Shown: positions 1-64,000 of the stretch, in pieces
How the letters are laid out: every line of letters starts with the position of its first letter
Numbering within the stretch: the first letter of the stretch is position 1
NCBI GenBank assembly: GCA_039819165.1
Contig: JBCBSM010000001.1
Location: 1-64,000, forward strand
Length of the DNA stretch: 64,000 bases
Origin: Planctomycetota bacterium
GTDB lineage: Bacteria > Planctomycetota > Phycisphaerae > Phycisphaerales > UBA1924
Reading direction: 5' to 3'
The notes under the pieces: model-generated
Told to the model about the DNA's origin: nothing
Seen by the model: only the letters and a program-made list of their open reading frames with translations
The model's database searches: none
Position numbers and translations under genes: made by a program

Positions 1-1
1 A

Positions 2-523
2 GCCAGGCTTCCGGACGAAGCCTGGCTGGCGTACAACGCCATCTCACTCGGCGGCGATCTAGATCTGGGCCTCGGTGAATTCGGCCAGGGCACGGCGCGC
101 GTCGTGGCGATCGGGCCCGCTCCGGCGCACATCGACCCGAACGCGCCCGCACGCGGCACGGTGCTGATGACCAGTCGGCGGACGGACGCGCCGACGGTCG
201 ACGTGTACCTCGACGGGCAGTCCACGGCTCTGGCGATAACGGCCGAGCATCCCGTGTGGTCGCTGACGCGGGACGCGTGGGTGCCGGCCGCCTACCTGCA
301 ACCTGGCGAGCTCGTTGCAACGGCTAGCGGTTCGGCCACAGTGCTGGCCGTGGGTCGGGGCCACGATCGGACGGTCTACAATTTCGAGGTCCACGGCGAT
401 CGCACCTTCTACGCTGGTGACAGCGGGGCAGGTCAGAAACGCTCCAGAAGCCGTTTTTTGCCTCGATGCACTGCCAGGGTTCCGGGTGAGTTCTCAAACC
501 GTCCGAATCCGCGCCTCACCTAA
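2..523 (+). CDS. HINT-domain protein, C-terminal part (5' end outside window)
   Basis: The frame is open from the left edge, so this is the 3' end (173 residues visible) of a larger gene. The visible part carries the second half of a HINT (Hedgehog/intein) fold as found before the toxin in polymorphic toxins: a run ending ITAEHPVWSL, then VPAAYLQPGELV, then VYNFEVHGDRTFYAGDSG. In the family this block is normally followed by a VWVHN-like motif and a toxin domain. Here only about 25 low-complexity, Arg-rich residues follow before a TAA, with no recognisable toxin, so the tail looks truncated or shifted. The stop overlaps the 3' end of the convergent TPR lipoprotein gene. Family knowledge suggests autoproteolytic release of a toxin tip; the actual body of the protein cannot be seen. 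Fair confidence in HINT, low in any intact function. Confidence 0.7.
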   Translation, partial: ARLPDEAWLAYNAISLGGDLDLGLGEFGQGTARVVAIGPAPAHIDPNAPARGTVLMTSRRTDAPTVDVYLDGQSTALAITAEHPVWSLTRDAWVPAAYLQPGELVATASGSATVLAVGRGHDRTVYNFEVHGDRTFYAGDSGAGQKRSRSRFLPRCTARVPGEFSNRPNPRLT

Positions 524-1104
524 CGCTGCTGCCCAAGCCGATCGTGGGCCCACTCTCTCCATCGCTGGCTGTCTCCGCGCAGCGCAATCTGGCCTAGGCG
601 GATCTCGGTCTCTGGCGTCACACGACCCTCGTACATCTCCAGCCTCGTCATGGCCTGGATCGTCGGCATGTGGCCCGGATAGGCCTCGAGCGCCGTGGAA
701 TAGGTCGCGAGTGCCTCGTCGATCTGGCCGGCCTGTTCCAACGTGAGAGCGAGGTTCATCCTCGGATCGGGATGTCCGGGCATGAGCTTGCGGGCCCACT
801 CGAACTCGCTGGCGGCCTCGTACATCTTGCCCTGCTTGAGGTAGACGACGCCGAGGTTGTTGTGCGCGGGGCCGTGGTACAGGTCGGCGTTGAGCGCCCT
901 GCGGAGCATGTTCTCGGCGCGTTCGAGCGAATCCGGCGAATCGTCCTCGGCGATCGCTCGGGCGGTCTCCTGCGTCAGGTGCTGCGCCGTAGCCGTGTCG
1001 CGGCGCGACTCGGTCTGCGGGCGGTACGGTCCGTGGGGTCCGCTCGAGCAACCCGTGGTCGCGATGGTCGCGAGCAGGACGATTGCGCACGCGCTTCGGT
1101 TCAT
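520..1104 (-). CDS. TPR-repeat lipoprotein, last gene of the T2SS operon
   Basis: A 194-residue protein starting at MNRSACAIV, with a hydrophobic signal segment ending in TTGC, a plausible lipobox, so probably lipid-anchored. From about residue 70 it has tetratricopeptide helices (AHNNLGVVYLKQGKMYEAAS, then PRMNLALTLEQAGQIDEAL). The start ATG overlaps the TGA of the upstream GspM-like gene in an ATGA junction, placing it in the same transcript. Small TPR lipoproteins (PilF/PilW type) serve as secretin pilotins in type IV pilus systems; by position this could be the pilotin or assembly factor for the GspD secretin, which is inference from context. An upstream in-frame extension to 1203 exists but lacks a signal sequence at its front and would overlap the previous gene. 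Confidence 0.85.
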   Translation of the reverse strand: MNRSACAIVLLATIATTGCSSGPHGPYRPQTESRRDTATAQHLTQETARAIAEDDSPDSLERAENMLRRALNADLYHGPAHNNLGVVYLKQGKMYEAASEFEWARKLMPGHPDPRMNLALTLEQAGQIDEALATYSTALEAYPGHMPTIQAMTRLEMYEGRVTPETEIRLGQIALRGDSQRWREWAHDRLGQQR

Positions 1105-1622
1105 GGCGCATCCTCCAGATACACCGCCGACAGCGTGAGTTCGGCGGTATAGCGGTTCTCGTGGCCCCCGTCGTGGGTCAGCGAGACGTCGGTGGTGGTC
1201 CACAGCCGCTGGGCACTCCGCCAGGCGACGAGCACGCGACCGACCTCGCCCGGTGTTATGCCCCGCAGGGTCGCCCGCACGGACTGCGTCCGGTAGCGAT
1301 CGGCATCATCGCCGCGGCCGATGCGGGAGGTCGTGGTTGCGTCCGCTCGCACGCCGGTGAGCTTCTGCGGCGGTACGCCAGCATCGGCCATGGCCTCACG
1401 GAGCCGCGCGATGACGTCCTGCGGCGGGCGCTGGCCAAGGGAGATGCGCTCGGCCCTCCCACGCAGATCTTCGAGTCGTTGTGCGTCCTGCTGCGCCCGA
1501 ACGAGCCGGAGTTCCACCGTCTCGACGGCGGCGGCCGCTCTACTCCATCGGTGGTGTTGCAACGCGACGAGGACCGAGCACGCCACCAGCAAAAGGGCTA
1601 TGGTCCAGGTTGTTTTCGTCAT
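1101..1622 (-). CDS. GspM-like type II secretion inner-membrane protein
   Basis: A 173-residue protein with one N-terminal membrane segment (about residues 6-20, TWTIALLLVACSVLVAL), a coiled-coil-prone stretch rich in Arg, Gln and Glu (about 30-60), and a small C-terminal domain. This bitopic layout, its size, and its place directly after the GspL-like gene match the GspM/PilO class of assembly-platform proteins, although sequence similarity by eye is weak. The start MTKTTW was chosen because its ATG overlaps the TGA of the preceding gene by four bases; a longer reading to 1703 would run well into that gene. Its own stop overlaps the TPR lipoprotein start. Function as the GspL partner is inferred mainly from gene order. 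Confidence 0.7.
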   Translation of the reverse strand: MTKTTWTIALLLVACSVLVALQHHRWSRAAAAVETVELRLVRAQQDAQRLEDLRGRAERISLGQRPPQDVIARLREAMADAGVPPQKLTGVRADATTTSRIGRGDDADRYRTQSVRATLRGITPGEVGRVLVAWRSAQRLWTTTDVSLTHDGGHENRYTAELTLSAVYLEDAP

Positions 1623-2494
1623 GGCGAGGCCCCCGCGGTGAGGGTGATCGTGGCAAGGAACGCCCCCCGCTGGGATTCGGCCCGCGGCACCTGCGCCGTC
1701 CATCGATCGTCTTCCGCGAGTGCCTGGCTCAGGAGTTCGGCACGTTCGATGGCATCAATTTCGGCGATGAGCTGGATCTGGCTCGCCGATGCGGTGAGGC
1801 GGCGCGTGCGTGCGAATAACTCCGGCGGCCAGGAAGCCAGCGCATCGGCGAGGGCCGGGGTCACGTCCTCGCCCACGCGGTTGGATCTGGCGGGACCGTC
1901 GGGCGATCGCGATCGCTCCAGCCGTCGAAGCTCGGCAAGCATCGCAAGCTCGTCCGCGACGTCGGCTTCGGGCAGAGCGATCTCGAGCACGGCTTGTTTC
2001 TGCAACATGAGATCAGCCCAAACTTCGGATAGAGCGCGAATGCGGTGCTCCATGCCCAGTAGCAGCAGCACGGTTGCGCTTCCGATCAGCAATGCGGCGG
2101 CAGCATGCAGCCGTGCGCGCGAACGCCGCACGGCGCATGGCGTGCAGTCGTGTACCAGGAGATTGATGTCGCGCGTCGGATCGAGCGACTCGCCGCACGC
2201 TTCGAGCACGAATGCCGGCGCCGAGGCCGGCCGGAGCACGAGGACCCCGTCGCCTATAGCCTCATCGGCCTTCTCGCGGGCAGTGGCGCACGCCAGCGTT
2301 CGTTGCGCATCGATGGGCGCATAGGCCGGCTGCACGCGTTCGATCGGCAGCGGTAGCTCGCCCTCGAAGGCGAAGTCCAGCCGCTGGCGGTGACGCCTCG
2401 TCGGCCGACGCGGGCAGGGCTCATCCAGGACCGCCCAGTAACATAGATCGGCGCGGCGCTCCCATCGGTTGGTTCCCTCGGGAGCAACGATCAT
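1619..2494 (-). CDS. GspL-like type II secretion assembly protein
   Basis: A 291-residue protein with a cytoplasmic N-terminal part of about 125 residues, a single membrane helix around residues 130-148 (AALLIGSATVLLLLG), and a periplasmic part with a coiled coil and a ferredoxin-like C-terminus. GspL proteins of Proteobacteria are nearer 400 residues with a full actin-like cytoplasmic domain, so this is a short, diverged version. It sits between GspC-like and GspM-like genes with four-base ATGA overlaps on both sides, which supports translational coupling. In the family, GspL links the GspE ATPase to the inner-membrane platform. The assignment rests on topology and gene order rather than on a diagnostic motif. 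Confidence 0.68.
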   Translation of the reverse strand: MIVAPEGTNRWERRADLCYWAVLDEPCPRRPTRRHRQRLDFAFEGELPLPIERVQPAYAPIDAQRTLACATAREKADEAIGDGVLVLRPASAPAFVLEACGESLDPTRDINLLVHDCTPCAVRRSRARLHAAAALLIGSATVLLLLGMEHRIRALSEVWADLMLQKQAVLEIALPEADVADELAMLAELRRLERSRSPDGPARSNRVGEDVTPALADALASWPPELFARTRRLTASASQIQLIAEIDAIERAELLSQALAEDDRWTAQVPRAESQRGAFLATITLTAGASP

Positions 2495-3009
2495 CGTCGA
2501 TCCTCCGCGTAGAGCGTGAGCAATGTCTGCGTCTGGCCGGCAGCAAACCGCACGCCCTCATCATCGATGAGTTCGACGACGTGCCCGCCTACTTTGTCTC
2601 CTTCCACCAGCGTGAGCAGGGCATCGGCGGCGGGGTCGTACATGAGTGCCGCGAGCACGTTGTCGTCGCGGCGATGCACGATCGCAAGCAACTCGACGCG
2701 GAGCGGTTCGACGCGGGTGGTCGCGATGACCGGCTCGCGTACTCGTGGAGGGGGTGGTGGCGGTGGTGGGGGCGGATTCCACAGCGCGACGTCGAAGTGC
2801 CTCGGATCGACGGCGAGCAACTCATCGCTCTCCTTGGGTGGTGCGGCCGTTCCGGATTCGATCGGTGTCGGGGCAACGAGCGGAACGCGGGGCGCGTGGC
2901 TGGAGAACGCCCATGCGGCCAGGAATGCGACGGAGCACAGGCCGGCTGCGCCAACGGCCGCCTCGGCCAGGTGCCAGCGCATCAGTGGGTGGCGACCGTG
3001 AGAAATCAC
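2491..3009 (-). CDS. GspC-like type II secretion protein (inner membrane, HR domain)
   Basis: A 172-residue bitopic protein: a short cytoplasmic N-terminus, a membrane helix near residues 15-33 (VGAAGLCSVAFLAAWAF), a linker with a run of ten prolines, and a compact C-terminal domain (VEPLRVELLAIVHR ... VGGHVVELIDDEGVRF) like the homology region of GspC/PulC that contacts the secretin. No PDZ domain follows, so it is shorter than E. coli-type GspC. The GTG at 3009 is taken as start because it forms a GTGA overlap with the stop of the GspK-like gene; MRWHL at 2982 is the alternative. Placing this gene after K rather than at the operon head is unlike the proteobacterial order. Confidence 0.75.
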   Translation of the reverse strand: MISHGRHPLMRWHLAEAAVGAAGLCSVAFLAAWAFSSHAPRVPLVAPTPIESGTAAPPKESDELLAVDPRHFDVALWNPPPPPPPPPPRVREPVIATTRVEPLRVELLAIVHRRDDNVLAALMYDPAADALLTLVEGDKVGGHVVELIDDEGVRFAAGQTQTLLTLYAEDRR

Positions 3010-3863
3010 TGGGCGACCTCCAGCCGCTGGACGATGCGCCATGTGCTGCCTTCCCGGAGCCACACGGTCCACCACGCACGCCGCAGGGGGCCGATGCGCA
3101 GGTCCGTGCAGATCGCCCAGCACGGGCTCGCCGCTAGCAGCTCCAATGGACCCTCGACGCGGTTGCCGTCCAACCGTGTGAGCGAGCCGAGCGGCACGCG
3201 ATCCCCGCGGCTGCGTGCATCGATCACGACTTCGATGCCGCCCCGACCCGCGTCGCGCATGGCGGCCTCGACGATCCGGAGGGGGGCCGTCGCCAGATTG
3301 ATGGAGGTGCGCTCGGTGCCGGCATGGGTTGCGAGTAGTTCGCCTGCGGCGAGCAGAGAATCTTGGATCGACACGCGTGGAAAGACGGCGAGATCCACTG
3401 GTGCAATCGAGGCCAGCTGATCCAGCCCCGTGGGTCCCGATGTTCGCTCGGTCGTCCAGGTTGCGCGGAGCTGCGCAATCCGAGCCGGCAGCGTGCCGCG
3501 GAGGCCGAGCGGGGCATCGCCGAGCGGCACCATGCCATGCTGATCGAAGGCCGCCAAGTTCACCGCTACGGTCTCACCAGCGAGCGGGAGTTCCTGGGAC
3601 GCAATGGCGACACGCGGCGAAGCCGTCTCGGGCGGAAGCGATACGGTCAACGAATGTTCGGAGAGCCAGTCCGAGGCGATCCGATCGCATTCCAGACGCA
3701 GATCGTCGAGGATCGCGAGCCTCCGCGCGTCGCGTGTGGCGACTCGATCGAGGCTGGCGGTCGAGGCTAGCGTCGCGAGCACGGTCGTCACGAGCGCAAG
3801 GGTCGCGAGCACGATGAGGAGGGCAGCGCCGCGGCGATGTCTTGCGGGGAGCGTGTACGTCAT
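3006..3863 (-). CDS. gspK: GspK-like minor pseudopilin
   Basis: A 285-residue protein starting with a prepilin-like leader: basic residues (RHRR) then a hydrophobic helix GAALLIVLATLALVTTVL. It lacks the Glu at position +5 of the mature helix that the other pseudopilins here have, which is characteristic of GspK, and its large soluble domain is also typical. Four-base overlaps join it to the GspJ-like gene upstream and the GspC-like gene downstream. In T2SS the GspK/I/J complex caps the pseudopilus tip. The start MTYTLP was chosen for the ATGA overlap; the ORF extends 18 codons further upstream into gspJ. Confidence 0.82.
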   Translation of the reverse strand: MTYTLPARHRRGAALLIVLATLALVTTVLATLASTASLDRVATRDARRLAILDDLRLECDRIASDWLSEHSLTVSLPPETASPRVAIASQELPLAGETVAVNLAAFDQHGMVPLGDAPLGLRGTLPARIAQLRATWTTERTSGPTGLDQLASIAPVDLAVFPRVSIQDSLLAAGELLATHAGTERTSINLATAPLRIVEAAMRDAGRGGIEVVIDARSRGDRVPLGSLTRLDGNRVEGPLELLAASPCWAICTDLRIGPLRRAWWTVWLREGSTWRIVQRLEVAQ

Positions 3864-4375
3864 GGTCGTACTACCAGGCCCGCGCGACCGAGCGGGCCGT
3901 CTAGTGCGAGTCGCCACGCGACAACGCGACGATCGTGCTCGATCGGTGTCGCATCGAATGATCGGACCCGACCCAGCACGAATTGCTGGCTTGCCTCGCC
4001 GGATTGCGTACGAACGCTACGGATCAAGGCCTCGTCGAGGCCATCGAGTTCGTAGCGCACGACGGTCGCCAGCGGCATGCCCCCATCGATTGCCCCTCTC
4101 GATCGAAGCTGCACGTATCCGGGACCGCGGATGATTGCGGACGCCCGCGGCTCCGCGATGTCCCGCCGGGCGAGATCGTCCGCGACGGCTTGCAGCGCCC
4201 GCCGTGCGGCCATCTGCCAACGGAGCGACGGTGTTGCTTCGGTATGCAAGGCCGAGGCCGTGCGCAGGAGGGCCGCTGACGCCGATGCGATGGCGGCAAG
4301 CAATGCGAGCGCCAGCAGCACCTCTATGAGCGTAAGACCACGGTGGCAGGCGCGACTCCTGAGGGGTGGCGTCAT
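3860..4375 (-). CDS. gspJ: GspJ-like minor pseudopilin
   Basis: A 171-residue pseudopilin. The leader ends in CHRG, followed by LTLIEVLLALALLAAIASAS, a type III signal with the conserved Glu at +5 and the long hydrophobic helix, to be cut after the Gly by a prepilin peptidase that is not encoded in this window. The rest is a small soluble domain. Position after GspI and before GspK, with four-base overlaps on both sides, gives the J assignment. It would form part of the pseudopilus tip complex. Confidence 0.82.
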   Translation of the reverse strand: MTPPLRSRACHRGLTLIEVLLALALLAAIASASAALLRTASALHTEATPSLRWQMAARRALQAVADDLARRDIAEPRASAIIRGPGYVQLRSRGAIDGGMPLATVVRYELDGLDEALIRSVRTQSGEASQQFVLGRVRSFDATPIEHDRRVVAWRLALDGPLGRAGLVVRP

Positions 4376-4809
4376 GGGAGCGTTTCCCGTGCGAGCCGGA
4401 CGCGACGGGCGATCTGGATCGTGTTGCTGGCTTGCACGATGAGCCAGCCCGCTCGTTCGCCCTCTGGCTCGTCGGCATCGATCGGTTCGGCCGCGTGCAC
4501 GCGAAGCGTGAGCATATCGAGGCCCGATGATTCGAGCGACTCCGCTCCGGTCCCGAAATCCCCGGCGAGCTGCACGTCGAGGCCGTCCCAGTTCTCGCTC
4601 GGTCCCTTGGGCAGGCCGAAGGCCTCGGGATCATCGAGCATCTGATCGGCAACGAGCGACAGCGCCGCGATGAGTTCGGCGGCCGCGGTCTCTCGGGATG
4701 CCGAGGTAACTCGAGCCGCGTTGCGGATCAGTGTTGCCGAAGAGGCCGACAGCGCGGCGAGCAGCGCGAGCGCGACGAGCGCCTCGAGCAAGGAGAAGCC
4801 GCGCCTCAT
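4372..4809 (-). CDS. gspI: GspI-like minor pseudopilin
   Basis: A 145-residue pseudopilin with a very short leader MRRG, then FSLLEALVALALLAALSASS, carrying Glu at +5. The ATG at 4809 overlaps the TGA of the GspH-like gene. The soluble domain is small. The assignment to I follows from its order between H and J; by sequence alone I and J types are hard to tell apart by eye. It belongs to the tip complex of the pseudopilus. Confidence 0.8.
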   Translation of the reverse strand: MRRGFSLLEALVALALLAALSASSATLIRNAARVTSASRETAAAELIAALSLVADQMLDDPEAFGLPKGPSENWDGLDVQLAGDFGTGAESLESSGLDMLTLRVHAAEPIDADEPEGERAGWLIVQASNTIQIARRVRLARETLP

Positions 4810-5249
4810 GGAACGCGCTCCGCCCAGCCGGTCAGCCCCGATACACGCCATCGCTCGACAATTGATGCATCGCGTGCCCGGACCACTTCGAACTCATAAT
4901 CCGGGCATCGGCCCCTGGAGTCGAATACGACTTCATCCAGCGGCGAGCCACCGGACTGGGGGCGCACGCGGACATCCAGCGGCGCCGGCATGCGGCGGTA
5001 GGAGACCGCGTTGCGGTCGTTGTTGCCGGCGTGTAGGGTGAGAACGCCATCGCTTCGGACGAGCCTCGCACCGTTTTCTCGGCTGGCGAGCTGCCTCGCC
5101 CGCCCATCGAGTTCGAAGACGGCCGAGCGCGCTTCGAGCACGCGCGACCGTTCGCCCGCTCCAGACAGCCCGACCGTAGCAAAACCGGCGAGCAGGCCGA
5201 GCAACGCGATCACGAGCAGCGTCTCGATGAGCGTCACGCCGCGGACCAT
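4806..5249 (-). CDS. gspH: GspH-like minor pseudopilin
   Basis: A 147-residue pseudopilin beginning MVRG, cut site, VTLIETLLVIALLGLLAGFA with Glu at +5. The C-terminal domain (for example SRENGARLVRSDGVL and VSYRRMPAPLDV) fits the beta-rich GspH/FimT fold. The start lies on a TGATG junction with gspG (one-base overlap). A 76-codon upstream extension is open but would cover gspG in another frame and is rejected. Role: minor pseudopilin near the tip. Confidence 0.82.
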   Translation of the reverse strand: MVRGVTLIETLLVIALLGLLAGFATVGLSGAGERSRVLEARSAVFELDGRARQLASRENGARLVRSDGVLTLHAGNNDRNAVSYRRMPAPLDVRVRPQSGGSPLDEVVFDSRGRCPDYEFEVVRARDASIVERWRVSGLTGWAERVP

Positions 5250-5680
5250 CAGTTCTGTCCTCGCAGATCGATGGAACTTACATCGGCGGCCTCGCCCTCG
5301 CCTCCAAGCACGCCGTCCTGGCCGAGCGACACCACCTCGTAGGGATGGTCGTCGGGCCCGGGCACGACCAACCGGTAGGGCTGGTCCCACGGGTCGACGA
5401 GTTGGCCGGGACCGAGGTAGTACGCCGAGGACGGTGACGCCGCGGGCGCGGTGAGCGCCTCGAGCGACTCGGGCCAATCACCGTGTTCGAGTCGATAGGT
5501 CTCCAGCTTGCCCGCGACGATGCCCACGCCGGTGCGGGCCAGCTCCCGCTTGCCCTTGCCGAAGGCGCCGCTAAAGCCCACGGTGAGCGTGGCCGCGAGC
5601 AGCCCGAGGATGACCACGACCGCGAGCACCTCGACGAGCGTCATGGCGCGGGAGCATTCGATTTCACGTTTCGAATTCAT
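5249..5680 (-). CDS. gspG: Major pseudopilin GspG
   Basis: A 143-residue major pseudopilin: leader of 12 residues ending CSRA, then MTLVEVLAVVVILGLLAATL with Glu at +5. The -1 residue is Ala instead of the near-universal Gly, an unusual cleavage context (the start and frame are otherwise clear). The C-terminal part has the GspG hallmarks: a helix (GKLETYRLEHGDWPESLEAL), the YYL...DPWDQPYRLV segment, and the calcium-loop region near EVVSLGQDGVLGGEGE. GspG subunits polymerise into the pseudopilus that pushes substrates through the secretin. The gene is three bases downstream of gspF. Confidence 0.92.
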   Translation of the reverse strand: MNSKREIECSRAMTLVEVLAVVVILGLLAATLTVGFSGAFGKGKRELARTGVGIVAGKLETYRLEHGDWPESLEALTAPAASPSSAYYLGPGQLVDPWDQPYRLVVPGPDDHPYEVVSLGQDGVLGGEGEAADVSSIDLRGQN

Positions 5681-5682
5681 GC

Positions 5683-6975
5683 TTACCCCAGCACGTCGCG
5701 CAACCGCACGAGCGGCAGTGCAGCCGCCATCACGACCACGCCAATGATGGCTGACAAGACCAGGATAACCGTGGGTTCTGCCAGCGCCGCCAGCCGATCG
5801 ATCATGCGGTGTGCCCTGCGTTCTTCCCGCGTCGCGATGCGATCGAGCATGGCGTCTAGCTCACCCGCGGCCTCGGCGGAGGCAACGAGCCGCGTCAGCT
5901 CCGGACTGAACCACAACGGATCGTCCAACGCTTCTGCCAATGTTCCGCCCCCTTCGATGGACTTGGCGGCTTGCTTGAGCTCACGCCCTAGTGACGCGGA
6001 GATCGGGCCAGCGCAAGTCGCTGCCGAGGCTCGCAGGGCTTCGACCAGTGGTACGCCACATCGCCCCATGGCGGCCAGCTCGCCACAGATGCGAGCGACG
6101 GACCCGGCCCGAAGGGCGCTCGGGACTAAGCGCCGCAGCATCATCGGCCATGCTCGTCCCGAAGCAGCCACGGCGCGGGCGGCAGCAAATGGTGCAAACA
6201 CAGCGAATGCTGACGCGGCCACGAGCAGGGGCCACCACACCGCGAGCGTCGAGCCAACGGCGATGACACCCGTGGTGAGCGTGGGTGGCTGCACGCCGGA
6301 GTCAGTTAGGACCTCGACGAGACGCGGAAGTGGTCCCAGACTGAGGAACACGACAACGACGAGACCCACGAGCGAAATCAGTGCGGGATAGGCGAGCACG
6401 CCGGCCAGCTTGCTAGCAAGTTGGCTGGAGCGGGCCTGGCGTTCACCCAGGACGCGCAGTGATGCCGACAACTCGCCCCGACGCTGGCCCGCCTCGGTGA
6501 TCGCAACCTCGGACAACCCAAACCAGGCGGGCCGATCGCCCATTGCCTCGTGCAAGGGGGCGCCCTCCGACACCTTTTCCTGCAGTTCCCGGGCGAGACG
6601 CTGGATCGGTCTGGGCCGTGCGTCTCCTCCGGGATCGCCAAGCGTGGCTAGCGCTTCGGCCAGCGGCAGCCCGGCGTCGAGCATCGTGCTCAATGCGTCG
6701 TAGAGATCCGCTCGAGCCGCAGCGCGACGACTGCGGCTATATGCATCGGCGGAGTGTCGCAAAGAGGTCCATGCTCGACCAATCCAGAGCCATGCGTTTC
6801 GGTGTTCGTTCGATGCTCGAGGAGTGTTTCGGAGAGCCCCCGCAGACCTTAGATCCAGCAATCGCAGGCCCTCGCGTCGCAGAAGGGCCCTTGCTTCGGC
6901 TGCGGACGGCGCTTCGAGGTAGCCGGCCCGCACGTCGCCTCGGGAAGCGACCGCCTTGTACCGCCATGCGGTCAT
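5683..6975 (-). CDS. gspF: Type II secretion inner-membrane platform protein GspF
   Basis: A 430-residue polytopic protein with two GspF/T2SSF repeats. The first begins near residue 88 (ADLYDALSTMLDAGLPLAEA), the second near 290 (ARICGELAAMGRCGVPLVEA), and hydrophobic helices lie at about 192-215, 245-275 and the extreme C-terminus (PTVILVLSAIIGVVVMAAAL). It starts with the usual MTAWRYKA beta strand. The ATG overlaps the gspE stop (ATGA). GspF is the membrane core that couples the GspE ATPase to pseudopilus growth. Confidence 0.92.
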   Translation of the reverse strand: MTAWRYKAVASRGDVRAGYLEAPSAAEARALLRREGLRLLDLRSAGALRNTPRASNEHRNAWLWIGRAWTSLRHSADAYSRSRRAAARADLYDALSTMLDAGLPLAEALATLGDPGGDARPRPIQRLARELQEKVSEGAPLHEAMGDRPAWFGLSEVAITEAGQRRGELSASLRVLGERQARSSQLASKLAGVLAYPALISLVGLVVVVFLSLGPLPRLVEVLTDSGVQPPTLTTGVIAVGSTLAVWWPLLVAASAFAVFAPFAAARAVAASGRAWPMMLRRLVPSALRAGSVARICGELAAMGRCGVPLVEALRASAATCAGPISASLGRELKQAAKSIEGGGTLAEALDDPLWFSPELTRLVASAEAAGELDAMLDRIATREERRAHRMIDRLAALAEPTVILVLSAIIGVVVMAAALPLVRLRDVLG

Positions 6976-8519
6976 GCCTCATTCTCGACGACGTGTGCGG
7001 TCTTGGAAGCGCCGCTGACGCGCTGCACCTCGGCCTCGGTCGTGATGCCCAGCCGAACCAAATCCATCCCCGCTTCGTAGAGGGTTCGCATGCCGGTGTC
7101 GCACGCGAGTTCTCGGATTCGCCCGGCGTCACCGCCTCCGCCGATCACCCTGCGGATCGCGTCATCGACCAGCAAGAACTCGAACACGCCCACCCGCCCG
7201 CGATAACCCGTGCGCAGGCACCCCTCGCAGCCCCGGCCGTCGCATTCCGCGTGCACGCGGCGAACCAGCCGCTGGGCGAGCACGGCCGAGAGCGAGGCCG
7301 AAACGAGGTAGGGCTCGACGCCGAGGTCCACCAGCCGCGTCACAGCCGTCGCGGCATCGTTGGTGTGCAGCGTTGAGAACACCACGTGGCCCGTGAGCGA
7401 CGCCTGGATTGCGGTCCGTGCCGTTTCCTCGTCGCGGATTTCGCCAACCATGATCACGTCGGGGTCTTGTCGGAGGATGTGCCTCAGGCCGGTTGCGAAC
7501 GTCACGCCCTTCTTCGTGTTGACCTGAGCTTGGCTGATCGCCACGTCCTCGCTCGAAAGTTCGTATTCGATGGGATCCTCGATCGTCATGACATTAAGGT
7601 CTGCGGCGCTGCTGCTTGCGATCCAGCGCAGCGTGGTGTAGAGGGTTGTGGTCTTGCCACTGCCGGTCGGGCCGGTCGAAAGCACGATGCCACTGGATCG
7701 TGACGCTGCCTCCATGAACGACTCACCGATGGGCGCGGGCATGCCCAGCTGCGCGAAGTCTCCGAGTTGTTCGGCCGTATCGCCCTCCAAGAGGCGGAGC
7801 ACGGCCCGTTCGCCGTGCGCAGTTGGCATCGTGCTGATTCGCATGTCGATGGTGCGAGGCTGGGAGCCGGCCGTGCCCGAGGATCCGCCGATCGTGGCCG
7901 TAGTCCGGCCGTCTTGAGGCAGCCGGTGCTCGGCAACGTCCATGCGACCCATGACCTTGATTCGGCTCGCGATGGCCTTGGCTAGCCCGGGGGGTAGGCG
8001 ACGCACGGTGTGCAACGCACCATCCACCCTTGTGCGCACGAGCGTAGCGACCGCAGTCGGCTGGATGTGCAGGTCGCTCGCGCCGCGGCCGATGGCCTCG
8101 AAGAGCAAGGCGTCAACCAACCGGATCACCGGTCCCTTGCCGTGCGTGTGCAGTAGGTCCTTGTCCTCATCCAGCAACCGCACGACTTCATTCGCGTGTT
8201 CGTCGATGCCGTCGTCGTCTCCGGCATCCACATTGGCAACCGGAGTCACTGTGCTGTATGCAGTATCAATGGCACGGGCCAATGCCTCTGCGTCGATCGT
8301 CTCGATGTGCCATGCAACATCGAGGTGGACGCAGCAGTTGTGTGGAATAGAGGGTCTGGTGTTCGTACTGGTGAGCAAGCGCGGTTCACCATGCAGCACG
8401 ACACCCAGGACCAAGTGCCGTCTCGCAAACTCCTCCGACACAGCATGGAGAAAGTCGTGGTGTGGTTCATAGGAGGAAGGACTGAGCACGGCGGCCTGCT
8501 CTGGCGAGTCAACTGCCAT
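6972..8519 (-). CDS. gspE: Type II secretion ATPase GspE
   Basis: A 515-residue secretion ATPase. It shows Walker A GPTGSGKTT, the Asp box (MTIEDPIEYEL), Walker B with DPDVIMVGEIRDEETA, the His box (FSTLHTNDAATAVTR) and a metal-binding loop with three closely spaced Cys (CDGRGCEGC). An N1E-like N-terminal region of about 130 residues precedes it. The start MAVDSP at 8519 overlaps the 3' end of gspD by 11 bases; a start at 8579 is possible but would overlap further. GspE powers pseudopilus extension from the cytoplasmic face. The C-terminal ends SGASKTAHVVENEA. No second ATPase (PilT-like) is present nearby. Confidence 0.94.
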   Translation of the reverse strand: MAVDSPEQAAVLSPSSYEPHHDFLHAVSEEFARRHLVLGVVLHGEPRLLTSTNTRPSIPHNCCVHLDVAWHIETIDAEALARAIDTAYSTVTPVANVDAGDDDGIDEHANEVVRLLDEDKDLLHTHGKGPVIRLVDALLFEAIGRGASDLHIQPTAVATLVRTRVDGALHTVRRLPPGLAKAIASRIKVMGRMDVAEHRLPQDGRTTATIGGSSGTAGSQPRTIDMRISTMPTAHGERAVLRLLEGDTAEQLGDFAQLGMPAPIGESFMEAASRSSGIVLSTGPTGSGKTTTLYTTLRWIASSSAADLNVMTIEDPIEYELSSEDVAISQAQVNTKKGVTFATGLRHILRQDPDVIMVGEIRDEETARTAIQASLTGHVVFSTLHTNDAATAVTRLVDLGVEPYLVSASLSAVLAQRLVRRVHAECDGRGCEGCLRTGYRGRVGVFEFLLVDDAIRRVIGGGGDAGRIRELACDTGMRTLYEAGMDLVRLGITTEAEVQRVSGASKTAHVVENEA

Positions 8520-10626
8520 CGCGCGCCTCCAGCGATTGCGAGCCGAAGATGAGCCTTGGTTCAACCTCGGGCCAGCCATCGTCTATGCCGAGCTCGACTG
8601 ACGTCCGCCGCCCCAGGTGCTTCAGGGCTTCAAACCGATCTCCGCGCACCACGCTGGCACGGACCAGCACGTAGAAGCGCGTGCGGCTCCCCGAACTCGA
8701 TTGATTCTTGAAGAGTGCGCCCACCAGCGGGATGCGGCCCAGCAGCGGCAGACGCGTTTCCGAGTCGCCCTCCTGCGTCGTCTCGAGGCCTCCCAGGACG
8801 ACGGCGTAGCCGTCCGGGATCGTCGCCACGCTGCTCAGCGAACTATCTTGGCGCGGCGGGGGCAATGATGGATCGCTCGAATCGCCAACAAATGCGCTCA
8901 GCGAGATGTCGTACTCCAGCAGCAGGTGATCGCCCTCGGCGATCTGCGGCCGCAGCGTCACCTGGGTCCCGGCCTGCGACGAGCCACCAAAGCTTGTCGT
9001 CGCGACGGTGTCCGAGGCGTTCACGCTGAGGAAGGGTTCTTCGGTGATCGAGTCGAGCGTGGCCTGCTCGTTGTTGTTGACCAGCAGACGGGGCGAGCTG
9101 AAGCTGCGGCCATCGGTGACCGTCTCGAGCGCGCGCACAACCACCGAAAAGTCGCCGGGGTTGAGCACGACGCCCGTGAAGCCGAGCGCATCGCCGACGA
9201 CCCGGCCATCATCGCCCGAGGTGCTCAGGCCGAACAGCGAGGCTACACGGAACAGCGTGTCGCCCGACATCTCGATGGACTCGAGCTCGACGCCGAGATC
9301 GAAGGTTTGCCCCTCGTTGAGCGCCACGATCGAGACCTCGAGCATCACCTGCGGCTGCCGCTTGTCGATCGTCCCCAGCAGGCGTTCGAGCTCGTCCAGA
9401 AGCCGGGGCTCGCCAATGGCGATGATGGAACTCGTGCCGGCATCGGCGGTGAGTGCCAGGCCATCAACCGCGAGCCCGGATGGAGTCGTCGCTGGCGCCT
9501 GCGAAGCGGATGATTCTGCCGCGGGAGGCGCGAGCGCCTGGGTCACGCCGGCCTCGATAAGCTCGCCGAGCAGGCCGACGACCTCGTCAACCGGACGGTT
9601 CCGCACCGCAAACGTCCGCATCGAGCGCCTAGATGCAACGTCGACGGCATCCAGCCGATCGATCAGATCCCGGATGTCGTCGTGCTGCGAGGGCGTCGCG
9701 GTGATGAGAAGCGTTCCGGTCAGGGTGTCTTTTACTACCGAGATAGCAACGTCCTCGCTGTCGAAGAGCTGCGAGACGAGCGACTCGACCTCATCCAGTC
9801 CGAAGTGGCGCGGGCGGTACTCGCGACGTTCGCGATCTTCTTCGATATCGATCTGCGCAAGGAGGTACTCCCATGCCGGGAACTCGGTCTCCGGAGCTAC
9901 GAGCAGGAGCATCTGGGTGCCATCCAGAGGCACAAGCCGCCCCACTAACGGCCGATCGGTTAGCACATCTCGAGCAGTCACCGCCTGGGTCGCGCCGGCC
10001 AAAAGACGGGAAGCCGAGACGTGTCGCGGCCGAATGCGTCGCACGATAGGAGCCGTGCTTGGTAGATCGAATTGCGACCATATGGCGACCGACTGTCTAA
10101 GGCGGTCGCGGTGGTCCCTGATGAACACGGCGCCCGTGCTTCCGAGTTCTGTTATTTGGCCGGCCTTGCTTAGCAGTGGCCGCACGAGTGCAAGCGATTG
10201 TTCTGTGGTTAGATGTTCAGGATGGAGGACCACTGCCTCGAATCCGGGCTGGACACCGGCGCCTTCCTGATCGTCACCACGCTGCGTACGAACGTACGAA
10301 AGATCCGATGCCTCGGCGACTCGCACGACACGGAGCATGTTGGTGTCCGAGATGCCAACCGTTGTCCATCCATAGCTGCCGAGCAATCCGTGAACCAGAG
10401 CCCAGAGTTCCGCATCGGCTAGCGGCGTACCGATCCGCAGAGTTACGGATTGCTGGAGCTGCGATTCGTCGTACTGGATGTCTATGCCGACGCGATCGGC
10501 CGCAACGTCCACGAGGCGCGCTAGCGATATCCGGCCGGCAAGTCGCGAATCCGATTCCTGAGACCATCCGAGCCCAGCGGCACAGGCCAGCACGATCATG
10601 CACCATGTCGCTTGCGAGCGATCCAT
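8509..10626 (-). CDS. gspD: Type II secretion outer-membrane secretin GspD
   Basis: A 705-residue secretin. Signal peptide (SQATWCMIVLACAAGLGWSQ), then N0 domain (RISLARLVDVAADRVGIDI), several N1-N3 ring domains (for example VVLHPEHLTTEQSLALVRPL and RTFAVRNRPVDEVVGLLGEL) and the C-terminal beta-barrel domain with the secretin signature (PLLGRIPLVGALFKNQ). Start MDRSQA at 10626 is four bases after the upstream stop; an upstream Met at 10668 would lack a front-placed signal. It forms the outer-membrane channel through which folded exoproteins leave the cell. The N2-N3 linker holds an Ala/Ser/Pro-rich insert near residue 365. Confidence 0.93.
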   Translation of the reverse strand: MDRSQATWCMIVLACAAGLGWSQESDSRLAGRISLARLVDVAADRVGIDIQYDESQLQQSVTLRIGTPLADAELWALVHGLLGSYGWTTVGISDTNMLRVVRVAEASDLSYVRTQRGDDQEGAGVQPGFEAVVLHPEHLTTEQSLALVRPLLSKAGQITELGSTGAVFIRDHRDRLRQSVAIWSQFDLPSTAPIVRRIRPRHVSASRLLAGATQAVTARDVLTDRPLVGRLVPLDGTQMLLLVAPETEFPAWEYLLAQIDIEEDRERREYRPRHFGLDEVESLVSQLFDSEDVAISVVKDTLTGTLLITATPSQHDDIRDLIDRLDAVDVASRRSMRTFAVRNRPVDEVVGLLGELIEAGVTQALAPPAAESSASQAPATTPSGLAVDGLALTADAGTSSIIAIGEPRLLDELERLLGTIDKRQPQVMLEVSIVALNEGQTFDLGVELESIEMSGDTLFRVASLFGLSTSGDDGRVVGDALGFTGVVLNPGDFSVVVRALETVTDGRSFSSPRLLVNNNEQATLDSITEEPFLSVNASDTVATTSFGGSSQAGTQVTLRPQIAEGDHLLLEYDISLSAFVGDSSDPSLPPPRQDSSLSSVATIPDGYAVVLGGLETTQEGDSETRLPLLGRIPLVGALFKNQSSSGSRTRFYVLVRASVVRGDRFEALKHLGRRTSVELGIDDGWPEVEPRLIFGSQSLEARDGS

Positions 10627-10630
10627 GCCG

Positions 10631-11269
10631 CTAGAACCGCATCGCAGCACGAACGCCCGGAAGATCACGACGAAGTCGGGCTTCCGCGTCTAGTACGTCG
10701 GCGGACTCGGTCACCGACCGGACCAGGCCTACGGCGACTGGATCCGCCGCGCGACCTTGGCGACGCGCTCGCTCGACCTCATGTGCAGCCGCGAGGATGT
10801 CATGCCATTGATCGCGCGTTCGATCTAAGACCCTCCATGCAAGTGGTACACCCTGCGGAACATCGTTGGACGTCCGAGCAAAGCGATCTTGCACGTCGAG
10901 CGGTAGCTGGACGAACGCATCATCGCGAATTCGCATGGCTGCGTTTGCCATTGATGCCTCTATGTTGGCGATCTCCGATGCGAGCCGGGTCATTGCCAGT
11001 TCCGCGTCCGGATCCGCGGGATTATGCGTATGTGCTCGGAGGGCCCGGCGGTAATCCCCGATGAGTGCCGCCCGGCGTGCCCGGAACAGCCGAATCTCGG
11101 TGCGCTCGTCTACGCACTGGATCACGGCTTGGCGGATCGCACCGCACTCGGATGGCGCAACGCCAGCAACAGTCAGCACTTCGGGTATCAACAGAGCCGA
11201 TGCAGCACCCTCGTGCGGCGATATTGGTTCGGTGCCCGCTAGCACGAACATGATCAACAAGGACAACAT
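10631..11269 (-). CDS. Unknown exported protein heading the T2SS operon
   Basis: A 212-residue protein not recognised as a known family. It begins with a short hydrophobic segment (MLSLLIMFVLAG) suggesting export, then is mostly helical and charged (for example RRAALIGDYRRALRAHTHN and DVLDAEARLRRDLPGVRAAM), with two Cys near residues 42 and 52. It is preceded by a strong ribosome-binding site, AAGGAG seven bases before the ATG, and ends four bases before gspD, so it is the first gene of the T2SS operon. A periplasmic accessory to the secretin is possible, but that is only inferred from position. Confidence 0.8.
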   Translation of the reverse strand: MLSLLIMFVLAGTEPISPHEGAASALLIPEVLTVAGVAPSECGAIRQAVIQCVDERTEIRLFRARRAALIGDYRRALRAHTHNPADPDAELAMTRLASEIANIEASMANAAMRIRDDAFVQLPLDVQDRFARTSNDVPQGVPLAWRVLDRTRDQWHDILAAAHEVERARRQGRAADPVAVGLVRSVTESADVLDAEARLRRDLPGVRAAMRF

Positions 11270-11438
11270 GGGACAGCTCCTTCATGTACACGAAGAGCAT
11301 ACCGAATGTCGCATCCTTGAAACAATGCAATCTGCACGACTTTAAAAAAATAGGCAAGATATTAAAATGGGGTTGCATGGCGAGTATGGTGATTTTACGA
11401 TGACGTATAACAGAATCTGACGGCGCGAAGGAGAACAC
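11270..11438. promoter_or_regulatory. AT-rich divergent promoter region between T2SS operon and rhs gene
   Basis: This 169-base gap is much richer in A and T than its surroundings and must hold the promoters of both divergent transcripts. For the minus strand, AAACAA (11320-11325) and AGCATA (11296-11301) read as TTGTTT, 18 bases, TATGCT. For the plus strand, TTGCAT (11373-11378), 17 bases, TACGAT (11396-11401) is one possible sigma-70-like pair, with TATAAC at 11406 as another -10-like box. Good Shine-Dalgarno sequences (AAGGAG) precede both starts. The promoter boxes are visual guesses; a shared control region for export machinery and toxin is inference. Confidence 0.4.
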
Positions 11439-14400
11439 ATGCAACGCTTGGCATGGGTCGGAGCCCTGTTGGTATCGCTGTTTGCGTCATGCGCAGCTCG
11501 AGGGCAGTGTTATGACGATCCCTGCTGCCAGTACATCTATCTGGGGCCAACGCTCGGATACACGTGCATCTGGTTCTGTCCGCCGCCGGACATGCCAGTG
11601 CCGCTGGTTCCCGAGACCGATCCGTGCAGCATCACGCTCTGCGAGTGGCTGTGTCTCATCCAGACGCCGCCTGGTGGTCCGGGCAGCGATCCGGCATTGT
11701 GTCTGGGTAGCAATCCTCTGGGAGGCAATCCTTGCGACCCATGCGCAATCGCGCACCTGATCTGTGCCTATGCGGCGGCGTGCCCTGGCGAGACCATCGA
11801 GGACTTGGTGGGCGACTTTATTAGTCCAGCCAACTGCATCGATCCGTGCCTGGTTGGTAATTGCCCGTCCTGTTACTGCACCTGGAGCCCGGAAGAGAAG
11901 GCCACCTTCTGGTCGTGCCTAGGGCAGTGCTCGGTGGCCGAGTGCGACGAGATCCCGATGGTGTGCGATACGATGCCGATCTCGAATCCCATGATGCCGG
12001 ATGACGAATGCACGGGCACCTGCGAGGGGCTTGGTCGCTACATCGATCGCATAAGTGAATGCGCTCTCGACAACGGCAGCTGCCTGCTGAGCGATGAGCA
12101 GATCCTCGATCTGGTCTGCCAGTGGGCCACGGCGTGTGCCGGAGCCAGCCCGCTCGGTGTTGATTCGTCGGTCTGCCTGGATTGCGTCGAGGGTGTGCTC
12201 GGTCGGCAGCTCACGGCCGACGAGCGCCTCGAGGTCCTGCTCTGCCTCGGCTGCTACCCCTGCATCGGTAGCGGCCCGGACCCCGACCCAAGCGTCGCGT
12301 GTGACGCCGGCATGGTGACCTGCGATTCGCTGCGGGACTATCTCAGCGAGTGGATCGCGTGCCTCACGATCGATGGGACGGAGCCCACGCGCGCGGACAT
12401 CCTCGCCGAGATCTGCACGCGGCTCAAGGACGCGAGCTGCATGGACACCCTCGCGAAGCGCTGCCAGGCGTTGGGCAGCATCCTCGATTCGGGCTGCCTC
12501 ACGGAGCTGCTCGGCGGACCGATGACCTACGACGAGCTGTACAACCTCCTGGAGTGCAGCGGCTGCGTGCAGTGCGTGGGGTGCGATGGCGTGCCGGTGG
12601 ATTGCATGCTGTGCACGGTCGACCAGCCCGGCAACTGGGACTACACCGGCGATGGGCAGGTTGGCTGCGACGACCTGTACTTCCACGTCATCGGCTACGA
12701 CATCTGCCGGAAGAACGCCGGATGCGCGGTGACCGACGCCGATCGCCGCAGCCGGCTCCTGGACTTCTGGGAGAACGCTCCGCACGGCATCTCCTGCGAC
12801 GAAGCCGCCAAGTGCATCCGTTCGGCCTCGCGGACGGCGCCCACCTTCGCGTGGTGGATGAGCTTCTACCAGACGCCCAAGGCGGGCGCGACGACGAACT
12901 GCTTCGACGAGTGGTGTGCGTCGCAACCCGATACCGGCTCGGTCCTGGAAGCCGCTCCGTGCGACCTGGACGGCGACTGCCGGTTCACGTCCTTCGATAC
13001 CGAGCTATGGCTGGAGTTCACGCTCATCTGCCGCGGCATGACATCGTGCATGGATGGATCGGGCGGTCCCGCGTTAAGCACAGATGATATCTGTTCGTAT
13101 ATCCGCAAGGGATGCTACCTGCAGTATGGCTCGGGGGGCCTGACCCCCTGCGAGGTTGGTATGACCATCGTGGCCGTCATCGATCAGCGATGCGGCCTCT
13201 TGCTGGAGTCCGGGCAAGGGTCTGAGATTCTCGCGTGCGCCGGGCTGTGTGAGTCCGGCGTGCCCGAGGACGTCATCGTGAAGCTCGGACTGGATCACGG
13301 CGACCTGTTTGACGTGTGCTCTATCAAGACGCAGGACAACATAGAGAGCGCCGAGCCGGTCCACCTGTTCACGGGCGCCAAGTCCGAGCGAGTAGTCGAT
13401 CTCGCCGTGGCGCTGACGGGCGAGGATTTCGAGCTCGTGCGGAGCTACACAAGCAGCACGGCCGAGAGCGTCGGGCAAGCACCAGTGGGCCGAAATTGGA
13501 CCCTATCGGCGTTCCAGAAGATCGTAGCGACCGAGATAGCTCAACATATCAAAGATCTCGGCGTACCTGACGAACCGGACCTCTTGGTACGAGACGTCAG
13601 TCTCAATTCTATACACTCGTACTGGGAGGACCCGACGACGGGCCTGTTCCAGAGCAGGGGAACTACAAGCCAGTACATTGATGGAGCGGTTTCTGGACCC
13701 GGTATGCAGCATGGATCGGGACCGACTGCCGCACAGTACTTTGTCTTGTACGAGCCTGGCCACTGGGAGAAGTGGTACTACGTCAAGGACGACAATATCT
13801 TTGCAGATGATATTAAATTTCATAATGCTCTTAAAGGTCATCTGATCCGCGAAATCGATGTGTATGGCAATGAGCGTCGCTACACATATGATTGGGTTCT
13901 AGAAGACGGCGCACCGGGTACCGAGGACAAGGTCGCACGGCTCCGCAGCATCCGCTGTTATCGCTCTGGACAGCGGACCTATCCCGACGCCAATATCCAG
14001 TTCCATTGGGACTACGGCGGCGATAGCCGGCTCCGGCGCGTCGTGGTCTCGCGACCGACGGGCTTCATCGATGGTCGGCCCGAGGCGTGGGAGGAGACCC
14101 AGAGCGTTGAGTATCTCTATCGGGTGCCATCCGGAGCGGCCACGTCCCAGGATGCCAACCTCGTGCAGGTCAACTACCGCACTCGCGTCGATCGCGACGA
14201 GGCCGGCAGCGACGAACCGTTCTGGACGCGCATGCGCCAGTATCGATATCACAACGGCGAGCTTGATGCGGCGGAGCAGACCGATGAACGGCAAAATGTT
14301 CGCGGCCTGCCGCACCAGCTCAAGATGGTGATCGAGCCGGAACAGATTGAATGGGTGGCGCAGCAGCGGATGGCCGCCGACCCGAGCGACAGCCTGGAGA

Positions 14401-17400
14401 GCGTCGCCGCCGAGATCCGCCTGAACGGCGACGGCCACCTGATCGACGCGGCCAATGGCATCACGACCCGCGACCTCGCGGCAAAGATCATTGGATACAG
14501 GCACACGAAGACCGGGGGCACGGTTGTCTTTGAGAGCGCCAATCCACGCGTCGACGTGCAGTTCCTCCAGAGCGCGTGCGGTGGCTGCGGTAGCGGGAAC
14601 CCGCAGGGGCTCAAACAGGCGTTCGAGTACATCGAGACGAGCGTTGGCGGCACCACGGCGAGCACGGTGGTCGAGGACTTCTTGGTGGATCTCGCCGGTG
14701 GCCCGGGCGAGTTCGAGACGATTGCATACCGCACGAAGTACTACGACCACGTCATCCGCGATGGATCGCCCTATCTCGAGATCGAAGCAGTCGAAGAGAA
14801 CGCCCTTGAGGGAGGACGCATCTGGGCGACCAAGTATGCGTACGGGGCCGGGCAAAACAACCTGATTAGGGAGTATTCCCCGTCATCAATACTTACATAC
14901 ACGGTCGGTACCGCGATGATGCGGGCCTCGGCCATGATCCGTCCCGCGGACGGACTCGTGACCGAATACGGATACACCGGCGATAACCGATTGGCGCAAA
15001 CCCTCCTCCGTGCGGGCGACGATACATCAACGAGGTCGCTGATCGAAGAGTTCACCTATGGCGATTCGCTTCGCCCGTGGCTGCCGACCAAGATCGAACG
15101 CATCCGGACGGAGGGACAGACGTCGGTGCCGGCGACGACCAACGACGTCGAGGAGACGACCTTCGAATACGACTTCCTTGGCGGCGCATACCCCAACGCC
15201 GTCATCTGGTCCAAGACGTCGATCGAGGCGGAACTGATCACCGAAAACGGACCCGAAGCGGCCGTGACCACCTATGGCAGCGAGGAGCTCTACGACCAAT
15301 ACGGCCGCAACTATGCGTCACTCGGCCTGGACGGCTGCATCACGCTGCGCGAGTTCGACGATCGGTTCGGGCTGCCGACAAAGATCAGCGTCAACGAGAG
15401 CAATGTGCTGTTCTTGGCTGCACTCGCGCCCACGCCTACGGCGCCTGGATTTGACGAGACGGCCTGGGGCGAGAGCATCGACGAACCCGGCGAAACGCTC
15501 TTTACTAAACGTGGTGGTCGCTTGGTGACCGAGATCGAGTACGACGCGCTCGGGCGACCGACCAAGACCGTGGCGCCGGACGGCGTGACCACGCGCATCG
15601 TTCGCGAAATCCGGAGCAACGGGGTCGCCGAGCGCTCGGGATTCCCTGGGTACTACGCCGAGATCATGCTTCCGCACGACATGACGGCCGACCCCGACGA
15701 AGGGGCGACGCCATTCCTCGGCATGGCCTCCATCGCGTGGCACAACGCCGGCGGCGAGCTTATCCGCACCAGCTCGTACACGCTCGATGCGGACGACATC
15801 GACTACGCGGCCGATCCGATCGAGTATGCGCTGACCGATAGCGATCTCACGGCGCCGCATGGCACGGAAAACGAGCGGGCTCGATCGACCATTGTGCACA
15901 CGTACTCCGGGTTGATTGAGGAGACACGCGACTGGCACAACCTCACTGGCCTGGCGCTGATCGATCCCGGCGCGCGACCTGACGAGGCCCGCTACTTGAG
16001 CGTCCAGTTCGAGTACGACCAGCTCGGCCGTCTGACGCAATCGCGGACGCGCAATGGCACGTTCACGGGGCATGAGTACGACGTGCTCGATCGACGCGTC
16101 GCAAGCTGGACAGACACTACCGGCGGCCACGTGACGCCTCCCTACTTCGAGAAGATCTATTTCGATGGCGATCCCACGGTGTCCGACCAGGGAGTGGGCA
16201 ACGGCAACATCTCCCGTATCGAGCGATTCACCGGCGAGTCGATGGTGGTCCGGGCAACCAGGTTCTACTACGACTTTCGCGATCGACTGGTGTGGACCCT
16301 GAATCCGCTCGCACCCCACACCTTCACGACGTACGACAACCTCGACCGGCCTGCGTCGGTGTCTGTGTACGAGAGCGCGACGGAGCCACCTCCATCGGCC
16401 CCGGGCGAGATCGCCCGCGGCCGGCATGCCGAGACGCAGTACAGCCAGCGTGGCTTGATCTATCGCACACGGCTGGCCATCGATCCGAAGAGCGCGACGC
16501 CGGATTTCCTGGAGACCAACCTCTTCCTGGATTCCAAGGGCCGCGCCCGCTCCGAGCAGGCGCCGTCATCACCCGGTATCAAGCGGCTCTTCGATGCGCA
16601 CGATCGCGTCATTACGCGATATGTGACCGACCGCGGCGGAGATACGCCCACGGGTGGCCGCGCTCACCACTTCAACGTAACCAGTGACATCGTGCTCGAG
16701 CAGGTTACGCACGTGTACAACGCGGACACCGCCGCGGGGTTGGCCGTGCCGCTGCAGTACAACGGCCTGCTCGACAACAGTACCACCTACCTGCGCAATC
16801 CCGCGGACACCGAGACAGGATCACTCGACGGCCACACCGTCCCGCCGGTGCCACAGTTCGTCGGGTTCTACTACGACCCCGGGTCTCGCCTTCGCGCCAC
16901 CATCGACTTTGGCTCGTTCCGCGCCGACGATGTATTCGCGGCAACCGAGGCGGGGCCGCAGTCCAGTCCGTTCGCGACGGGATCCTGGCCACCGGATGAT
17001 CTCGCCGAACTCAACCAGGCCGCCTACAACGATGCGATCATTTCGCGTCGTGAATACAATAAGCGCGGATTGGTGAGCATCGAGGAGGATCCCGAGGGCC
17101 GAGCAACACTGTGGTACTACGACCACCTCGATCGCGTATTTGGCATTGTGGACAACTTCCTCCCGGTGTCGGGAGTTGGCGCCTACCTGGGCTGGGAGTC
17201 CGACGGAAGTGGCGGCTTTAGGTGGGTCGGTCACTACGTGGGCGGTGATCTAAGCGGGAGCCTGGACGTTGCCGTGAATCGTGCGACGTCGATCGAGTAC
17301 GATGGCAGCGGGAACGCACGCCGTCGCATCGCGCACCTGCCACGATCGGGCGATCTGATGGGCACCGGCCCAGATCCCCAGCAATCAACCTTCTACGACT

Positions 17401-20237
17401 ATGACACGTCGATTGCAGGTGCAACGTCCCTAATCAACTCGAAGGATCTGCTCGCAAGGATCCGCTACCCGGACAGCAGCGGCGACTCGGACACCGTGCG
17501 CTTTGGCTACAACCTGCTCGCCGAGCAGATCGAGTCGCTCGATCAGATGGGGACGAGCCGGGCGTTCACCCGAGACCAACTAGGGCGGATCACGGCGGAC
17601 GCTGCGACGCTGACGCCGGGCTCGGGCGTCGATGGCGCCGTCACGTCTATTACGACCGGTTACGACACGCTCGGCCGCGTGACCGAGATCACGTCGCTCA
17701 ACGGATCGAGCGTGGTCAACCAGGTGTCGTACACGTACGACAACCTAGACGGCCTGTGGAACATCCAGGCCATCAAGCAGAATCCTCTCGGGCCCACGTC
17801 GGATCCAATGGCTCTGACCGTTGGCTTTGATTGGGATACGGCCCGGTTCGCCGACGGCAACTACAACCGCCTGAACCGGACGGACTACCCCTACGGCAGC
17901 ACGACGATCGCTTCTGCCTATGCAACAGGTGTCGATGACACCATCAGCCGGATTAGCGGCTATGACGCGCCCGGCTTCGGCCTCTCCAGCAGCCTGCTGC
18001 GGTACGAGTACACGGGCCTGGCGATGCCGACCAAGGTCGATCTCCACCCACCGGATGTCTCTCTGGATCGTGCCTACGCGAATGGCACGTCGGTGACGCA
18101 CGGCTTCGCGGGCCTGGACCGTCATGGTCGGGTGCGGCGGCATACGTGGCGGTACAACGCGAGCGGCAAGACGCTCCCGCTCCTCGACGAGCTTCACGCT
18201 TACGACGACGCGAGCAACCGGCTGACGCGCGTGGATGGTCGGCCGGCGGGGGTGGATCGCCTGGCGAAGCCCGACTTCGTCTACGGCTACGACTCGAATC
18301 ACCGGCTCACCGAGGTGCAGCGGGGCGACGCCGAGGGCGGCATCGCCATCGTGCAAGCCGGCTTCTATGGAGAGCTCTGGCAGCTGGACATCCTGGGCAA
18401 CTGGGACACGCTCCAGCGGGACCTCGACGGCACGATGGGCGCCTTCGGCGAGTCGGGCGACATCAGCGAGGCCCGCACGCACAACGACGCCAACGAGCTC
18501 GGCGACATCGGCGCCGAGACCGCCACCTACGACGGCAACGGCAACCTTGCGACGCTGAGCTCCGGCGGGCTGACCTACGAGTACACGCACGACGCCTGGA
18601 ATCGTCTGACGCGTGTGCTGCTTCGGACGTCTCCGACGTTCGGCTTCGAGCTCGGTGCGTTTGGCTACAACGGGCTGCACCACCGTGTGACGGCGCAGCG
18701 GAACGCCGCGCAGGTGCGTCTGTACTACGACGGCCGGTGGCGGATCCTCGAGGAACGCGGCGGCACGCTGAGCGGCGGGGTGTTCACCCTCCGCGACGTG
18801 GCGCAGAACTTCTACGGCAGCCGCGGGGCCGACGACCTGGTGGCCCGCCGGTGGCACCGGGATGTGGACTCGGGCGAGCCGTCGCCGCAGAACTACTTCG
18901 CTCTAGGCGACGTGCAGGGCTCGATCGTGGCGGTGCTCGATGGCACGGGCGGTTTATTAGAACGCCTGGAGTACGACGCGTACGGCCGGCACCGGCACTT
19001 CTGGTACGCGGACACGAACCGCGACGGCGAGGTGGACGACGGGACGCTGGACTGGCCGTTCTTCAGCCAGCCGCTGAGCCCGAGCACGATCCCGGACACG
19101 AGCGCTGCGTACGAGCCGGACGCGGACCTGGACTTCGACGGCGACATCGACGGGGCCGACACGGCGCTGTTCCAGGCGCATAAGAACCGCGTTCCGCTGG
19201 CGAGCAACCTGCTGGGCGACCCGGGCGGGGCCGGGCTGTCGCACGGCTACGGCGGGTACGCGTACGAGACGCTGGTGGGTCTGTACCACGCGCGGAACCG
19301 GTGGTACAGCACCGAGCTGGGCCGCTTCCTGCAGCGCGATCCCGCGGGGTATGTCGATGGGATGAACCTGTATGGGTACGGCGGATCGAGCCCGTTCGTC
19401 TTCATGGATCCGTGGGGGCTCTTCCAGCAGGCCCAGGACTTCGTGCAGCAGTGGGGGTACGACCCGGCCGCAGTGCAGGCGGATGCATGGCGGATTGGGA
19501 TGGAACTTAGGCATGGCGTAACAGCATCTCCGCCACCGCAGCCGGGCCTTGTAGACCGAGCCGCACGGCGAGTAGTACGTCAGCTGCCACATGTCGTTAT
19601 GGGGACTACGTCCGGAGCTACTTTTGGTAGCGCCATGGGAGGAGCGCTCGGTCTTAGCGCCGGGCCCAAGACTGCCACTCCGGGAGCGCTGCTCGGCGGT
19701 GCAATCGGCGCGACGACCGGTTTCTTCGAAGGAGTCTTCGCCGACCCGAATGAACCTTGGATCGACACGGGTAAGCGCGCAGCCGTGATGGCCATGTTCG
19801 AGAGTCTGCTGACACCGGTCCTCGGCAAGATCCTCGGTCCATTGGCGAAGACCGGTCGAATGGGACGGGCGACGGCTAGCGACTGCTTGGTCGTCGATGA
19901 TGTAGCTGAGGCCGCGGCACCTCGATGGCGAGCAGGTCGCTATAGTAATAGTGCGTCTAGTCCAGGAGCCTATCTAGATTCTGGACGACGCGTATTTCCG
20001 ACACGACGAAACTCCGGCCTTCGTGGTGACCAGCTACGGCAAGAGCAAGTACAGTTCACCAGAAAACGATTGGCTGAAGGGGCAGATATTGAGGAGATTC
20101 GCGGACAAGCTGCGGCCGCCGGCCTGACTCGGACATTTGCTGGCGCGACGTCGCATCTTGCAGATCCAGGGGCCGAACGCGCGGTACAGCGTGGTCTTGA
20201 GATGCTAGAGCCGGTCGTCACGCCATCTAGCCCATAG
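11439..20237 (+). CDS. Giant secreted Rhs/YD-repeat polymorphic toxin with dockerin-like domains
   Basis: A 2,932-residue Rhs-family protein with an AAGGAG site five bases before its ATG and a signal peptide ending near CAARGQ. Residues about 25-620 form a Cys-rich region with EF-hand/dockerin-like loops (near 398, DYTGDGQVGCDD; near 506, DLDGDCRFTSFD). A DUF6531-like start of the Rhs shell follows (EPVHLFTGAKSERVVDL, about 636), then YD repeats (EYDALGRPTK, YDVLDRRVAS, YDTLGRVTEI) to about 2,500. Two more calcium-type loops (DTNRDGEVDD near 2,525; DLDFDGDIDG near 2,562) interrupt the shell just before the core end (YSTELGRFLQRDPAGY ... FMDPWG, ending 2,660). The last 272 residues are the variable tip: a Gly-rich hydrophobic stretch, then a basic, AT-richer domain ending VTPSSP that I do not recognise. 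Rhs shells encapsulate and deliver toxin tips; a contact toxin exported by the neighbouring T2SS is inference. Confidence 0.92.
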   Translation: MQRLAWVGALLVSLFASCAARGQCYDDPCCQYIYLGPTLGYTCIWFCPPPDMPVPLVPETDPCSITLCEWLCLIQTPPGGPGSDPALCLGSNPLGGNPCDPCAIAHLICAYAAACPGETIEDLVGDFISPANCIDPCLVGNCPSCYCTWSPEEKATFWSCLGQCSVAECDEIPMVCDTMPISNPMMPDDECTGTCEGLGRYIDRISECALDNGSCLLSDEQILDLVCQWATACAGASPLGVDSSVCLDCVEGVLGRQLTADERLEVLLCLGCYPCIGSGPDPDPSVACDAGMVTCDSLRDYLSEWIACLTIDGTEPTRADILAEICTRLKDASCMDTLAKRCQALGSILDSGCLTELLGGPMTYDELYNLLECSGCVQCVGCDGVPVDCMLCTVDQPGNWDYTGDGQVGCDDLYFHVIGYDICRKNAGCAVTDADRRSRLLDFWENAPHGISCDEAAKCIRSASRTAPTFAWWMSFYQTPKAGATTNCFDEWCASQPDTGSVLEAAPCDLDGDCRFTSFDTELWLEFTLICRGMTSCMDGSGGPALSTDDICSYIRKGCYLQYGSGGLTPCEVGMTIVAVIDQRCGLLLESGQGSEILACAGLCESGVPEDVIVKLGLDHGDLFDVCSIKTQDNIESAEPVHLFTGAKSERVVDLAVALTGEDFELVRSYTSSTAESVGQAPVGRNWTLSAFQKIVATEIAQHIKDLGVPDEPDLLVRDVSLNSIHSYWEDPTTGLFQSRGTTSQYIDGAVSGPGMQHGSGPTAAQYFVLYEPGHWEKWYYVKDDNIFADDIKFHNALKGHLIREIDVYGNERRYTYDWVLEDGAPGTEDKVARLRSIRCYRSGQRTYPDANIQFHWDYGGDSRLRRVVVSRPTGFIDGRPEAWEETQSVEYLYRVPSGAATSQDANLVQVNYRTRVDRDEAGSDEPFWTRMRQYRYHNGELDAAEQTDERQNVRGLPHQLKMVIEPEQIEWVAQQRMAADPSDSLESVAAEIRLNGDGHLIDAANGITTRDLAAKIIGYRHTKTGGTVVFESANPRVDVQFLQSACGGCGSGNPQGLKQAFEYIETSVGGTTASTVVEDFLVDLAGGPGEFETIAYRTKYYDHVIRDGSPYLEIEAVEENALEGGRIWATKYAYGAGQNNLIREYSPSSILTYTVGTAMMRASAMIRPADGLVTEYGYTGDNRLAQTLLRAGDDTSTRSLIEEFTYGDSLRPWLPTKIERIRTEGQTSVPATTNDVEETTFEYDFLGGAYPNAVIWSKTSIEAELITENGPEAAVTTYGSEELYDQYGRNYASLGLDGCITLREFDDRFGLPTKISVNESNVLFLAALAPTPTAPGFDETAWGESIDEPGETLFTKRGGRLVTEIEYDALGRPTKTVAPDGVTTRIVREIRSNGVAERSGFPGYYAEIMLPHDMTADPDEGATPFLGMASIAWHNAGGELIRTSSYTLDADDIDYAADPIEYALTDSDLTAPHGTENERARSTIVHTYSGLIEETRDWHNLTGLALIDPGARPDEARYLSVQFEYDQLGRLTQSRTRNGTFTGHEYDVLDRRVASWTDTTGGHVTPPYFEKIYFDGDPTVSDQGVGNGNISRIERFTGESMVVRATRFYYDFRDRLVWTLNPLAPHTFTTYDNLDRPASVSVYESATEPPPSAPGEIARGRHAETQYSQRGLIYRTRLAIDPKSATPDFLETNLFLDSKGRARSEQAPSSPGIKRLFDAHDRVITRYVTDRGGDTPTGGRAHHFNVTSDIVLEQVTHVYNADTAAGLAVPLQYNGLLDNSTTYLRNPADTETGSLDGHTVPPVPQFVGFYYDPGSRLRATIDFGSFRADDVFAATEAGPQSSPFATGSWPPDDLAELNQAAYNDAIISRREYNKRGLVSIEEDPEGRATLWYYDHLDRVFGIVDNFLPVSGVGAYLGWESDGSGGFRWVGHYVGGDLSGSLDVAVNRATSIEYDGSGNARRRIAHLPRSGDLMGTGPDPQQSTFYDYDTSIAGATSLINSKDLLARIRYPDSSGDSDTVRFGYNLLAEQIESLDQMGTSRAFTRDQLGRITADAATLTPGSGVDGAVTSITTGYDTLGRVTEITSLNGSSVVNQVSYTYDNLDGLWNIQAIKQNPLGPTSDPMALTVGFDWDTARFADGNYNRLNRTDYPYGSTTIASAYATGVDDTISRISGYDAPGFGLSSSLLRYEYTGLAMPTKVDLHPPDVSLDRAYANGTSVTHGFAGLDRHGRVRRHTWRYNASGKTLPLLDELHAYDDASNRLTRVDGRPAGVDRLAKPDFVYGYDSNHRLTEVQRGDAEGGIAIVQAGFYGELWQLDILGNWDTLQRDLDGTMGAFGESGDISEARTHNDANELGDIGAETATYDGNGNLATLSSGGLTYEYTHDAWNRLTRVLLRTSPTFGFELGAFGYNGLHHRVTAQRNAAQVRLYYDGRWRILEERGGTLSGGVFTLRDVAQNFYGSRGADDLVARRWHRDVDSGEPSPQNYFALGDVQGSIVAVLDGTGGLLERLEYDAYGRHRHFWYADTNRDGEVDDGTLDWPFFSQPLSPSTIPDTSAAYEPDADLDFDGDIDGADTALFQAHKNRVPLASNLLGDPGGAGLSHGYGGYAYETLVGLYHARNRWYSTELGRFLQRDPAGYVDGMNLYGYGGSSPFVFMDPWGLFQQAQDFVQQWGYDPAAVQADAWRIGMELRHGVTASPPPQPGLVDRAARRVVRQLPHVVMGTTSGATFGSAMGGALGLSAGPKTATPGALLGGAIGATTGFFEGVFADPNEPWIDTGKRAAVMAMFESLLTPVLGKILGPLAKTGRMGRATASDCLVVDDVAEAAAPRWRAGRYSNSASSPGAYLDSGRRVFPTRRNSGLRGDQLRQEQVQFTRKRLAEGADIEEIRGQAAAAGLTRTFAGATSHLADPGAERAVQRGLEMLEPVVTPSSP
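19336..19457 (+). repeat. Rhs core-end direct repeat, copy 1 (inside the rhs gene)
   Basis: This stretch encodes the end of the Rhs core (RDPAGYVDGMNLYGYGG ... DPWGLFQQAQDFVQQWG). It aligns without gaps to 20690-20811. By eye there are eight mismatches, all in the first half, and the last 72 bases are identical. It marks the junction between conserved shell and variable tip. Confidence 0.92.
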
Positions 20238-20265
20238 GCTTGTAGAATGAAGGAAAATATTTGCT

Positions 20266-20625
20266 GTGAATGACCCTGATTTCTGTGGTATTTTAGAATA
20301 TTTTGTAAATAATATTGTTGGTTTTGAGATTAAGCGACCAGAGCTAGACCACTCTTGGTACTCTACAATAGTTCAAAGACATATTAAGCTATCGAGTGTT
20401 CTCTATCAGTACTTGGCAGCCGAGCCTGGTACTGGCACTATGGGCGCATCTGGTCAGTTGAATTCAGAGGAACTGACTCGTATCGGTGCTCTATGTGTAT
20501 GCAAAGCAATTTTGTCTGAACTATCGTGCGACACTATGTCAACGGCACAGTACTACATTATTGAGCAATCTACACAGTTGTGTGATAAATGGATCGAGTA
20601 TATAATTACATGTCCCAAACAGTAA
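20266..20625 (+). CDS. Putative immunity protein for the resident Rhs tip
   Basis: A 119-residue protein of no family I recognise, starting with GTG 28 bases after the rhs stop, with AAGGA about 11 bases upstream. It is acidic to neutral, helical in appearance (ELTRIGALCVCKAILSELSC), and has several Cys. Its codons are strikingly AT-rich against the GC-rich chromosome, which is typical of horizontally acquired immunity genes. Position immediately after a Rhs variable tip and before a silent tip is the standard place for the cognate immunity gene, so that role is inferred from context alone. Confidence 0.65.
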   Translation: MNDPDFCGILEYFVNNIVGFEIKRPELDHSWYSTIVQRHIKLSSVLYQYLAAEPGTGTMGASGQLNSEELTRIGALCVCKAILSELSCDTMSTAQYYIIEQSTQLCDKWIEYIITCPKQ

Positions 20626-20689
20626 GGCGATGCAGTAAAGTTTAAAAATAGTTTCAGCTCTATTCTTCGGCCAGTCACTTTCTGTTAAT

Positions 20690-20811
20690 GCGATCCGGCT
20701 GGCTACTTCGACGGAATGAACCTGTACGGGTACGGCGGGTCGAGCCCGTTCGTCTTCATGGATCCGTGGGGGCTCTTCCAGCAGGCCCAGGACTTCGTGC
20801 AGCAGTGGGGG
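20690..20811 (+). repeat. Rhs core-end direct repeat, copy 2 (head of the silent tip cassette)
   Basis: Second copy of the Rhs core end, beginning exactly at a sequence coding DPAGYFDGMNLYGYGG. A TAA codon (20686-20688) in the same frame lies directly before it, so the copy is not connected to an upstream reading frame. It has the same length (122 bases) and reading register as copy 1 at 19336. Recombination between the copies would delete 1,354 bases and fuse the second tip to the Rhs body in frame. Confidence 0.92.
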
Positions 20812-21618
20812 GCAAGCAACGAGGCCATCCAGTGGCAGACGGCGGAGTCGATGGCGGGATACTGGCGGGGCTACAACGACTACTTGAATCCCAGGCTGGC
20901 GATGGATGGCACGCCGCTCACGGCGGGCATGAAGGCCTCGCAGGCGAACTACAACAGGACGATCGCGCAGCAGCAGGGGATCGGCTCGGCCTCCCGGGCG
21001 GCGCAGCGGCAGATGATCGGGGAGATGGGCGTGGGGATGATCCCCGTCGTCGGCGAATTCATGGATTACCAGGTGATGACGGACCCCAACGCCGCGTGGT
21101 GGGAGCGCAGCCTGGCGGGCCTGAGCCTGGGCGTGAACTGCTTCACGGCGGGCCTGCTGCCCAACGCGGGGCCGATCATCCGATCGCTCAGGGCGGGCGA
21201 TGATTTCGCCGCCTACGCGGACGATATGATGGCGAGGGCGGGAGGTGTCGCGTCATCCGGAGTTGCTTCAAGAAGATTCTGGACTAAGTCCAAGATGTTT
21301 AATGGCAACAAGGTGTTCCAACGCGACGATCTGATCGATCCGAGTCGCGTTGATGCTCGAGGGCGAACAAATCTCGAGCGAATGCAGAGGGGACTAGCAC
21401 CGCTTGGTCCAGACAATAAGTCGATCAATCTGCATCACCTCACACAGACACAGGATGGTGCGATCGCGGAGGTGTCGCAGACATTCCACCAACAGAACTA
21501 TGGAACGCTACACATCAACCCGAATACAATTCCATCAGGAATCGATCGCATTGAGTTTAATGCTTGGCGGGACAAGTACTGGCGCGATCGTGCAAGAGAC
21601 TTTGAGGAATCGCCATGA
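20716..21618 (+). CDS. Silent Rhs C-terminal tip with LHH/HNH nuclease toxin domain
   Basis: An orphan Rhs tip of 300 residues. The first 32 residues duplicate the Rhs core end and junction (through FQQAQDFVQQWG). A helical region follows, then a pre-toxin-like hydrophobic segment (GMIPVVGEFMDYQVMTD, about residues 110-126). The C-terminal 65 residues match the LHH class of the HNH/Endo VII nuclease superfamily: NKSINLHHLTQ, a second part with FHQQNYGTLHIN, and basic helices (FNAWRDKYWRDRARDF). The ATG at 20716 is merely the Met inside the repeat; no Shine-Dalgarno is evident, so it is probably a stored, poorly or not translated cassette rather than a free protein. It overlaps its immunity gene by four bases. 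DNase activity is family-based. Confidence 0.85.
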   Translation: MNLYGYGGSSPFVFMDPWGLFQQAQDFVQQWGASNEAIQWQTAESMAGYWRGYNDYLNPRLAMDGTPLTAGMKASQANYNRTIAQQQGIGSASRAAQRQMIGEMGVGMIPVVGEFMDYQVMTDPNAAWWERSLAGLSLGVNCFTAGLLPNAGPIIRSLRAGDDFAAYADDMMARAGGVASSGVASRRFWTKSKMFNGNKVFQRDDLIDPSRVDARGRTNLERMQRGLAPLGPDNKSINLHHLTQTQDGAIAEVSQTFHQQNYGTLHINPNTIPSGIDRIEFNAWRDKYWRDRARDFEESP

Positions 21619-22088
21619 GTATGCAGGACTTCGAAGCAGCATGCGAGTTGATCAGGCGACATGAAGAGCTTGCGGATTTTGAGGGCCCTAAGCCAGATGA
21701 GTTATTAGCGAAAGCGGAAGCTGCGATTGGACTTTCATTTCCGGCTACCTACCGGGCGTTCTTGAGCAAGTTTGGATGCGGGGACATTGCTGGCGCTGAA
21801 TTTTATGGAATAATTAAAGATAACTTTGAAGAATCTGGTATACCAGATGCGATATGGTTAACATTAGATCAAAGAAAATCGTCGGAGCTTCCAAAATTCT
21901 ATATACTCATCGGAGATTCCGGGAACGGCGGATTATATGCAATCGATTGCTCGGTAATTTCCGTCGCGGAATGCCCAGTAGTAGAGTGGTGGGCTGGTGC
22001 GCAGGACCAAAGAACAGTTGCTGCAGATTTTGGCGATTTCTTTTTGCGCACTGTACGAGAGGCATTGCATAATCGGCGACTCTCGTAA
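21615..22088 (+). CDS. SUKH (SMI1/KNR4) family immunity protein
   Basis: A 157-residue protein of the SUKH-1/SMI1-KNR4 superfamily: an N-terminal helix pair, then LAKAEAAIGLSFPATYRAFL and KFGCGDIAGAEFYGI, the signature region of the fold, followed by FYILIGDSGNGGLYAIDC and a C-terminal helix (FGDFFLRTVREAL). These proteins neutralise nuclease toxins in polymorphic toxin loci and are the usual partners of HNH/LHH toxins. The ATG overlaps the stop of the LHH tip (ATGA), a classic toxin-immunity coupling. It is AT-richer than the chromosome. An in-frame ATG two codons downstream is the alternative start. Confidence 0.9.
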   Translation: MSMQDFEAACELIRRHEELADFEGPKPDELLAKAEAAIGLSFPATYRAFLSKFGCGDIAGAEFYGIIKDNFEESGIPDAIWLTLDQRKSSELPKFYILIGDSGNGGLYAIDCSVISVAECPVVEWWAGAQDQRTVAADFGDFFLRTVREALHNRRLS

Positions 22089-22162
22089 TGATAAAAAGCT
22101 GCCGCCTTCGAGAATCACGCCGTACGATCGTCGATGGTCCGACGGCTGAGTGCTTGCCACTA

Positions 22163-22326
22163 GACACGAACCGCGACGGCGAGGTGGTGTTGACCTTGTT
22201 TGGTTTCTGGCATTCCAGAACCTCTTCGAGGACGGCGACCCTATCGCCGGCTTCGACGCCGACGGCGAACTGACATTCTTCGACCTCCTCGCCTTCCAGA
22301 ACGCCTTCCCGGATGGATGCGAATGA
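22163..22326 (+). pseudogene. Broken GC-type dockerin C-terminus
   Basis: Read with one restored base near 22205-22210, this stretch codes two dockerin-like calcium loops in the order of the intact tails at 27569-29272 and 29405-31114: DTNRDGEV..LTLF, FLAFQNLFEDGD, then FDADGELTFFDLLAFQNAF and a terminal PDGCE before TGA (22324-22326). The frame is broken by loss of one base in the codons for the Phe-Leu of FLAFQ. The first 25 bases are identical to 19011-19035 inside the rhs gene. No start or signal sequence belongs to it, so it is the relic of the 3' end of an exported gene. Confidence 0.75.
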
Positions 22327-22383
22327 CGCGGCCGGCCGCGTCGTGGGCCGTGATCTCGGCCCCGCTCGCGCTACCTTAGCCGC

Positions 22384-24306
22384 ATGGCCAACAGACGCGA
22401 TGCGGCGGGTGGTGGGGCGGAGCGACCGGCGGGCGATCGGCCGTCGGGCCCGCTGGCGCGGTTCCTTGGCGTTGTCGAGTGGCTGGGCAACCTGCTGCCG
22501 CACCCGGTCACGCTGTTCGCGCTGCTCGCGCTAGCCATCGTGGTGATCTCGGCGATCGCGACCTTCCTCGAGGTCGGCGCGGATGATCCCCGCACGCTGG
22601 CCCCGAAGGCCGAGCTGACGGTCGTGTCCATCGCTGAGTCGGTTTCGCCGCCGATGCTCGTTGCCGAGAACAAGGACGAGAACTCGATCGCCTTCGACGT
22701 CCTCGACGATCCCGATGGCCGCCTGCACTCACTCATGGAGGTAACGCTCACCGTTTCCGGCGTGCGGTCCGCGCCGGACGACGAGCATCCCACCGTGACG
22801 TTCGAGAGCGACGAAGGCACGACGCTGGTTGCCAAGCAGCGCAACGCCCCCAGGCTCACCACGCAGAGCCTGCTGTCCGCCGCCGGTATCCGCTGGATCG
22901 GCCAGAACATCGTGACCAACTTCTCGAGCTTTGCACCGCTCGGCACCGTGCTGGTCGCACTGCTGGGCGTCGGCGTGGCGGAGAAGTCGGGCCTGCTGAC
23001 CGCGGTCGTGCGGGGGCTGGTGCTTGGTGCACCGCCGCGGCTGGTCACCGCGGTGGTCGTGTTCTGCGGCGTACTGAGCAACACGGCCAGCGAGATGGGC
23101 TACGTCGTGCTCATCCCGCTGGCCATGGCGATCTACCACGCGCTCGGACGCCATCCGCTGGCGGGCATGGCCGCCGCGTTCGCGGGTGTGTCGGGCGGGT
23201 ACAGCGCCAACCTGCTGATCGGCACGGTCGATCCGCTGCTGGCCGGCATCACCGAGGAGGCCGCGCAGCTCATCGATCCGGCCTACGAGGTGCACCCCGC
23301 GGTCAACTGGTGGTTCATGATCGCCAGCACGTTCCTCGTCACGGGCGTGTGCTGGGCGGTGTCCACCTTCATCGTCGAGCCGAGGCTCGGTGCGTACGAC
23401 CCGTCCGAAGCAGAGGACGAAGTGCGGCTGGCGTCGGCCGAATCCAAGGAGATGGCGCCCGTGTCGGCACAGGAGTGGCGGGGCGTCGCCTGGGCCGCGG
23501 CGAGCGCCCTCGTGGTCGCCGTGGGTATCGTCGTGCTGGCCGGCCCGGGGGGCGAGGCCGCCCGGAGCCTGCTGGGATGGCTGCCCGGGTGGGGCGTGCT
23601 CCGCAACCCCAACCCCGATGCGACCGGGGCCGAGGCCCTCCGCCCGCTGCTGCGGAGCGTGGTGCCGATGATCGTGGTCTTCTTCGTCGTGCCGGGCTTC
23701 GTGTACGGCCGCGTCGTCGGCACGATGCGGACCGATAGGGACGTGATCCACGCGATGGCCGACGCGATGCGGAGCATGGGGCTCTACATCGTGCTGGTCT
23801 TCTTCGCGGCCCAATTCGTGGCATTCTTCGGCTACTCGGGGCTGGGGCAGATCCTCGCGGTCAAGGGCGCGGACCTGCTCATCAGCCTGAATCTCGACAA
23901 CCCGCTGGTATTCCTGCCGTTCATCCTGATGTGCTGCTTCGTGAACCTGATGCTGGGGTCCGCCAGTGCGCAATGGGCGCTCACGGCGCCGATCTTCGTG
24001 CCGATGCTGATGACCATCGGCTACAGCCCCGAGGTGATCCAGGCGGCCTACCGCATCGGCGACAGCACGACCAACATCATCACGCCGATGATGAGCTACT
24101 TCGGGCTCATCCTCGCGGTCGCGACGCGGTACAAGCGGGATCTGGGCATCGGCACCATGATGGCGACGATGCTGCCGTACTCGATTGCGCTCATCATCGC
24201 GTGGACGGCGCTCTTCTACATCTGGGTGTTCGCGCTGGGAATTCCGGTGGGCCCGGATGCGCCCACGACCTACGACATCACGGCGCCGCTCGGTTCGGGC
24301 GGCTAG
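22384..24306 (+). CDS. AbgT-family transporter
   Basis: A 640-residue polytopic membrane protein matching the AbgT (p-aminobenzoyl-glutamate transporter) family: an N-terminal VEWLGNLLPHPVTLFALLAL helix, IVTNFSSFAPLGTVLVALLG, then GYVVLIPLAMAIYHALGRHP, AAAFAGVSGGYSANLLIG, and near the end SASAQWALTAPIFVPMLM followed by IGDSTTNIITPMMSYFGLIL. Family members import p-aminobenzoyl-glutamate or export sulfonamide-like antimetabolites. Compared with E. coli AbgT, about 80 extra soluble residues (roughly 62-140) sit after the first helix. The TAG stop shares bases with the stop of the convergent kinase gene (CTAG, 24303-24306). No strong Shine-Dalgarno is seen; it stands alone as a transcript. Confidence 0.9.
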   Translation: MANRRDAAGGGAERPAGDRPSGPLARFLGVVEWLGNLLPHPVTLFALLALAIVVISAIATFLEVGADDPRTLAPKAELTVVSIAESVSPPMLVAENKDENSIAFDVLDDPDGRLHSLMEVTLTVSGVRSAPDDEHPTVTFESDEGTTLVAKQRNAPRLTTQSLLSAAGIRWIGQNIVTNFSSFAPLGTVLVALLGVGVAEKSGLLTAVVRGLVLGAPPRLVTAVVVFCGVLSNTASEMGYVVLIPLAMAIYHALGRHPLAGMAAAFAGVSGGYSANLLIGTVDPLLAGITEEAAQLIDPAYEVHPAVNWWFMIASTFLVTGVCWAVSTFIVEPRLGAYDPSEAEDEVRLASAESKEMAPVSAQEWRGVAWAAASALVVAVGIVVLAGPGGEAARSLLGWLPGWGVLRNPNPDATGAEALRPLLRSVVPMIVVFFVVPGFVYGRVVGTMRTDRDVIHAMADAMRSMGLYIVLVFFAAQFVAFFGYSGLGQILAVKGADLLISLNLDNPLVFLPFILMCCFVNLMLGSASAQWALTAPIFVPMLMTIGYSPEVIQAAYRIGDSTTNIITPMMSYFGLILAVATRYKRDLGIGTMMATMLPYSIALIIAWTALFYIWVFALGIPVGPDAPTTYDITAPLGSGG

Positions 24307-26873
24307 GGCCGCTCGCAGCGGACCAGCAACTCGTTGAGTCGCGCTTCGGTGAGCGTGTTCCGCGTCGGAACCATCTCGGATTGCCGCATCGCCGCCAGCG
24401 TTGCGGCGCTCTGCTCCAGCCAGCGGCGTGCTTCGGCTGGGTCGGCGTCAGTGGCGTCCAGATAGGAGGCGCCCATGCCCTTCTGGGCGACGCCCACTAC
24501 GGTCCAGAGCCGTACGTCTCCCGGGTCGTTGTCGAGCCCGGATCGAGCGGTGGCGATGGCTTGCCGGTATCCGTCGCGGGCCTGCGCGTGCTCGCCGAGC
24601 AAGCGATCGCAGTGGGCGACGCGCTCGACCGCGATGGCGCCCGCCATCTCGTAGAGCTCATTGCCGGGGTTGTCGGCGGCCAGCTGACGCCGGCGGCGGA
24701 GTGCATCCGCGAAGCCCCGCCTCGCGTCATCCAGCAACTCGCCGTCCAGCAGCGCGTTGGCGAGCTTTTCCTCGGCCACCGATGCGTCGAACTGGGCCCT
24801 CGCGTCGGCTTCGTCGGCACCCGCGAGCGTGGCCAGGATGTCCCGAGCCGCTCGATAGTGCTCGATCGCTCCGTCTGCATCGTCGGTATCCCGGCGGACA
24901 TCGCCGAGCCGGTGGTGGACGAGGGCGAGGTCCCGCTGGGCGCGGGCGCTCTGTGGGTTCAGGCGGGCCGTCTCCGCGCGGATGGCCATGGAGCGTTCGA
25001 GGTAGGGCAGCGCTTCCTCGGGACGGCCCAGCCGCACGAGCGTGAGCCCGAGGCCGTTGAGGCCGATGGTCAGGCGGCGGACCAGCATCGGGTCGCCGCC
25101 GCTCGCGAGCCGCTCGGACGCCGCGAGCGCGAGCCGGAAGTGCTCGATCGCGTCGTCGGGCTGGCCCATGTTGATGAGCGCCGTGCCGAGCCGCTGCTCC
25201 GCCGTCACGCGGAGGCCCTCTGCCTCCGGCGTCGCGACGCCCTCGATCGTCTCGATGGCGATACGAAGCTGCGCCGACAGTTCGCCGGCGCGGGTCGTGC
25301 TGGCGAGCGTCTCGGCGGCGGCGAGCTGCGTGCGCGCGAGCGCGACCGTCGATGCGTCGCTCGGCGTGATCGTCGCCAGCCGGCGGCGGAGCTCGATGCT
25401 CGTCGCGTAGCTCTGCAACGCGGCTTCGGCGTCGCCGAGGTTGGCCCGGTGCGGATTGCCCTGGATGTCGCCAATCCGGAAGTATGCCTCGGCGAGCTCC
25501 TCGAGCAGCGCCGGATCCTCGCCGGCATCCTGCGCCAGGCGATCGAGGTAGGCCAGCCCGGTCGCGACAAGCTGCCGCCGTGCGTCGACGGCGCCGGGCA
25601 CCGTCTCGAGGGCATCGTGCAGGTCGAACAGCATGGTATTGGCGATCGCACGGACGTCCTCGAAGCGCTGCTCCGCCAGGCCACGCTGGCGGCCAGCCTG
25701 CACGCCGAAGGCCACGCTCACGCCGGTGCCAAGCACGAGCGTGGCCGCGATGACCCCCGCGGCAATCACCGGCCCCTTGCGCCGTTGTGCAAACTTGCGG
25801 AGTTGGTACAGCGTCGTCGCCGGCCTGGCGGCGATGGGCTCGTCGCGGAGCATCCGCCGCAGATCGTCGGCGAATGCGGCCGCGGATGCATACCGCCGCT
25901 CGGGGTCCTTGTCGATGGCCGTGGCGATGATGGTCTCGGCGTCGCCTCGCAGCCGCCGATCGAGCAGGCCGAGCCGGCGGGGCTGGTCGTCCTGGATGGC
26001 GCGCAGCGCCCCGGGCAGCGACGCGTCGCGGACGTCGATCGGAAGCTGCCCCGACAGCAGCTCGTACCCCAGCGCCCCCAGGGCGTACACGTCGGTGCGG
26101 GCGTCGATGGCGTCGGGGTCGCCCGCCGCCTGCTCGGGGCTCATGTACGCGAGCGTGCCGATGACCTGGCCGGGCAGCGTGCGAAGCGTGGAGGCCTCGG
26201 TGTCGTCGCCCGTCAGTCGCGCGATGCCGAAGTCGAGGATCTTGGGCGTGCCCTCCCCATCCACCAGGATGTTGCCGGGCTTCAGGTCGCGGTGGATGAC
26301 GCCGCGCTGGTGGGCGTGCTGTACGGCGTCGGCGATGCCCGTGAGCATGGCGCAGCGATCCCGCAGCGAGGTGGCCCCATCCCCCGCCCACGCATCCAGC
26401 GCAATGCCCCGAACCAATTCCATGGCGACGTAGGGTGCGCCGCTCTCTTGATCGACGCCCGCGCCGAACACCGCCGCGATTCCGGGGTGCTGCAGCCGCG
26501 CGAGCGCGATCGATTCCTGCTCGAAACGCTGGTGGACGGACGGCGAGACTGCGCCACCGCGGACGATCTTGAGCGCCACAGCGCGCTCGGGCGTGCGCTG
26601 CCGCGCTTCGTAGACCACGCCCATGGCGCCGCTGCCGATCACGCGGACGATCTCGAATCCGCCCACGATCGTGCCGGCGGGCAGGGCGTCGCCGAAGGCG
26701 CCGTCCTCGTCGTCGTGGCGGAGCAGGCTCCCCACCTCGGCCCGCAGCTCGTCGTCGCCGCCGCAGGCCTCGTCGAGGATCGCGTCGCGGGCATCGGCCG
26801 GCGCGTCGCAGATGCGCAGGAACACGTCCTTCGCCCGCCGATAGAGATCCTCAGCCGGCATCGCCGCCTCCAC
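24303..26873 (-). CDS. Membrane Ser/Thr protein kinase with TPR sensor region
   Basis: An 856-residue kinase. After a helical leader (1-65), the catalytic domain has the Gly loop GSGAMGVVYEA, Lys102 in ALKIV, the catalytic loop HRDLKPGN (194-201), DFG (214-216) and the activation-segment end GTLAYMSPEQ. A single membrane helix lies at about 368-390, followed by roughly 460 residues of TPR-type helices (for example LEELAEAYFRIGDIQGNPHR and AYQNM-like repeats) as the outside or periplasmic part. It overlaps the ECF sigma gene by 23 bases; MPAEDL at 26861 is the alternative start. In Planctomycetes such kinases are paired with this sigma class and are thought to control it; that link is family knowledge plus context. 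Confidence 0.92.
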   Translation of the reverse strand: MEAAMPAEDLYRRAKDVFLRICDAPADARDAILDEACGGDDELRAEVGSLLRHDDEDGAFGDALPAGTIVGGFEIVRVIGSGAMGVVYEARQRTPERAVALKIVRGGAVSPSVHQRFEQESIALARLQHPGIAAVFGAGVDQESGAPYVAMELVRGIALDAWAGDGATSLRDRCAMLTGIADAVQHAHQRGVIHRDLKPGNILVDGEGTPKILDFGIARLTGDDTEASTLRTLPGQVIGTLAYMSPEQAAGDPDAIDARTDVYALGALGYELLSGQLPIDVRDASLPGALRAIQDDQPRRLGLLDRRLRGDAETIIATAIDKDPERRYASAAAFADDLRRMLRDEPIAARPATTLYQLRKFAQRRKGPVIAAGVIAATLVLGTGVSVAFGVQAGRQRGLAEQRFEDVRAIANTMLFDLHDALETVPGAVDARRQLVATGLAYLDRLAQDAGEDPALLEELAEAYFRIGDIQGNPHRANLGDAEAALQSYATSIELRRRLATITPSDASTVALARTQLAAAETLASTTRAGELSAQLRIAIETIEGVATPEAEGLRVTAEQRLGTALINMGQPDDAIEHFRLALAASERLASGGDPMLVRRLTIGLNGLGLTLVRLGRPEEALPYLERSMAIRAETARLNPQSARAQRDLALVHHRLGDVRRDTDDADGAIEHYRAARDILATLAGADEADARAQFDASVAEEKLANALLDGELLDDARRGFADALRRRRQLAADNPGNELYEMAGAIAVERVAHCDRLLGEHAQARDGYRQAIATARSGLDNDPGDVRLWTVVGVAQKGMGASYLDATDADPAEARRWLEQSAATLAAMRQSEMVPTRNTLTEARLNELLVRCERP

Positions 26874-27444
26874 TCGTGCGGCCGCCGGTCAGCGCCCGCC
26901 GAAGGAAGGCCTTCGCCGAGCGCCAGTCGCCGCGCACGGTGCGCTCGCTGACGCCCAGCACGCTCGCGGCCTCGGGTTCGGTCAGCCCGCCGAAGAACCG
27001 CAGCTCCACGACGCGGGCCGCCCGCTCGTCGACGGCGGCGAGTTCGGCGAGCGCGTCGTCCAGGTCGGCGGGGTCGAGCATCGCCGAGCCAGCTTCGAGC
27101 TGGGCGCCGTCCAGCGTGATCCGCCCCCAGCCGCCGCCCCGCTTCTGGCGGCCGCGGCGCTTGGCCTCGTCGGCGATCACCCGGCGGACCATCTCCGCGC
27201 CCAGGGCGAAGAAGTGCGTCCGGCCCCGCCAGTCGACCCGGTCCTGGTCGGCCAGGCGGAGGTAGGCCTCGTGCACGATGGCGGTGGGCTGGCACGTCCA
27301 GTCGGCGCGGTGACCCGACAGGCGGTCCGCGGCGAGGCGGCGGAGGTTGTCGTAGACCATCGGCGCCAGCCGCTCGGCCGCCCCGGCGTCGCCGTTGGCC
27401 GCGGCCTGCAGCAGCGTGGTGGATTCGGGCTGGGATACGTCCAT
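26851..27444 (-). CDS. ECF-type RNA polymerase sigma factor (Planctomycetes kinase-associated class)
   Basis: A 197-residue sigma factor of the ECF subgroup abundant in Planctomycetes: region 2 with LRRLAADRLSGHR, AIVHEAYLRLADQ and HFFALGAEMVRRVIADEAKR, the basic RGRQKRGGG linker, and region 4 with VVELRFFGGLTEPEAASVLG and SERTVRGDWRSAKAFL, the helix-turn-helix for the -35 element. Its 3' end overlaps the Ser/Thr kinase gene, so the two are co-translated. It is divergent from the Gly-rich dockerin protein gene at 27569, which is a candidate target (inference). Confidence 0.92.
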   Translation of the reverse strand: MDVSQPESTTLLQAAANGDAGAAERLAPMVYDNLRRLAADRLSGHRADWTCQPTAIVHEAYLRLADQDRVDWRGRTHFFALGAEMVRRVIADEAKRRGRQKRGGGWGRITLDGAQLEAGSAMLDPADLDDALAELAAVDERAARVVELRFFGGLTEPEAASVLGVSERTVRGDWRSAKAFLRRALTGGRTSGGGDAG

Positions 27445-27485
27445 CGCACAATCTCTACAGAGCGTTGCCGGGTGCTCTGGGCATT

Positions 27486-27501
27486 GTCGCGTTCCGGGTG
27501 G
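27486..27501 (+). promoter_or_regulatory. 16-bp upstream element, copy 1
   Basis: GTCGCGTTCCGGGTGG stands 67 bases before the ATG of the first Gly-rich dockerin protein. The identical 16 bases recur at 29337-29352, 52 bases before the ATG of its tandem paralog, while the flanking sequence differs. It may be a promoter or operator element shared by the two genes, or a relic of the duplication. Confidence 0.45.
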
Positions 27502-27568
27502 CGGCGTTCAAGGCCACGCGTGTGGCTCGCGATCGGCCGCGGCACGTTCTCGGACACGGAGCACACCC

Positions 27569-29272
27569 ATGGCACGCACTTCGATGATCACGCGGACCGC
27601 CGCCGGCCTGCTCGCCGCGGCGGCGGGCGCCAACGCTCTCGCCCAGGCCCCGATCTACGTCTCCGCCTCGCTGGGCGACGACGCGAACCCGGGCACGCGG
27701 GGTGAGCCGGTGGCCACCCTGGCCACGGCGCGCACCCTGGCCGGTTCCGGGGTGATCTACCTCGACGCGGGCGAGTACTCGGATCTTCGCCTGTCCAGCG
27801 GCACCGCACTGCTGGGCGGCTTCGATGCCGGGGATGGCTGGAGCCGGGACCCGTCGCTCAACACGACGATCGTGCGGACGACCGAGCCCACGGTCGCCGC
27901 GATCGGCGTTATGGCCGATGGCATCCGATTCACGATGCAGCCGTCGACCAGCACCAGCCGCTACGGGCTGGTGCTCCGCGGCGTCGAGGACTTCTTCGCG
28001 AGCAACTGCGAGTTCGTTGCCGAGGCCGCCGGGGCGGGCCGCAACGGCGCCCGAGGCAGCAACGGCGCTCGGGGTGGCAACGGCCAGATCGGCATGCCGG
28101 GCGTCGAGAGCAGCGACGGCGGTGGCTTGCCCGGATGCACGAGCTCGCCGCGACCCCTCGGCGGGTTCGGCGGCACCGGCGCCGGCTTCCCCGGTGGCGA
28201 TGGCGGGCGGCCCGGGCGTGGCAGCGACTTTGGAGATACCGGCCGAGCGGGGAGCGGCCCCGGCGGCGGCGCGGCCGGCCAGGGCTCGTTCCCGGGCCTG
28301 GGCAACTGGTGCCCCTTCCCGTTCGCGGGTCGGGACTCGGTCGGCTCCGATGGCTTGCCCGCAGCGAACGGAACTACCGGACCGGCGGGCGGTGAGGGCC
28401 GGATCGAGAGCGGCGCGTACGTCCCGGCATCCGGCGAGCTCGGTGGCAGCGGCCAGCCCGGGGCCGGCGGCGGCGGTGGCGGTGGCGGCGGCGGTGGAAC
28501 CGCGAGCTGCGACAGCTATGGCGGCGGCGGCGGCGGCGGTGGTTCCGGTGGCGGGGGCGGGAGCGGTGGCAATGGCGGCCAGGGTGGCGGCGCATCCATC
28601 GGCCTGCTCGTCGAGTCGTCGTCCGACATCATCATCAGCGGCGCGTTGGTCTCCACCGGCGGCGGCGGACAGGGCGGCGACGGCGGCCAAGGCGGCACCG
28701 GCGGCCAGGGCGGCCTCGGTGGCCGGGCCATCCCGACCTGCACCGCCGGCAACTTCTACGGTGGAACCTCCCAGCAGGACGATGGCTCCAACGGCGGTGC
28801 CGGCGGCAACGGCGGCCGAGGCGGTACCGGCGGACGTGGTGGCGGCGGCGCAGGCGGGCCGAGCATCGGCCTGTGGATCATCGGTGAGGCCGTCGACGCC
28901 ACGAACGTGACGTTCGACGTCGGAGATGCCGGCCTCGGCGGTCTGCCGAGCGCTCCAGCGGGCGCCCGGCTCGACCAGCGCGGCTCGACGAGCGCCGCCG
29001 GCGCCATCCCAGTCGACTGCAACGCAAACGGCGTGCACGACCTCGTCGACATCGCCAACGGCGACAGCCGCGACGCCAACCTCGACAACATCCCCGACGA
29101 GTGCCAGTGCCGCGTCGATCTGGACGGCGACGGCGAGCTCACGATCTTCGACTTCCTGCAGTTCCAGAATTTCTTCGACAGCGGTGATCCGGCTGCCGAT
29201 TTCGACGGCGACGGCGTGCTAACCATCTTCGATTTCCTGGCGTTCCAGAACGCCTTCGACACCGGCTGCTGA
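27569..29272 (+). CDS. Secreted Gly-rich beta-helix protein with GC-type dockerin tail (paralog 1)
   Basis: A 567-residue exported protein. A signal peptide (TRTAAGLLAAAAGANALAQA) is followed by IYVSASLGDDANPGTRGEP, the opening of secreted right-handed beta-helix proteins, to about residue 150. A long glycine-rich region (about 155-445) of GGNGG and GGQGG repeats follows, then a CNANGVHDLVDIANG calcium-repeat segment and two dockerin-like loops (DLDGDGELTIFDFLQFQNFF; DFDGDGVLTIFDFLAFQNAF) ending in TGC. In Phycisphaerae this C-terminal pair is treated as a sorting or anchoring module. A longer reading from 27395 is rejected because the signal peptide begins at 27569. It is 61% or more alike by eye in layout to the next gene. 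Function of the glycine region is unknown; surface or matrix adhesion is a guess. Confidence 0.88.
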   Translation: MARTSMITRTAAGLLAAAAGANALAQAPIYVSASLGDDANPGTRGEPVATLATARTLAGSGVIYLDAGEYSDLRLSSGTALLGGFDAGDGWSRDPSLNTTIVRTTEPTVAAIGVMADGIRFTMQPSTSTSRYGLVLRGVEDFFASNCEFVAEAAGAGRNGARGSNGARGGNGQIGMPGVESSDGGGLPGCTSSPRPLGGFGGTGAGFPGGDGGRPGRGSDFGDTGRAGSGPGGGAAGQGSFPGLGNWCPFPFAGRDSVGSDGLPAANGTTGPAGGEGRIESGAYVPASGELGGSGQPGAGGGGGGGGGGGTASCDSYGGGGGGGGSGGGGGSGGNGGQGGGASIGLLVESSSDIIISGALVSTGGGGQGGDGGQGGTGGQGGLGGRAIPTCTAGNFYGGTSQQDDGSNGGAGGNGGRGGTGGRGGGGAGGPSIGLWIIGEAVDATNVTFDVGDAGLGGLPSAPAGARLDQRGSTSAAGAIPVDCNANGVHDLVDIANGDSRDANLDNIPDECQCRVDLDGDGELTIFDFLQFQNFFDSGDPAADFDGDGVLTIFDFLAFQNAFDTGC

Positions 29273-29306
29273 TCCTGTTAACCGGACTCCATCGCCCTGG
29301 ATTTCT

Positions 29307-29340
29307 CGACGACCGTTGCCGGATTCGGCCGCGGTCGTCG
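29307..29340. other. Stem-loop between the tandem dockerin genes
   Basis: CGACGACC (29307-29314) pairs perfectly with GGTCGTCG (29333-29340) around an 18-base loop. No T run follows, so it is not a standard intrinsic terminator. It lies 34 bases after the stop of the first paralog and overlaps the start of the second copy of the 16-bp element. Confidence 0.4.
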
Positions 29341-29352
29341 CGTTCCGGGTGG
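29337..29352 (+). promoter_or_regulatory. 16-bp upstream element, copy 2
   Basis: Second exact copy of GTCGCGTTCCGGGTGG, at a similar distance (52 bases) before the start of the second Gly-rich dockerin protein. See copy 1 at 27486. Confidence 0.45.
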
Positions 29353-29404
29353 AGCGGCGTGCGACGCCGCGAGTCCAGAGCAACTCCCAAACCGGAGCAC
29401 GGCC

Positions 29405-31114
29405 ATGCCACGCACCCTCAAGGGCACCTCCACACGCACCGCGACGCTCGTCCTCTCGGCCCTCGCCGCGACCAACGCGATCGCCCAGCAGGGGTCGGTC
29501 TACGTGTCGGCCACGCTGGGCGACGACGCGAACCCCGGCACCGCCGATGAGCCCGTCGCGACGCTCGGCCGCGCGACATCGCTGTATAGCGCCGACCGCC
29601 CGATATACCTGGACCGTGGCGTCTACGACGCGGGCTCGATCTTCAGCCAGCAACAGATCCTCGGCGGCTTCGATGCGTCCGACGGCTGGTCGCGCGATCC
29701 CGATGCGAATCGCACCGAGATCCGGCTGTCGAATCCGCTCGTGCAGGGTCGCTTCGGGATCCTGCTCGACGGCGTCAGCATGACCTCGGCCAGCACCGCC
29801 TCAAAAAGCACGTACGGCCTCTCGCTCTTCGAGTGCACCGACGTGTTCATCAGCAACTGCGAGTTCGCCGCCGCCCAGGCCCAAGATGGTCGGGACGGCG
29901 GGCTGGCGGGCGATGGCACGCGGGGCGAGAACGGTCGCCTCGGCGGGGGTGGCGTCGAGGACGACGGCGACCTGTTCTGCTCCACCGGATTCCGCCCGAA
30001 CGGCGGCAGAGGCGGCATGGGCCCCGGCTTCCCCGGCGGCACCGGAGGCTTACCCGGCCGAGACGATCGAACCGGCGTGGGCGGTGGCTCGGGCCAAGGA
30101 CCCCGCGGCGGTGCCGGCGGTGCAGGCGTGCTCTCGGGATTCGGGAATTGGTGCCCGTTCGACATCCCGGGGTTCCCGTCCTTCTTGGGCAGCGACGGCG
30201 GCAACGGCACGAACGGCCTGCCCGGCTTCCCCGGCGTCGAGGGCACGCTCAGCGGCGGGCTCTACGCGGGCGGCAACGGCACGGCGGGTGCGCGCGGTGA
30301 GCACGGCTCGGGCGGCGGCGGCGGTGGTGGTGGCGGTGGCGGCACCAATAGCTGCAACAGCTGGGGCGGCGCCGGTGCCGGCGGGGGCGCCGGTGGTGAA
30401 GGCGGCGGTGCCGGCCCGGGTGGATTGGGCGGAGGCGCGTCCATCGGCCTGGCGATCCAGGACTCGACCGGCGTCATCGTGACGAGTTCCACGTTTACGA
30501 CTGAGGGTGGCGGCAATGGTGGCCAACGCGGCCTCGGCGGCCAAGGCGGAGAGGGCGGCAACGGCGGCGTGTGGTTCTGCACGGCCGGCAACGAGTACGG
30601 CGGTAGCAGCGAGCAGGACGACGGCTCCAACGGCGGACGTGGCGGCAACGGTGGTCGCGGTGGCAACGGCGGCAATGGTGGCGCTGGCGCGGGCGGACCG
30701 AGCATCGGCCTGTGGGTCGCCGGCAGCGGCGCGGTCGACCTCACCGACGCGACCTACGACGTTGGTCCCGCGGGCCAGGGCGGAGCCGGCGCGCCCGATG
30801 GCAGCCAGCAGCAAAGCCGCGGACCGGTCTTCATCGGCGGCGGGGTCCCCGTCGACTGCAACGCCAACGGCGTGCACGACCTCGTCGACATCGCCAATGC
30901 CACCAGCCGCGACGCCAACCTCGACAATATCCCCGACGAGTGCCAGTGCCCGGCCGACCTCGACGGCGACGGCGCGCTCACGATCTTCGATTTCCTCACC
31001 TTCCAGAACCTATTCGACGCCGGCGACCCCCTCGCCGACTTCGACCGCGACGGCGCTCTGACGATCTTCGATTTTCTGGCGTTCCAGAACGCGTTCGACG
31101 CGGGGTGCGCCTAG
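29405..31114 (+). CDS. Secreted Gly-rich beta-helix protein with GC-type dockerin tail (paralog 2)
   Basis: A 569-residue tandem paralog of the preceding gene with the same plan: signal peptide (TATLVLSALAATNAIAQQ), VYVSATLGDDANPGTADEP beta-helix start, a GGFDASDGWSRDP motif shared with paralog 1, a glycine-rich centre (about 160-450), the CNANGVHDLVDIANATSRD calcium segment, and two loops ending DLDGDGALTIFDFLTFQNLF and FDRDGALTIFDFLAFQNAF with a final DAGCA (one residue past the usual GC end). It sits 132 bases after paralog 1 and is convergent with the anti-sigma gene (11-base gap). The pair is best read as a recent local duplication; function unknown. Confidence 0.88.
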   Translation: MPRTLKGTSTRTATLVLSALAATNAIAQQGSVYVSATLGDDANPGTADEPVATLGRATSLYSADRPIYLDRGVYDAGSIFSQQQILGGFDASDGWSRDPDANRTEIRLSNPLVQGRFGILLDGVSMTSASTASKSTYGLSLFECTDVFISNCEFAAAQAQDGRDGGLAGDGTRGENGRLGGGGVEDDGDLFCSTGFRPNGGRGGMGPGFPGGTGGLPGRDDRTGVGGGSGQGPRGGAGGAGVLSGFGNWCPFDIPGFPSFLGSDGGNGTNGLPGFPGVEGTLSGGLYAGGNGTAGARGEHGSGGGGGGGGGGGTNSCNSWGGAGAGGGAGGEGGGAGPGGLGGGASIGLAIQDSTGVIVTSSTFTTEGGGNGGQRGLGGQGGEGGNGGVWFCTAGNEYGGSSEQDDGSNGGRGGNGGRGGNGGNGGAGAGGPSIGLWVAGSGAVDLTDATYDVGPAGQGGAGAPDGSQQQSRGPVFIGGGVPVDCNANGVHDLVDIANATSRDANLDNIPDECQCPADLDGDGALTIFDFLTFQNLFDAGDPLADFDRDGALTIFDFLAFQNAFDAGCA

Positions 31115-31125
31115 CCGGCGGCGAG

Positions 31126-32082
31126 TTAGCCCGCCTCGCGCGGCGCGACCACGACGCGTCGTCGGAGGTCGGGCACCGCGACGCCACCCGGCGGCTCGAC
31201 CGTGACGGCGAAGAGCGCCACGCGGCCGAGATCGAGCGCGGGATCGACGGGCACGATGATCTCACCCTCGGCGGTGGCGTTGAACACGCCGCCGCTGACC
31301 TTCTGCTCCAGGCCCCGCTCGTCGATCACCCAGACCTGGTAGACCTCGCTCACGGGGTCGTTGGGTTCGAGGCCGACGAAGCGGAGATAGCCCTGCTCCA
31401 GCTCGTCGTTCCAGACGACATCACCGCCGATGCCCTGCTGTTCCGCCGGCGCGTCGGGAAGATCGAAGGGCGACCACGCCAGGCGGATGGTGCCCGGCAC
31501 GTCCAGCAGCTTGCGGCGATCCTGGGCGAGCACGGCCGGGTCCTGCGGCTGCTCGTACCGAGCGATGCGGAGCCGGGCAGCGTCCAGATCGCTGGTTGCT
31601 TGCACCAACGCCTCGGCCAAGCGGACGTTCTCGCGGCCCGCGGCGCCGACCTCACGCCGCAGCGAAGCCACGAAGGATTCGTTCTCCGCGATCTGGTCTC
31701 GGGCGTCGGCCAATCGCTGCTCGAGCTCGCCGATGCGGTCATCGCGGTGGCCGAGCTGGGCCGCGAGCACGGCCAGGGCCGCGGACATGGCGACGGCGAC
31801 GACCGCGGCGATCGTCCAGCCGATCCACGCCGGTCCGCGACGTCGTGCCGCGTCGGCGCTTCGCTCCAGATCGATGCGCAGGTCCGCGGCGGGCGGCGCC
31901 GAGTCGAGGGCTGCGCGGCCCGTGGCTTCGAGGCGATCGGCCAAGTGCGGCGGCAGCTCGGCGGGCTCGGCGAGCGCGAGGTGCAGCAACGCCGCGGCCG
32001 GCTCGTCGCGGGCGTCGCCCCGGCCATTGCCGGGCGCGGCAGGACCGCCGGCCTCGTGCATGTTGCCGGGTCGCTCGGTCAT
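31126..32082 (-). CDS. RskA-type anti-sigma factor
   Basis: A 318-residue bitopic protein. The cytoplasmic N-terminus (about 1-90) includes a zinc-finger-free anti-sigma-like helix region (LLHLALAEPAELPPHLADRL). A membrane helix is at about 86-107 (WIGWTIAAVVAVAMSAALAV), a coiled coil at 110-180 (DRIGELEQRLADARDQIAEN), and an outer C-terminal domain with SEVYQVWVIDERGLEQK and GRVALFAVTVEPPGG, the pattern of the anti-sigma-K factor RskA C-terminal domain. Its ATG overlaps the stop of the sigma gene (ATGA), the usual sigma/anti-sigma coupling. RskA-type proteins hold the sigma factor at the membrane until proteolysed. Confidence 0.9.
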   Translation of the reverse strand: MTERPGNMHEAGGPAAPGNGRGDARDEPAAALLHLALAEPAELPPHLADRLEATGRAALDSAPPAADLRIDLERSADAARRRGPAWIGWTIAAVVAVAMSAALAVLAAQLGHRDDRIGELEQRLADARDQIAENESFVASLRREVGAAGRENVRLAEALVQATSDLDAARLRIARYEQPQDPAVLAQDRRKLLDVPGTIRLAWSPFDLPDAPAEQQGIGGDVVWNDELEQGYLRFVGLEPNDPVSEVYQVWVIDERGLEQKVSGGVFNATAEGEIIVPVDPALDLGRVALFAVTVEPPGGVAVPDLRRRVVVAPREAG

Positions 32083-32633
32083 GAGGACGCCTCCCGCGAA
32101 GCCGATGGTCGTTGCTCCCCTGCCTCGAGCATCTCGCGCACCTGCGCGAGCCCGCGGCGGATGTGGCTCTTCACCGTGCCCAGCGGCACGCCCGTGGCCG
32201 CCGAGATCTGTTCGTGGGTGCGGCCTTCCACGATGAACAATCGCAGCACGCCGCGCTGCGATTGCGGCAGCGCATCGAAGCAGCGTGCGACTTCCCGGAC
32301 CTGCTCATCTAGGCTGGTTGCTCCCGCAGCCGCGAGCTCGGCGGCGTCGAGCGGGGCGGCGGTTGCCGTCGGCGGCGCGGCGAGCCGCAGGCGATCGATC
32401 ACCCGCCGGCGGGTGATGGTGGCGATGAACGCCTTCTCCGAGCCGCGCGCCGGATCGAAGCGGTGCGCGTCCCGCCAGACCGACGCGAACACGTCCTGGA
32501 CCACCTCCTCGGCGTCGGCCGCCTGCGCCGGGCTCGAGAGGCTGGACCGCACGATGGACCAGACCAGCCCTCCATAGGCGTCGAGCACCGGGCGGACCGC
32601 CTCGGCGTCGCCCGCGGCGATGCGCTCGAGCAT
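32079..32633 (-). CDS. ECF sigma factor, SigK-like
   Basis: A 184-residue ECF sigma factor: region 2 with YGGLVWSIVRSSL, AEEVVQDVFASVWRDAHRFD and FIATITRRRVIDRLR; region 4 with LPQSQRGVLRLFIVEGRTHE and GVPLGTVKSHIRRGLAQVRE. The start MLERIAAGDAEA was preferred; the frame is open to 32807 but that part is low-complexity and lacks sigma features. It is coupled to the RskA-like anti-sigma gene. It is divergent from the DUF4331 gene at 32932, a possible target by position only. Confidence 0.9.
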   Translation of the reverse strand: MLERIAAGDAEAVRPVLDAYGGLVWSIVRSSLSSPAQAADAEEVVQDVFASVWRDAHRFDPARGSEKAFIATITRRRVIDRLRLAAPPTATAAPLDAAELAAAGATSLDEQVREVARCFDALPQSQRGVLRLFIVEGRTHEQISAATGVPLGTVKSHIRRGLAQVREMLEAGEQRPSASREASS

Positions 32634-32931
32634 CGTCGGTCCCGTGCGATGGGCCGTTCGGTCCGCGGCCGGAGGGGGCTCGGGCTGGTGGACGCCGCGG
32701 GGCACGCGGCACTGTATCCGCGGGCGGCGGCGCACCGCGCAAGAAATCAGCGCGCGGCTGCATCGCGAGGCATGGATGCCCCCGAATCGGTCGGCGTCGC
32801 CCCGCATGGCACGGCGACCGGCGCGGGCCGGCCCCTTGCGCGGGCGATCTCATTTCTATGTCGGAGCGCACCGTAGTGCGGCGCGAGCGGCGCGCCCTGG
32901 CGACGCTGCGCCCCTCCAGCCGGAGACGACC

Positions 32932-34512
32932 ATGACCACCATACGAACAGCCATCGCCTCGGCCACGGTTGCGTGCCTGCTAGCAGCATCGGGTGCAGCC
33001 CACGCCGGCGGCGCGCTGGCGGCATCGAGCCACAGCGATGCTCCACTCATCAAGCAGGACCCACAGGCCAACCTGACCGACGTGTACGCGTTCCTCGGCA
33101 GGCGGTACGACGATCCGTCGCAGACCGTGCTCAACGTCATCGCCAACGTACGACCGTTCTCCGAGCCGGGCGACGGTCCGCACTACGACCGCTTCGCGTC
33201 CGACGCCCGCTACAGCCTGCACATCACCAGCCCATCCACCGGCGAGACGCTGATCCGATACGACTTCGAATTCTCCGCGGTGGACGCGGGATTGGTGAAC
33301 CCCGGCACGATCCTCTCCTACGGACTGGGCACCGAGCCCGGGCCGATCATGACCATCGGCGACGCGCGTCAGAACTTCTCGCAGACCTACACCGTGACCC
33401 GCGTCGAGGGGGCCTCGGCCGGCGCGATCATCGAGGATGCACTGGTCGGCCTGCCCAACCCGGGCAGCCGCGTGACGCCGCTGTACAACGACGACGCCGG
33501 CAAGGCCGTCTCGGGGGCGGTGTCGCTGGACGATCTCGACGCCTACACGCGGCAGGCGATCTTCGACGCCGGAGGCGGGGCGGCCGTCTTCGCAGGTCCG
33601 CGGGACGACAGCTTCTACGCCGACATACCGGGCACCTTCGACCTGCTCAACCCCCGCATCCTGGACAACAACGGCGACCTGAGCGACGGGCTCGGGCAGG
33701 ACGGCGGTGGCACCGATGGCTTCCGCGGCTTCAACGTGCTGACCTTCGGCATCCAGATTCCCGTCGACGATCTGCCCGCGTCGACCTACAGCGATGCCTT
33801 CTTCGGCGAGCAGACGGGCGTGGGCGTGTTCGCATCGGTCAGCCGGCAGCAGACCCTCACGCGCATCAGCGGCGACGAATTCGAGCTGTCCGGCCCCTTC
33901 GTGCAGATCAACCGCCTGGGCAACCCGCTCTTCAACGAGGCCCTCGTCCCGCTCTCGGACAAGGACCGCTTCAACGCGACCGATCCGGTCGACGACGCGC
34001 AGTTCGCGATCTTTGCCGAGAATCCCGAACTGGCCGACCTGATCAACCTCGTGTTCGGCACGGCGTTCGAGTCGAGCAATCGCCAGGACCTCGTGGCCGT
34101 GTTCATCCCCGATGTGCTGCGGGTGGCGACCACGACCGGGCCCGTGCCGCTCGCGGGTGAGCCGGGCTTCAGCCGGTTTGGCTTCATCGGCGACGACGTG
34201 ACGGGCGGTATCTCGAGCGGGTGGCCCAACGGCCGGCGCTTCGGCGACGACGTGATCGACATCGCGCTGACGGCCATCGCCAGCGGGCCGGACTACGCCG
34301 AGATCACGATCGTGGGCGACAACGTCGAGGCCAACGACATCGCCTTTAACCGCGTGTTCCCCTACGCCGCCACGCCGCACGCGGGCGCCAACAACAGCAA
34401 GGACCGCCCGCTCACCGAGTTCGAGATCGCCGACCAAGACGACGACGGCGAGATCACCATCTTCGACGTGCTGGCGTTCCTGAACATCTGGGAGCGCGTC
34501 GGCGGCTTCTAG
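32932..34512 (+). CDS. Secreted DUF4331 protein with C-terminal calcium loop
   Basis: A 526-residue exported protein: signal peptide (TAIASATVACLLAASGAAHA), then SSHSDAPLIKQDPQANLTDV, the opening motif of DUF4331, and YAFLGRRYDDPSQTVLNVIA typical of that family. Later parts (FDLLNPRILDNNGDLSDG, GFNVLTFGIQIPVDDL, PDVLRV) fit too. The C-terminal 25 residues are a single dockerin-like loop, DQDDDGEITIFDVLAFLNIW, without the terminal GC of the other exported proteins here. DUF4331 function is not known. The ATG follows a CGGAG about seven bases upstream. A neighbour, 115 bases downstream, is a second small secreted protein. Confidence 0.88.
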   Translation: MTTIRTAIASATVACLLAASGAAHAGGALAASSHSDAPLIKQDPQANLTDVYAFLGRRYDDPSQTVLNVIANVRPFSEPGDGPHYDRFASDARYSLHITSPSTGETLIRYDFEFSAVDAGLVNPGTILSYGLGTEPGPIMTIGDARQNFSQTYTVTRVEGASAGAIIEDALVGLPNPGSRVTPLYNDDAGKAVSGAVSLDDLDAYTRQAIFDAGGGAAVFAGPRDDSFYADIPGTFDLLNPRILDNNGDLSDGLGQDGGGTDGFRGFNVLTFGIQIPVDDLPASTYSDAFFGEQTGVGVFASVSRQQTLTRISGDEFELSGPFVQINRLGNPLFNEALVPLSDKDRFNATDPVDDAQFAIFAENPELADLINLVFGTAFESSNRQDLVAVFIPDVLRVATTTGPVPLAGEPGFSRFGFIGDDVTGGISSGWPNGRRFGDDVIDIALTAIASGPDYAEITIVGDNVEANDIAFNRVFPYAATPHAGANNSKDRPLTEFEIADQDDDGEITIFDVLAFLNIWERVGGF

Positions 34513-34561
34513 GGCGTGCCCTCCAAGGAGAGAGCGAGAGAGATCGGGCTCACCGCCCGGA

Positions 34562-34591
34562 GCCGCCGCGGCGCGGAAGCGCGACGGCGGC
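34562..34591. other. GC-rich stem-loop between DUF4331 and DUF4198-like genes
   Basis: GCCGCCG (34562-34568) pairs with CGGCGGC (34585-34591), with an inner CGCG/CGCG stem closed by a GAAG tetraloop. There is no T tract, so read-through, attenuation or mRNA processing between the two genes is as likely as termination. Confidence 0.4.
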
Positions 34592-34626
34592 CTTGATACC
34601 ACGACCACTCCAGAAGGACAAGGAAC

Positions 34627-35412
34627 ATGACCCCATTGCACGCCATCGCGATCCTGGGGACGGTGCTCGCCGCGGCTCTGCCCGCCAGCGCCCACGAGTT
34701 CTGGATCCGGCCATCCCGATTCGTGATGCAGGCCGGACAGCCCTCCAAGGTCTACCTGCTCAACGGCCACGACGACCACCACGACGTCGTGCCCAGGAAC
34801 ACGCCATACATCGAGCGCTACGAGATGCTGCTGGGGGGCGACGTGCTGCCCGTCGGCGGAAGGCACGGCCGGCTCGAGAGCATGGTCCGGCCCGCTGAGC
34901 AGGGCACCGGAATCATCGTGTACCAGAGCCGCGAGGTCGAGAGCGTGCTGCCGCCCGAGCGCTTCCTGGCGTACCTGCAAGAGCAGCACCTGGAGTGGGC
35001 CGTCGAGCTGCGAGCCGAGCTGGGCGAGGCCGACCAGCCGGGCCGGGAGGTGTACGTCCGCTGCGCCAAGTCGCTGGTCTCGGTCGGCGAGGAGGCGGGC
35101 GTGCTCATCGATCGCGTCGCCGGGTTGCCCTACGAGATCGTGCTCGACGCCGCCGGCCAGGACGGCCCGATGACGCTCCGCGTGTTCTACGAGGGCCGCC
35201 CCGCGGTGCACGCCCGGATCGTGGCAACGAGCGAGCGGACACCCACGCGGCGGATCGAGCTGCGGACCGATGACCAGGGCCGGGCGACGCTGCCCGAGAC
35301 GCTCGAGGGCTCGTGGCGGTTCACGTCGCTGCACATGACGCGGGTCGACGACCGCGACGCCATCCAGTGGAAGAGCTATTGGGCCTCGCTGACGGCATCT
35401 CTGGGCGAATAG
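34627..35412 (+). CDS. Secreted DUF4198-like protein
   Basis: A 261-residue exported protein with AAGGA upstream of the ATG. The signal peptide (AIAILGTVLAAALPASA) is followed at once by HEFWIRPSRFVMQAGQPSKV, the N-terminal pattern of DUF4198 proteins, with a His right after the cleavage site. A second His cluster (NGHDDHHD, about 49-56) is notable. The C-terminal half (VFYEGRPAVHARIVATSERT, RTDDQGRATLPETLEGSWRF) is the usual carboxypeptidase-regulatory-like beta domain. Relatives are found near metal (Ni/Co) and TonB-linked uptake genes; the two His motifs suggest metal binding, which is inference. Confidence 0.82.
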   Translation: MTPLHAIAILGTVLAAALPASAHEFWIRPSRFVMQAGQPSKVYLLNGHDDHHDVVPRNTPYIERYEMLLGGDVLPVGGRHGRLESMVRPAEQGTGIIVYQSREVESVLPPERFLAYLQEQHLEWAVELRAELGEADQPGREVYVRCAKSLVSVGEEAGVLIDRVAGLPYEIVLDAAGQDGPMTLRVFYEGRPAVHARIVATSERTPTRRIELRTDDQGRATLPETLEGSWRFTSLHMTRVDDRDAIQWKSYWASLTASLGE

Positions 35413-35459
35413 CTGCTGGCGCGGAACGCCGCGGTGATGGCTTCTAGTCCAGCGGTGCG

Positions 35460-36761
35460 CTACTCCGCTTTGTGCACCACGCCGCCCTTCATCACGAAGC
35501 GGACGCGCTGCAGCTCGGTGATGTCGGCCAGCGGGCTGGACGCGGTCGCGATAAGGTCCGCGTGCTTGCCCGGCTCGATGGTCCCGAGCGTATCGAGCAC
35601 GCCGCACAGGTCGGCCGCGTTCACCGTGGCGCTCTTGATCGCGTCAGCGTTGCTCATGCCGACCTCGGTCATGTAGACGAACTCCAGGGCGTTGGTGCCG
35701 TGCGCGCCGACGCCGACGTCGGTGCCGAAGGCGATCTTGACGCCAGCCTCGTGGGCGCGGGCGAACATCGCCTGGATCTCCGGGCCCACGCGGGAGGCCT
35801 TGATGCGGATGGCGGGGGGGTAGTAGCCCTCCTGCTCGGCCTTCTCGGCGACGAACTTGCCGGCGTGGATCGTGGGCACGAGGTACGCCCCGGTCTCGAG
35901 GAACAGCGCGATCGCCTCGTCGTCGGTGTAGGTGCCGTGCTCGATCGAGTCGACGCCCGCCCGCAGCGCCGCCTTCACCCCGTCGGCCCCGTGGGCGTGC
36001 GCCGCGACCTTGCGGCCCATGCGGTGCGCCGCCTCCACGATGGCGTCGAGCTCGTCCTGGAAGAACTGCTGGTTGACGCCCGTGCCCGTGTAGCTCAGCA
36101 CGCCGCCGGTCGCGGTGATCTTGATCAGGTCGACGCCCTCGCGGATGCGGGCGCGGACGGCCTTGCGGACCTCCGCGGGCCCGTCGGAGGGACCGGTCTC
36201 GGGGCCCTGGTCGGGCCGCAGCACGGGCGAGAAGGAGTTGGTCCAGTCGCCGTGGCCGCCCGTGACGGAGACCGCCGGCCCCGAGCAGAGCATCCGCGGG
36301 CCGACGACCATGCCGGCGTTGATCCGGTCGCGCAGCGCCAGCGCCGTCCGGCCGCCCGAGCCCACGTTGCGGATGCTCGTGAAGCCCGCCATCAGCGTCT
36401 TCTCGGCGTACACGGTGCCGTCGATGGCCGCGTACTCGTAGGTCTCCTGCATCGCGCGGCGGATCCGCTCGCCCACGGGCACCGACTGCCCAGTGATGTG
36501 GGTGTGGCAGTCGAACAGCCCGGGCAGCACGAAGCGGTCCGAAAGGTCGACCTCCGCCGCACCGTCGGTGGGCCGCACCGTGCCCTCGCGGACGGACTCG
36601 ATGACGCCGTCCAGGATGATGACCGTGGAGGCGCCCAGGGGGGCCTCGCCGGGAACCGCCAGCAGCTGGCCGCAGTAGACGTGGGTCCGCTCCTGGGCGT
36701 GCGAGGGGATCGCGGCGAGCGCGAGGGCGACGAGTGCGAGAACGACGCGGACAATCGGCAT
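35460..36761 (-). CDS. Exported metal-dependent amidohydrolase (imidazolonepropionase/prolidase-like)
   Basis: A 433-residue secreted member of the amidohydrolase superfamily with AAGGAG before the ATG at 36761. Signal peptide (VRVVLALVALALAAIPSHAQ), then the first metal-binding pair FDCHTH, the carboxylated Lys region (DLIKITATGG), further metal His in KVAAHAHG and DSIEHGTY, and the catalytic Asp in AFGTDVG. These are the residues expected for a dinuclear amidohydrolase of the periplasmic Xaa-Pro dipeptidase/imidazolonepropionase-like group. The substrate cannot be told; a peptide or cyclic amide is likely. It is divergent from the metallo-beta-lactamase/rhodanese gene. Confidence 0.9.
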   Translation of the reverse strand: MPIVRVVLALVALALAAIPSHAQERTHVYCGQLLAVPGEAPLGASTVIILDGVIESVREGTVRPTDGAAEVDLSDRFVLPGLFDCHTHITGQSVPVGERIRRAMQETYEYAAIDGTVYAEKTLMAGFTSIRNVGSGGRTALALRDRINAGMVVGPRMLCSGPAVSVTGGHGDWTNSFSPVLRPDQGPETGPSDGPAEVRKAVRARIREGVDLIKITATGGVLSYTGTGVNQQFFQDELDAIVEAAHRMGRKVAAHAHGADGVKAALRAGVDSIEHGTYTDDEAIALFLETGAYLVPTIHAGKFVAEKAEQEGYYPPAIRIKASRVGPEIQAMFARAHEAGVKIAFGTDVGVGAHGTNALEFVYMTEVGMSNADAIKSATVNAADLCGVLDTLGTIEPGKHADLIATASSPLADITELQRVRFVMKGGVVHKAE

Positions 36762-36952
36762 GGCGGGGCTCCTTGCGATCGAGAGCGTAGCGGGGGCGGC
36801 ACCCCGCGGGCGGGGCCCCGCGAACCCAGATCCCGACACTCCGGGCTCGCCGGCATTAGAATCAGGAGGACGCCGGGGCGAACGGTGCCCGCAGCAAGCC
36901 GGTACGGCCAGGGCGCCCGCTTCCGACGGCCGTACTTCGACGGAGATCCGCC

Positions 36953-38389
36953 GTGTTCCTTCGCATGATCTACGACGAGAAGCTCGCCCAGGCGGCCTAC
37001 CTGATCGGCTGCCAGCGCACCGGCGAGGCCATCATCATCGATCCCGAGCGGGACGTGGACCGCTACATCGATCTCGCCGCCGAGAACGACCTACGGATCG
37101 TCGCGGCTGCCGAGACGCACATCCATGCCGACTTCGTGTCGGGCTGCCGCGAGCTGGCCGAGCGCGTCGGGGCGAAGGTCTATCTCTCGGACGAGGGCGA
37201 CGCCGACTGGAAGTACCAGTGGCTCGATGCCAAGGCCGACGAGGAACTCGACGGCGGCTCGTACGACTACCGACTGCTGAAGGACGGCGACGCGTTCACC
37301 GTCGGCAACATCGACTTCCGCGTGCTCCACACGCCGGGTCACACGCCCGAGCACATCGCCTTCCTGGTGACCGATCGCGGGGCGGGCGCCGATGCGCCGG
37401 TCGGCGTGGCGACGGGCGACTTCGTATTCGTCGGCGACTTGGGCCGCCCCGACCTGCTCGAGTCGGCCGCGGGCATCGATGGCGCCATGGAGCCCGCGGC
37501 AAGGCGCCTGCACAAGACGATCGGGAGGCTCGACGAGATCCCCGAGTTCGTGCAGGTCTGGCCGGCCCACGGCGCGGGTAGCGCCTGCGGCAAGGCCCTG
37601 GGGGCGGTGCCCACCAGCACCATCGGCTACGAGAAGCGCTTCAACCCGGCGATCCGCGCCGCCGACTCCGAGCAGGGATTCGTCGACTTCATCCTGGCCG
37701 GCCAGCCCGAGCCGCCGATGTACTTCGCCCGCATGAAGCGGGACAACAAGGCCGGCCCCGCGGTGCTCGGGTCGCTGCCCAGCCCATCAAAGATCTCGGC
37801 GGACGAGCTTCGCGCCCTCGATCCACGGCGCGTCGCCATCGTCGATACCCGGGACTGGGAGCACTTCCGCGCGGGCCACCTGCCCGGGTCGCTGTCCTTC
37901 CCGCTGATTCGGTCGTTCCCGACCGACGTGGGGTCGATGGTCCGCGACGACGAGGACGTGTACCTCGTGGTCGAGGGAGCCAATCTCGAAGAGGCCGTCC
38001 GCGATCTCGTCCGCATCGGGCTCGACAACATCCGCGGCTGGTGTCCGGCGGCAGAGATTGCGACCGCCGCGCGGCTCGACGGCATCGAGGAGGTCGCGGT
38101 CGAAGACGCCATCGGCCTCGTGGACTCGCCCGATGTCGCGGTGCTCGACGTCCGCCGCCGGACCGAATTCGCCGAGGGCCACCTGCCGGGCGCGACCAAC
38201 ATCGCCCACACCCGGCTCGCAGGGCGGATGGACGAAGTCCCGCGCGGATCGATGCTGCTCATCAACTGCCTCAGCGGCGAGCGATCCGCCCGCGCGTGCG
38301 GCTACCTGAAGCGTGCCGGCTTCGACGTCGCCAACCTGCGTGGCGGCATGCTGGCCTGGGAGAACGCGGCCGCCGCCGTCCAGCGTTAG
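36953..38389 (+). CDS. Metallo-beta-lactamase fold protein with two rhodanese domains
   Basis: A 478-residue protein: an MBL domain (residues 1-250) with the metal ligands in [20 protein letters not shown] and [13 protein letters not shown], followed by two rhodanese domains (about 270-365 and 375-478). The second keeps a catalytic Cys in [12 protein letters not shown]; the first has no Cys in the active loop and is presumably non-catalytic. Proteins of this layout resemble persulfide dioxygenase/sulfurtransferase fusions that detoxify sulfide or handle glutathione persulfide. The GTG at 36953 is preferred because the family begins MFFRQIFDEKLAQ-like; ATG at 36965 is the alternative. In the first motif the usual His after Asp is Phe. 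Confidence 0.9.
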
Positions 38390-38404
38390 AGGTGCAGGCA
38401 ATCG

Positions 38405-39139
38405 CTACGTCGCGGTTGGCAGCGTGAGTTGCTCGTCGGCCGCCGCCGCATCGGTCGCGTCGTGCGTGACCAGCATCGTGGCCACGCCCCGCTTACGCAG
38501 CATCGCCAGCGTCTCACCGCGGAGGCTGCTCCGCAGGCCGGCGTCGAGGTTGCAGAATGGCTCGTCGAGCAGCATCACCACCGGGTCCTGCGCGAGCGCC
38601 CGCGCCAGCGCAACCCGCTGCTGCTGTCCGCCGCTGAGTGTGTGGGGCATCGCGCTCGCCTTGTCGCCCATGCCGACCTGCTCGAGCAGCTCGGCCGCCC
38701 GTCCACGTCGCTGCCGCCGGGGAAGCTCCCGCAACGCGAATCGCACGTTGCCAGCGGCGGACATGGTCGGGAACAGCGCGTAGTCCTGGAAGACCACGCC
38801 CACGCGGCGGCGGTGGGGCGGCACGAAGCTCCGCCCGCGCGCGACTTCGCGGCCATCGAGCGCAATGCTGCCCGAGGCCGGCCTCTCCAGCCCGGCGATC
38901 AGCCGCAGCAGCGTGGTCTTGCCGCAGCCCGACGGGCCGACGATGGCCAGCACGGCCCCCGGTACCACCCGGAACGAGAGGCCGCCGAGGATCTCCCGGC
39001 CGCGCCCATAAGCAAAGCGGAGATCCCGAACCTCGAGGCGGGCCGGTGGCGGCTCGGCGGGCGGGACCACTGGCCGTGATCGCGTGATCGTGGCGGTTGT
39101 CGTGATCGCGGCCCCTCCCCGGTCGTCTTCGCGCGCCAC
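38405..39139 (-). CDS. Orphan ABC transporter ATPase (PotA/FbpC-like)
   Basis: A 244-residue ABC ATPase: Walker [11 protein letters not shown] loop ([11 protein letters not shown]), signature [15 protein letters not shown], Walker [14 protein letters not shown], and the switch His in LVTHDA. It most resembles the spermidine/iron/molybdate type (PotA, FbpC). It has an extra Thr/Ala/Pro-rich N-terminal tail of about 35 residues and no C-terminal TOBE domain, so it is shorter than full PotA. No permease or binding protein lies next to it. The GTG at 39139 has AGGAG nine bases upstream; it is convergent with the MBL gene (15-base gap). Confidence 0.88.
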
Positions 39140-39377
39140 GGCAGCTAACTCCTAGAAGGATAGCAACTAGCACGTTCTTCGAGACATCGCCGGCCGGGCC
39201 GCGGGAAGACCATTGGATGGCGGAGTGCACGGCTCTGGAGGGTGCAACGGCCGTGCTGCAGGATGCTCCGTTCCGCCGGCCTTCTTTGCACAATCTGAGC
39301 GCGGCGCGGACGTCGGTCGGCCGGAGCGGGACCTTAGCATGGCACGCTCATTCCCACGGACACCGGAGATTCGTCCC

Positions 39378-41144
39378 ATGACGCTGCGTTCCGCGATCGC
39401 CATCGCCACCGTTGCCGCCGCCGCCGGCGCCGCTCTTGCCCAGCAGACCACGACCGCCCGCGGCGTGGTGTTCCTCGATCGCAACGCCGACGGCGCGCGG
39501 CAGGATGGCGAGCCCGGCATCGCCGGCGTGGCCGTCACCGATAGCGAGCGCGTCGTGCTCACCGACGAACGGGGCAACTTCACGCTGCGGATCGATGCCG
39601 AGGACGCGATCATCTCGGTCGTGAAGCCCAAGGGCTACCAGGTCGCCCTGGATGCCCAGGGCTTGCCCCGCGGGTACTACATCCACAAGCCCAACGGCTC
39701 GCCCGACGACGGCTTCGCCTTCCGGGGCGTCGAGCCCACCGGTCCGCTGCCCGGCACCATCGCCTTCCCGCTCGTGCCCGTCGATGAGCCGACGAGCTTC
39801 ACGGCCATCGTGTTCGGCGACCCGCAGCCGTACTCGCTCGAGCAGGTCGACTTCTTCCGGGCCGAGGTCATCGATCCGCTGGTGACCGCCGAGGGCAACG
39901 CGGCCGGTGCGGCATTCGGTATCAGCCTCGGTGATCTCGTTGGCGATCGCCTCGACCTCTACGGCCCGCTCAACGAGGCACAGGCCATGCTGGGCGTCCC
40001 GTGGTACAACGTCTATGGCAACCACGACATGAACTTCATGTCCGGGCACAGCGGCGTGACCCAGGCCGATCCCGACCGCTACGCCGACGAGACCTTCGAG
40101 CGCGTGTACGGCCCGCCGAACTACGCCTTCCAGTACGGCGACGTGCACTTCATCGTGCTCGACAACGTGATCTGGCAGGGCTTCGACGGATACCGCGACG
40201 AGGCCGTCGACCAGTGGCCCGCCGAGCGGCAGCCCCAGACCCGCAACTATCGCGGCGGGCTGCGCGATGAGCAGATCCGCTTTATCGAGAACTACCTCGC
40301 CGTCGTCCCGAAGGACGACCTCGTGGTGCTCGCCTTCCACATCCCCCTCGAGATGCACGGCGAGGGCGTGCATCGTGTCCCCGAGCTGACCGAACTGCTA
40401 GGCGCCCTGTCGAGCCATCCCCGCACGCTCAGCCTCTCGGGCCACACGCACCTGCAGCAGCACTGGTTCTTCGGCTCCGAGCACGGCTACGAGCCCGCGC
40501 CGGGCGCCGGCCCCAACCAGCACACGCAGGCCGACCCTGCTCGGTTCCCGCAGCCCGTACACCACCACCTCAACGCGGTCACCGCCTCGGGCTCGTGGTT
40601 CAACGGCATGCGGGACGAGATCGGCCTGCCGCACACCACGATGCGGGACGGCGCGCCCAACGGCTACACGCTCGTGCATTTCGATGGTAATCGGTACACC
40701 ACCGAATTCCGCGCCGCCCGCCAGCCCGCCGATCACCAGATGAACATCCATCTCGAGACGAACGCCAGCGGCAACCTGCCGGGCGAGTTGGATGCGTCAT
40801 CGACCGGCGAGGTCGTCGTCAACGTCTTCAACGGGGTCGAGGGCGATGCCGTCGAGATGCGGATCGTGCCGAACCCGGCGTTATCGGCGTCGTCGATGGC
40901 CTGGACCGCCATGCGTTTCGACGTTCGGCCCGATCCGATCTACGCGGCGACGCACGCCCGCGAACAGCAATTACCCGATGAGCTGCAGTCCAGCTGGGGC
41001 CTGCCGGAGCCTCGCGATTCGCACCACATCTGGGTCGGCGACATCCCCGCCGGCCTGCCGGCCGGCACGCACGCCGTCGAGGTCCGACACACCGATCTCT
41101 ACGGCCGCACGCACGTCGATCGCCGGACGTTCCGAGTCAAGTAG
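39378..41144 (+). CDS. Secreted calcineurin-like phosphoesterase with N-terminal SdrD-type domain
   Basis: A 588-residue exported metallophosphoesterase. Signal peptide (RSAIAIATVAAAAGAALAQQ), an N-terminal beta domain with ARGVVFLDRNADGARQDGEP (SdrD B-like/carboxypeptidase-regulatory), then the catalytic motifs FGDPQPYS, GDLVGD, YGNHDMN, LAFHIPLEMHG and GHTHLQQHWF, which supply the dinuclear-metal ligands. A C-terminal beta domain of about 100 residues follows. The start at 39378 is favoured by CGGAG eight bases upstream and the front-placed signal; an ATG at 39339 is in frame. Substrate unknown; such proteins often act on nucleotides, phosphodiesters or cell-wall teichoic-type phosphates. 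Confidence 0.9.
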   Translation: MTLRSAIAIATVAAAAGAALAQQTTTARGVVFLDRNADGARQDGEPGIAGVAVTDSERVVLTDERGNFTLRIDAEDAIISVVKPKGYQVALDAQGLPRGYYIHKPNGSPDDGFAFRGVEPTGPLPGTIAFPLVPVDEPTSFTAIVFGDPQPYSLEQVDFFRAEVIDPLVTAEGNAAGAAFGISLGDLVGDRLDLYGPLNEAQAMLGVPWYNVYGNHDMNFMSGHSGVTQADPDRYADETFERVYGPPNYAFQYGDVHFIVLDNVIWQGFDGYRDEAVDQWPAERQPQTRNYRGGLRDEQIRFIENYLAVVPKDDLVVLAFHIPLEMHGEGVHRVPELTELLGALSSHPRTLSLSGHTHLQQHWFFGSEHGYEPAPGAGPNQHTQADPARFPQPVHHHLNAVTASGSWFNGMRDEIGLPHTTMRDGAPNGYTLVHFDGNRYTTEFRAARQPADHQMNIHLETNASGNLPGELDASSTGEVVVNVFNGVEGDAVEMRIVPNPALSASSMAWTAMRFDVRPDPIYAATHAREQQLPDELQSSWGLPEPRDSHHIWVGDIPAGLPAGTHAVEVRHTDLYGRTHVDRRTFRVK

Positions 41145-41152
41145 CGGACTCG

Positions 41153-42298
41153 CTACCCACTCGAGTCGGAAGTCGTCCGCCGCACGATCGTCTCGAGCAG
41201 CCGCACGCCCAACGGGATCAACTCGTCGGGAAAGTCGTACTCGGGGTGGTGCAGCTGCGGCTGGTCGAGGCCGGCCCCGAGGCCGAACAGCACGCCCCGG
41301 CGGCCCTGCGTAAAGCGGCCGAAATCCTCCGACCAGCGGAACGGTTCGGTTCGCTCGATGGTCTCCAGCCCGAGGCGCGATGCGGCGTCGCGCACCAGCC
41401 CGACGGTGGAGGCGTCGCACGCCGCCGCGGGGAAGTCGTCGTGCCACGAGATCTCGGCCGCCATGCCGTGCGTCTCGGCGACCCGGTGGACGGTGCCCTC
41501 GGCCTCACGCGCCAGCAGCGCCATATCGCGATCGGTCGACGTGCGGAGCGTCATGCACGCGGTTCCGACTTCCGGCGATGTGCCGAACACGCGATCGTCG
41601 CCGGCGTGCACGTGGCAGACCGTCACGCAGCCGAAGGCCCCGCTCAGTGCCCGCTGCGGCAGCCCGGGCAGCGCGGCGACGAGGCTCGCGATCGCGAGCG
41701 CCGGGTTGCGAGCGTCCTCCGGATGCGCCGCGTGGCCGGCCGTCCCCGAGAGCACGACCCGCATCCCCCGCGACGCGCAGCAGAACACGCCCTCCGAAAG
41801 AACGATGCCGCCTAGCGGGTAGCCCGGAAGGTTGTGCAGTGCGATCGCGATGTCCGGCTCGAAATTCGACCAGCGATCGTCGGCCAGCACCGCGGCCGCC
41901 CCCGCCCCAGTCTCTTCGGCCGGCTGGAAGAGGAGTACGACCCGACCACGCTCGGGCGGTCGCCCAGCGAGCGCGGCCGCCAGGCCGACGAGGATCGCCA
42001 TATGCCCATCGTGGCCGCAGGCGTGCATCACGCCCGCGTTCGTCGACGCGTACGGCGGCGACCCGCGCTCGATGATGGGCAGGGCATCGAGTTCGGCACG
42101 AACCATCACGCGGGGCCCAGGGGTGCCGCTGTCGTAGATCGCCGCGAGCCCGGTGCCACCGAGGCGCTCCAGCATCTGAATCGGGCCGAAGCCCCGAAGC
42201 CGGTCCCGCACCGCGTCGTGCGTGCCAATCTCGGCGCCCGAAAGCTCGGGGCGTGCGTGCAGGGAGCGGCGGAACTCGACCAGCGCAGTATTCTCCAC
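41153..42298 (-). CDS. M20 family amidohydrolase/peptidase
   Basis: A 381-residue M20D-type hydrolase: FRRSLHARPELSG, RAELDALPI, the metal-binding HACGHDGHMAILVG, the catalytic/metal Glu in QPAEETGAGAAAVL, a dimerisation domain insert, and the last ligand in LHHPEYDFPDE. These match N-acyl-amino-acid (hippurate/IAA-amino-acid type) amidohydrolases, usually about 380-400 residues. The start is uncertain: the GTG at 42298 is used here, but a TTG at 42325 with a nearby AAGGGA is also possible. No signal peptide, so cytoplasmic. It is convergent with the phosphoesterase gene. Confidence 0.88.
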   Translation of the reverse strand: MENTALVEFRRSLHARPELSGAEIGTHDAVRDRLRGFGPIQMLERLGGTGLAAIYDSGTPGPRVMVRAELDALPIIERGSPPYASTNAGVMHACGHDGHMAILVGLAAALAGRPPERGRVVLLFQPAEETGAGAAAVLADDRWSNFEPDIAIALHNLPGYPLGGIVLSEGVFCCASRGMRVVLSGTAGHAAHPEDARNPALAIASLVAALPGLPQRALSGAFGCVTVCHVHAGDDRVFGTSPEVGTACMTLRTSTDRDMALLAREAEGTVHRVAETHGMAAEISWHDDFPAAACDASTVGLVRDAASRLGLETIERTEPFRWSEDFGRFTQGRRGVLFGLGAGLDQPQLHHPEYDFPDELIPLGVRLLETIVRRTTSDSSG

Positions 42299-42407
42299 GC
42301 GGGGAGCATAATCGCGCGGTGCCAAACCGTCCCTTGCACCGGAGTTTACTTGCGCGGCAACGCGGTCCCGCGGTCGCTACTTGTGATCTGGCACGAAGTT
42401 ACGCGGC

Positions 42408-42563
42408 ATGGCGATTCGAGCCCCGCATCGATCCCGTCCGGCGTCGCGGATCGGCATCTCGAGGGAACTCGAGCGCGTCCGCGCCGACGAAGATCTCGCC
42501 CGAGCGACCGAAGTGCCGCTGCGGACCTGGCTGCGGATGTTCTGGATTGCGTCGACGCGATGA
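42408..42563 (+). CDS. Small hypothetical protein A of an overlapping pair
   Basis: A 51-residue frame with strong third-position GC bias, as expected of a real gene in this genome. The N-terminus is very basic (MAIRAPHRSRPASRIG) and the C-terminal half reads RELERVRADEDLARATEVPL then RTWLRMFWIAST, a helix with a hydrophobic end. It is bounded upstream by an in-frame stop at 42384-42386. Its TGA overlaps the ATG of the following small frame (ATGA), the coupling used throughout this window. No homolog is recognised and no clear Shine-Dalgarno is visible, so it may not be expressed. Confidence 0.4.
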   Translation: MAIRAPHRSRPASRIGISRELERVRADEDLARATEVPLRTWLRMFWIASTR

Positions 42564-42787
42564 CATCGACCGTCGACGGCCTCGATGCCGTCCCCCGTGT
42601 CCCGGATGGTCGCCTGGTGTTTCCGCTAGCCGACGGTGGCGAGCCCTCAATGGGCGCGCTCGTGCACACGCTGCAGGAGTCGCGGGCGCAGCCCATCACG
42701 CGGCTGGAGGTCAAGGCCGGCCGAGTCTCGGACCGGACCATCGATCGGCTGAGGATCCTGTCGCTCGAGATCGAGGACGAATCGTGA
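42560..42787 (+). CDS. Small hypothetical protein B of an overlapping pair
   Basis: A 75-residue frame starting at the ATG that overlaps the stop of frame A. The composition looks coding: third positions are nearly all G or C, and the protein is balanced, with a Leu/Arg/Glu-rich helical C-terminus (RVSDRTIDRLRILSLEIEDE) and a middle GEPSMGALVHTLQESR. A small two-gene module with a basic first and an acidic second product could be a toxin-antitoxin or regulatory pair, but nothing specific supports that. It lies between two minus-strand genes. Confidence 0.45.
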   Translation: MTSTVDGLDAVPRVPDGRLVFPLADGGEPSMGALVHTLQESRAQPITRLEVKAGRVSDRTIDRLRILSLEIEDES

Positions 42788-42908
42788 CGCCGCTGGGCGA
42801 GCGAGCAGTTCGGCATGGGAACGCGCCGGACCCCGTAGCCCGCTGCTGGTTGGTTCCGCCTTGAACGCGCACCGCTCGTGCGGGGGGCGCACGCACTCTC
42901 GATGACGA

Positions 42909-43850
42909 CTAGCGAGCCGGCGGAGGGATCGCGGTACTCGAGGTTCCTGCGCCGCGGCCTCGCACCGCCGTCGAAAGGCCCTGCCCGGGCATCGGGCAGT
43001 CGCAGCCGAAGTGGACTTCGTACCAATCGCCGAGCGTCATACGCTGGAAGGTCCGCACGAATCGCTGCCGGGCGGGAGGCCGCAGTTCACTAGGCGTCTC
43101 GCCCGCCGGCAGGACTTCAAGGTCCTCGATGCGCTGGACCCAGCAATGGGTCGCGCCGTCCGCCGTCCGCGACAGCGTGACCTCCAGTGGCAGCAGAAGC
43201 TCCTCGCTCCACCACACCTCGCAGGTGAGTTCGCCGGTGTCCGTCGGCTCGTGTAGGTACCGGCGAAACTCGTAGCCCGACACGCTCGTCGCCTCGCCGG
43301 TGGGTCGGCACCGGTCGAGCCACGCCAGGTCGAATCCGAGCACGAGCACGTCCAGCCAATCACGGACGATGCCTCGGCTCCGCAGATCGGTGTCCTCGTG
43401 CTCCAGGATGAGCCGCCGCTCGAGGTCAATCGCGTAACCGATGGATCGCGACGGGAATGCGGTGTTGCGGGTGAACAACCAGGCCTCGCCGCCCGCGGCG
43501 GGCTGCATGCTCACGGCCTCGGACGATCGGGTCACCAGATCCTCGGTCGACGCACCCGCACGCGGGTCCGCGCCGGTGCTCTCCAGCGTGCGGATCACCC
43601 GGAAGCGGAGCGTGGGCAGGTCCTCCGCTGCCGCCGGGGTATCTCTGTAGGCGTGCGGCTCGGGCACGTCGTGCTCCAGGCGTTCCACGTGCCCGGGCCG
43701 GACGATCTCGAGCGTCGCCAGCGCATCGAGGACGGCGCGATCGCGATCGGTCATCGGCGGCGGGGGGCGGTGCTCGCGCGCCGGGTCGTTCTGGCCGAAC
43801 GCGGCTGCCGTCGCCAGGGCGATGAGCGTTGCCGGTGCCAATCGTCGCAT
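42909..43850 (-). CDS. Unknown secreted protein
   Basis: A 313-residue exported protein of no family I recognise. Signal peptide (RRLAPATLIALATAAAFGQ), Pro-rich short linker (HRPPPPM), then a mixed alpha/beta domain: LPTLRFRVIRTLES, SMQPAAGGEAWLFTRNTAFP, IGYAIDLERRLILEHEDTDL, VSGYEFRRYLHEP, EVWWSEELLLPLEVTLSRTA, FQRMTLGDWYEVHFGC. The alternation of strands resembles LolA/LolB-like or outer-membrane lipoprotein-sorting folds in which DUF1571-type proteins fall, but this is a weak structural impression. Start MRRLAP was chosen for the signal peptide; the frame is open 55 codons further. It is followed 70 bases later on the same strand upstream by the alkaline phosphatase gene. Confidence 0.75.
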   Translation of the reverse strand: MRRLAPATLIALATAAAFGQNDPAREHRPPPPMTDRDRAVLDALATLEIVRPGHVERLEHDVPEPHAYRDTPAAAEDLPTLRFRVIRTLESTGADPRAGASTEDLVTRSSEAVSMQPAAGGEAWLFTRNTAFPSRSIGYAIDLERRLILEHEDTDLRSRGIVRDWLDVLVLGFDLAWLDRCRPTGEATSVSGYEFRRYLHEPTDTGELTCEVWWSEELLLPLEVTLSRTADGATHCWVQRIEDLEVLPAGETPSELRPPARQRFVRTFQRMTLGDWYEVHFGCDCPMPGQGLSTAVRGRGAGTSSTAIPPPAR

Positions 43851-43920
43851 GTGTCGTGATCCCGGCCAAGAGCGCAGAGCCGCAATCGATCGGCGCGACC
43901 ACGCGGTCGCGCCACGAAGC

Positions 43921-45450
43921 CTAGTTGGGATCGTGATTCCGCAAGCCAAGTGCATTGCGCATGACCTCGGCGATGTACGCGTTGCGGACGGTGCCGCGAA
44001 ATGCGCCCGCACCACGGCCGATGGCGTAGATGGCGACGTCTTCGCCCGAATGGGTCTCGCTGGACAGCGGGATGCCGGCCTCCTGCAGGTAATCCGGATC
44101 GGTCGGCCCGCTCGGCACGGTGACGCCGTCTATGCCCGGAAAGTCGTCGCTCCGCGGGTCGGGGCGGGCTTCCTCGCCGCGGCGGAGGCCGCCCGGTCCG
44201 TTGAGGTAGCCCAGCGTGGTGTACGGGATGCCGTTGGCGTCGGTCCTATCGCTCACGAACCCGTCGCCCTGGCCGTAGGCGACGTCGAAGATGAAGCTCC
44301 GCGGGTCCGCCGACGCCGTGTCGTACTCGGGCGTCGACTCGATCAGCTCGTAGCCCAGCTCGCTCTTCGGCCGGAGGGGGTAGCCGCCGATGTTGAACAC
44401 GTGGCTGTGGTCGGCGGTCACGATGATCAGCGTGTCCCGCAGGTCGACCGCCTCGATGGCGGCGGCCACGGCCTTGTCGAACGCCTCGGTGTCGTGCAGG
44501 CCCCGGAAGGCATTGGTCAGGTGATGCGCGTGGTCGATGCGGCCCGACTCCACCATCAGGAAGTAGCCGCGGTCCCGGCCTGCCGACGCGGCGTTCAGCA
44601 ACTCGATCGACTTGGTCGTCATGTCGACGATGCTGGGCTCGCCGCCCGCGTCGCTGCCGCGGTCCCACTCCCACTCCATGTGGCTCCGCTCGAACAGGCC
44701 CAGCACCGGCAGGTCGCCGGGCGTGAGGGCGTCGTGCTGCGTGTCGTTCCAGATGTACGTGTAGCCGGCGTCCCGGAATTCCTGGCGGAGATCGCGGCCG
44801 TCGATCCGGCGACCGTGGCTGCCTTCCTCGTCGGTTATGGCGCGATCGATGAAGTGCCGCCGGCCGCCGCCCATCAGGATGTCCAGCCCGTCGGCCAGCC
44901 GTGCGTTGTACGAGGCGTCGGTGGGAAGGGACTGCAGCGCGATCCCGTCCTCGTCGTTGCGTTCGTTGGCGTGCGCATAGCAGGCCGCCGGGGTGGCGTG
45001 CGTCGCCCGGGCCGTCGACACGATGCCGACCTTCATGCCCGCCTGCTTCGCCAGCTCGGCGACGGTCCAGGGCCGCAGGCCGTCGCCGTCGCCATTGAAG
45101 TCGCCCCGCTCGGTGTCGGCCAGGAAGCCGACCACGCCCGAATTGCACGGCTCGCCGGTCATCATGGTCGACATCGTGCCCGACGAATCCGGGACGATGT
45201 AGTCCGCGGTGTGGGTGCGGCTGAGGGCCGTGAAGGGCATCCGATCCATCGCCAGCTCGCCGTCGACGCCTACCGAGTAGATGCGGGTAGCCGTCACGGT
45301 CGACACGCCCATGCCGTCGCCCACGAACAGGATGACGTTGCGGGTCGTGCCGTCCGCCGGGCTCAGGGAAGGTTGCACACGCGTCGCCGGCGCGCAGGCT
45401 CCGCACAGCGCGGCTCCCAGGAGCAGGAACGAGCAGGGCCTGGGCATCAT
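43921..45450 (-). CDS. Alkaline phosphatase lipoprotein (PhoA family)
   Basis: A 509-residue alkaline phosphatase. The N-terminus has a lipoprotein signal with LCGAC lipobox. Family motifs: VILFVGDGMGVSTV (metal Asp), the nucleophile region VPDSSGTMSTMMTG, RATHATPAACYAH, LMGGGRRHF, VESGRIDHAHH, VTADHSHVFN, and the late zinc His in SSETHSGEDVAIYAIGRGA. All metal and catalytic positions I can check are present. It would release phosphate from organic phosphomonoesters at the cell surface. No Pho box was identified in the 263-base upstream gap. The start has two Met in a row (MMPRP). Confidence 0.93.
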   Translation of the reverse strand: MMPRPCSFLLLGAALCGACAPATRVQPSLSPADGTTRNVILFVGDGMGVSTVTATRIYSVGVDGELAMDRMPFTALSRTHTADYIVPDSSGTMSTMMTGEPCNSGVVGFLADTERGDFNGDGDGLRPWTVAELAKQAGMKVGIVSTARATHATPAACYAHANERNDEDGIALQSLPTDASYNARLADGLDILMGGGRRHFIDRAITDEEGSHGRRIDGRDLRQEFRDAGYTYIWNDTQHDALTPGDLPVLGLFERSHMEWEWDRGSDAGGEPSIVDMTTKSIELLNAASAGRDRGYFLMVESGRIDHAHHLTNAFRGLHDTEAFDKAVAAAIEAVDLRDTLIIVTADHSHVFNIGGYPLRPKSELGYELIESTPEYDTASADPRSFIFDVAYGQGDGFVSDRTDANGIPYTTLGYLNGPGGLRRGEEARPDPRSDDFPGIDGVTVPSGPTDPDYLQEAGIPLSSETHSGEDVAIYAIGRGAGAFRGTVRNAYIAEVMRNALGLRNHDPN

Positions 45451-45713
45451 CGGTGCGTCCCTCCTGACGGCCAGGCTGGAGGCGACTCATCACTCGGTCG
45501 GAAGCATCGCACGCTGCAGGAAGGTAGCGGATCCAGACGGGCAATACCATCGAGCCTTGGCAAAGACGTCGTAAAGAACGCGCTCGATTTCACCCTATAC
45601 ATTGATGCGATGCGCAGCAGGGTCGACGATGCCTCGGTGTCCCCAGATCCAGCGCCGCGAGGACGATATCTCGGGCGTGATCGCAGCCGCCGCGTCCGCG
45701 AACCAGGTCCGGC

Positions 45714-46829
45714 CTAAGGTGGGGACGGCACCGTCTGGCCGCACGAGAAGCACGCCAGCGCGTTCCACGCGGCGCCGCGGAGCAGCTGGTCGCCCGCGAC
45801 GATCAGCCGGACGATGCTCCCGCCGCCGGCCGCAGGCCGGACGTGCACGCGGTCCACGAGCACGACGCACGACATGGCCGCCGCGCCGGCCGAGAGCATG
45901 CCCGCCGCCAGTCGGACGCCGGCGGCATCTCGGAGCGATCCGCGGATCTCGTCCGCCGACGCGGACGCCTCGGTATGCAGGCGCAGCACCACAACGTGGG
46001 ACCGCAGCGACGCTACCCGCACGCAGCAGGCGTGTACATCGAGGTCGGGTTGGTCCAGGATGCGTCGGGTCTCGGCGGCGACCTTGGCCTCCTCGCCGCA
46101 CAGGCCGCTGGTCCGGTCCACCTCGGACTCGTGCGGATAGACGTTGAACGCCATCGCCGGATTGGCCATACCTGGTTCGACACCCGCATGGGGCTCGCCG
46201 AGAACGGCCCGCGTCTCATCGATCAGCCGCCGCATCGCCGCCAGACCCGCGCCCGACTGAGATTGGTACGACACCAGCTCGAGAGAGCGCAGGCCGGTGA
46301 GATCCCGGATCGGGGCCGCGGCCATCAATGCGATCGTCGTCGTGCAATTCGGCGCAGCGATGAGACGAACGTCCGGCCCAACGCCGCCGCCATTGATCTC
46401 GGGGACCACCAGCGGCACGTCCGGGTCGCCGCGGAAGGCCGACGAGCAATCGACCACCCGCACGCCGCGCTCCGCCAGCAGCGGTGCGAGCTCGCGCGAG
46501 ACCCGCGAGGGCGTCGCCAGGAGCGCGTGCGTCGGTGCGCGTCCGTGCGTCGCGCGGACCTCCAGTTGCCCGGGGCCGTACGGCACGAAGGATCCGGCCG
46601 ATCGCGACGACCCCGTCGCCAGCACCCGCTCCGCCGGCACCCCAGCCTCGGCCAGCAGCGCGAACGCCTCGAGCCCGACGGCCCCGGTGGCGCCCACGAC
46701 CTCGATCGTCGAGCTCTCAAGCGAACGGCGAAGCCGCTCCCGCTCGCCGGCGTCCATGCGGGGCCAGCCGCTGCCCGGCATGAGGTCGCCCAGCAACGGC
46801 GCCGCGCGGTCGGCAGTGGCAATCGTCAT
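45714..46829 (-). CDS. asd: Aspartate-semialdehyde dehydrogenase
   Basis: A 371-residue enzyme that converts aspartyl phosphate to aspartate semialdehyde with NADPH. It has the nucleotide-binding EVVGATGAVGLEAF (about residues 42-55), the catalytic Cys in AAPNCTTTIALMA, QSQSGAG, the HESEVDRTSG substrate segment and the catalytic His in RVASLRSHVVVL. About 40 N-terminal residues precede the Rossmann fold and are unusual. The ATG overlaps the metX stop (ATGA), so it closes the metabolic operon. The C-terminal end ACFSCGQTVPSPP contains two extra Cys. Confidence 0.92.
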   Translation of the reverse strand: MTIATADRAAPLLGDLMPGSGWPRMDAGERERLRRSLESSTIEVVGATGAVGLEAFALLAEAGVPAERVLATGSSRSAGSFVPYGPGQLEVRATHGRAPTHALLATPSRVSRELAPLLAERGVRVVDCSSAFRGDPDVPLVVPEINGGGVGPDVRLIAAPNCTTTIALMAAAPIRDLTGLRSLELVSYQSQSGAGLAAMRRLIDETRAVLGEPHAGVEPGMANPAMAFNVYPHESEVDRTSGLCGEEAKVAAETRRILDQPDLDVHACCVRVASLRSHVVVLRLHTEASASADEIRGSLRDAAGVRLAAGMLSAGAAAMSCVVLVDRVHVRPAAGGGSIVRLIVAGDQLLRGAAWNALACFSCGQTVPSPP

Positions 46830-47911
46830 GGCAGCACTCTCTCGATGAGCCGGGCCACCGCGGCGGACAGCCCGTCGTGCGGTAGCAGGAAGGCGTCGTG
46901 CCCGTCGACCGAGGGCAGCAACTCCCACGACGCCGCAAGCCCCGCGTCTCGTGCGGCCGCCGCCAGCTCCTCGCCCTGCCGCGGCGGGAAGAGCCAGTCC
47001 GAATCGAACGAGGCGATGAGCACGTCCGCAGATGCACGCGACAGGGCGTTCGACAGCGATGCGTGCCCCGCCAACGCGTCGTACTGGTCCATGGCGTCCA
47101 GCAGCACGCGATAGCTCGCGGGCTCGAAGCGACCCTCGAAGCTGCGGCCGCGGTGGTGGAGGTATCGATCGACCTCGAATCCGCCGTCGTCCGCGCGTCG
47201 CCGGGCAAACTTGGCGTCGAAGGCCTCCGACGTCCTATACGTTAGGTGGGCGAGCTGCCGCGCCAACGCCATGCCGCTCTGCCCCGGCGCCGCATCGCCG
47301 GGCACCGCGCCGAGCACCCGCCGGGCGATCGAGTTGAATGCCAGCCCGAACGCACCCAGCGACGCGCCCGAGGCGATGATCCCCGCCGCCCGCACCCGGA
47401 CCGGATCCTGCACCGCCCACTCGATGGCCTGGAAGCCGCCGATGGACCCGCCCAGCACGACGAGCGGACCCCGGATGTCCAGCGCATCGACCAGCCGGAT
47501 CTGGGCGGCCACCATGTCGCGGATCGTGACGGGTGGGAACGCGTCGCCGTACGCCCGCCCCGTTGCCGGGTCGGTGCTCCCCGGTCCCGTCGAGCCCGAG
47601 CATCCGCCCAGCACGTTCGCGCACAGCACGCGGACGCGCCCGGTGTCGACCGCCAGGCCCGGGCCGATCAGCGTGTCCCACCAACCAGGACGGTCTTCCG
47701 GTTCGTGGCCGGTTGCATGCGCATCGCCCGTGAGCGCATGGCACGCGACGACCGTGACGGGCGCGGCCTCCGGGCCGACCAGCTCGTATGCCAGTTCGGC
47801 GTGGTCGAGCCTGCCGCCGAGTTCCAGCGCGAGCGGCCGCCCGGGCGCGGCGACGGCAACCGTGCCCGCTGCGCGATCGATCCGCCGCACGGACGGTGCC
47901 GTGGCGCTCAC
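46826..47911 (-). CDS. metX: Homoserine O-acetyltransferase
   Basis: A 361-residue alpha/beta-hydrolase-fold acyltransferase that activates homoserine with acyl-CoA. It has the family motif [14 protein letters not shown], the nucleophile elbow [12 protein letters not shown], the Asp region ([20 protein letters not shown]) and the catalytic His in SVDGHDAFL. The GTG start at 47911 overlaps the metY stop (GTGA). The frame is open far upstream into metY, but those residues are non-native reading of that gene. Whether acetyl- or succinyl-CoA is used cannot be told by eye, though pairing with metY favours O-acetylhomoserine. Confidence 0.93.
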
Positions 47912-49215
47912 GGTTGCGACGCCGCCAGCGCCTGGTCGATGTCGGCCAGGATGTCGTCGAGGTTCTCCAGCCCGACCGACAGCCGCACGTATTCGGGCGT
48001 CACGCCGGTCCGCTCCTGCTCCTCGGGCGTGAGCTGCGAGTGCGTCGTCGTCGCCGGGTGGATCGCCAGGCTCTTGGCGTCGCCGATGTTCGCCAGATGG
48101 CTGAACAGCCGCGTGTGCTCGATGAATGCCTTGCCCGCCTCGGCCCCGCCGCGGATGCCGAATCCCACGATCCCGCCGTAGCCCCCGGTCAGGTAGCGAT
48201 TGGCCAGCCCGTGCGAAGGATGCGATTCGAGCCCCGCGTAGTTGACCCATTCCACCGCCGGGTGGGCTTCCAGGTGGCGGGCGACCGCGAGCGCATTCTC
48301 GGTGTGCCGAGGCAGGCGGAGGTGCAGCGTCTCCAGGCCCTGGATGAACTGGAAGGACCCGAACGGGCTGAGCGTGCCGCCGAGGTCCCGGAGCAGATGC
48401 GTCCGGGCCCGGATGATGTACGAGATGTTCCCCAGCGGCGCGAGCGCCTCGGCCAGCACGATGCCGTGGTACGACGGATCGGGCTCGGTGAACTCGGGCC
48501 AGCGGCTCGCCTCGTGCGTCCAGTCGAAGCGGCCCGAATCTACGATCGCCCCGCCGATGTGCGTGCCGTGGCCGCCCAGGAACTTGGTGAGGCTGTAGAC
48601 CGCGATATCGATGCCGTGGTCGAAGGGCCTGAACAGCGCGGGCGTCAGTGCCGTGTTGTCGGCGATCAGCGGCACGCCGATGCCATGAGCGGCCTCCGCC
48701 AGTCGCTCGAAGTCGGGGATGTCGTTCTTGGGGTTGCCGATGGTCTCGATGTAGACCGCCCGCGTCCGCGCGTCGGCGAGCTCGGCGATCCGCTCGGGCT
48801 CGGACGGGTCGAAGAACCGCACCTCGATGCCGAACCGCTTGAACGTCTGGCTGAACAGCGTCCAGGTGCCCCCGTACAGGCTGGTGCCGCTGATGATGTT
48901 GTCGCCCGCGCGGGCGATGTTCAGGATCGAGTAGAGGATTGCCTGCTGACCGCTGGAGACCGCCAGCGCGCCGACGCCGCCGTCGAGCGCCGCCAGTCGC
49001 TTCTCGAGCACGTCGGTCGTGGGGTTCATCAGCCTGGAATAGATGAACCCGAACTTCCGCAGCGCGAACAGGTCGGCCGCGTCGGCGGTGTCCTCGAAGA
49101 CGTAACTGGTCGTGGCGTGGATCGGCACCGCCCGCGACTTGGTCGTCGGATCGACCTCCTGGCCCGCGTGCAACGCGAGCGTGCCGAGGTCGGCGTGCTG
49201 CTGGATCGTGGTCAT
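47908..49215 (-). CDS. metY: O-acetylhomoserine sulfhydrylase (aminocarboxypropyltransferase)
   Basis: A 435-residue PLP enzyme of the Cys/Met metabolism family: [20 protein letters not shown], the [14 protein letters not shown] segment, [46 protein letters not shown] and the PLP-Lys in [11 protein letters not shown]. Length and the [10 protein letters not shown] and [10 protein letters not shown] motifs fit O-acetylhomoserine sulfhydrylase, which makes homocysteine directly from sulfide. AAGGAA precedes the ATG. The 60-base leader holds a tandem 9-bp repeat. Gene order with metX and an aspartokinase-homoserine dehydrogenase fixes the pathway. Confidence 0.94.
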
Positions 49216-49232
49216 GGCGTGTTCCTTTCGGT

Positions 49233-49259
49233 GGGGGTGTCGGGGGTGTCGGGGGTGTC
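49233..49259 (-). repeat. Three perfect tandem copies of a 9-bp unit in the metY leader
   Basis: GGGGGTGTC is repeated three times on the plus strand (GACACCCCC on the coding strand), followed by a partial fourth unit. It lies between the fused aspartokinase gene stop (49275) and the metY start, just upstream of the metY ribosome-binding site. Confidence 0.85.
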
Positions 49260-49274
49260 GGGGATGCGGCCGGC

Positions 49275-51050
49275 CTACGCGCCGGCGGGAGTCGCCAGCG
49301 GCGCATCCGAGGCGGCAGAGGTTCGATCGGCGCGATGCGGATCGGACGCCGCCCGCACGAGTTCGGCGACGTCCGCGACGACGGCTTCGGTTGTGGGCCA
49401 TCGCCCGGCGCCGGCCGCGGCCGCGGTCACCGGCGGACTTCCGTCAGCCAGGGCAATCTCGATGGCGTTCCACGCGCCCGGCAGTTCGGCAAGGAGTCGA
49501 TCCGTTGCGGACTCGAACCGGACCGATGCCCGGCCCTCGGAATCGACCCGCGCGATCTGCCGGAGCGGGCCGTCGGCGATCGACCGCGAGATAACCTCGT
49601 CGGTGAGCGGCTCCCGCTCGATCAGCGCCGGGTCGAGTTCGAGCCCGAAGGCCTCGCGCGCCAGGATCGCCAGCTTCTGCGCCGCGTCATCGCCGGAGAG
49701 ATCGAGCGACGGGTCCGCTTCGGCGTATCCGGCGAGCTGCGCGGCGCGGATGGCCTCTTCCAGGCCAACCGGGGTCGTGCCGGCGTTCGCCGTCCTGTTC
49801 AGGAGGTCGTTGCACGTGCCGTTGAGCACCGCGCGGATCGATGCGATCGGCCCGCGTTCTCGTGCCGCCCGCACGAGTTCGATGGCCGGCAGCGCGCCGC
49901 CGACCGCCGCCGAGTGCAGCAGCTGCGCGCCGTGCTCCCGTGCGATCGCGTGCAGCCTTGCGCCGTCCGATGCGATGAGCGCCTTGTTGGCGGTCACCAC
50001 GCTGCGGCCGCCGGCGAGCGCGCGCTCGACCAGGTCGGCCGCGAGCGTGGTCCCCCCGATGAGTTCGATGACGACGTCCGGATCGGTCGCGAAGGCGTCG
50101 TCGGGGTGGTCGGTGATCCGCACCGTGGGCGGCAGGCCCGGCCGGGCGATGGCCGCATCCCGCACGAGCGCAATCTCGACGCCGTGCCGGCGGGGCTCCC
50201 GCGCCAGCCGCCGCGCCACGCCCAGCCCCACCGTGCCGATCCCGAGCAATGCGATCCGCACCGGGCGCTCGGGCGCGGAGTCCAGGCGATGGCCCTCCGC
50301 CGCGAGCCGGCTGGCCTTCCGGGTGATGCTCGTCCCCGCATCGCTCCCCGGTGCGACCACCGAGAGACGCACCGCGGTCTTCTCGGCGTGCTCCACGGCA
50401 CGCGGCTGCACCGCCTGCCGGCCGACGACCAGCGCGTCCGCATACGAGATGCCTTGGTAGCGCCCGGGTGCGTCGGCGGCGACGGCGGGGTCCCGCTCGT
50501 AGACGCCGCCGACGTCCTTGATGAGGTGGACCTCCGCGTCGAGCGCGGCGCCGAGCGCGACGGCCGTTAGGTCGCTACCCCCACGCCCCAGCACCGCGGG
50601 CGAGCCGTCGGGCGCGGCGGCGACGTAGCCGGGCACGACCGCAACGCGACCATGTGCCAGGGCGCCTCGGACGGCCGCGGCGTCCACGCCAGCCACCCCC
50701 GCATTGGTCCCCGTCTCTGTGGCCCGCAGGCCGGCGGTCCTCCAGTCGAGCAGCGAGGCCGGAAGCCCCGCGTTGCCGAGCGCCGCGGCCAGGAGCGCCG
50801 CCGTCTCGGCCTCGCCCAGCCCGATCACGCCCGCCGCCGCCGGCGAGTTCGCGTCCAGATCGCACGCCGCCGCGTGCGCGATGAGGGTATCGGTGCGACC
50901 CCGGAAGGCCGACACCACCGCGACGACCCGCCGCCCCAGCCGCAGGTGCCGGTAGATCTCCGAGACGGCGAGTGGTACGTCCGCCGGCCCGCGGAGCACC
51001 GAGCTGCCGAACTTGAGAACATAAGGAGTGTCGGTGATCGTGGCTGGCAT
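49275..51050 (-). CDS. Fused aspartokinase-homoserine dehydrogenase lacking ACT domains
   Basis: A 591-residue fusion. The aspartokinase half (1-250) starts [15 protein letters not shown], with [52 protein letters not shown] and [10 protein letters not shown]. The homoserine dehydrogenase half (about 265-570) has the Rossmann start [31 protein letters not shown], the [10 protein letters not shown] motif, [31 protein letters not shown] with the catalytic Lys. ThrA and MetL of E. coli are about 810-820 residues because two ACT domains sit between the halves; here they are absent, so feedback control by threonine or lysine would be missing. The start MPATITDT was chosen for family fit. It heads the met operon. 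Confidence 0.9.
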
Positions 51051-51223
51051 CGCGCGTCTCGCTTGCGTTGCCGCGGCGCGGTGGCGCGCCGCGTGGTTCG
51101 CGTCTTGTGTCCTGTTGATGGCGCGTAGCGCACCGATAGCGCCACGTCGGTCGGGACGTGCTCTCTCGTGCTCGGAGCGTCCGTACGCGGGGGCGGCCGA
51201 CTGGTGGGTGATGCCAAACGACA

Positions 51224-51294
51224 AGCACCACCGCCGATGCCCGGACGGTGGTGCTCAGGTCTCTACCCTGAACTGGAGACGCGGCTATGGAGCC
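51224..51294 (-). ncRNA. Structured 5' leader of the aspartokinase-metYX-asd operon (class unknown)
   Basis: Read on the coding (minus) strand, this leader has a small stem AGCC/GGCT pair (51283-51294), two interlocking pairings, GTCTC/GAGAC (51259-51263 with 51276-51280) and TCAGG/CCTGA (51255-51259 with 51267-51271), which can form a pseudoknot or mutually exclusive hairpins, and finally a perfect 10-bp stem (51224-51233 with 51246-51255) with a 12-base loop. It ends about 170 bases before the aspartokinase start. No SAM, SAH or lysine riboswitch consensus is recognised. A regulatory role is inferred from structure and position. It could instead belong to the divergent plus-strand transcript. 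Confidence 0.4.
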
Positions 51295-51347
51295 ACGTCA
51301 CCGCACGCACCGGCCGGGCGTCGCATTCGACGACACATCGGACACAT
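51285..51347 (-). CDS. Possible Met/Cys-rich leader peptide
   Basis: A 20-codon ATG-to-TAG frame (MCPMCRRMRR... ) just upstream of the structured leader, with three Met and three Cys among its first 15 residues and the stop codon inside the first stem. Such a composition upstream of a methionine operon is what a translation-coupled attenuator would look like. There is no clear Shine-Dalgarno, and in GC-rich DNA short frames arise by chance, so this is only a candidate. Confidence 0.3.
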   Translation of the reverse strand: MCPMCRRMRRPAGACGDVAP

Positions 51348-51519
51348 GGTGGTGCGGAGCAGCTTCACACGCAACGCTATCCCCGCATAAGTGGTGTGTC
51401 CAGCGGATGTAGCATCGCGTGGGCAGAATTGTCCGGCCGCCATCGTCGACCGCACGCCGCCCGCCGGGCGTAGCGTCGCCCCGCCTGCGTGGCAGGTCTT
51501 GATCTTCGGGGAGCCTTTC

Positions 51520-52299
51520 GTGCCTCAGACAACGCCTCAGCCCAAGCTCATCGCCATGTGGTCGGGTCCGCGGAACATCTCCACGGCCATGATGCGATCG
51601 TGGGAGGCGCGGGGCGACACGATGGTGGTCGACGAGCCGCTGTACGCGCACTACCTACTGCAGACTCGCATCAACCACCCCGGCGCGCAGGACATCATCG
51701 CCGCCGGCGAAACTGATCTCGAACTCATCACGACGCAACTTACGTCGCCGCCGCCCGCCGGCTGCGACATCATGTACCAGAAGCACATGGCCCACCACCT
51801 GCTACCTGGCATGGATCGTGGCTGGGTGGACGGCCTCGCGAACGCGCTGCTCGTGCGGCAACCCCGCGAGATGCTCACCTCGCTCATCCAGGTGCTGCCC
51901 AATCCCGACGTGCACGCTACCGGGCTGCCCGCGCAGGTCGAACTGCTCGATCGCTTCGGTGGCGCGCTCCCCGTCGTCGAGTCGCGGATGGTCCTCGCGA
52001 ATCCGCCCGGCATGCTGCGGGCGCTGTGCGGCGCGCTCGGCGTCGAATACTGCGACCGCATGCTCTCGTGGGAGCCCGGCCTCCGCGAGACCGACGGCGT
52101 GTGGGCGCCGCACTGGTATGCCAACGTCGAGCAGTCGACCGGCTTCGCGCCCTACGCGCCCAAGAACACCGAGGTGCCGGGCAGGCATCTCACCCTGCTC
52201 CGCGAGTGCGAGGCGCTCTACGAGCGGCTGATCGAGCACGCCCTGGCGCCGATCGAGTGCGGTGCCCAACGCCGGGAGACGCCCCGTGCTCCAGCGTGA
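51520..52299 (+). CDS. Sulfotransferase-like protein (aminotransferase-associated)
   Basis: A 259-residue protein with a PAPS-sulfotransferase-like start LIAMWSGPRNISTAMMRSWE, MVVDEPLYAHYLL, YQKHMAHHLLPGMDRGWV, a 3'-phosphate-binding-like LVRQPREMLTSLIQ, and a C-terminal LRECEALYERLIEHALAP. Proteins of this group are known as HAD/sulfotransferase-like partners of branched-chain-type aminotransferases and in some eukaryotes are fused to them; here the aminotransferase gene overlaps its 3' end by 14 bases. GTG at 51520 follows GGGGAG at a six-base spacing. The true reaction is unknown to me. It is divergent from the aspartokinase operon across a 469-base gap. Confidence 0.82.
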   Translation: MPQTTPQPKLIAMWSGPRNISTAMMRSWEARGDTMVVDEPLYAHYLLQTRINHPGAQDIIAAGETDLELITTQLTSPPPAGCDIMYQKHMAHHLLPGMDRGWVDGLANALLVRQPREMLTSLIQVLPNPDVHATGLPAQVELLDRFGGALPVVESRMVLANPPGMLRALCGALGVEYCDRMLSWEPGLRETDGVWAPHWYANVEQSTGFAPYAPKNTEVPGRHLTLLRECEALYERLIEHALAPIECGAQRRETPRAPA

Positions 52300-53188
52300 G
52301 AACCCGCTCAACCAGGATCTCATCGTCAACATCAACGGCGATCTGCTGCCGAGGGACCGCGCCGGCGTCAGCCCGTTTGATTCGTCGGTGCAGAATGGCG
52401 ACGCGGTGTGGGAGGGACTGCGGTTGTACGACGGGCGGATCTTCCGACTCCGCGAGCACCTCGCCAGGCTGCGGCGGTCGGCCGTCGCGCTCGCCTACGC
52501 CAGCATCCCGAGCGACGGCGAGATCACCCGCGAGGTCGCGCGCACGCTCGAGGCCAACGCCATGCGGGACGGCGTCCACGTCCGCCTCACGCTCACGCGG
52601 GGCGTCAAGTACACGTCGGGGCTCGATCCCAGGATCAACACCGCGGGGCACACGCTCATCGTGCTGGCCGAGCACAAGCCGCCGGTGTACGACAAGTCGG
52701 GCGTGACGCTCAAGACGTCGGCCCATCGCCGCCCCCCGGCCGACGTGCTCGACCAGAAGATCCACTCCTGCAACCAGCTCACGTCGATCCTCGCCAAGCT
52801 CGAGGCCAACGCTGCCGGCGCCGACGACGCGCTGATGCTCGACACGCGGGGCTTCGTCGCCGAGACCAACGCCACGCACCTGTTCTTCGTCGAGGATGGC
52901 CGCATCCGCACGCCAACCACCGCCGCCTGCCCCGAGGGCATCACCCGGTCGGCCGTTCTCGAACTGTGCGACGCCCACGGCATCGCGTGCGCTGAGGCCG
53001 ACATCACGCTCGCCGAGGCCTACCGGGCCGCCGAGGCCTTTTGCACCGGCACGATGGGCGAGATCGCGCCCGTGGTCGAGATTGACGGCCGCCGCATCGG
53101 CGATGGTGCCATGGGCCCGGTTACCGCAAGGCTCGCCGCCCTATTCGACGCGCTGACCGCCGCCGAGGGCGTGCGGGTCGTGGATTGA
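52286..53188 (+). CDS. Class IV aminotransferase (branched-chain type)
   Basis: A 300-residue fold-type IV PLP enzyme: NQDLIVNINGDLLPRDRAGV, DSSVQNGDAVWEGLRLYDGR, LREHLARLRRSAVALAY, the PLP-Lys in VLDQKIHSCNQLTSILAKLE, DALMLDTRGFVAETNATHLF and the phosphate-binding end FCTGTMGEIAPVVEIDGRRI. Overall it fits branched-chain aminotransferase/4-amino-4-deoxychorismate lyase relatives, with branched-chain aminotransferase the more likely from ETN and the length. GTG at 52286 has GGGAG six bases upstream and overlaps the previous gene; GTG at 52262 is also open. It is coupled with the sulfotransferase-like protein. Confidence 0.9.
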   Translation: MLQRENPLNQDLIVNINGDLLPRDRAGVSPFDSSVQNGDAVWEGLRLYDGRIFRLREHLARLRRSAVALAYASIPSDGEITREVARTLEANAMRDGVHVRLTLTRGVKYTSGLDPRINTAGHTLIVLAEHKPPVYDKSGVTLKTSAHRRPPADVLDQKIHSCNQLTSILAKLEANAAGADDALMLDTRGFVAETNATHLFFVEDGRIRTPTTAACPEGITRSAVLELCDAHGIACAEADITLAEAYRAAEAFCTGTMGEIAPVVEIDGRRIGDGAMGPVTARLAALFDALTAAEGVRVVD

Positions 53189-53318
53189 CCTCCCAGGCCG
53201 TCGATCGACCGGCCGCCGCTTGAACAGCCCGCACCGCGGTGGTACAACCGCGAGTGGAGTCGGGCCCCGATTGGTCCGAAAACACACGAGATCGCCCGAT
53301 CCGGGCCCGGAGGCTTCC

Positions 53319-56300
53319 ATGCGCACCGCATTGCTCGCCCTGGCGTGCTCGCTGGCGTCCACGGCGTGGGCGTGGCAGGACCAACGCCCGCCGCTCGTGA
53401 CCGTCGCCGAGGCCACCGGCTACCAGAAGACCGGCACTTCCGCCGACGTCGAGGCCTTCCTCCGCGAACTGCACGCCGAGAGCGACCGCACGTGGCTTGG
53501 CTCCATCGGGCAGTCCAACGAGGGCAAGGACCTGCCGCTGCTGGTCGTGGCCGACCCGCCGATCGCCAGCCCCGCCGAGGCGCGCGAGAGCGGCAAGCTC
53601 GTTGTGCTGCTCTTCGGCAACATCCACTCGGGCGAGACCTGCGGCAAGGAGGCGCTCCAGATGCTCGCGCGGGAGCTCGCGCTGGGCGAGCCGTCCGAGC
53701 TGCTCGACGACCTCATCGTGTGCTTCGTGCCCAACTACAACCCCGACTCCAACGACAAGATGGCCGCCGACAACCGCCCGGGGCAGGACGGCCCCGACGA
53801 GATGGGCCTGCGCGCCAACGCCCAGGGGCTCGACCTCAACCGCGACTGGATCAAGATGGAAGCGCCCGAGACGCGCGCCCTCGTGCGGTTCATGCGGCAC
53901 TGGGACCCCGCGGTCATCGTCGACTCGCACACCACCAACGGCTCCAACCACCGCTACACGCTCACCTACCAAGGGCCCAAGCACCCCGCGAGCCATCCGG
54001 ACCTCGTCGAGTTCGTCCGCGACAGCTTCCTACCCGAGATCGACCAGCGCTTCGAGGACCAGACCGACTACAACGCATTCGTCTACGGCAACTTCGCCGA
54101 CGGGCACACCAAGTGGACGACCTACCCCGCGTGGCCCCGCTATGGCGCGGCCTATCGCGGCCTGCGCAATCGCGTATCGATCCTGTCGGAGGCATACTCG
54201 TACGCGAGCTTCGAGGATCGCGTGCTCGCCACGCTCGAGTTCTGCCGCGCGGTCCTGCAGGAATCGGTCGAGCACCAGGCCGCCATCCGCCGCGCTATCG
54301 CGGCCGCCGACGGGTTCAACGACACCGACTCAGCGCGGACCGTCGCCCTCCGCGAGCGCGCCGTCGCGTTCCCGGGCACGCTCTCGGTGCTGGGCTACCA
54401 GGAGTACGACGACGAGGGCAACCGCGTCGCCGCGACCGACGAGGAGCGGACCTACGAGGTCCAGCTCATCAACGATTTCGAGCCCACGCTCAGCGTGCAG
54501 CGGCCGTGGGCCTACCTCATCCCCGCCGACCTCGCCGAGATCACGACGCACCTGCAGCGGCACGGCATAGAGGTGCACGAGGTCCGCGAGGGCATGGAGC
54601 TCGACGCCGAGACCTACCGCATCGACGAGGTCACGCAGTCCGCCCGGGAGTTCCAGGGCCACCACATGCTCGACATCGCGCGGGTCACGCCGCGGACGCG
54701 GGGCGTGCGGATCGAGCCGGGCTGGAGCTTGGTTCGGACCGAGCAACCGCTGGGCAACCTGGCGGCATACATGCTCGAGCCGCAGGCGACCGACGGCCTG
54801 GCGAGCTGGAACTTCCTCGACGAGCACCTGTTCGACGGGGATGTCAGGCCCGGCGGCACCTTCCCGATCTACCGCCTGCCCGAGCCGGCGCCCATCCTGG
54901 CCCGTGCCGCTCGTCCACTGGCCGAGGACCGCGAGCCGCCCAAGCGGATGACCGCGGACATGGTCGTGCACCGCCGCAACCCGCCCCCGTTGAGCGGGCC
55001 GGGCGGGGCGCAGCTCCGCTGGCTCGACGACGAGCACCTCGCCAAGACGGTGCCGGGCATCCCCGGCACCTTCCGCGTGCACGCCGAGACCGGCCGGCCC
55101 GTCGATGCCGAGCCCGAGCGGGACTGGCGGGCGGTCGCCGACACGATCGCCGAGCTGCCGACCATCGATGACGAGCGCGCCCAGCGGGTCGCCCGCAGCG
55201 GCTATCGCTTCCCGCGGGAGGACGGCCTCGTCTTCGAGCACGCCGACGACCTGTACTACGTCTCGCCCTCGGGCGATGCCGCGGTCCGGCTGACCGCCAC
55301 GCCCGAGTCCGAGCAGACCTGGTCGCTGAGCCCCGACGGTGAGTTCGTCGCCTACATCCGCGACAACGACCTCTGGGTCGTCGACGTCGCGACGCAGACC
55401 TCCCGCGCCCTGACCACCGGCGGCACCGACACCATCCGCAACGGCCGCGCGAGCTGGCTCTACTTCGAGGAGCTCTTCGGCCGCAGCTGGAAGGCCTACT
55501 GGTGGAGCCCCGACTCCCGCCACATCGCCTACCTCGTAACCGATAGCTCGGCCGTGCCGACGTATACCATCGTCGATAACCAGCGCCGCGAGCAGGTCAT
55601 CGAGGTCGAGCGGTACGCCCGTCCGGGCGAGCGGAACCCGAGCGTGGAGCTGGGCATCGTGTCCCGCGACGGCGGCGCCTCGCGGTTCGCCGACCTGTCG
55701 GGCTACGACGACGGCCTCTTCCTGATCAGCCACGTCTCGTGGACGCCCACCAGCCGCAACTGCGTGGTCCACGTGCAGGACCGCATCCAGACCTGGCTCG
55801 ATGTCCTGCACGTATCCAACCGCGGCGGTGCGCCCCGGACGCTCTTCCGCGACCGCACCGAGGCATGGATCACTTCGCCCGGCGACGCGATCTACCTCGA
55901 GGATCACAGCTTCCTGATGTCGTCGGAGCGCGACGGCTTCGAGCATCTCTACCACTACAACAGCCGCGGCAAGCTCATCCGCCAGGTCACCGAGGGCGAC
56001 TGGGAGTGCCGCAGCGTGCTCCGCATCGACGAGGACAACGGCTGGATCTACTTCACGGGCACGACCAACTCGCACATCGGCAGCGATCTCTACAAGATCC
56101 GCCTCGACGGCAGCGAGCTGACGCGGCTGACGCACGAGCGCGGCACGCACTCGGTCCGCCTCAACCCGTCGGGCACGATGTTCATCGATTCGTGGTCGAC
56201 GATGCACCAACCCACGCGGGTCGCCCTCCGCTCGACGGTCGACGGCGCCCTCATCCGCTGGCTGGATACCAACCCGGTCTACGAGATCGAGGATTACGAC

Positions 56301-57152
56301 CTCGGGCGAATCGAGCACGTCACGATCCCCACGCGGCACGATGGCATCGAGCTCGAGGGCATCCTGCACTATCCGCCGGACTTCGATCCCACGCGGACCT
56401 ACCCCATCTGGGTGATGACCTACGCCGGCCCGCACGCGCCGACGGTCCGCGACAGCTGGCAGCGTGGCCGCACGTGGGAGCAACTGCTGTGCTCGGCGGG
56501 CATCGTCGTGCTCCGCACCGATCCCTACCCCGCCAGCGGCAAGGGCGCACGGAGCGCATGGACGACCTACCTCAACATGGGCGTCCGCGAGCTGCAGGAC
56601 CTCGAGGACGCCGTCCGCTGGGTGCTGCGGAATGACTGGGCCGACGCGTCCCGCGTGGGCATCAACGGCCATTCCTTCGGCGGGTACATCACCGCCTATG
56701 CGCTCACGCACAGCACCTTGTTCAGTGCCGGCATCGCCGGTGCGCCCGTGACCGACTGGCGGGACTACGACACCATCTACACCGAGCGGTACATGTCGAC
56801 GCCCCAGGCCAACCCCGAGGGCTACCGGCGGACCAGCGCGGTCGAGGGCGCGGGCAACCTGCACGGGCGGTTGCTCATCGCGCACGGCACCATCGACGAC
56901 AACGTGCACCTGCAGAACTCCATCCTGCTGATCTCTGCCCTCCAGCGGGCCAACAAGCTGTTCGAGACCGCGATCTACCCCGGCAGCCGCCATGGCATCT
57001 GGTCCCGCCAGTACCGCATGCTGCAGTGGGACTTCATCAAGCGGACCATGGGCGTCGACGAGCCGACCGAGTACGAGGTGCCCGAGTGGCCCACGATCGA
57101 CTCGCGGCCCCACGAGGCCGCAACGGGCTTGCAGGGGCCGAGCGATCGCTAG
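53319..57152 (+). CDS. Secreted fusion of M14 carboxypeptidase and S9B dipeptidyl peptidase IV
   Basis: A 1,277-residue exported protein with GGAGG six bases before the ATG and a signal peptide (RTALLALACSLASTAWA). Residues about 25-380 are an M14 zinc carboxypeptidase: metal ligands His103/Glu106 in IHSGETCGKEAL, His204 in DSHTTNG, and general base Glu291 in SILSEAYSYASFED. From about 600 on is a DPP IV-type peptidase: beta-propeller with the N-terminus-binding Glu pair in WLYFEELFGRSWKAYWWSPD (about 708-727) and an alpha/beta hydrolase with Ser1119 (NGHSFGGYI), Asp1193 or 1194 (HGTIDDNVH) and His1225 (GSRHGI). One chain could thus trim peptides from both ends. This domain union is unusual to me; both sets of catalytic residues look intact. 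Confidence 0.9.
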   Translation: MRTALLALACSLASTAWAWQDQRPPLVTVAEATGYQKTGTSADVEAFLRELHAESDRTWLGSIGQSNEGKDLPLLVVADPPIASPAEARESGKLVVLLFGNIHSGETCGKEALQMLARELALGEPSELLDDLIVCFVPNYNPDSNDKMAADNRPGQDGPDEMGLRANAQGLDLNRDWIKMEAPETRALVRFMRHWDPAVIVDSHTTNGSNHRYTLTYQGPKHPASHPDLVEFVRDSFLPEIDQRFEDQTDYNAFVYGNFADGHTKWTTYPAWPRYGAAYRGLRNRVSILSEAYSYASFEDRVLATLEFCRAVLQESVEHQAAIRRAIAAADGFNDTDSARTVALRERAVAFPGTLSVLGYQEYDDEGNRVAATDEERTYEVQLINDFEPTLSVQRPWAYLIPADLAEITTHLQRHGIEVHEVREGMELDAETYRIDEVTQSAREFQGHHMLDIARVTPRTRGVRIEPGWSLVRTEQPLGNLAAYMLEPQATDGLASWNFLDEHLFDGDVRPGGTFPIYRLPEPAPILARAARPLAEDREPPKRMTADMVVHRRNPPPLSGPGGAQLRWLDDEHLAKTVPGIPGTFRVHAETGRPVDAEPERDWRAVADTIAELPTIDDERAQRVARSGYRFPREDGLVFEHADDLYYVSPSGDAAVRLTATPESEQTWSLSPDGEFVAYIRDNDLWVVDVATQTSRALTTGGTDTIRNGRASWLYFEELFGRSWKAYWWSPDSRHIAYLVTDSSAVPTYTIVDNQRREQVIEVERYARPGERNPSVELGIVSRDGGASRFADLSGYDDGLFLISHVSWTPTSRNCVVHVQDRIQTWLDVLHVSNRGGAPRTLFRDRTEAWITSPGDAIYLEDHSFLMSSERDGFEHLYHYNSRGKLIRQVTEGDWECRSVLRIDEDNGWIYFTGTTNSHIGSDLYKIRLDGSELTRLTHERGTHSVRLNPSGTMFIDSWSTMHQPTRVALRSTVDGALIRWLDTNPVYEIEDYDLGRIEHVTIPTRHDGIELEGILHYPPDFDPTRTYPIWVMTYAGPHAPTVRDSWQRGRTWEQLLCSAGIVVLRTDPYPASGKGARSAWTTYLNMGVRELQDLEDAVRWVLRNDWADASRVGINGHSFGGYITAYALTHSTLFSAGIAGAPVTDWRDYDTIYTERYMSTPQANPEGYRRTSAVEGAGNLHGRLLIAHGTIDDNVHLQNSILLISALQRANKLFETAIYPGSRHGIWSRQYRMLQWDFIKRTMGVDEPTEYEVPEWPTIDSRPHEAATGLQGPSDR

Positions 57153-57314
57153 ATCTGGGTCGAGAGTGGTGCCGGGGCGGCCGTCGACGCCGCACCGACG
57201 CAACCGACGAGCGGGTGGATGCAATACGGAGTGCCGCGCCGCCGCAAAACGAAGCCGGCCGCGCCCCGATAGAGAGAACGGGTGGACCTTCCAGTCATGC
57301 AGAGGAGATGCGAC

Positions 57315-60300
57315 ATGAACCTCGTGGTGGTGTGTGCGGCCGGTGCGTTGGCCGCGAGCGCGGGCAAGGCAATCGCCCAGAATCAGCCCGATGCGGGCAT
57401 GCTGCGTTATCCGGACGTCAGCGGCGAGCACATCGTGTTCGTCTATGCCAACGACCTGTGGGTCGTCGATCGCAGCGGCGGCACCGCCCGGCCGCTCGCC
57501 AGCCCGCCCGGTGCCGAGGCCTTCCCCCGCTTCAGCCCCGACGGCTCCGAGATCGTCTTCCAGGGCAACTACGACGGTGATCGCGACCTGTACGTCGCGG
57601 GTCTCGACGGTGGCGTGCCCCGCAGGCTCACGCACCATCCCGCGAACGAGACGCCCACCGACTGGGACGCCGACCGCGGCATCATCTTCCACCGCAACGG
57701 CCGCAGCGGGCAGGCGCGGCAGCAGCAGCTCTACGCGGTGTCGCCCAAGGGCGGCAACCCAACCAAGCTGCCGCCGGCCTATGGCGCCAATGGCGCCATC
57801 CACGGCGACTGGCTCGCCTACACGCCCAACCAGCGGGACTTCCGCACCTGGAAGCGATACCGCGGCGGCATGGCGTCGGACGTCTGGCTCTTCAACCTCG
57901 AGTCCCTCGAGAGCGAGCAGATCACGACGTGGGAGGGCACCGACACGCTGCCCATGTGGCACGACGGCACGGTCTACTACCTCTCCGACGCCGGCCCCGA
58001 GCACCGCCTCAACATCTGGTCCTACGACCCCGATACCGGCGACCGCGAGCAGGTCACCGACTATCGCGACTACGACGTCAAGTTCCCCTCGATCGGTCCG
58101 GGGACGGACGGCCGCGGCGAGATCGTCTTCCAGAACGGGCCGGAGATCTTCCTGCTCGATCTGCGGCTGGGTCGCGCCCGCAGCGTGTCGATCACGATCC
58201 CCGGCGCCAAGCCCTCGGTGCGGCCGCGGATGGTCGATGCCGCGTCGCAGCTTCAGGCCGGCGGAATCAGCGCGACCGGCAAGCGGGCCGTCGTGGAGGC
58301 GCGAGGCGACATCTGGACGATCCCCGCCAAGGCCGGCGCCCCCCGCCAGCTGACCGACAGCTCGCGCTACGCCGAGCGGAGCCCCGCCTGGAGCCCCGAC
58401 GGCCGCTGGATCGCCTACTTCTCCGATGAGAACGGCGAGTACAACCTCTACGTCACCCAGTCCGACGGCAAGGGCGAGACCCGCCGCCTGACCAACACCA
58501 GCGAGAACTACTTCTTCGACATCGCCTGGTCGCCCGACAGCGAGACGATCCTCTTCAACGACAAGGCCGGCCGCATCCACGCCGTCGACCTCGAGTCGGG
58601 CGAACGGACCGAGATCGATCGCGACGAGATGGCGGGCCGGCCCACGCTGAGCTGGTCGTCCGACAGCCGGTGGATCGCCTACGACAAGACCGACCCGGGC
58701 AACCTCGTGACCGCGGTCTGGATCTACGACACCGAGTCGGGCGAGCGTCGGCAGGTCACCAGCGGCTACTTCAACGACTCCGACCCGGCATTCGCCAACG
58801 ACTACCTCTACTACGCATCCATGCGGCAGTTCACCTCGCCCCGCTACGAGGACGTCGGGTCGACCTTCGTCTACGCCGGCACCGAGGTGCTCATCGCCGT
58901 GCCGCTGAACGGCGACGTCGAGAACCCGATGCTCATCGAACCCGACGAGGAATCCTGGAACGAGGACGAAGCCACGGACGAGGAGGACGCCGGCGACGAG
59001 GACGCAACGGACGAGAATGCCGACGATGACGCCGACGCAAGCCCCATCGATGGCACCTGGTCGGGCACGGCCACGGGCCTCTCCGCGCTCGGACTGCCCG
59101 ACGACCAGCTCGAGTTCACCATGTATATCCGCCGCAACGACGACGGAGGCTACGTGGGTGCGAGCGAGAGCCAGGGCCAGCTCAACCAGTACGATTCGGT
59201 GACCTTCGACGAATCCACGGGCACGCTCACGACCTCGCGTGCCGATGGCCCCATCACCACGACCATGACCGGCATGCTCAGCGGCGAGTCGCTGAGCGGC
59301 ACCTGGACGATCGCCGGCCCCATCAGCGGCTCCGGCAGCTTCACGGCAACCCGCACCTCCGCGAGCGTCGCCGACGGCAAGATCGATGATGACGCCGGCA
59401 GCGGCGGGAGCGGCGATCCCGTCGAGATCGACTTCGACGGCTTCGAGGCCCGTGGCATGCAGTTGCCCGTAGCCGCCGGCTCCTTCAACGGCCTGCGGAC
59501 CAACGACCGCGGCGACCTGCTGTACAACAGCTTCGCCCAGGGCGCCCCGCCCAGCGTCAAGCTCATCAATGCGGGCGACGACGAGCCCCAGGAGAAGACC
59601 GTCGTGACCGGCGCCGCCCTCGTGGGCCTCTCGGGCGATGGCAAGAAGGCGCTGCTCGCCGCGGGCAACCGCTGGAAGATCGCCGACGCCCGCCCGGGCC
59701 AGAACATGAGCGAGGCCCTCGTGCCCCGCGACCTCAACAAGATGCTCGACCCCCGCGAGGAGTGGCGGCAGCTCGTCCGGGATGCCTGGCGCCGCCACCG
59801 CGACTTCTTCTACGTCGACAACATGCACGGCGTTGATTGGGACGCCATCTACGACCGCTACAGCCGCATGGTCGACGACGCCGCGAGCCGCGAGGACGTG
59901 AGCTTCATCATCGGCGAGATGATCAGCGAGCTCAACGTCGGCCACGCCTACTACTCGGGCGGCGACGTCGATGGCCAGCCCAGCCGCAACGTCGGCATGC
60001 TCGGCGTCGACTTCGAGCTCGCCGAACAAGATGGCCAGGTCGGCTACCGCATCGCCCGCATCTACAAGGGCGCCACGTGGGACTCCGACGCCCGCAACCC
60101 GCTCACGCACCATGGCATGGATGTCGAGGTCGGCGACTTCGTGACCCACGTCAACGGCAGCCGCATCGATACCAGCAAGGACCCGTGGGCGGCCTTCGTC
60201 GGCACTGCCGGCAAGGACACCACGCTCACGATCGCCGATGCGATCGCCGGCGACGACGACGCTCGCAACGTCCGCGACTACACCATCAAGCCGCTGGGCA

Positions 60301-60998
60301 GCGACCAGTACCTTCGCTACCGGGACTGGGTCGAGCAGAAGCGGGCCCACGTCGATGAGGCGTCGGGCGGCGCCATCGGCTACATCCACGTGCCCGATAC
60401 CGGCGTCAACGGCCAGAATGAACTGTTCCGCCAGTTCTATGGCCAGATCGGCAAGGACGCCCTGATCATCGACGACCGCTGGAACGGCGGCGGCCAGATC
60501 CCTACGCGGTTCATCGAACTGCTCAACCGCCCGCGCACCAACTACTGGTACCGCCGCGACGGCGCCGACTGGGCGTGGCCCTACGACAGCCACCAGGGCC
60601 CCAAGGCCATGCTCATCAACGGGCAGGCCGGCTCGGGCGGCGACATGTTCCCGTGGCTCTTCCGCCACAACAACCTTGGCAAGCTCATCGGCCGGCGGAC
60701 GTGGGGCGGTCTCGTTGGCATCTCGGGCGTGCCACCGCTCATCGACGGCGGCTACACCGCCGTGCCCAACTTCGGCTTCTACGAGGCCGACGGCACCTGG
60801 GGCGTCGAGGGCCACGGCGTCGACCCCGACATCGAAGTCATGGACGATCCCACGCTGCTCGCACGCGGCCAGGACCCACAGCTCGATGCGGCCATCGAGC
60901 ACCTCAAGGCCGAGATCAAGCAGCGCGGCTACGAGCCCCCGCGCCGCCCGGCGCCGCCCAACCGCCGCGGCATGGGCCTGCGGGACGCCGACAAGTAG
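57315..60998 (+). CDS. Secreted tricorn-type S41 peptidase with a novel insert
   Basis: A 1,227-residue tricorn-protease homolog with AGGAG seven bases before the ATG and a signal peptide (LVVVCAAGALAASAGKAIAQ). Beta-propeller blades cover about 20-540 (PRFSPDGSEIVFQGNYDGDR, SPAWSPDGRWIAYFSDENGE). An Asp/Glu-rich segment (about 542-575) and a beta-rich insert (about 578-690) follow, then the core with LNVGHAYYSGGD (His877), a PDZ-like domain (GMDVEVGDFVTHVNGSRID) and the catalytic Ser1107 in NGQAGSGGDMFPW. Tricorn proteases degrade peptides downstream of other peptidases; in this genome it is exported and sits 163 bases after the carboxypeptidase-DPP IV fusion, suggesting a shared peptide-utilisation role (inference). 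A strong terminator follows. Confidence 0.93.
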   Translation: MNLVVVCAAGALAASAGKAIAQNQPDAGMLRYPDVSGEHIVFVYANDLWVVDRSGGTARPLASPPGAEAFPRFSPDGSEIVFQGNYDGDRDLYVAGLDGGVPRRLTHHPANETPTDWDADRGIIFHRNGRSGQARQQQLYAVSPKGGNPTKLPPAYGANGAIHGDWLAYTPNQRDFRTWKRYRGGMASDVWLFNLESLESEQITTWEGTDTLPMWHDGTVYYLSDAGPEHRLNIWSYDPDTGDREQVTDYRDYDVKFPSIGPGTDGRGEIVFQNGPEIFLLDLRLGRARSVSITIPGAKPSVRPRMVDAASQLQAGGISATGKRAVVEARGDIWTIPAKAGAPRQLTDSSRYAERSPAWSPDGRWIAYFSDENGEYNLYVTQSDGKGETRRLTNTSENYFFDIAWSPDSETILFNDKAGRIHAVDLESGERTEIDRDEMAGRPTLSWSSDSRWIAYDKTDPGNLVTAVWIYDTESGERRQVTSGYFNDSDPAFANDYLYYASMRQFTSPRYEDVGSTFVYAGTEVLIAVPLNGDVENPMLIEPDEESWNEDEATDEEDAGDEDATDENADDDADASPIDGTWSGTATGLSALGLPDDQLEFTMYIRRNDDGGYVGASESQGQLNQYDSVTFDESTGTLTTSRADGPITTTMTGMLSGESLSGTWTIAGPISGSGSFTATRTSASVADGKIDDDAGSGGSGDPVEIDFDGFEARGMQLPVAAGSFNGLRTNDRGDLLYNSFAQGAPPSVKLINAGDDEPQEKTVVTGAALVGLSGDGKKALLAAGNRWKIADARPGQNMSEALVPRDLNKMLDPREEWRQLVRDAWRRHRDFFYVDNMHGVDWDAIYDRYSRMVDDAASREDVSFIIGEMISELNVGHAYYSGGDVDGQPSRNVGMLGVDFELAEQDGQVGYRIARIYKGATWDSDARNPLTHHGMDVEVGDFVTHVNGSRIDTSKDPWAAFVGTAGKDTTLTIADAIAGDDDARNVRDYTIKPLGSDQYLRYRDWVEQKRAHVDEASGGAIGYIHVPDTGVNGQNELFRQFYGQIGKDALIIDDRWNGGGQIPTRFIELLNRPRTNYWYRRDGADWAWPYDSHQGPKAMLINGQAGSGGDMFPWLFRHNNLGKLIGRRTWGGLVGISGVPPLIDGGYTAVPNFGFYEADGTWGVEGHGVDPDIEVMDDPTLLARGQDPQLDAAIEHLKAEIKQRGYEPPRRPAPPNRRGMGLRDADK

Positions 60999-61025
60999 GC
61001 GCCAGCGCCGAGACACGATGCGCAA

Positions 61026-61050
61026 GCGGGGCACTCCGTGCCCCGCTTTT
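61026..61050 (+). terminator. Intrinsic terminator after the tricorn protease gene
   Basis: A perfect 9-bp GC-rich stem (GCGGGGCAC, 61026-61034, with GTGCCCCGC, 61038-61046) has a three-base loop and a TTTT run on the plus strand, 28 bases after the stop. It is the clearest intrinsic terminator in the window. Confidence 0.88.
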
Positions 61051-61117
61051 CGTGCGCGAGATGAACAACCCTGATCCAACCCGTGCCGCCGCGGATCGGC
61101 AGCGCGCAACCGCCGGC

Positions 61118-61678
61118 CTACTGCGGCGAGTGGGCGTAATCGCCGAATATCTCGTCGTCACTCGCGTCGGCCAGCGTCCCGCCGCCCGGCTCGGTCAGCC
61201 GCCGCCAGATGGCATCCGAGAAGCGATCGATCGTCGCCCGGGCGAGCCGGATCGGCAGCGAGAGCGCGTCGGCGATTTCGTCGGCATCGCACTGTTCGGA
61301 GGCCCACAAGATGATGATCAGCCGATCGATGCCCGACAGCGCCGTGAGCTCCCGGCTGATCGCCGCATCGAGCAGGCGATCATCAATGTCGGCCCGGGTG
61401 GAGTCGGCCGCGTAGTCAATGGACGCCTGCGGTTCGACCACCTCCATGGACCGGTAGGCGGTCCACACGCTCCGCGCGGCCTCCAGCCCGGTCAACGGCC
61501 TGGCGTGATCGAGGCTCGCGACGCACGCCACGGTCAGGTCGGCCGCCTCGTTCGGTGAGCCGCACAGGTGCAACGCGAATCGATAGAGATCCGAGACGGC
61601 GGCGTCCGCGATCGCGTCACTCGATTCCTGCTGCGCCGGAAGGACGGTTCCCGGGTTGGTTCGTTGCTCGGGTTGCAT
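61118..61678 (-). CDS. Diverged sigma-70-like protein
   Basis: A 186-residue protein with an eroded ECF-sigma look: a region 2-like DLYRFALHLCGSPNEAADLT stretch, a linker, then a region 4-like segment LTALSGIDRLIIILWASEQC followed by ADEIADALSLPIRLARATID, a helix-turn-helix layout. The usual region 2 DNA-melting and -10 recognition residues are not evident. GGAGG lies seven bases before the ATG at 61678; a GTG one codon upstream is open. It is 245 bases after the kinase-leader fragment on the same strand. It could be a sigma factor of a remote subgroup or a regulator derived from one. Confidence 0.65.
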   Translation of the reverse strand: MQPEQRTNPGTVLPAQQESSDAIADAAVSDLYRFALHLCGSPNEAADLTVACVASLDHARPLTGLEAARSVWTAYRSMEVVEPQASIDYAADSTRADIDDRLLDAAISRELTALSGIDRLIIILWASEQCDADEIADALSLPIRLARATIDRFSDAIWRRLTEPGGGTLADASDDEIFGDYAHSPQ

Positions 61679-61926
61679 CACGAATCCTCCATGGATGCCG
61701 GTGCGTCTCGGTTGATGCGGACGCCGCTCGCAGGTCCAAGCGCCCTTCCACTCGCGGGTCCATCAGCCTTTTCCCGAATCCGTGCGCCGCAATCACGAGG
61801 CAATCCGTCGCTTCGTTAGCGATTCTCCGACGCGCACGAAGAATGCGCCCCTGGACGGCATGTTCGCAGGGGCGATCGCTGCCGGACGACGTCGACGGAG
61901 CGAAGAGACGACGGCGGCGCAGCAAT

Positions 61927-62220
61927 CTACGGCCGGAGGATCTGCTTGAGGATCCGGTGCACCGTCCGCAGCAGCGACGGCCCCGAACGACCGTTGGTCT
62001 CGCTCTCGGGGTGCTCGCCGGCGTTCGGATCGAGGCGATCTTGCTGCAGCGGCAGCTCGAGGAAGCCCTTGGCCTCCTTGTAGGCGGACAGCAGCGAGCG
62101 AACCTCGCCGACGAGGACCTCGTCTCCATCGCAGCGTTCGCGGATGAAGGAGTCGCGTTCCGTAGGGGGGACGCCGAGGGCTTCCTCAAATACCTCTTGC
62201 GTCCGAGGCCTCATCGCCAT
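61927..62220 (-). CDS. Ser/Thr kinase leader fragment without a catalytic domain
   Basis: A 97-residue protein whose first 50 residues (RTQEVFEEALGVPPTERDSF, RERCDGDEVLVGEVRSLLSA) match the N-terminal leader that precedes the catalytic domain in Planctomycete sigma-linked kinases, such as the first 60 residues of the kinases at 24303 and 63084. After it the frame ends in LLRTVHRILKQILRP and TAG; no Gly loop, HRD or DFG follows. It overlaps the ECF sigma gene by 35 bases exactly where a full kinase would sit. Either the kinase domain was deleted or the leader alone was kept as a sigma-binding protein. Confidence 0.7.
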   Translation of the reverse strand: MAMRPRTQEVFEEALGVPPTERDSFIRERCDGDEVLVGEVRSLLSAYKEAKGFLELPLQQDRLDPNAGEHPESETNGRSGPSLLRTVHRILKQILRP

Positions 62221-62785
62221 CGCCGCTCAGTTCTCGGTAGAGCCACGCCCGGGCGAAGGCCCACCTGCGGTCTACCGTGCTAGTGGACATCTCTAGAGCT
62301 GCCGCGGTCTGCTCCACCGTCAGACCCGCGAGGAACCGGAGTTGCACGACCGCGGCAGCGTCCGGCGCCACCTCCTGGAAGCGGCGAAGTGCGTCATCGA
62401 ACCTCAGGATGTCCGCCGAATCCCTGTCGGCGAGCTCTAGGACATCCCGAAGCGCGAGGGGCGCCCGGCCGCCGCCGCGCTTCTGGCGGCCCCGGCTTCG
62501 GGCGTGATCGACCAGCACCCGCCGCATCGCCTCGGCCGCCGCCACGTAGAAGTGCGCCCGGTTCGCCCAGGGCAGGTCGCGGTCGCCCGTGAGCTTCAGA
62601 TACGCCTCGTGGATGAGCGCGGTCGCGCCCAGCGTGTGGTTCGCTCGCTCCCCGGCGAGCAACCGCACCGCCGTCGAGTGCAGCTGCCCGTAGAGCGCCT
62701 CGACGAGGTACTTGGACCGCTCGTCAGAGCCGACCGACGGGTCTTGGAGCAGACGCGTGATGTCGCCTTCCGGGGGTGGGTTCAT
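62186..62785 (-). CDS. ECF sigma factor (Planctomycetes kinase-associated class)
   Basis: A 199-residue sigma factor of the same class as the one at 26851: region 2 with HSTAVRLLAGERANH, ALIHEAYLKLTGDRDLPWAN and RAHFYVAAAEAMRRVLVDHA, the conserved RSRGRQKRGGGRAPL, and region 4 with VVQLRFLAGLTVEQTAAALE and STSTVDRRWAFARAWLYREL. It is coupled to a truncated kinase leader instead of a full kinase. The intact kinase at 63084 is divergent across a 298-base gap containing a nested inverted repeat. Confidence 0.92.
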   Translation of the reverse strand: MNPPPEGDITRLLQDPSVGSDERSKYLVEALYGQLHSTAVRLLAGERANHTLGATALIHEAYLKLTGDRDLPWANRAHFYVAAAEAMRRVLVDHARSRGRQKRGGGRAPLALRDVLELADRDSADILRFDDALRRFQEVAPDAAAVVQLRFLAGLTVEQTAAALEMSTSTVDRRWAFARAWLYRELSGDGDEASDARGI

Positions 62786-62887
62786 CCGCCGATCCCTCCC
62801 GTCGCGCGCACGCAGCCTGGCGTTGCGAGCAGTCGAGGGCTGCCGCCCGAGTCAGCGGCCGCCGTCGTGGGCCATCGTCCTATCGGA

Positions 62888-62924
62888 ACACCAAACGACC
62901 AAAGCGTTTGGGATGTCCTGGTGT
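62888..62924. repeat. Nested inverted repeat between divergent sigma and kinase genes
   Basis: ACACCA (62888-62893) pairs with TGGTGT (62919-62924), and inside it CCAAACG (62891-62897) pairs with CGTTTGG (62905-62911). The two stems overlap by three bases, so they are alternative or operator-like dyads. A role in controlling either divergent gene is only suggested by position. Confidence 0.4.
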
Positions 62925-63083
62925 CGCGCTCTTCCAAGGAAGGGTCGGCGCAGGAATTCGGTCGGTCGAGGCGTAAGGACCTGGGGTGCGGAAACCGCTA
63001 AGAACGCTTTTGCATTTCAAGGGGAGTCCCTACTCGCACCGCGGTCAGCATGACCCCTTGTCGGATGGTGGTAGAACCTCAGC

Positions 63084-64000
63084 ATGACAACCACAGAGTC
63101 GATCTTCTGGACCGCCCGGGACCTCTCCCCGGACGATCGCCGTTCCTTCCTGGCCCAGGCCTGTGGCGACGATGCCGAACTCCGCAAGCAGGTCGATGCG
63201 CTGCTCGCCGCCGATGCCGATGCCGACGCCGACAGCTTCCTGTCCCTCGAATCGGCCAGCCGCTTCGAGGGCGAGCACGCGGCGGGCGACCAGATCGGCC
63301 GCTACACGCTGCTCAAGGAGATCGGCTCGGGGGGCTTCGGCTCGGTGTGGCTCGCCGAGCAGAGCGAGCCGGTCGAGCGCCGGGTGGCGATCAAGATCAT
63401 CAAGCTCGGCATGGACACCCGTCAGGTGATCGCGCGCTTCGAGGCCGAGCGGCAGGCCATCGCGATGATGGACCATCCCAACATTGCGCGGGTGCTCGAC
63501 GCGGGCGCGACCGAAGCCGGCCGACCATTCTTCGTCATGGAACTCGTCGACGGCCGGCCCATCGTCGAGTTCTGCAACGAGCACCGGCTCGATATCCGGG
63601 CGCGGCTCGAGCTGTTCATCGGCGTGTGCCACGCGGTGCAGCACGCACACCAGAAGGGCATCATCCACCGCGACATCAAGCCGTCCAACGTCCTGACCAG
63701 CATGCACGACGGCACGCCGGTGCCCAAGATCATCGACTTCGGCATCGCCAAGGCGACGCGGGTCGAGCTCACGCAGAAGACGCTGATCACCGCGCGGGGC
63801 CAGCTGATCGGCTCACCCGCCTACATGTCGCCCGAGCAGCTCACGATGTCCGAGCTCGAGATCGACACCCGCAGCGATGTCTACGGCTTGGGCGTGCTGC
63901 TCTACGAGATGCTCACGGGCACCCGGCCCTTCCCGGGCGACGAGCTCGATTCCAAGGGATTGGCAGAACTCGTCCGCGTGCTAACGCAGGAGGACCCGCC
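63084..64000 (+). CDS. Ser/Thr protein kinase, N-terminal part (runs off the window)
   Basis: The first 305 residues of a kinase, open through the right edge. A helical leader with Ala/Asp repeats ([13 protein letters not shown]) is followed by the catalytic domain: Gly loop [13 protein letters not shown], Lys104 in VAIKII, the catalytic loop HRDIKPSN (195-202), DFG (218-220) and [10 protein letters not shown]. All residues needed for activity that can be seen are present. It is probably the functional kinase partner of the neighbouring regulatory genes; the C-terminal sensor part lies outside. The insert around [17 protein letters not shown] in the activation segment is typical of this Planctomycete group. 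Confidence 0.92.

Follow-up and report, generated by a model that had tools for sequence, protein, structure and literature searches.

An M14 carboxypeptidase module joined to a DPP IV-type peptidase in a putatively exported protein of Planctomycetota

Our analysis shows that one gene of a Planctomycetota contig, located at 53319..57152 on the forward strand of the window (the whole stretch of 64,000 nucleotides that was analysed), encodes an M14 carboxypeptidase module and a DPP IV module in a single chain. The open frame runs from the ATG at 53319 to the TAG at 57150-57152 and specifies 1277 amino acids, and full-length homologues were found. A preliminary description had proposed this architecture, together with the M14 zinc ligands and Glu and the DPP IV Glu pair and Ser-Asp-His triad. 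The open frame, the Pfam domains and the folds bear out the first proposal, and alignment finds every one of these catalytic residues in place. We consider it reasonably probable that the fusion is an exported bifunctional exopeptidase of Planctomycetota, holding two co-required digestive activities in one chain. The C-terminal DPP IV module would cleave Xaa-Pro (or Xaa-Ala) dipeptides off the N-terminal end of peptides, and the N-terminal M14 module would remove single residues from peptide C-termini. Their join would then tie the two co-required digestive activities to one export event, a fixed ratio and neighbouring active sites.

The ATG is preceded, 5 nt upstream, by a Shine-Dalgarno-like GGAGG read in the sequence (53309..53313, +). 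Residues 1-20 (53319..53378, +) form a hydrophobic N-terminus which, from hydropathy and by eye, we regard as a putative Sec signal peptide; its best 12-residue hydropathy mean is 1.88, the lowest among 23 rows (the top value being 3.23). A hydrophobic N-terminus was found in all 22 full-length fusions of the window's family, judged by hydropathy with no threshold and from hand-chosen starts (in L013 there is no Met at the start used). On this hydrophobic N-terminus, export of the fusion protein is likely, and one exported protein trimming peptides at both ends is a plausible reading of the sequence. Pfam recognises Peptidase_M14 at residues 45-206 (63.3 bits, cut-off 21.6), DPPIV_N at 645-965 (263.1 bits) and Peptidase_S9 at 1055-1236 (146.4 bits), the latter two also above their cut-offs, and the predicted model of residues 26-1225 has a pLDDT of 90.1.

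The M14 catalytic domain covers residues 26-325 (53394..54293, +), as delimited by the Pfam match, the model of residues 26-526 and the fold match. This model (pLDDT 94.9) has the carboxypeptidase fold: among the fold matches listed, carboxypeptidases A/B match model residues 1-296 with Z of 25-27 and rmsd of 2.3-3.0 over about 250 residues. The HxxE...H zinc ligands of Peptidase M14 are present, the putative ligands being H103 and E106 (53625..53636, +) and H204 (53928..53930, +), all found in 39/40 fusions and 26/26 stand-alone M14 proteins. The predicted catalytic Glu, E291 (54189..54191, +), assigned by alignment and the family motif, occurs in 40/40 and 26/26, respectively. The window protein also has R153, N174 and R175; for these three, as for the zinc-binding role of H103, E106 and H204 and the catalytic role of E291, we assume the functions of the M14 family. 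A beta-rich accessory domain follows (residues 326-520; 54294..54878, +), delimited by the secondary structure of the model and by the matches of stand-alone M14 proteins, which reach residues 500-550 and thus contain it as well. Solved enzymes give weak sequence matches to this half, the best being a carboxypeptidase D chain at 4.8e-7; the Pfam match at 45-206 leaves some of the domain uncovered, and this half lacks near relatives among solved structures.

The M14 family includes known wall-peptide enzymes. One could therefore imagine that the M14 module has cell-wall peptides, or some other substrate that is not a protein, as its target, and that a wall or amide hydrolase has been paired with the DPP IV. 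The NCBIfam murein tripeptide amidase model does leave a trace match of 13.3 bits, far under its cut-off of 157, but the fold matches are carboxypeptidases (best 50 listed) and the co-occurrence with DPP IV speaks for a common diet of peptides, so that we regard such a wall-directed role as quite improbable.

The DPP IV module occupies residues 546-1240 (54954..57038, +), with a phmmer match to 5yp1 at 4e-99 and a Foldseek match to 2ecf at TMt 0.82. Pfam finds both the DPPIV_N propeller and the Peptidase_S9 domain expected of DPP IV (S9B), and alignment finds the double Glu and the Ser-Asp-His triad. The pair E717-E718 (55467..55472, +), the double Glu by which DPP IV enzymes hold the N-terminus of the substrate, the predicted nucleophile S1119 in GHSFGG (56673..56675, +) and the triad residues D1193 (56895..56897, +) and H1225 (56991..56993, +) can be aligned with their counterparts in 5yp1 (Pseudoxanthomonas) and 2ecf (Stenotrophomonas), and each is found in 40/40 fusions. 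The window protein also has all residues of the DPP IV S1/proline pocket, at positions that we transferred from human DPP4 on the assumption that they correspond: Y1150, Y1154, N1195 and V1196 are present in 40/40 fusions, W1147 in 39/40 and V1144 in 32/40 (Pro in 8). Scores against lasso peptide isopeptidase (NF033523, 76.8 bits) and dipeptidyl-peptidase 5 (NF053518, 67.6 bits) fall below the curated cut-offs of 400 and 900, respectively.

The two halves meet at residues 521-545 (54879..54953, +), approximately where stand-alone M14 proteins end and DPP IV homology starts. Of the 26 stand-alone M14 proteins read, 25 end 21-59 residues past the W497 position; matches of stand-alone DPP IV start at residues 460 to 671 and cluster at 515-545 where the N-terminus aligns. 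Since these ends and starts meet, the join appears near-seamless, with a linker of perhaps 20 residues. Other long M14 frames were seen. In L139 (G225), the one exception among those 26, the M14 frame continues past the usual end into a stretch with LFNGKDLTGW that resembles DUF1080, presumably making another M14 fusion. A 1306-aa frame in G070, considered as a further M14-DPP IV fusion, was rejected, as it is a stand-alone M14.

Could an assembly or sequencing error have joined two genes? We give this a negligible probability. Uninterrupted frames over both modules were found in 40 fusions in distinct contigs, with identity down to 34% (L007-L028, L038-L041, L043-L047, L049, L066, L074, L119, L129, L130 and L133-L135; second copies of contigs were excluded from this set, which was used for trees and residue counts). 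The recurrence of this join at 34-77% identity goes beyond what chance would give. Moreover, the single-contig genomes G067 and G192 carry the fusion, and another copy lies on a 4.8 Mb contig (L044). The 40 frames rule out an assembly or frameshift artefact, and with it the assembly error on which the preliminary description would have been abandoned.

The fusion is widespread in the window's family and occurs outside it. Full-length matches were found in at least 22/100 family genomes, the window's own included; G008 and G078 are fused too, their copies being cut by contig ends, which brings the fused genomes to 24/100. The sample of 392 genomes of the phylum yielded at least 12 with a full-length match; seven of these belong to six families other than the window's own. 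These counts of full-length matches are lower bounds, because distant fusions split into two matches (for example in G491). From the named collection we examined 15 of the 80 returned loci, those with a match start before residue 400, and 14 of them have one uninterrupted frame over both modules, the exception being L048. Four of these 14 (L037, L038, L040 and L042) are contigs also present in the genome sets. The 14 are filed under Planctomycetota, Phycisphaerales, Gemmata/Gemmataceae, Isosphaeraceae, Pirellulaceae, Mariniblastus, Pirellula and one Verrucomicrobia MAG. The L043 fusion belongs to Gemmata sp. IIL30, whose record carries no metagenome-assembly mark. Among the matches listed for the phylum of G484 (filed Vicinamibacterales; 247 genomes, E<=1e-70, two candidates per genome) no row covers both modules, and the same holds for that of G486 (filed Chitinophaga; 148 genomes, E<=1e-110, four candidates). 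Of 145 genomes in the phylum of G485, G485 alone showed the fusion, on a contig of 10 kb that is filed as Verrucomicrobia (L039), which points to transfer or contamination. No plasmid record had a single place covering 80% of the window protein.

Many relatives have two separate genes instead of the fusion. A search with the M14 module (E<=1e-30) detected this M14 subfamily in 47/100 family genomes, with one copy in each, 24 fused and 23 free; "free" was called from the match end, and the sequence was read for 9 of the 23 (L032-L036, L150, L155, L156 and L177). Under independence, 5.5 genomes with both a fused and a free M14 would be expected and none was seen (hypergeometric 0.0007, relatedness ignored); outside the family, G283 is an exception that has both. 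A free DPP IV (E<=1e-50, a line chosen after the list was seen) was found in 1/24 fused, 19/23 free-M14 and 9/53 M14-less family genomes, with at most 11 candidates scored per genome and G041 counted from the full-protein search. The difference between free-M14 and M14-less genomes has p=8e-8 (relatedness ignored), and with the first genome per genus the figures are 17/20 and 8/38, respectively (p=3.6e-6, uncorrected beyond genus). A hand recount at 1e-40 gave 2/24, 21/23 and 13/53. One free-M14 genome outside the 19, G002, carries an M14-less remnant of the fusion. Two genes and one fused gene appear to be alternative forms of a single functional pair, and this distribution is the pattern expected if both activities are needed together. 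More tentatively, both sites of an exported two-ended exopeptidase might work on the same proline-rich peptide, with lineages switching between the fused form and two genes; we see this more specific scenario as possible rather than probable. G285 (L136, 4836-8867) has an M14 gene and, 93 to 141 nt further on in the same orientation (depending on the start), a separate DPP IV-type gene; the DPP IV of this unfused pair is distant in the DPP tree.

The catalytic residues are strongly conserved in both modules. The DPP IV set (E717, E718, S1119, D1193 and H1225) is complete in 40/40 fusions and in 3/3 partial proteins, and the M14 set (H103, E106, R153, N174, R175, H204 and E291) in 39/40 fusions. 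Purifying selection acts on both modules, as dN/dS is low in nine pairs (0.08-0.33 for M14 and 0.07-0.34 for DPP IV, by a simple Nei-Gojobori style count). In L134 (7013-10537, G332), Arg, Asp and Arg replace the three zinc ligands and Pfam M14 no longer reaches E 0.001, with DPP IV intact; by its residues this is a predicted natural single-activity variant. In L031 and L048 the M14 catalytic domain is absent and the last part of the M14 module is retained before DPP IV. In the DPP tree all three group within the main fusion clade, and they therefore look like losses of M14, by deletion in L031 and L048 and by decay in L134. No other M14 of this subfamily was found at E<=1e-15 in G332 and G1031, two of the three M14-loss genomes.

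These cases raise an alternative, namely that DPP IV does the work and M14 is chiefly an appendage, structural or substrate-steering, with optional catalysis. Such an appendage would account for the three M14 losses with DPP IV kept, for the whole DPP IV set in every fusion and partial protein, and for the last M14 part left in L031 and L048; yet it sits poorly with the full M14 set in 39/40 fusions and with the low M14 dN/dS, and we hold it to be unlikely. What the losses do suggest is that C-terminal trimming is not always needed and that the two ends are not equally indispensable in appearance, the DPP IV seeming to be the indispensable half. Our searches turned up no fusion with an inactivated DPP IV, but most of them reward DPP IV similarity and are biased against such proteins. 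The bifunctional exopeptidase stays our preferred reading, with the M14 activity as the half that some lineages may have given up; besides these losses, the two forms side by side in G283, the unconserved gene neighbourhood and the mixing of fused and free forms in the M14 tree count against it.

The history of the join was approached with two quick trees. For the DPP tree, 127 rows were extracted (L085 was excluded as too short), 18 from L090-L116 were dropped and 109 were used. In this tree 34 fusions form one clade with L031 and L048 (SH-aLRT 95), and six fusions fall outside it (L045, L046, L047, L066, L074 and L135); the AU test does not reject a tree that unites all 43 fused and partial rows (p-AU 0.109). 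In the M14 tree (66 rows) the fused and free forms interleave, and the AU test rejects grouping the 40 fusions in a single clade (p-AU 1.5e-5), which indicates that fission, repeated fusion or domain exchange happened. One early fusion with later fission and repeated fusion are both possible.

The gene neighbourhood of the fusion is not conserved. A tricorn-type protease gene lies directly downstream in the window (57315-60998, +; PD40, Tricorn_C1, PDZ_Tricorn and Peptidase_S41). As a conserved partner it is unsupported, since no tricorn gene stands beside the fusion in 29 loci (flanks of up to 10 kb per side), bar a weak 30% fragment in L118; of these loci, L136 is unfused, and L038 and L131 represent the same contig. 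Among the same 29 loci, the neighbouring aminotransferase and sulfotransferase genes come back in L119 alone, which is of the same genus. Elsewhere in the window, an amino acid kinase and a homoserine dehydrogenase share one frame (47908-51224, -) by a Cys/Met metabolism PLP enzyme. G+C falls to 0.529 at 20001-22000, the rest of the window ranging from 0.598 to 0.730, and no Rfam family was found in 18000-24000.

New protein architectures of planctomycetes have reportedly been described by Mahajan et al. Both enzyme families are known separately. No description of their fusion was found in one open-access library, a weak negative, as subscription papers or domain-architecture databases may list it. 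Passages of one article (PMC8567305) do not mention an M14-DPP IV fusion. The preliminary description would also have been refuted by the architecture proving common and described; it is indeed not rare, in the family and in the six others, while in that library a description was not found. If our reading is true, two exopeptidases that are usually studied apart become linked, and a testable case of enzyme fusion is at hand, in which fused and separate forms alternate within one family and natural single-activity variants exist. In that case the fusion would further shed light on peptide feeding by planctomycetes and provide a ready two-ended peptide trimmer.

Compared with known systems, the window protein shares with the M14 metallocarboxypeptidases A/B and CPD/CPN the fold, the HxxE and His zinc ligands and the catalytic Glu. 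It differs from them by an identity of 14-22%, by the beta-rich accessory domain that follows and by the fused DPP IV. Much closer are the stand-alone M14 proteins of Planctomycetota and of genomes filed as Acidobacteriota, with about 37-51% identity over the M14 module, accessory domain included; unlike the fusion, nearly all of them end shortly after the W497 position, as described above. With the bacterial DPP IV (S9B; 5yp1 and 2ecf), the fusion has in common the propeller and alpha/beta-hydrolase, the Glu pair, the triad and the YDxxYTERYM pocket, but it carries a carboxypeptidase module of about 520 residues in front. Immediately before the catalytic Ser, 26/40 fusions have His (6/40 have Trp), whereas 52/84 stand-alone DPP IV relatives have Trp. 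Finally, the DPP tree places the stand-alone DPP IV loci L059, L060 and L063 of Planctomycetota as the nearest sisters of the main fusion clade; unlike the fusions, they have no M14 in the locus, and both genomes tested (G492 and G493) carry a separate M14 at another place.
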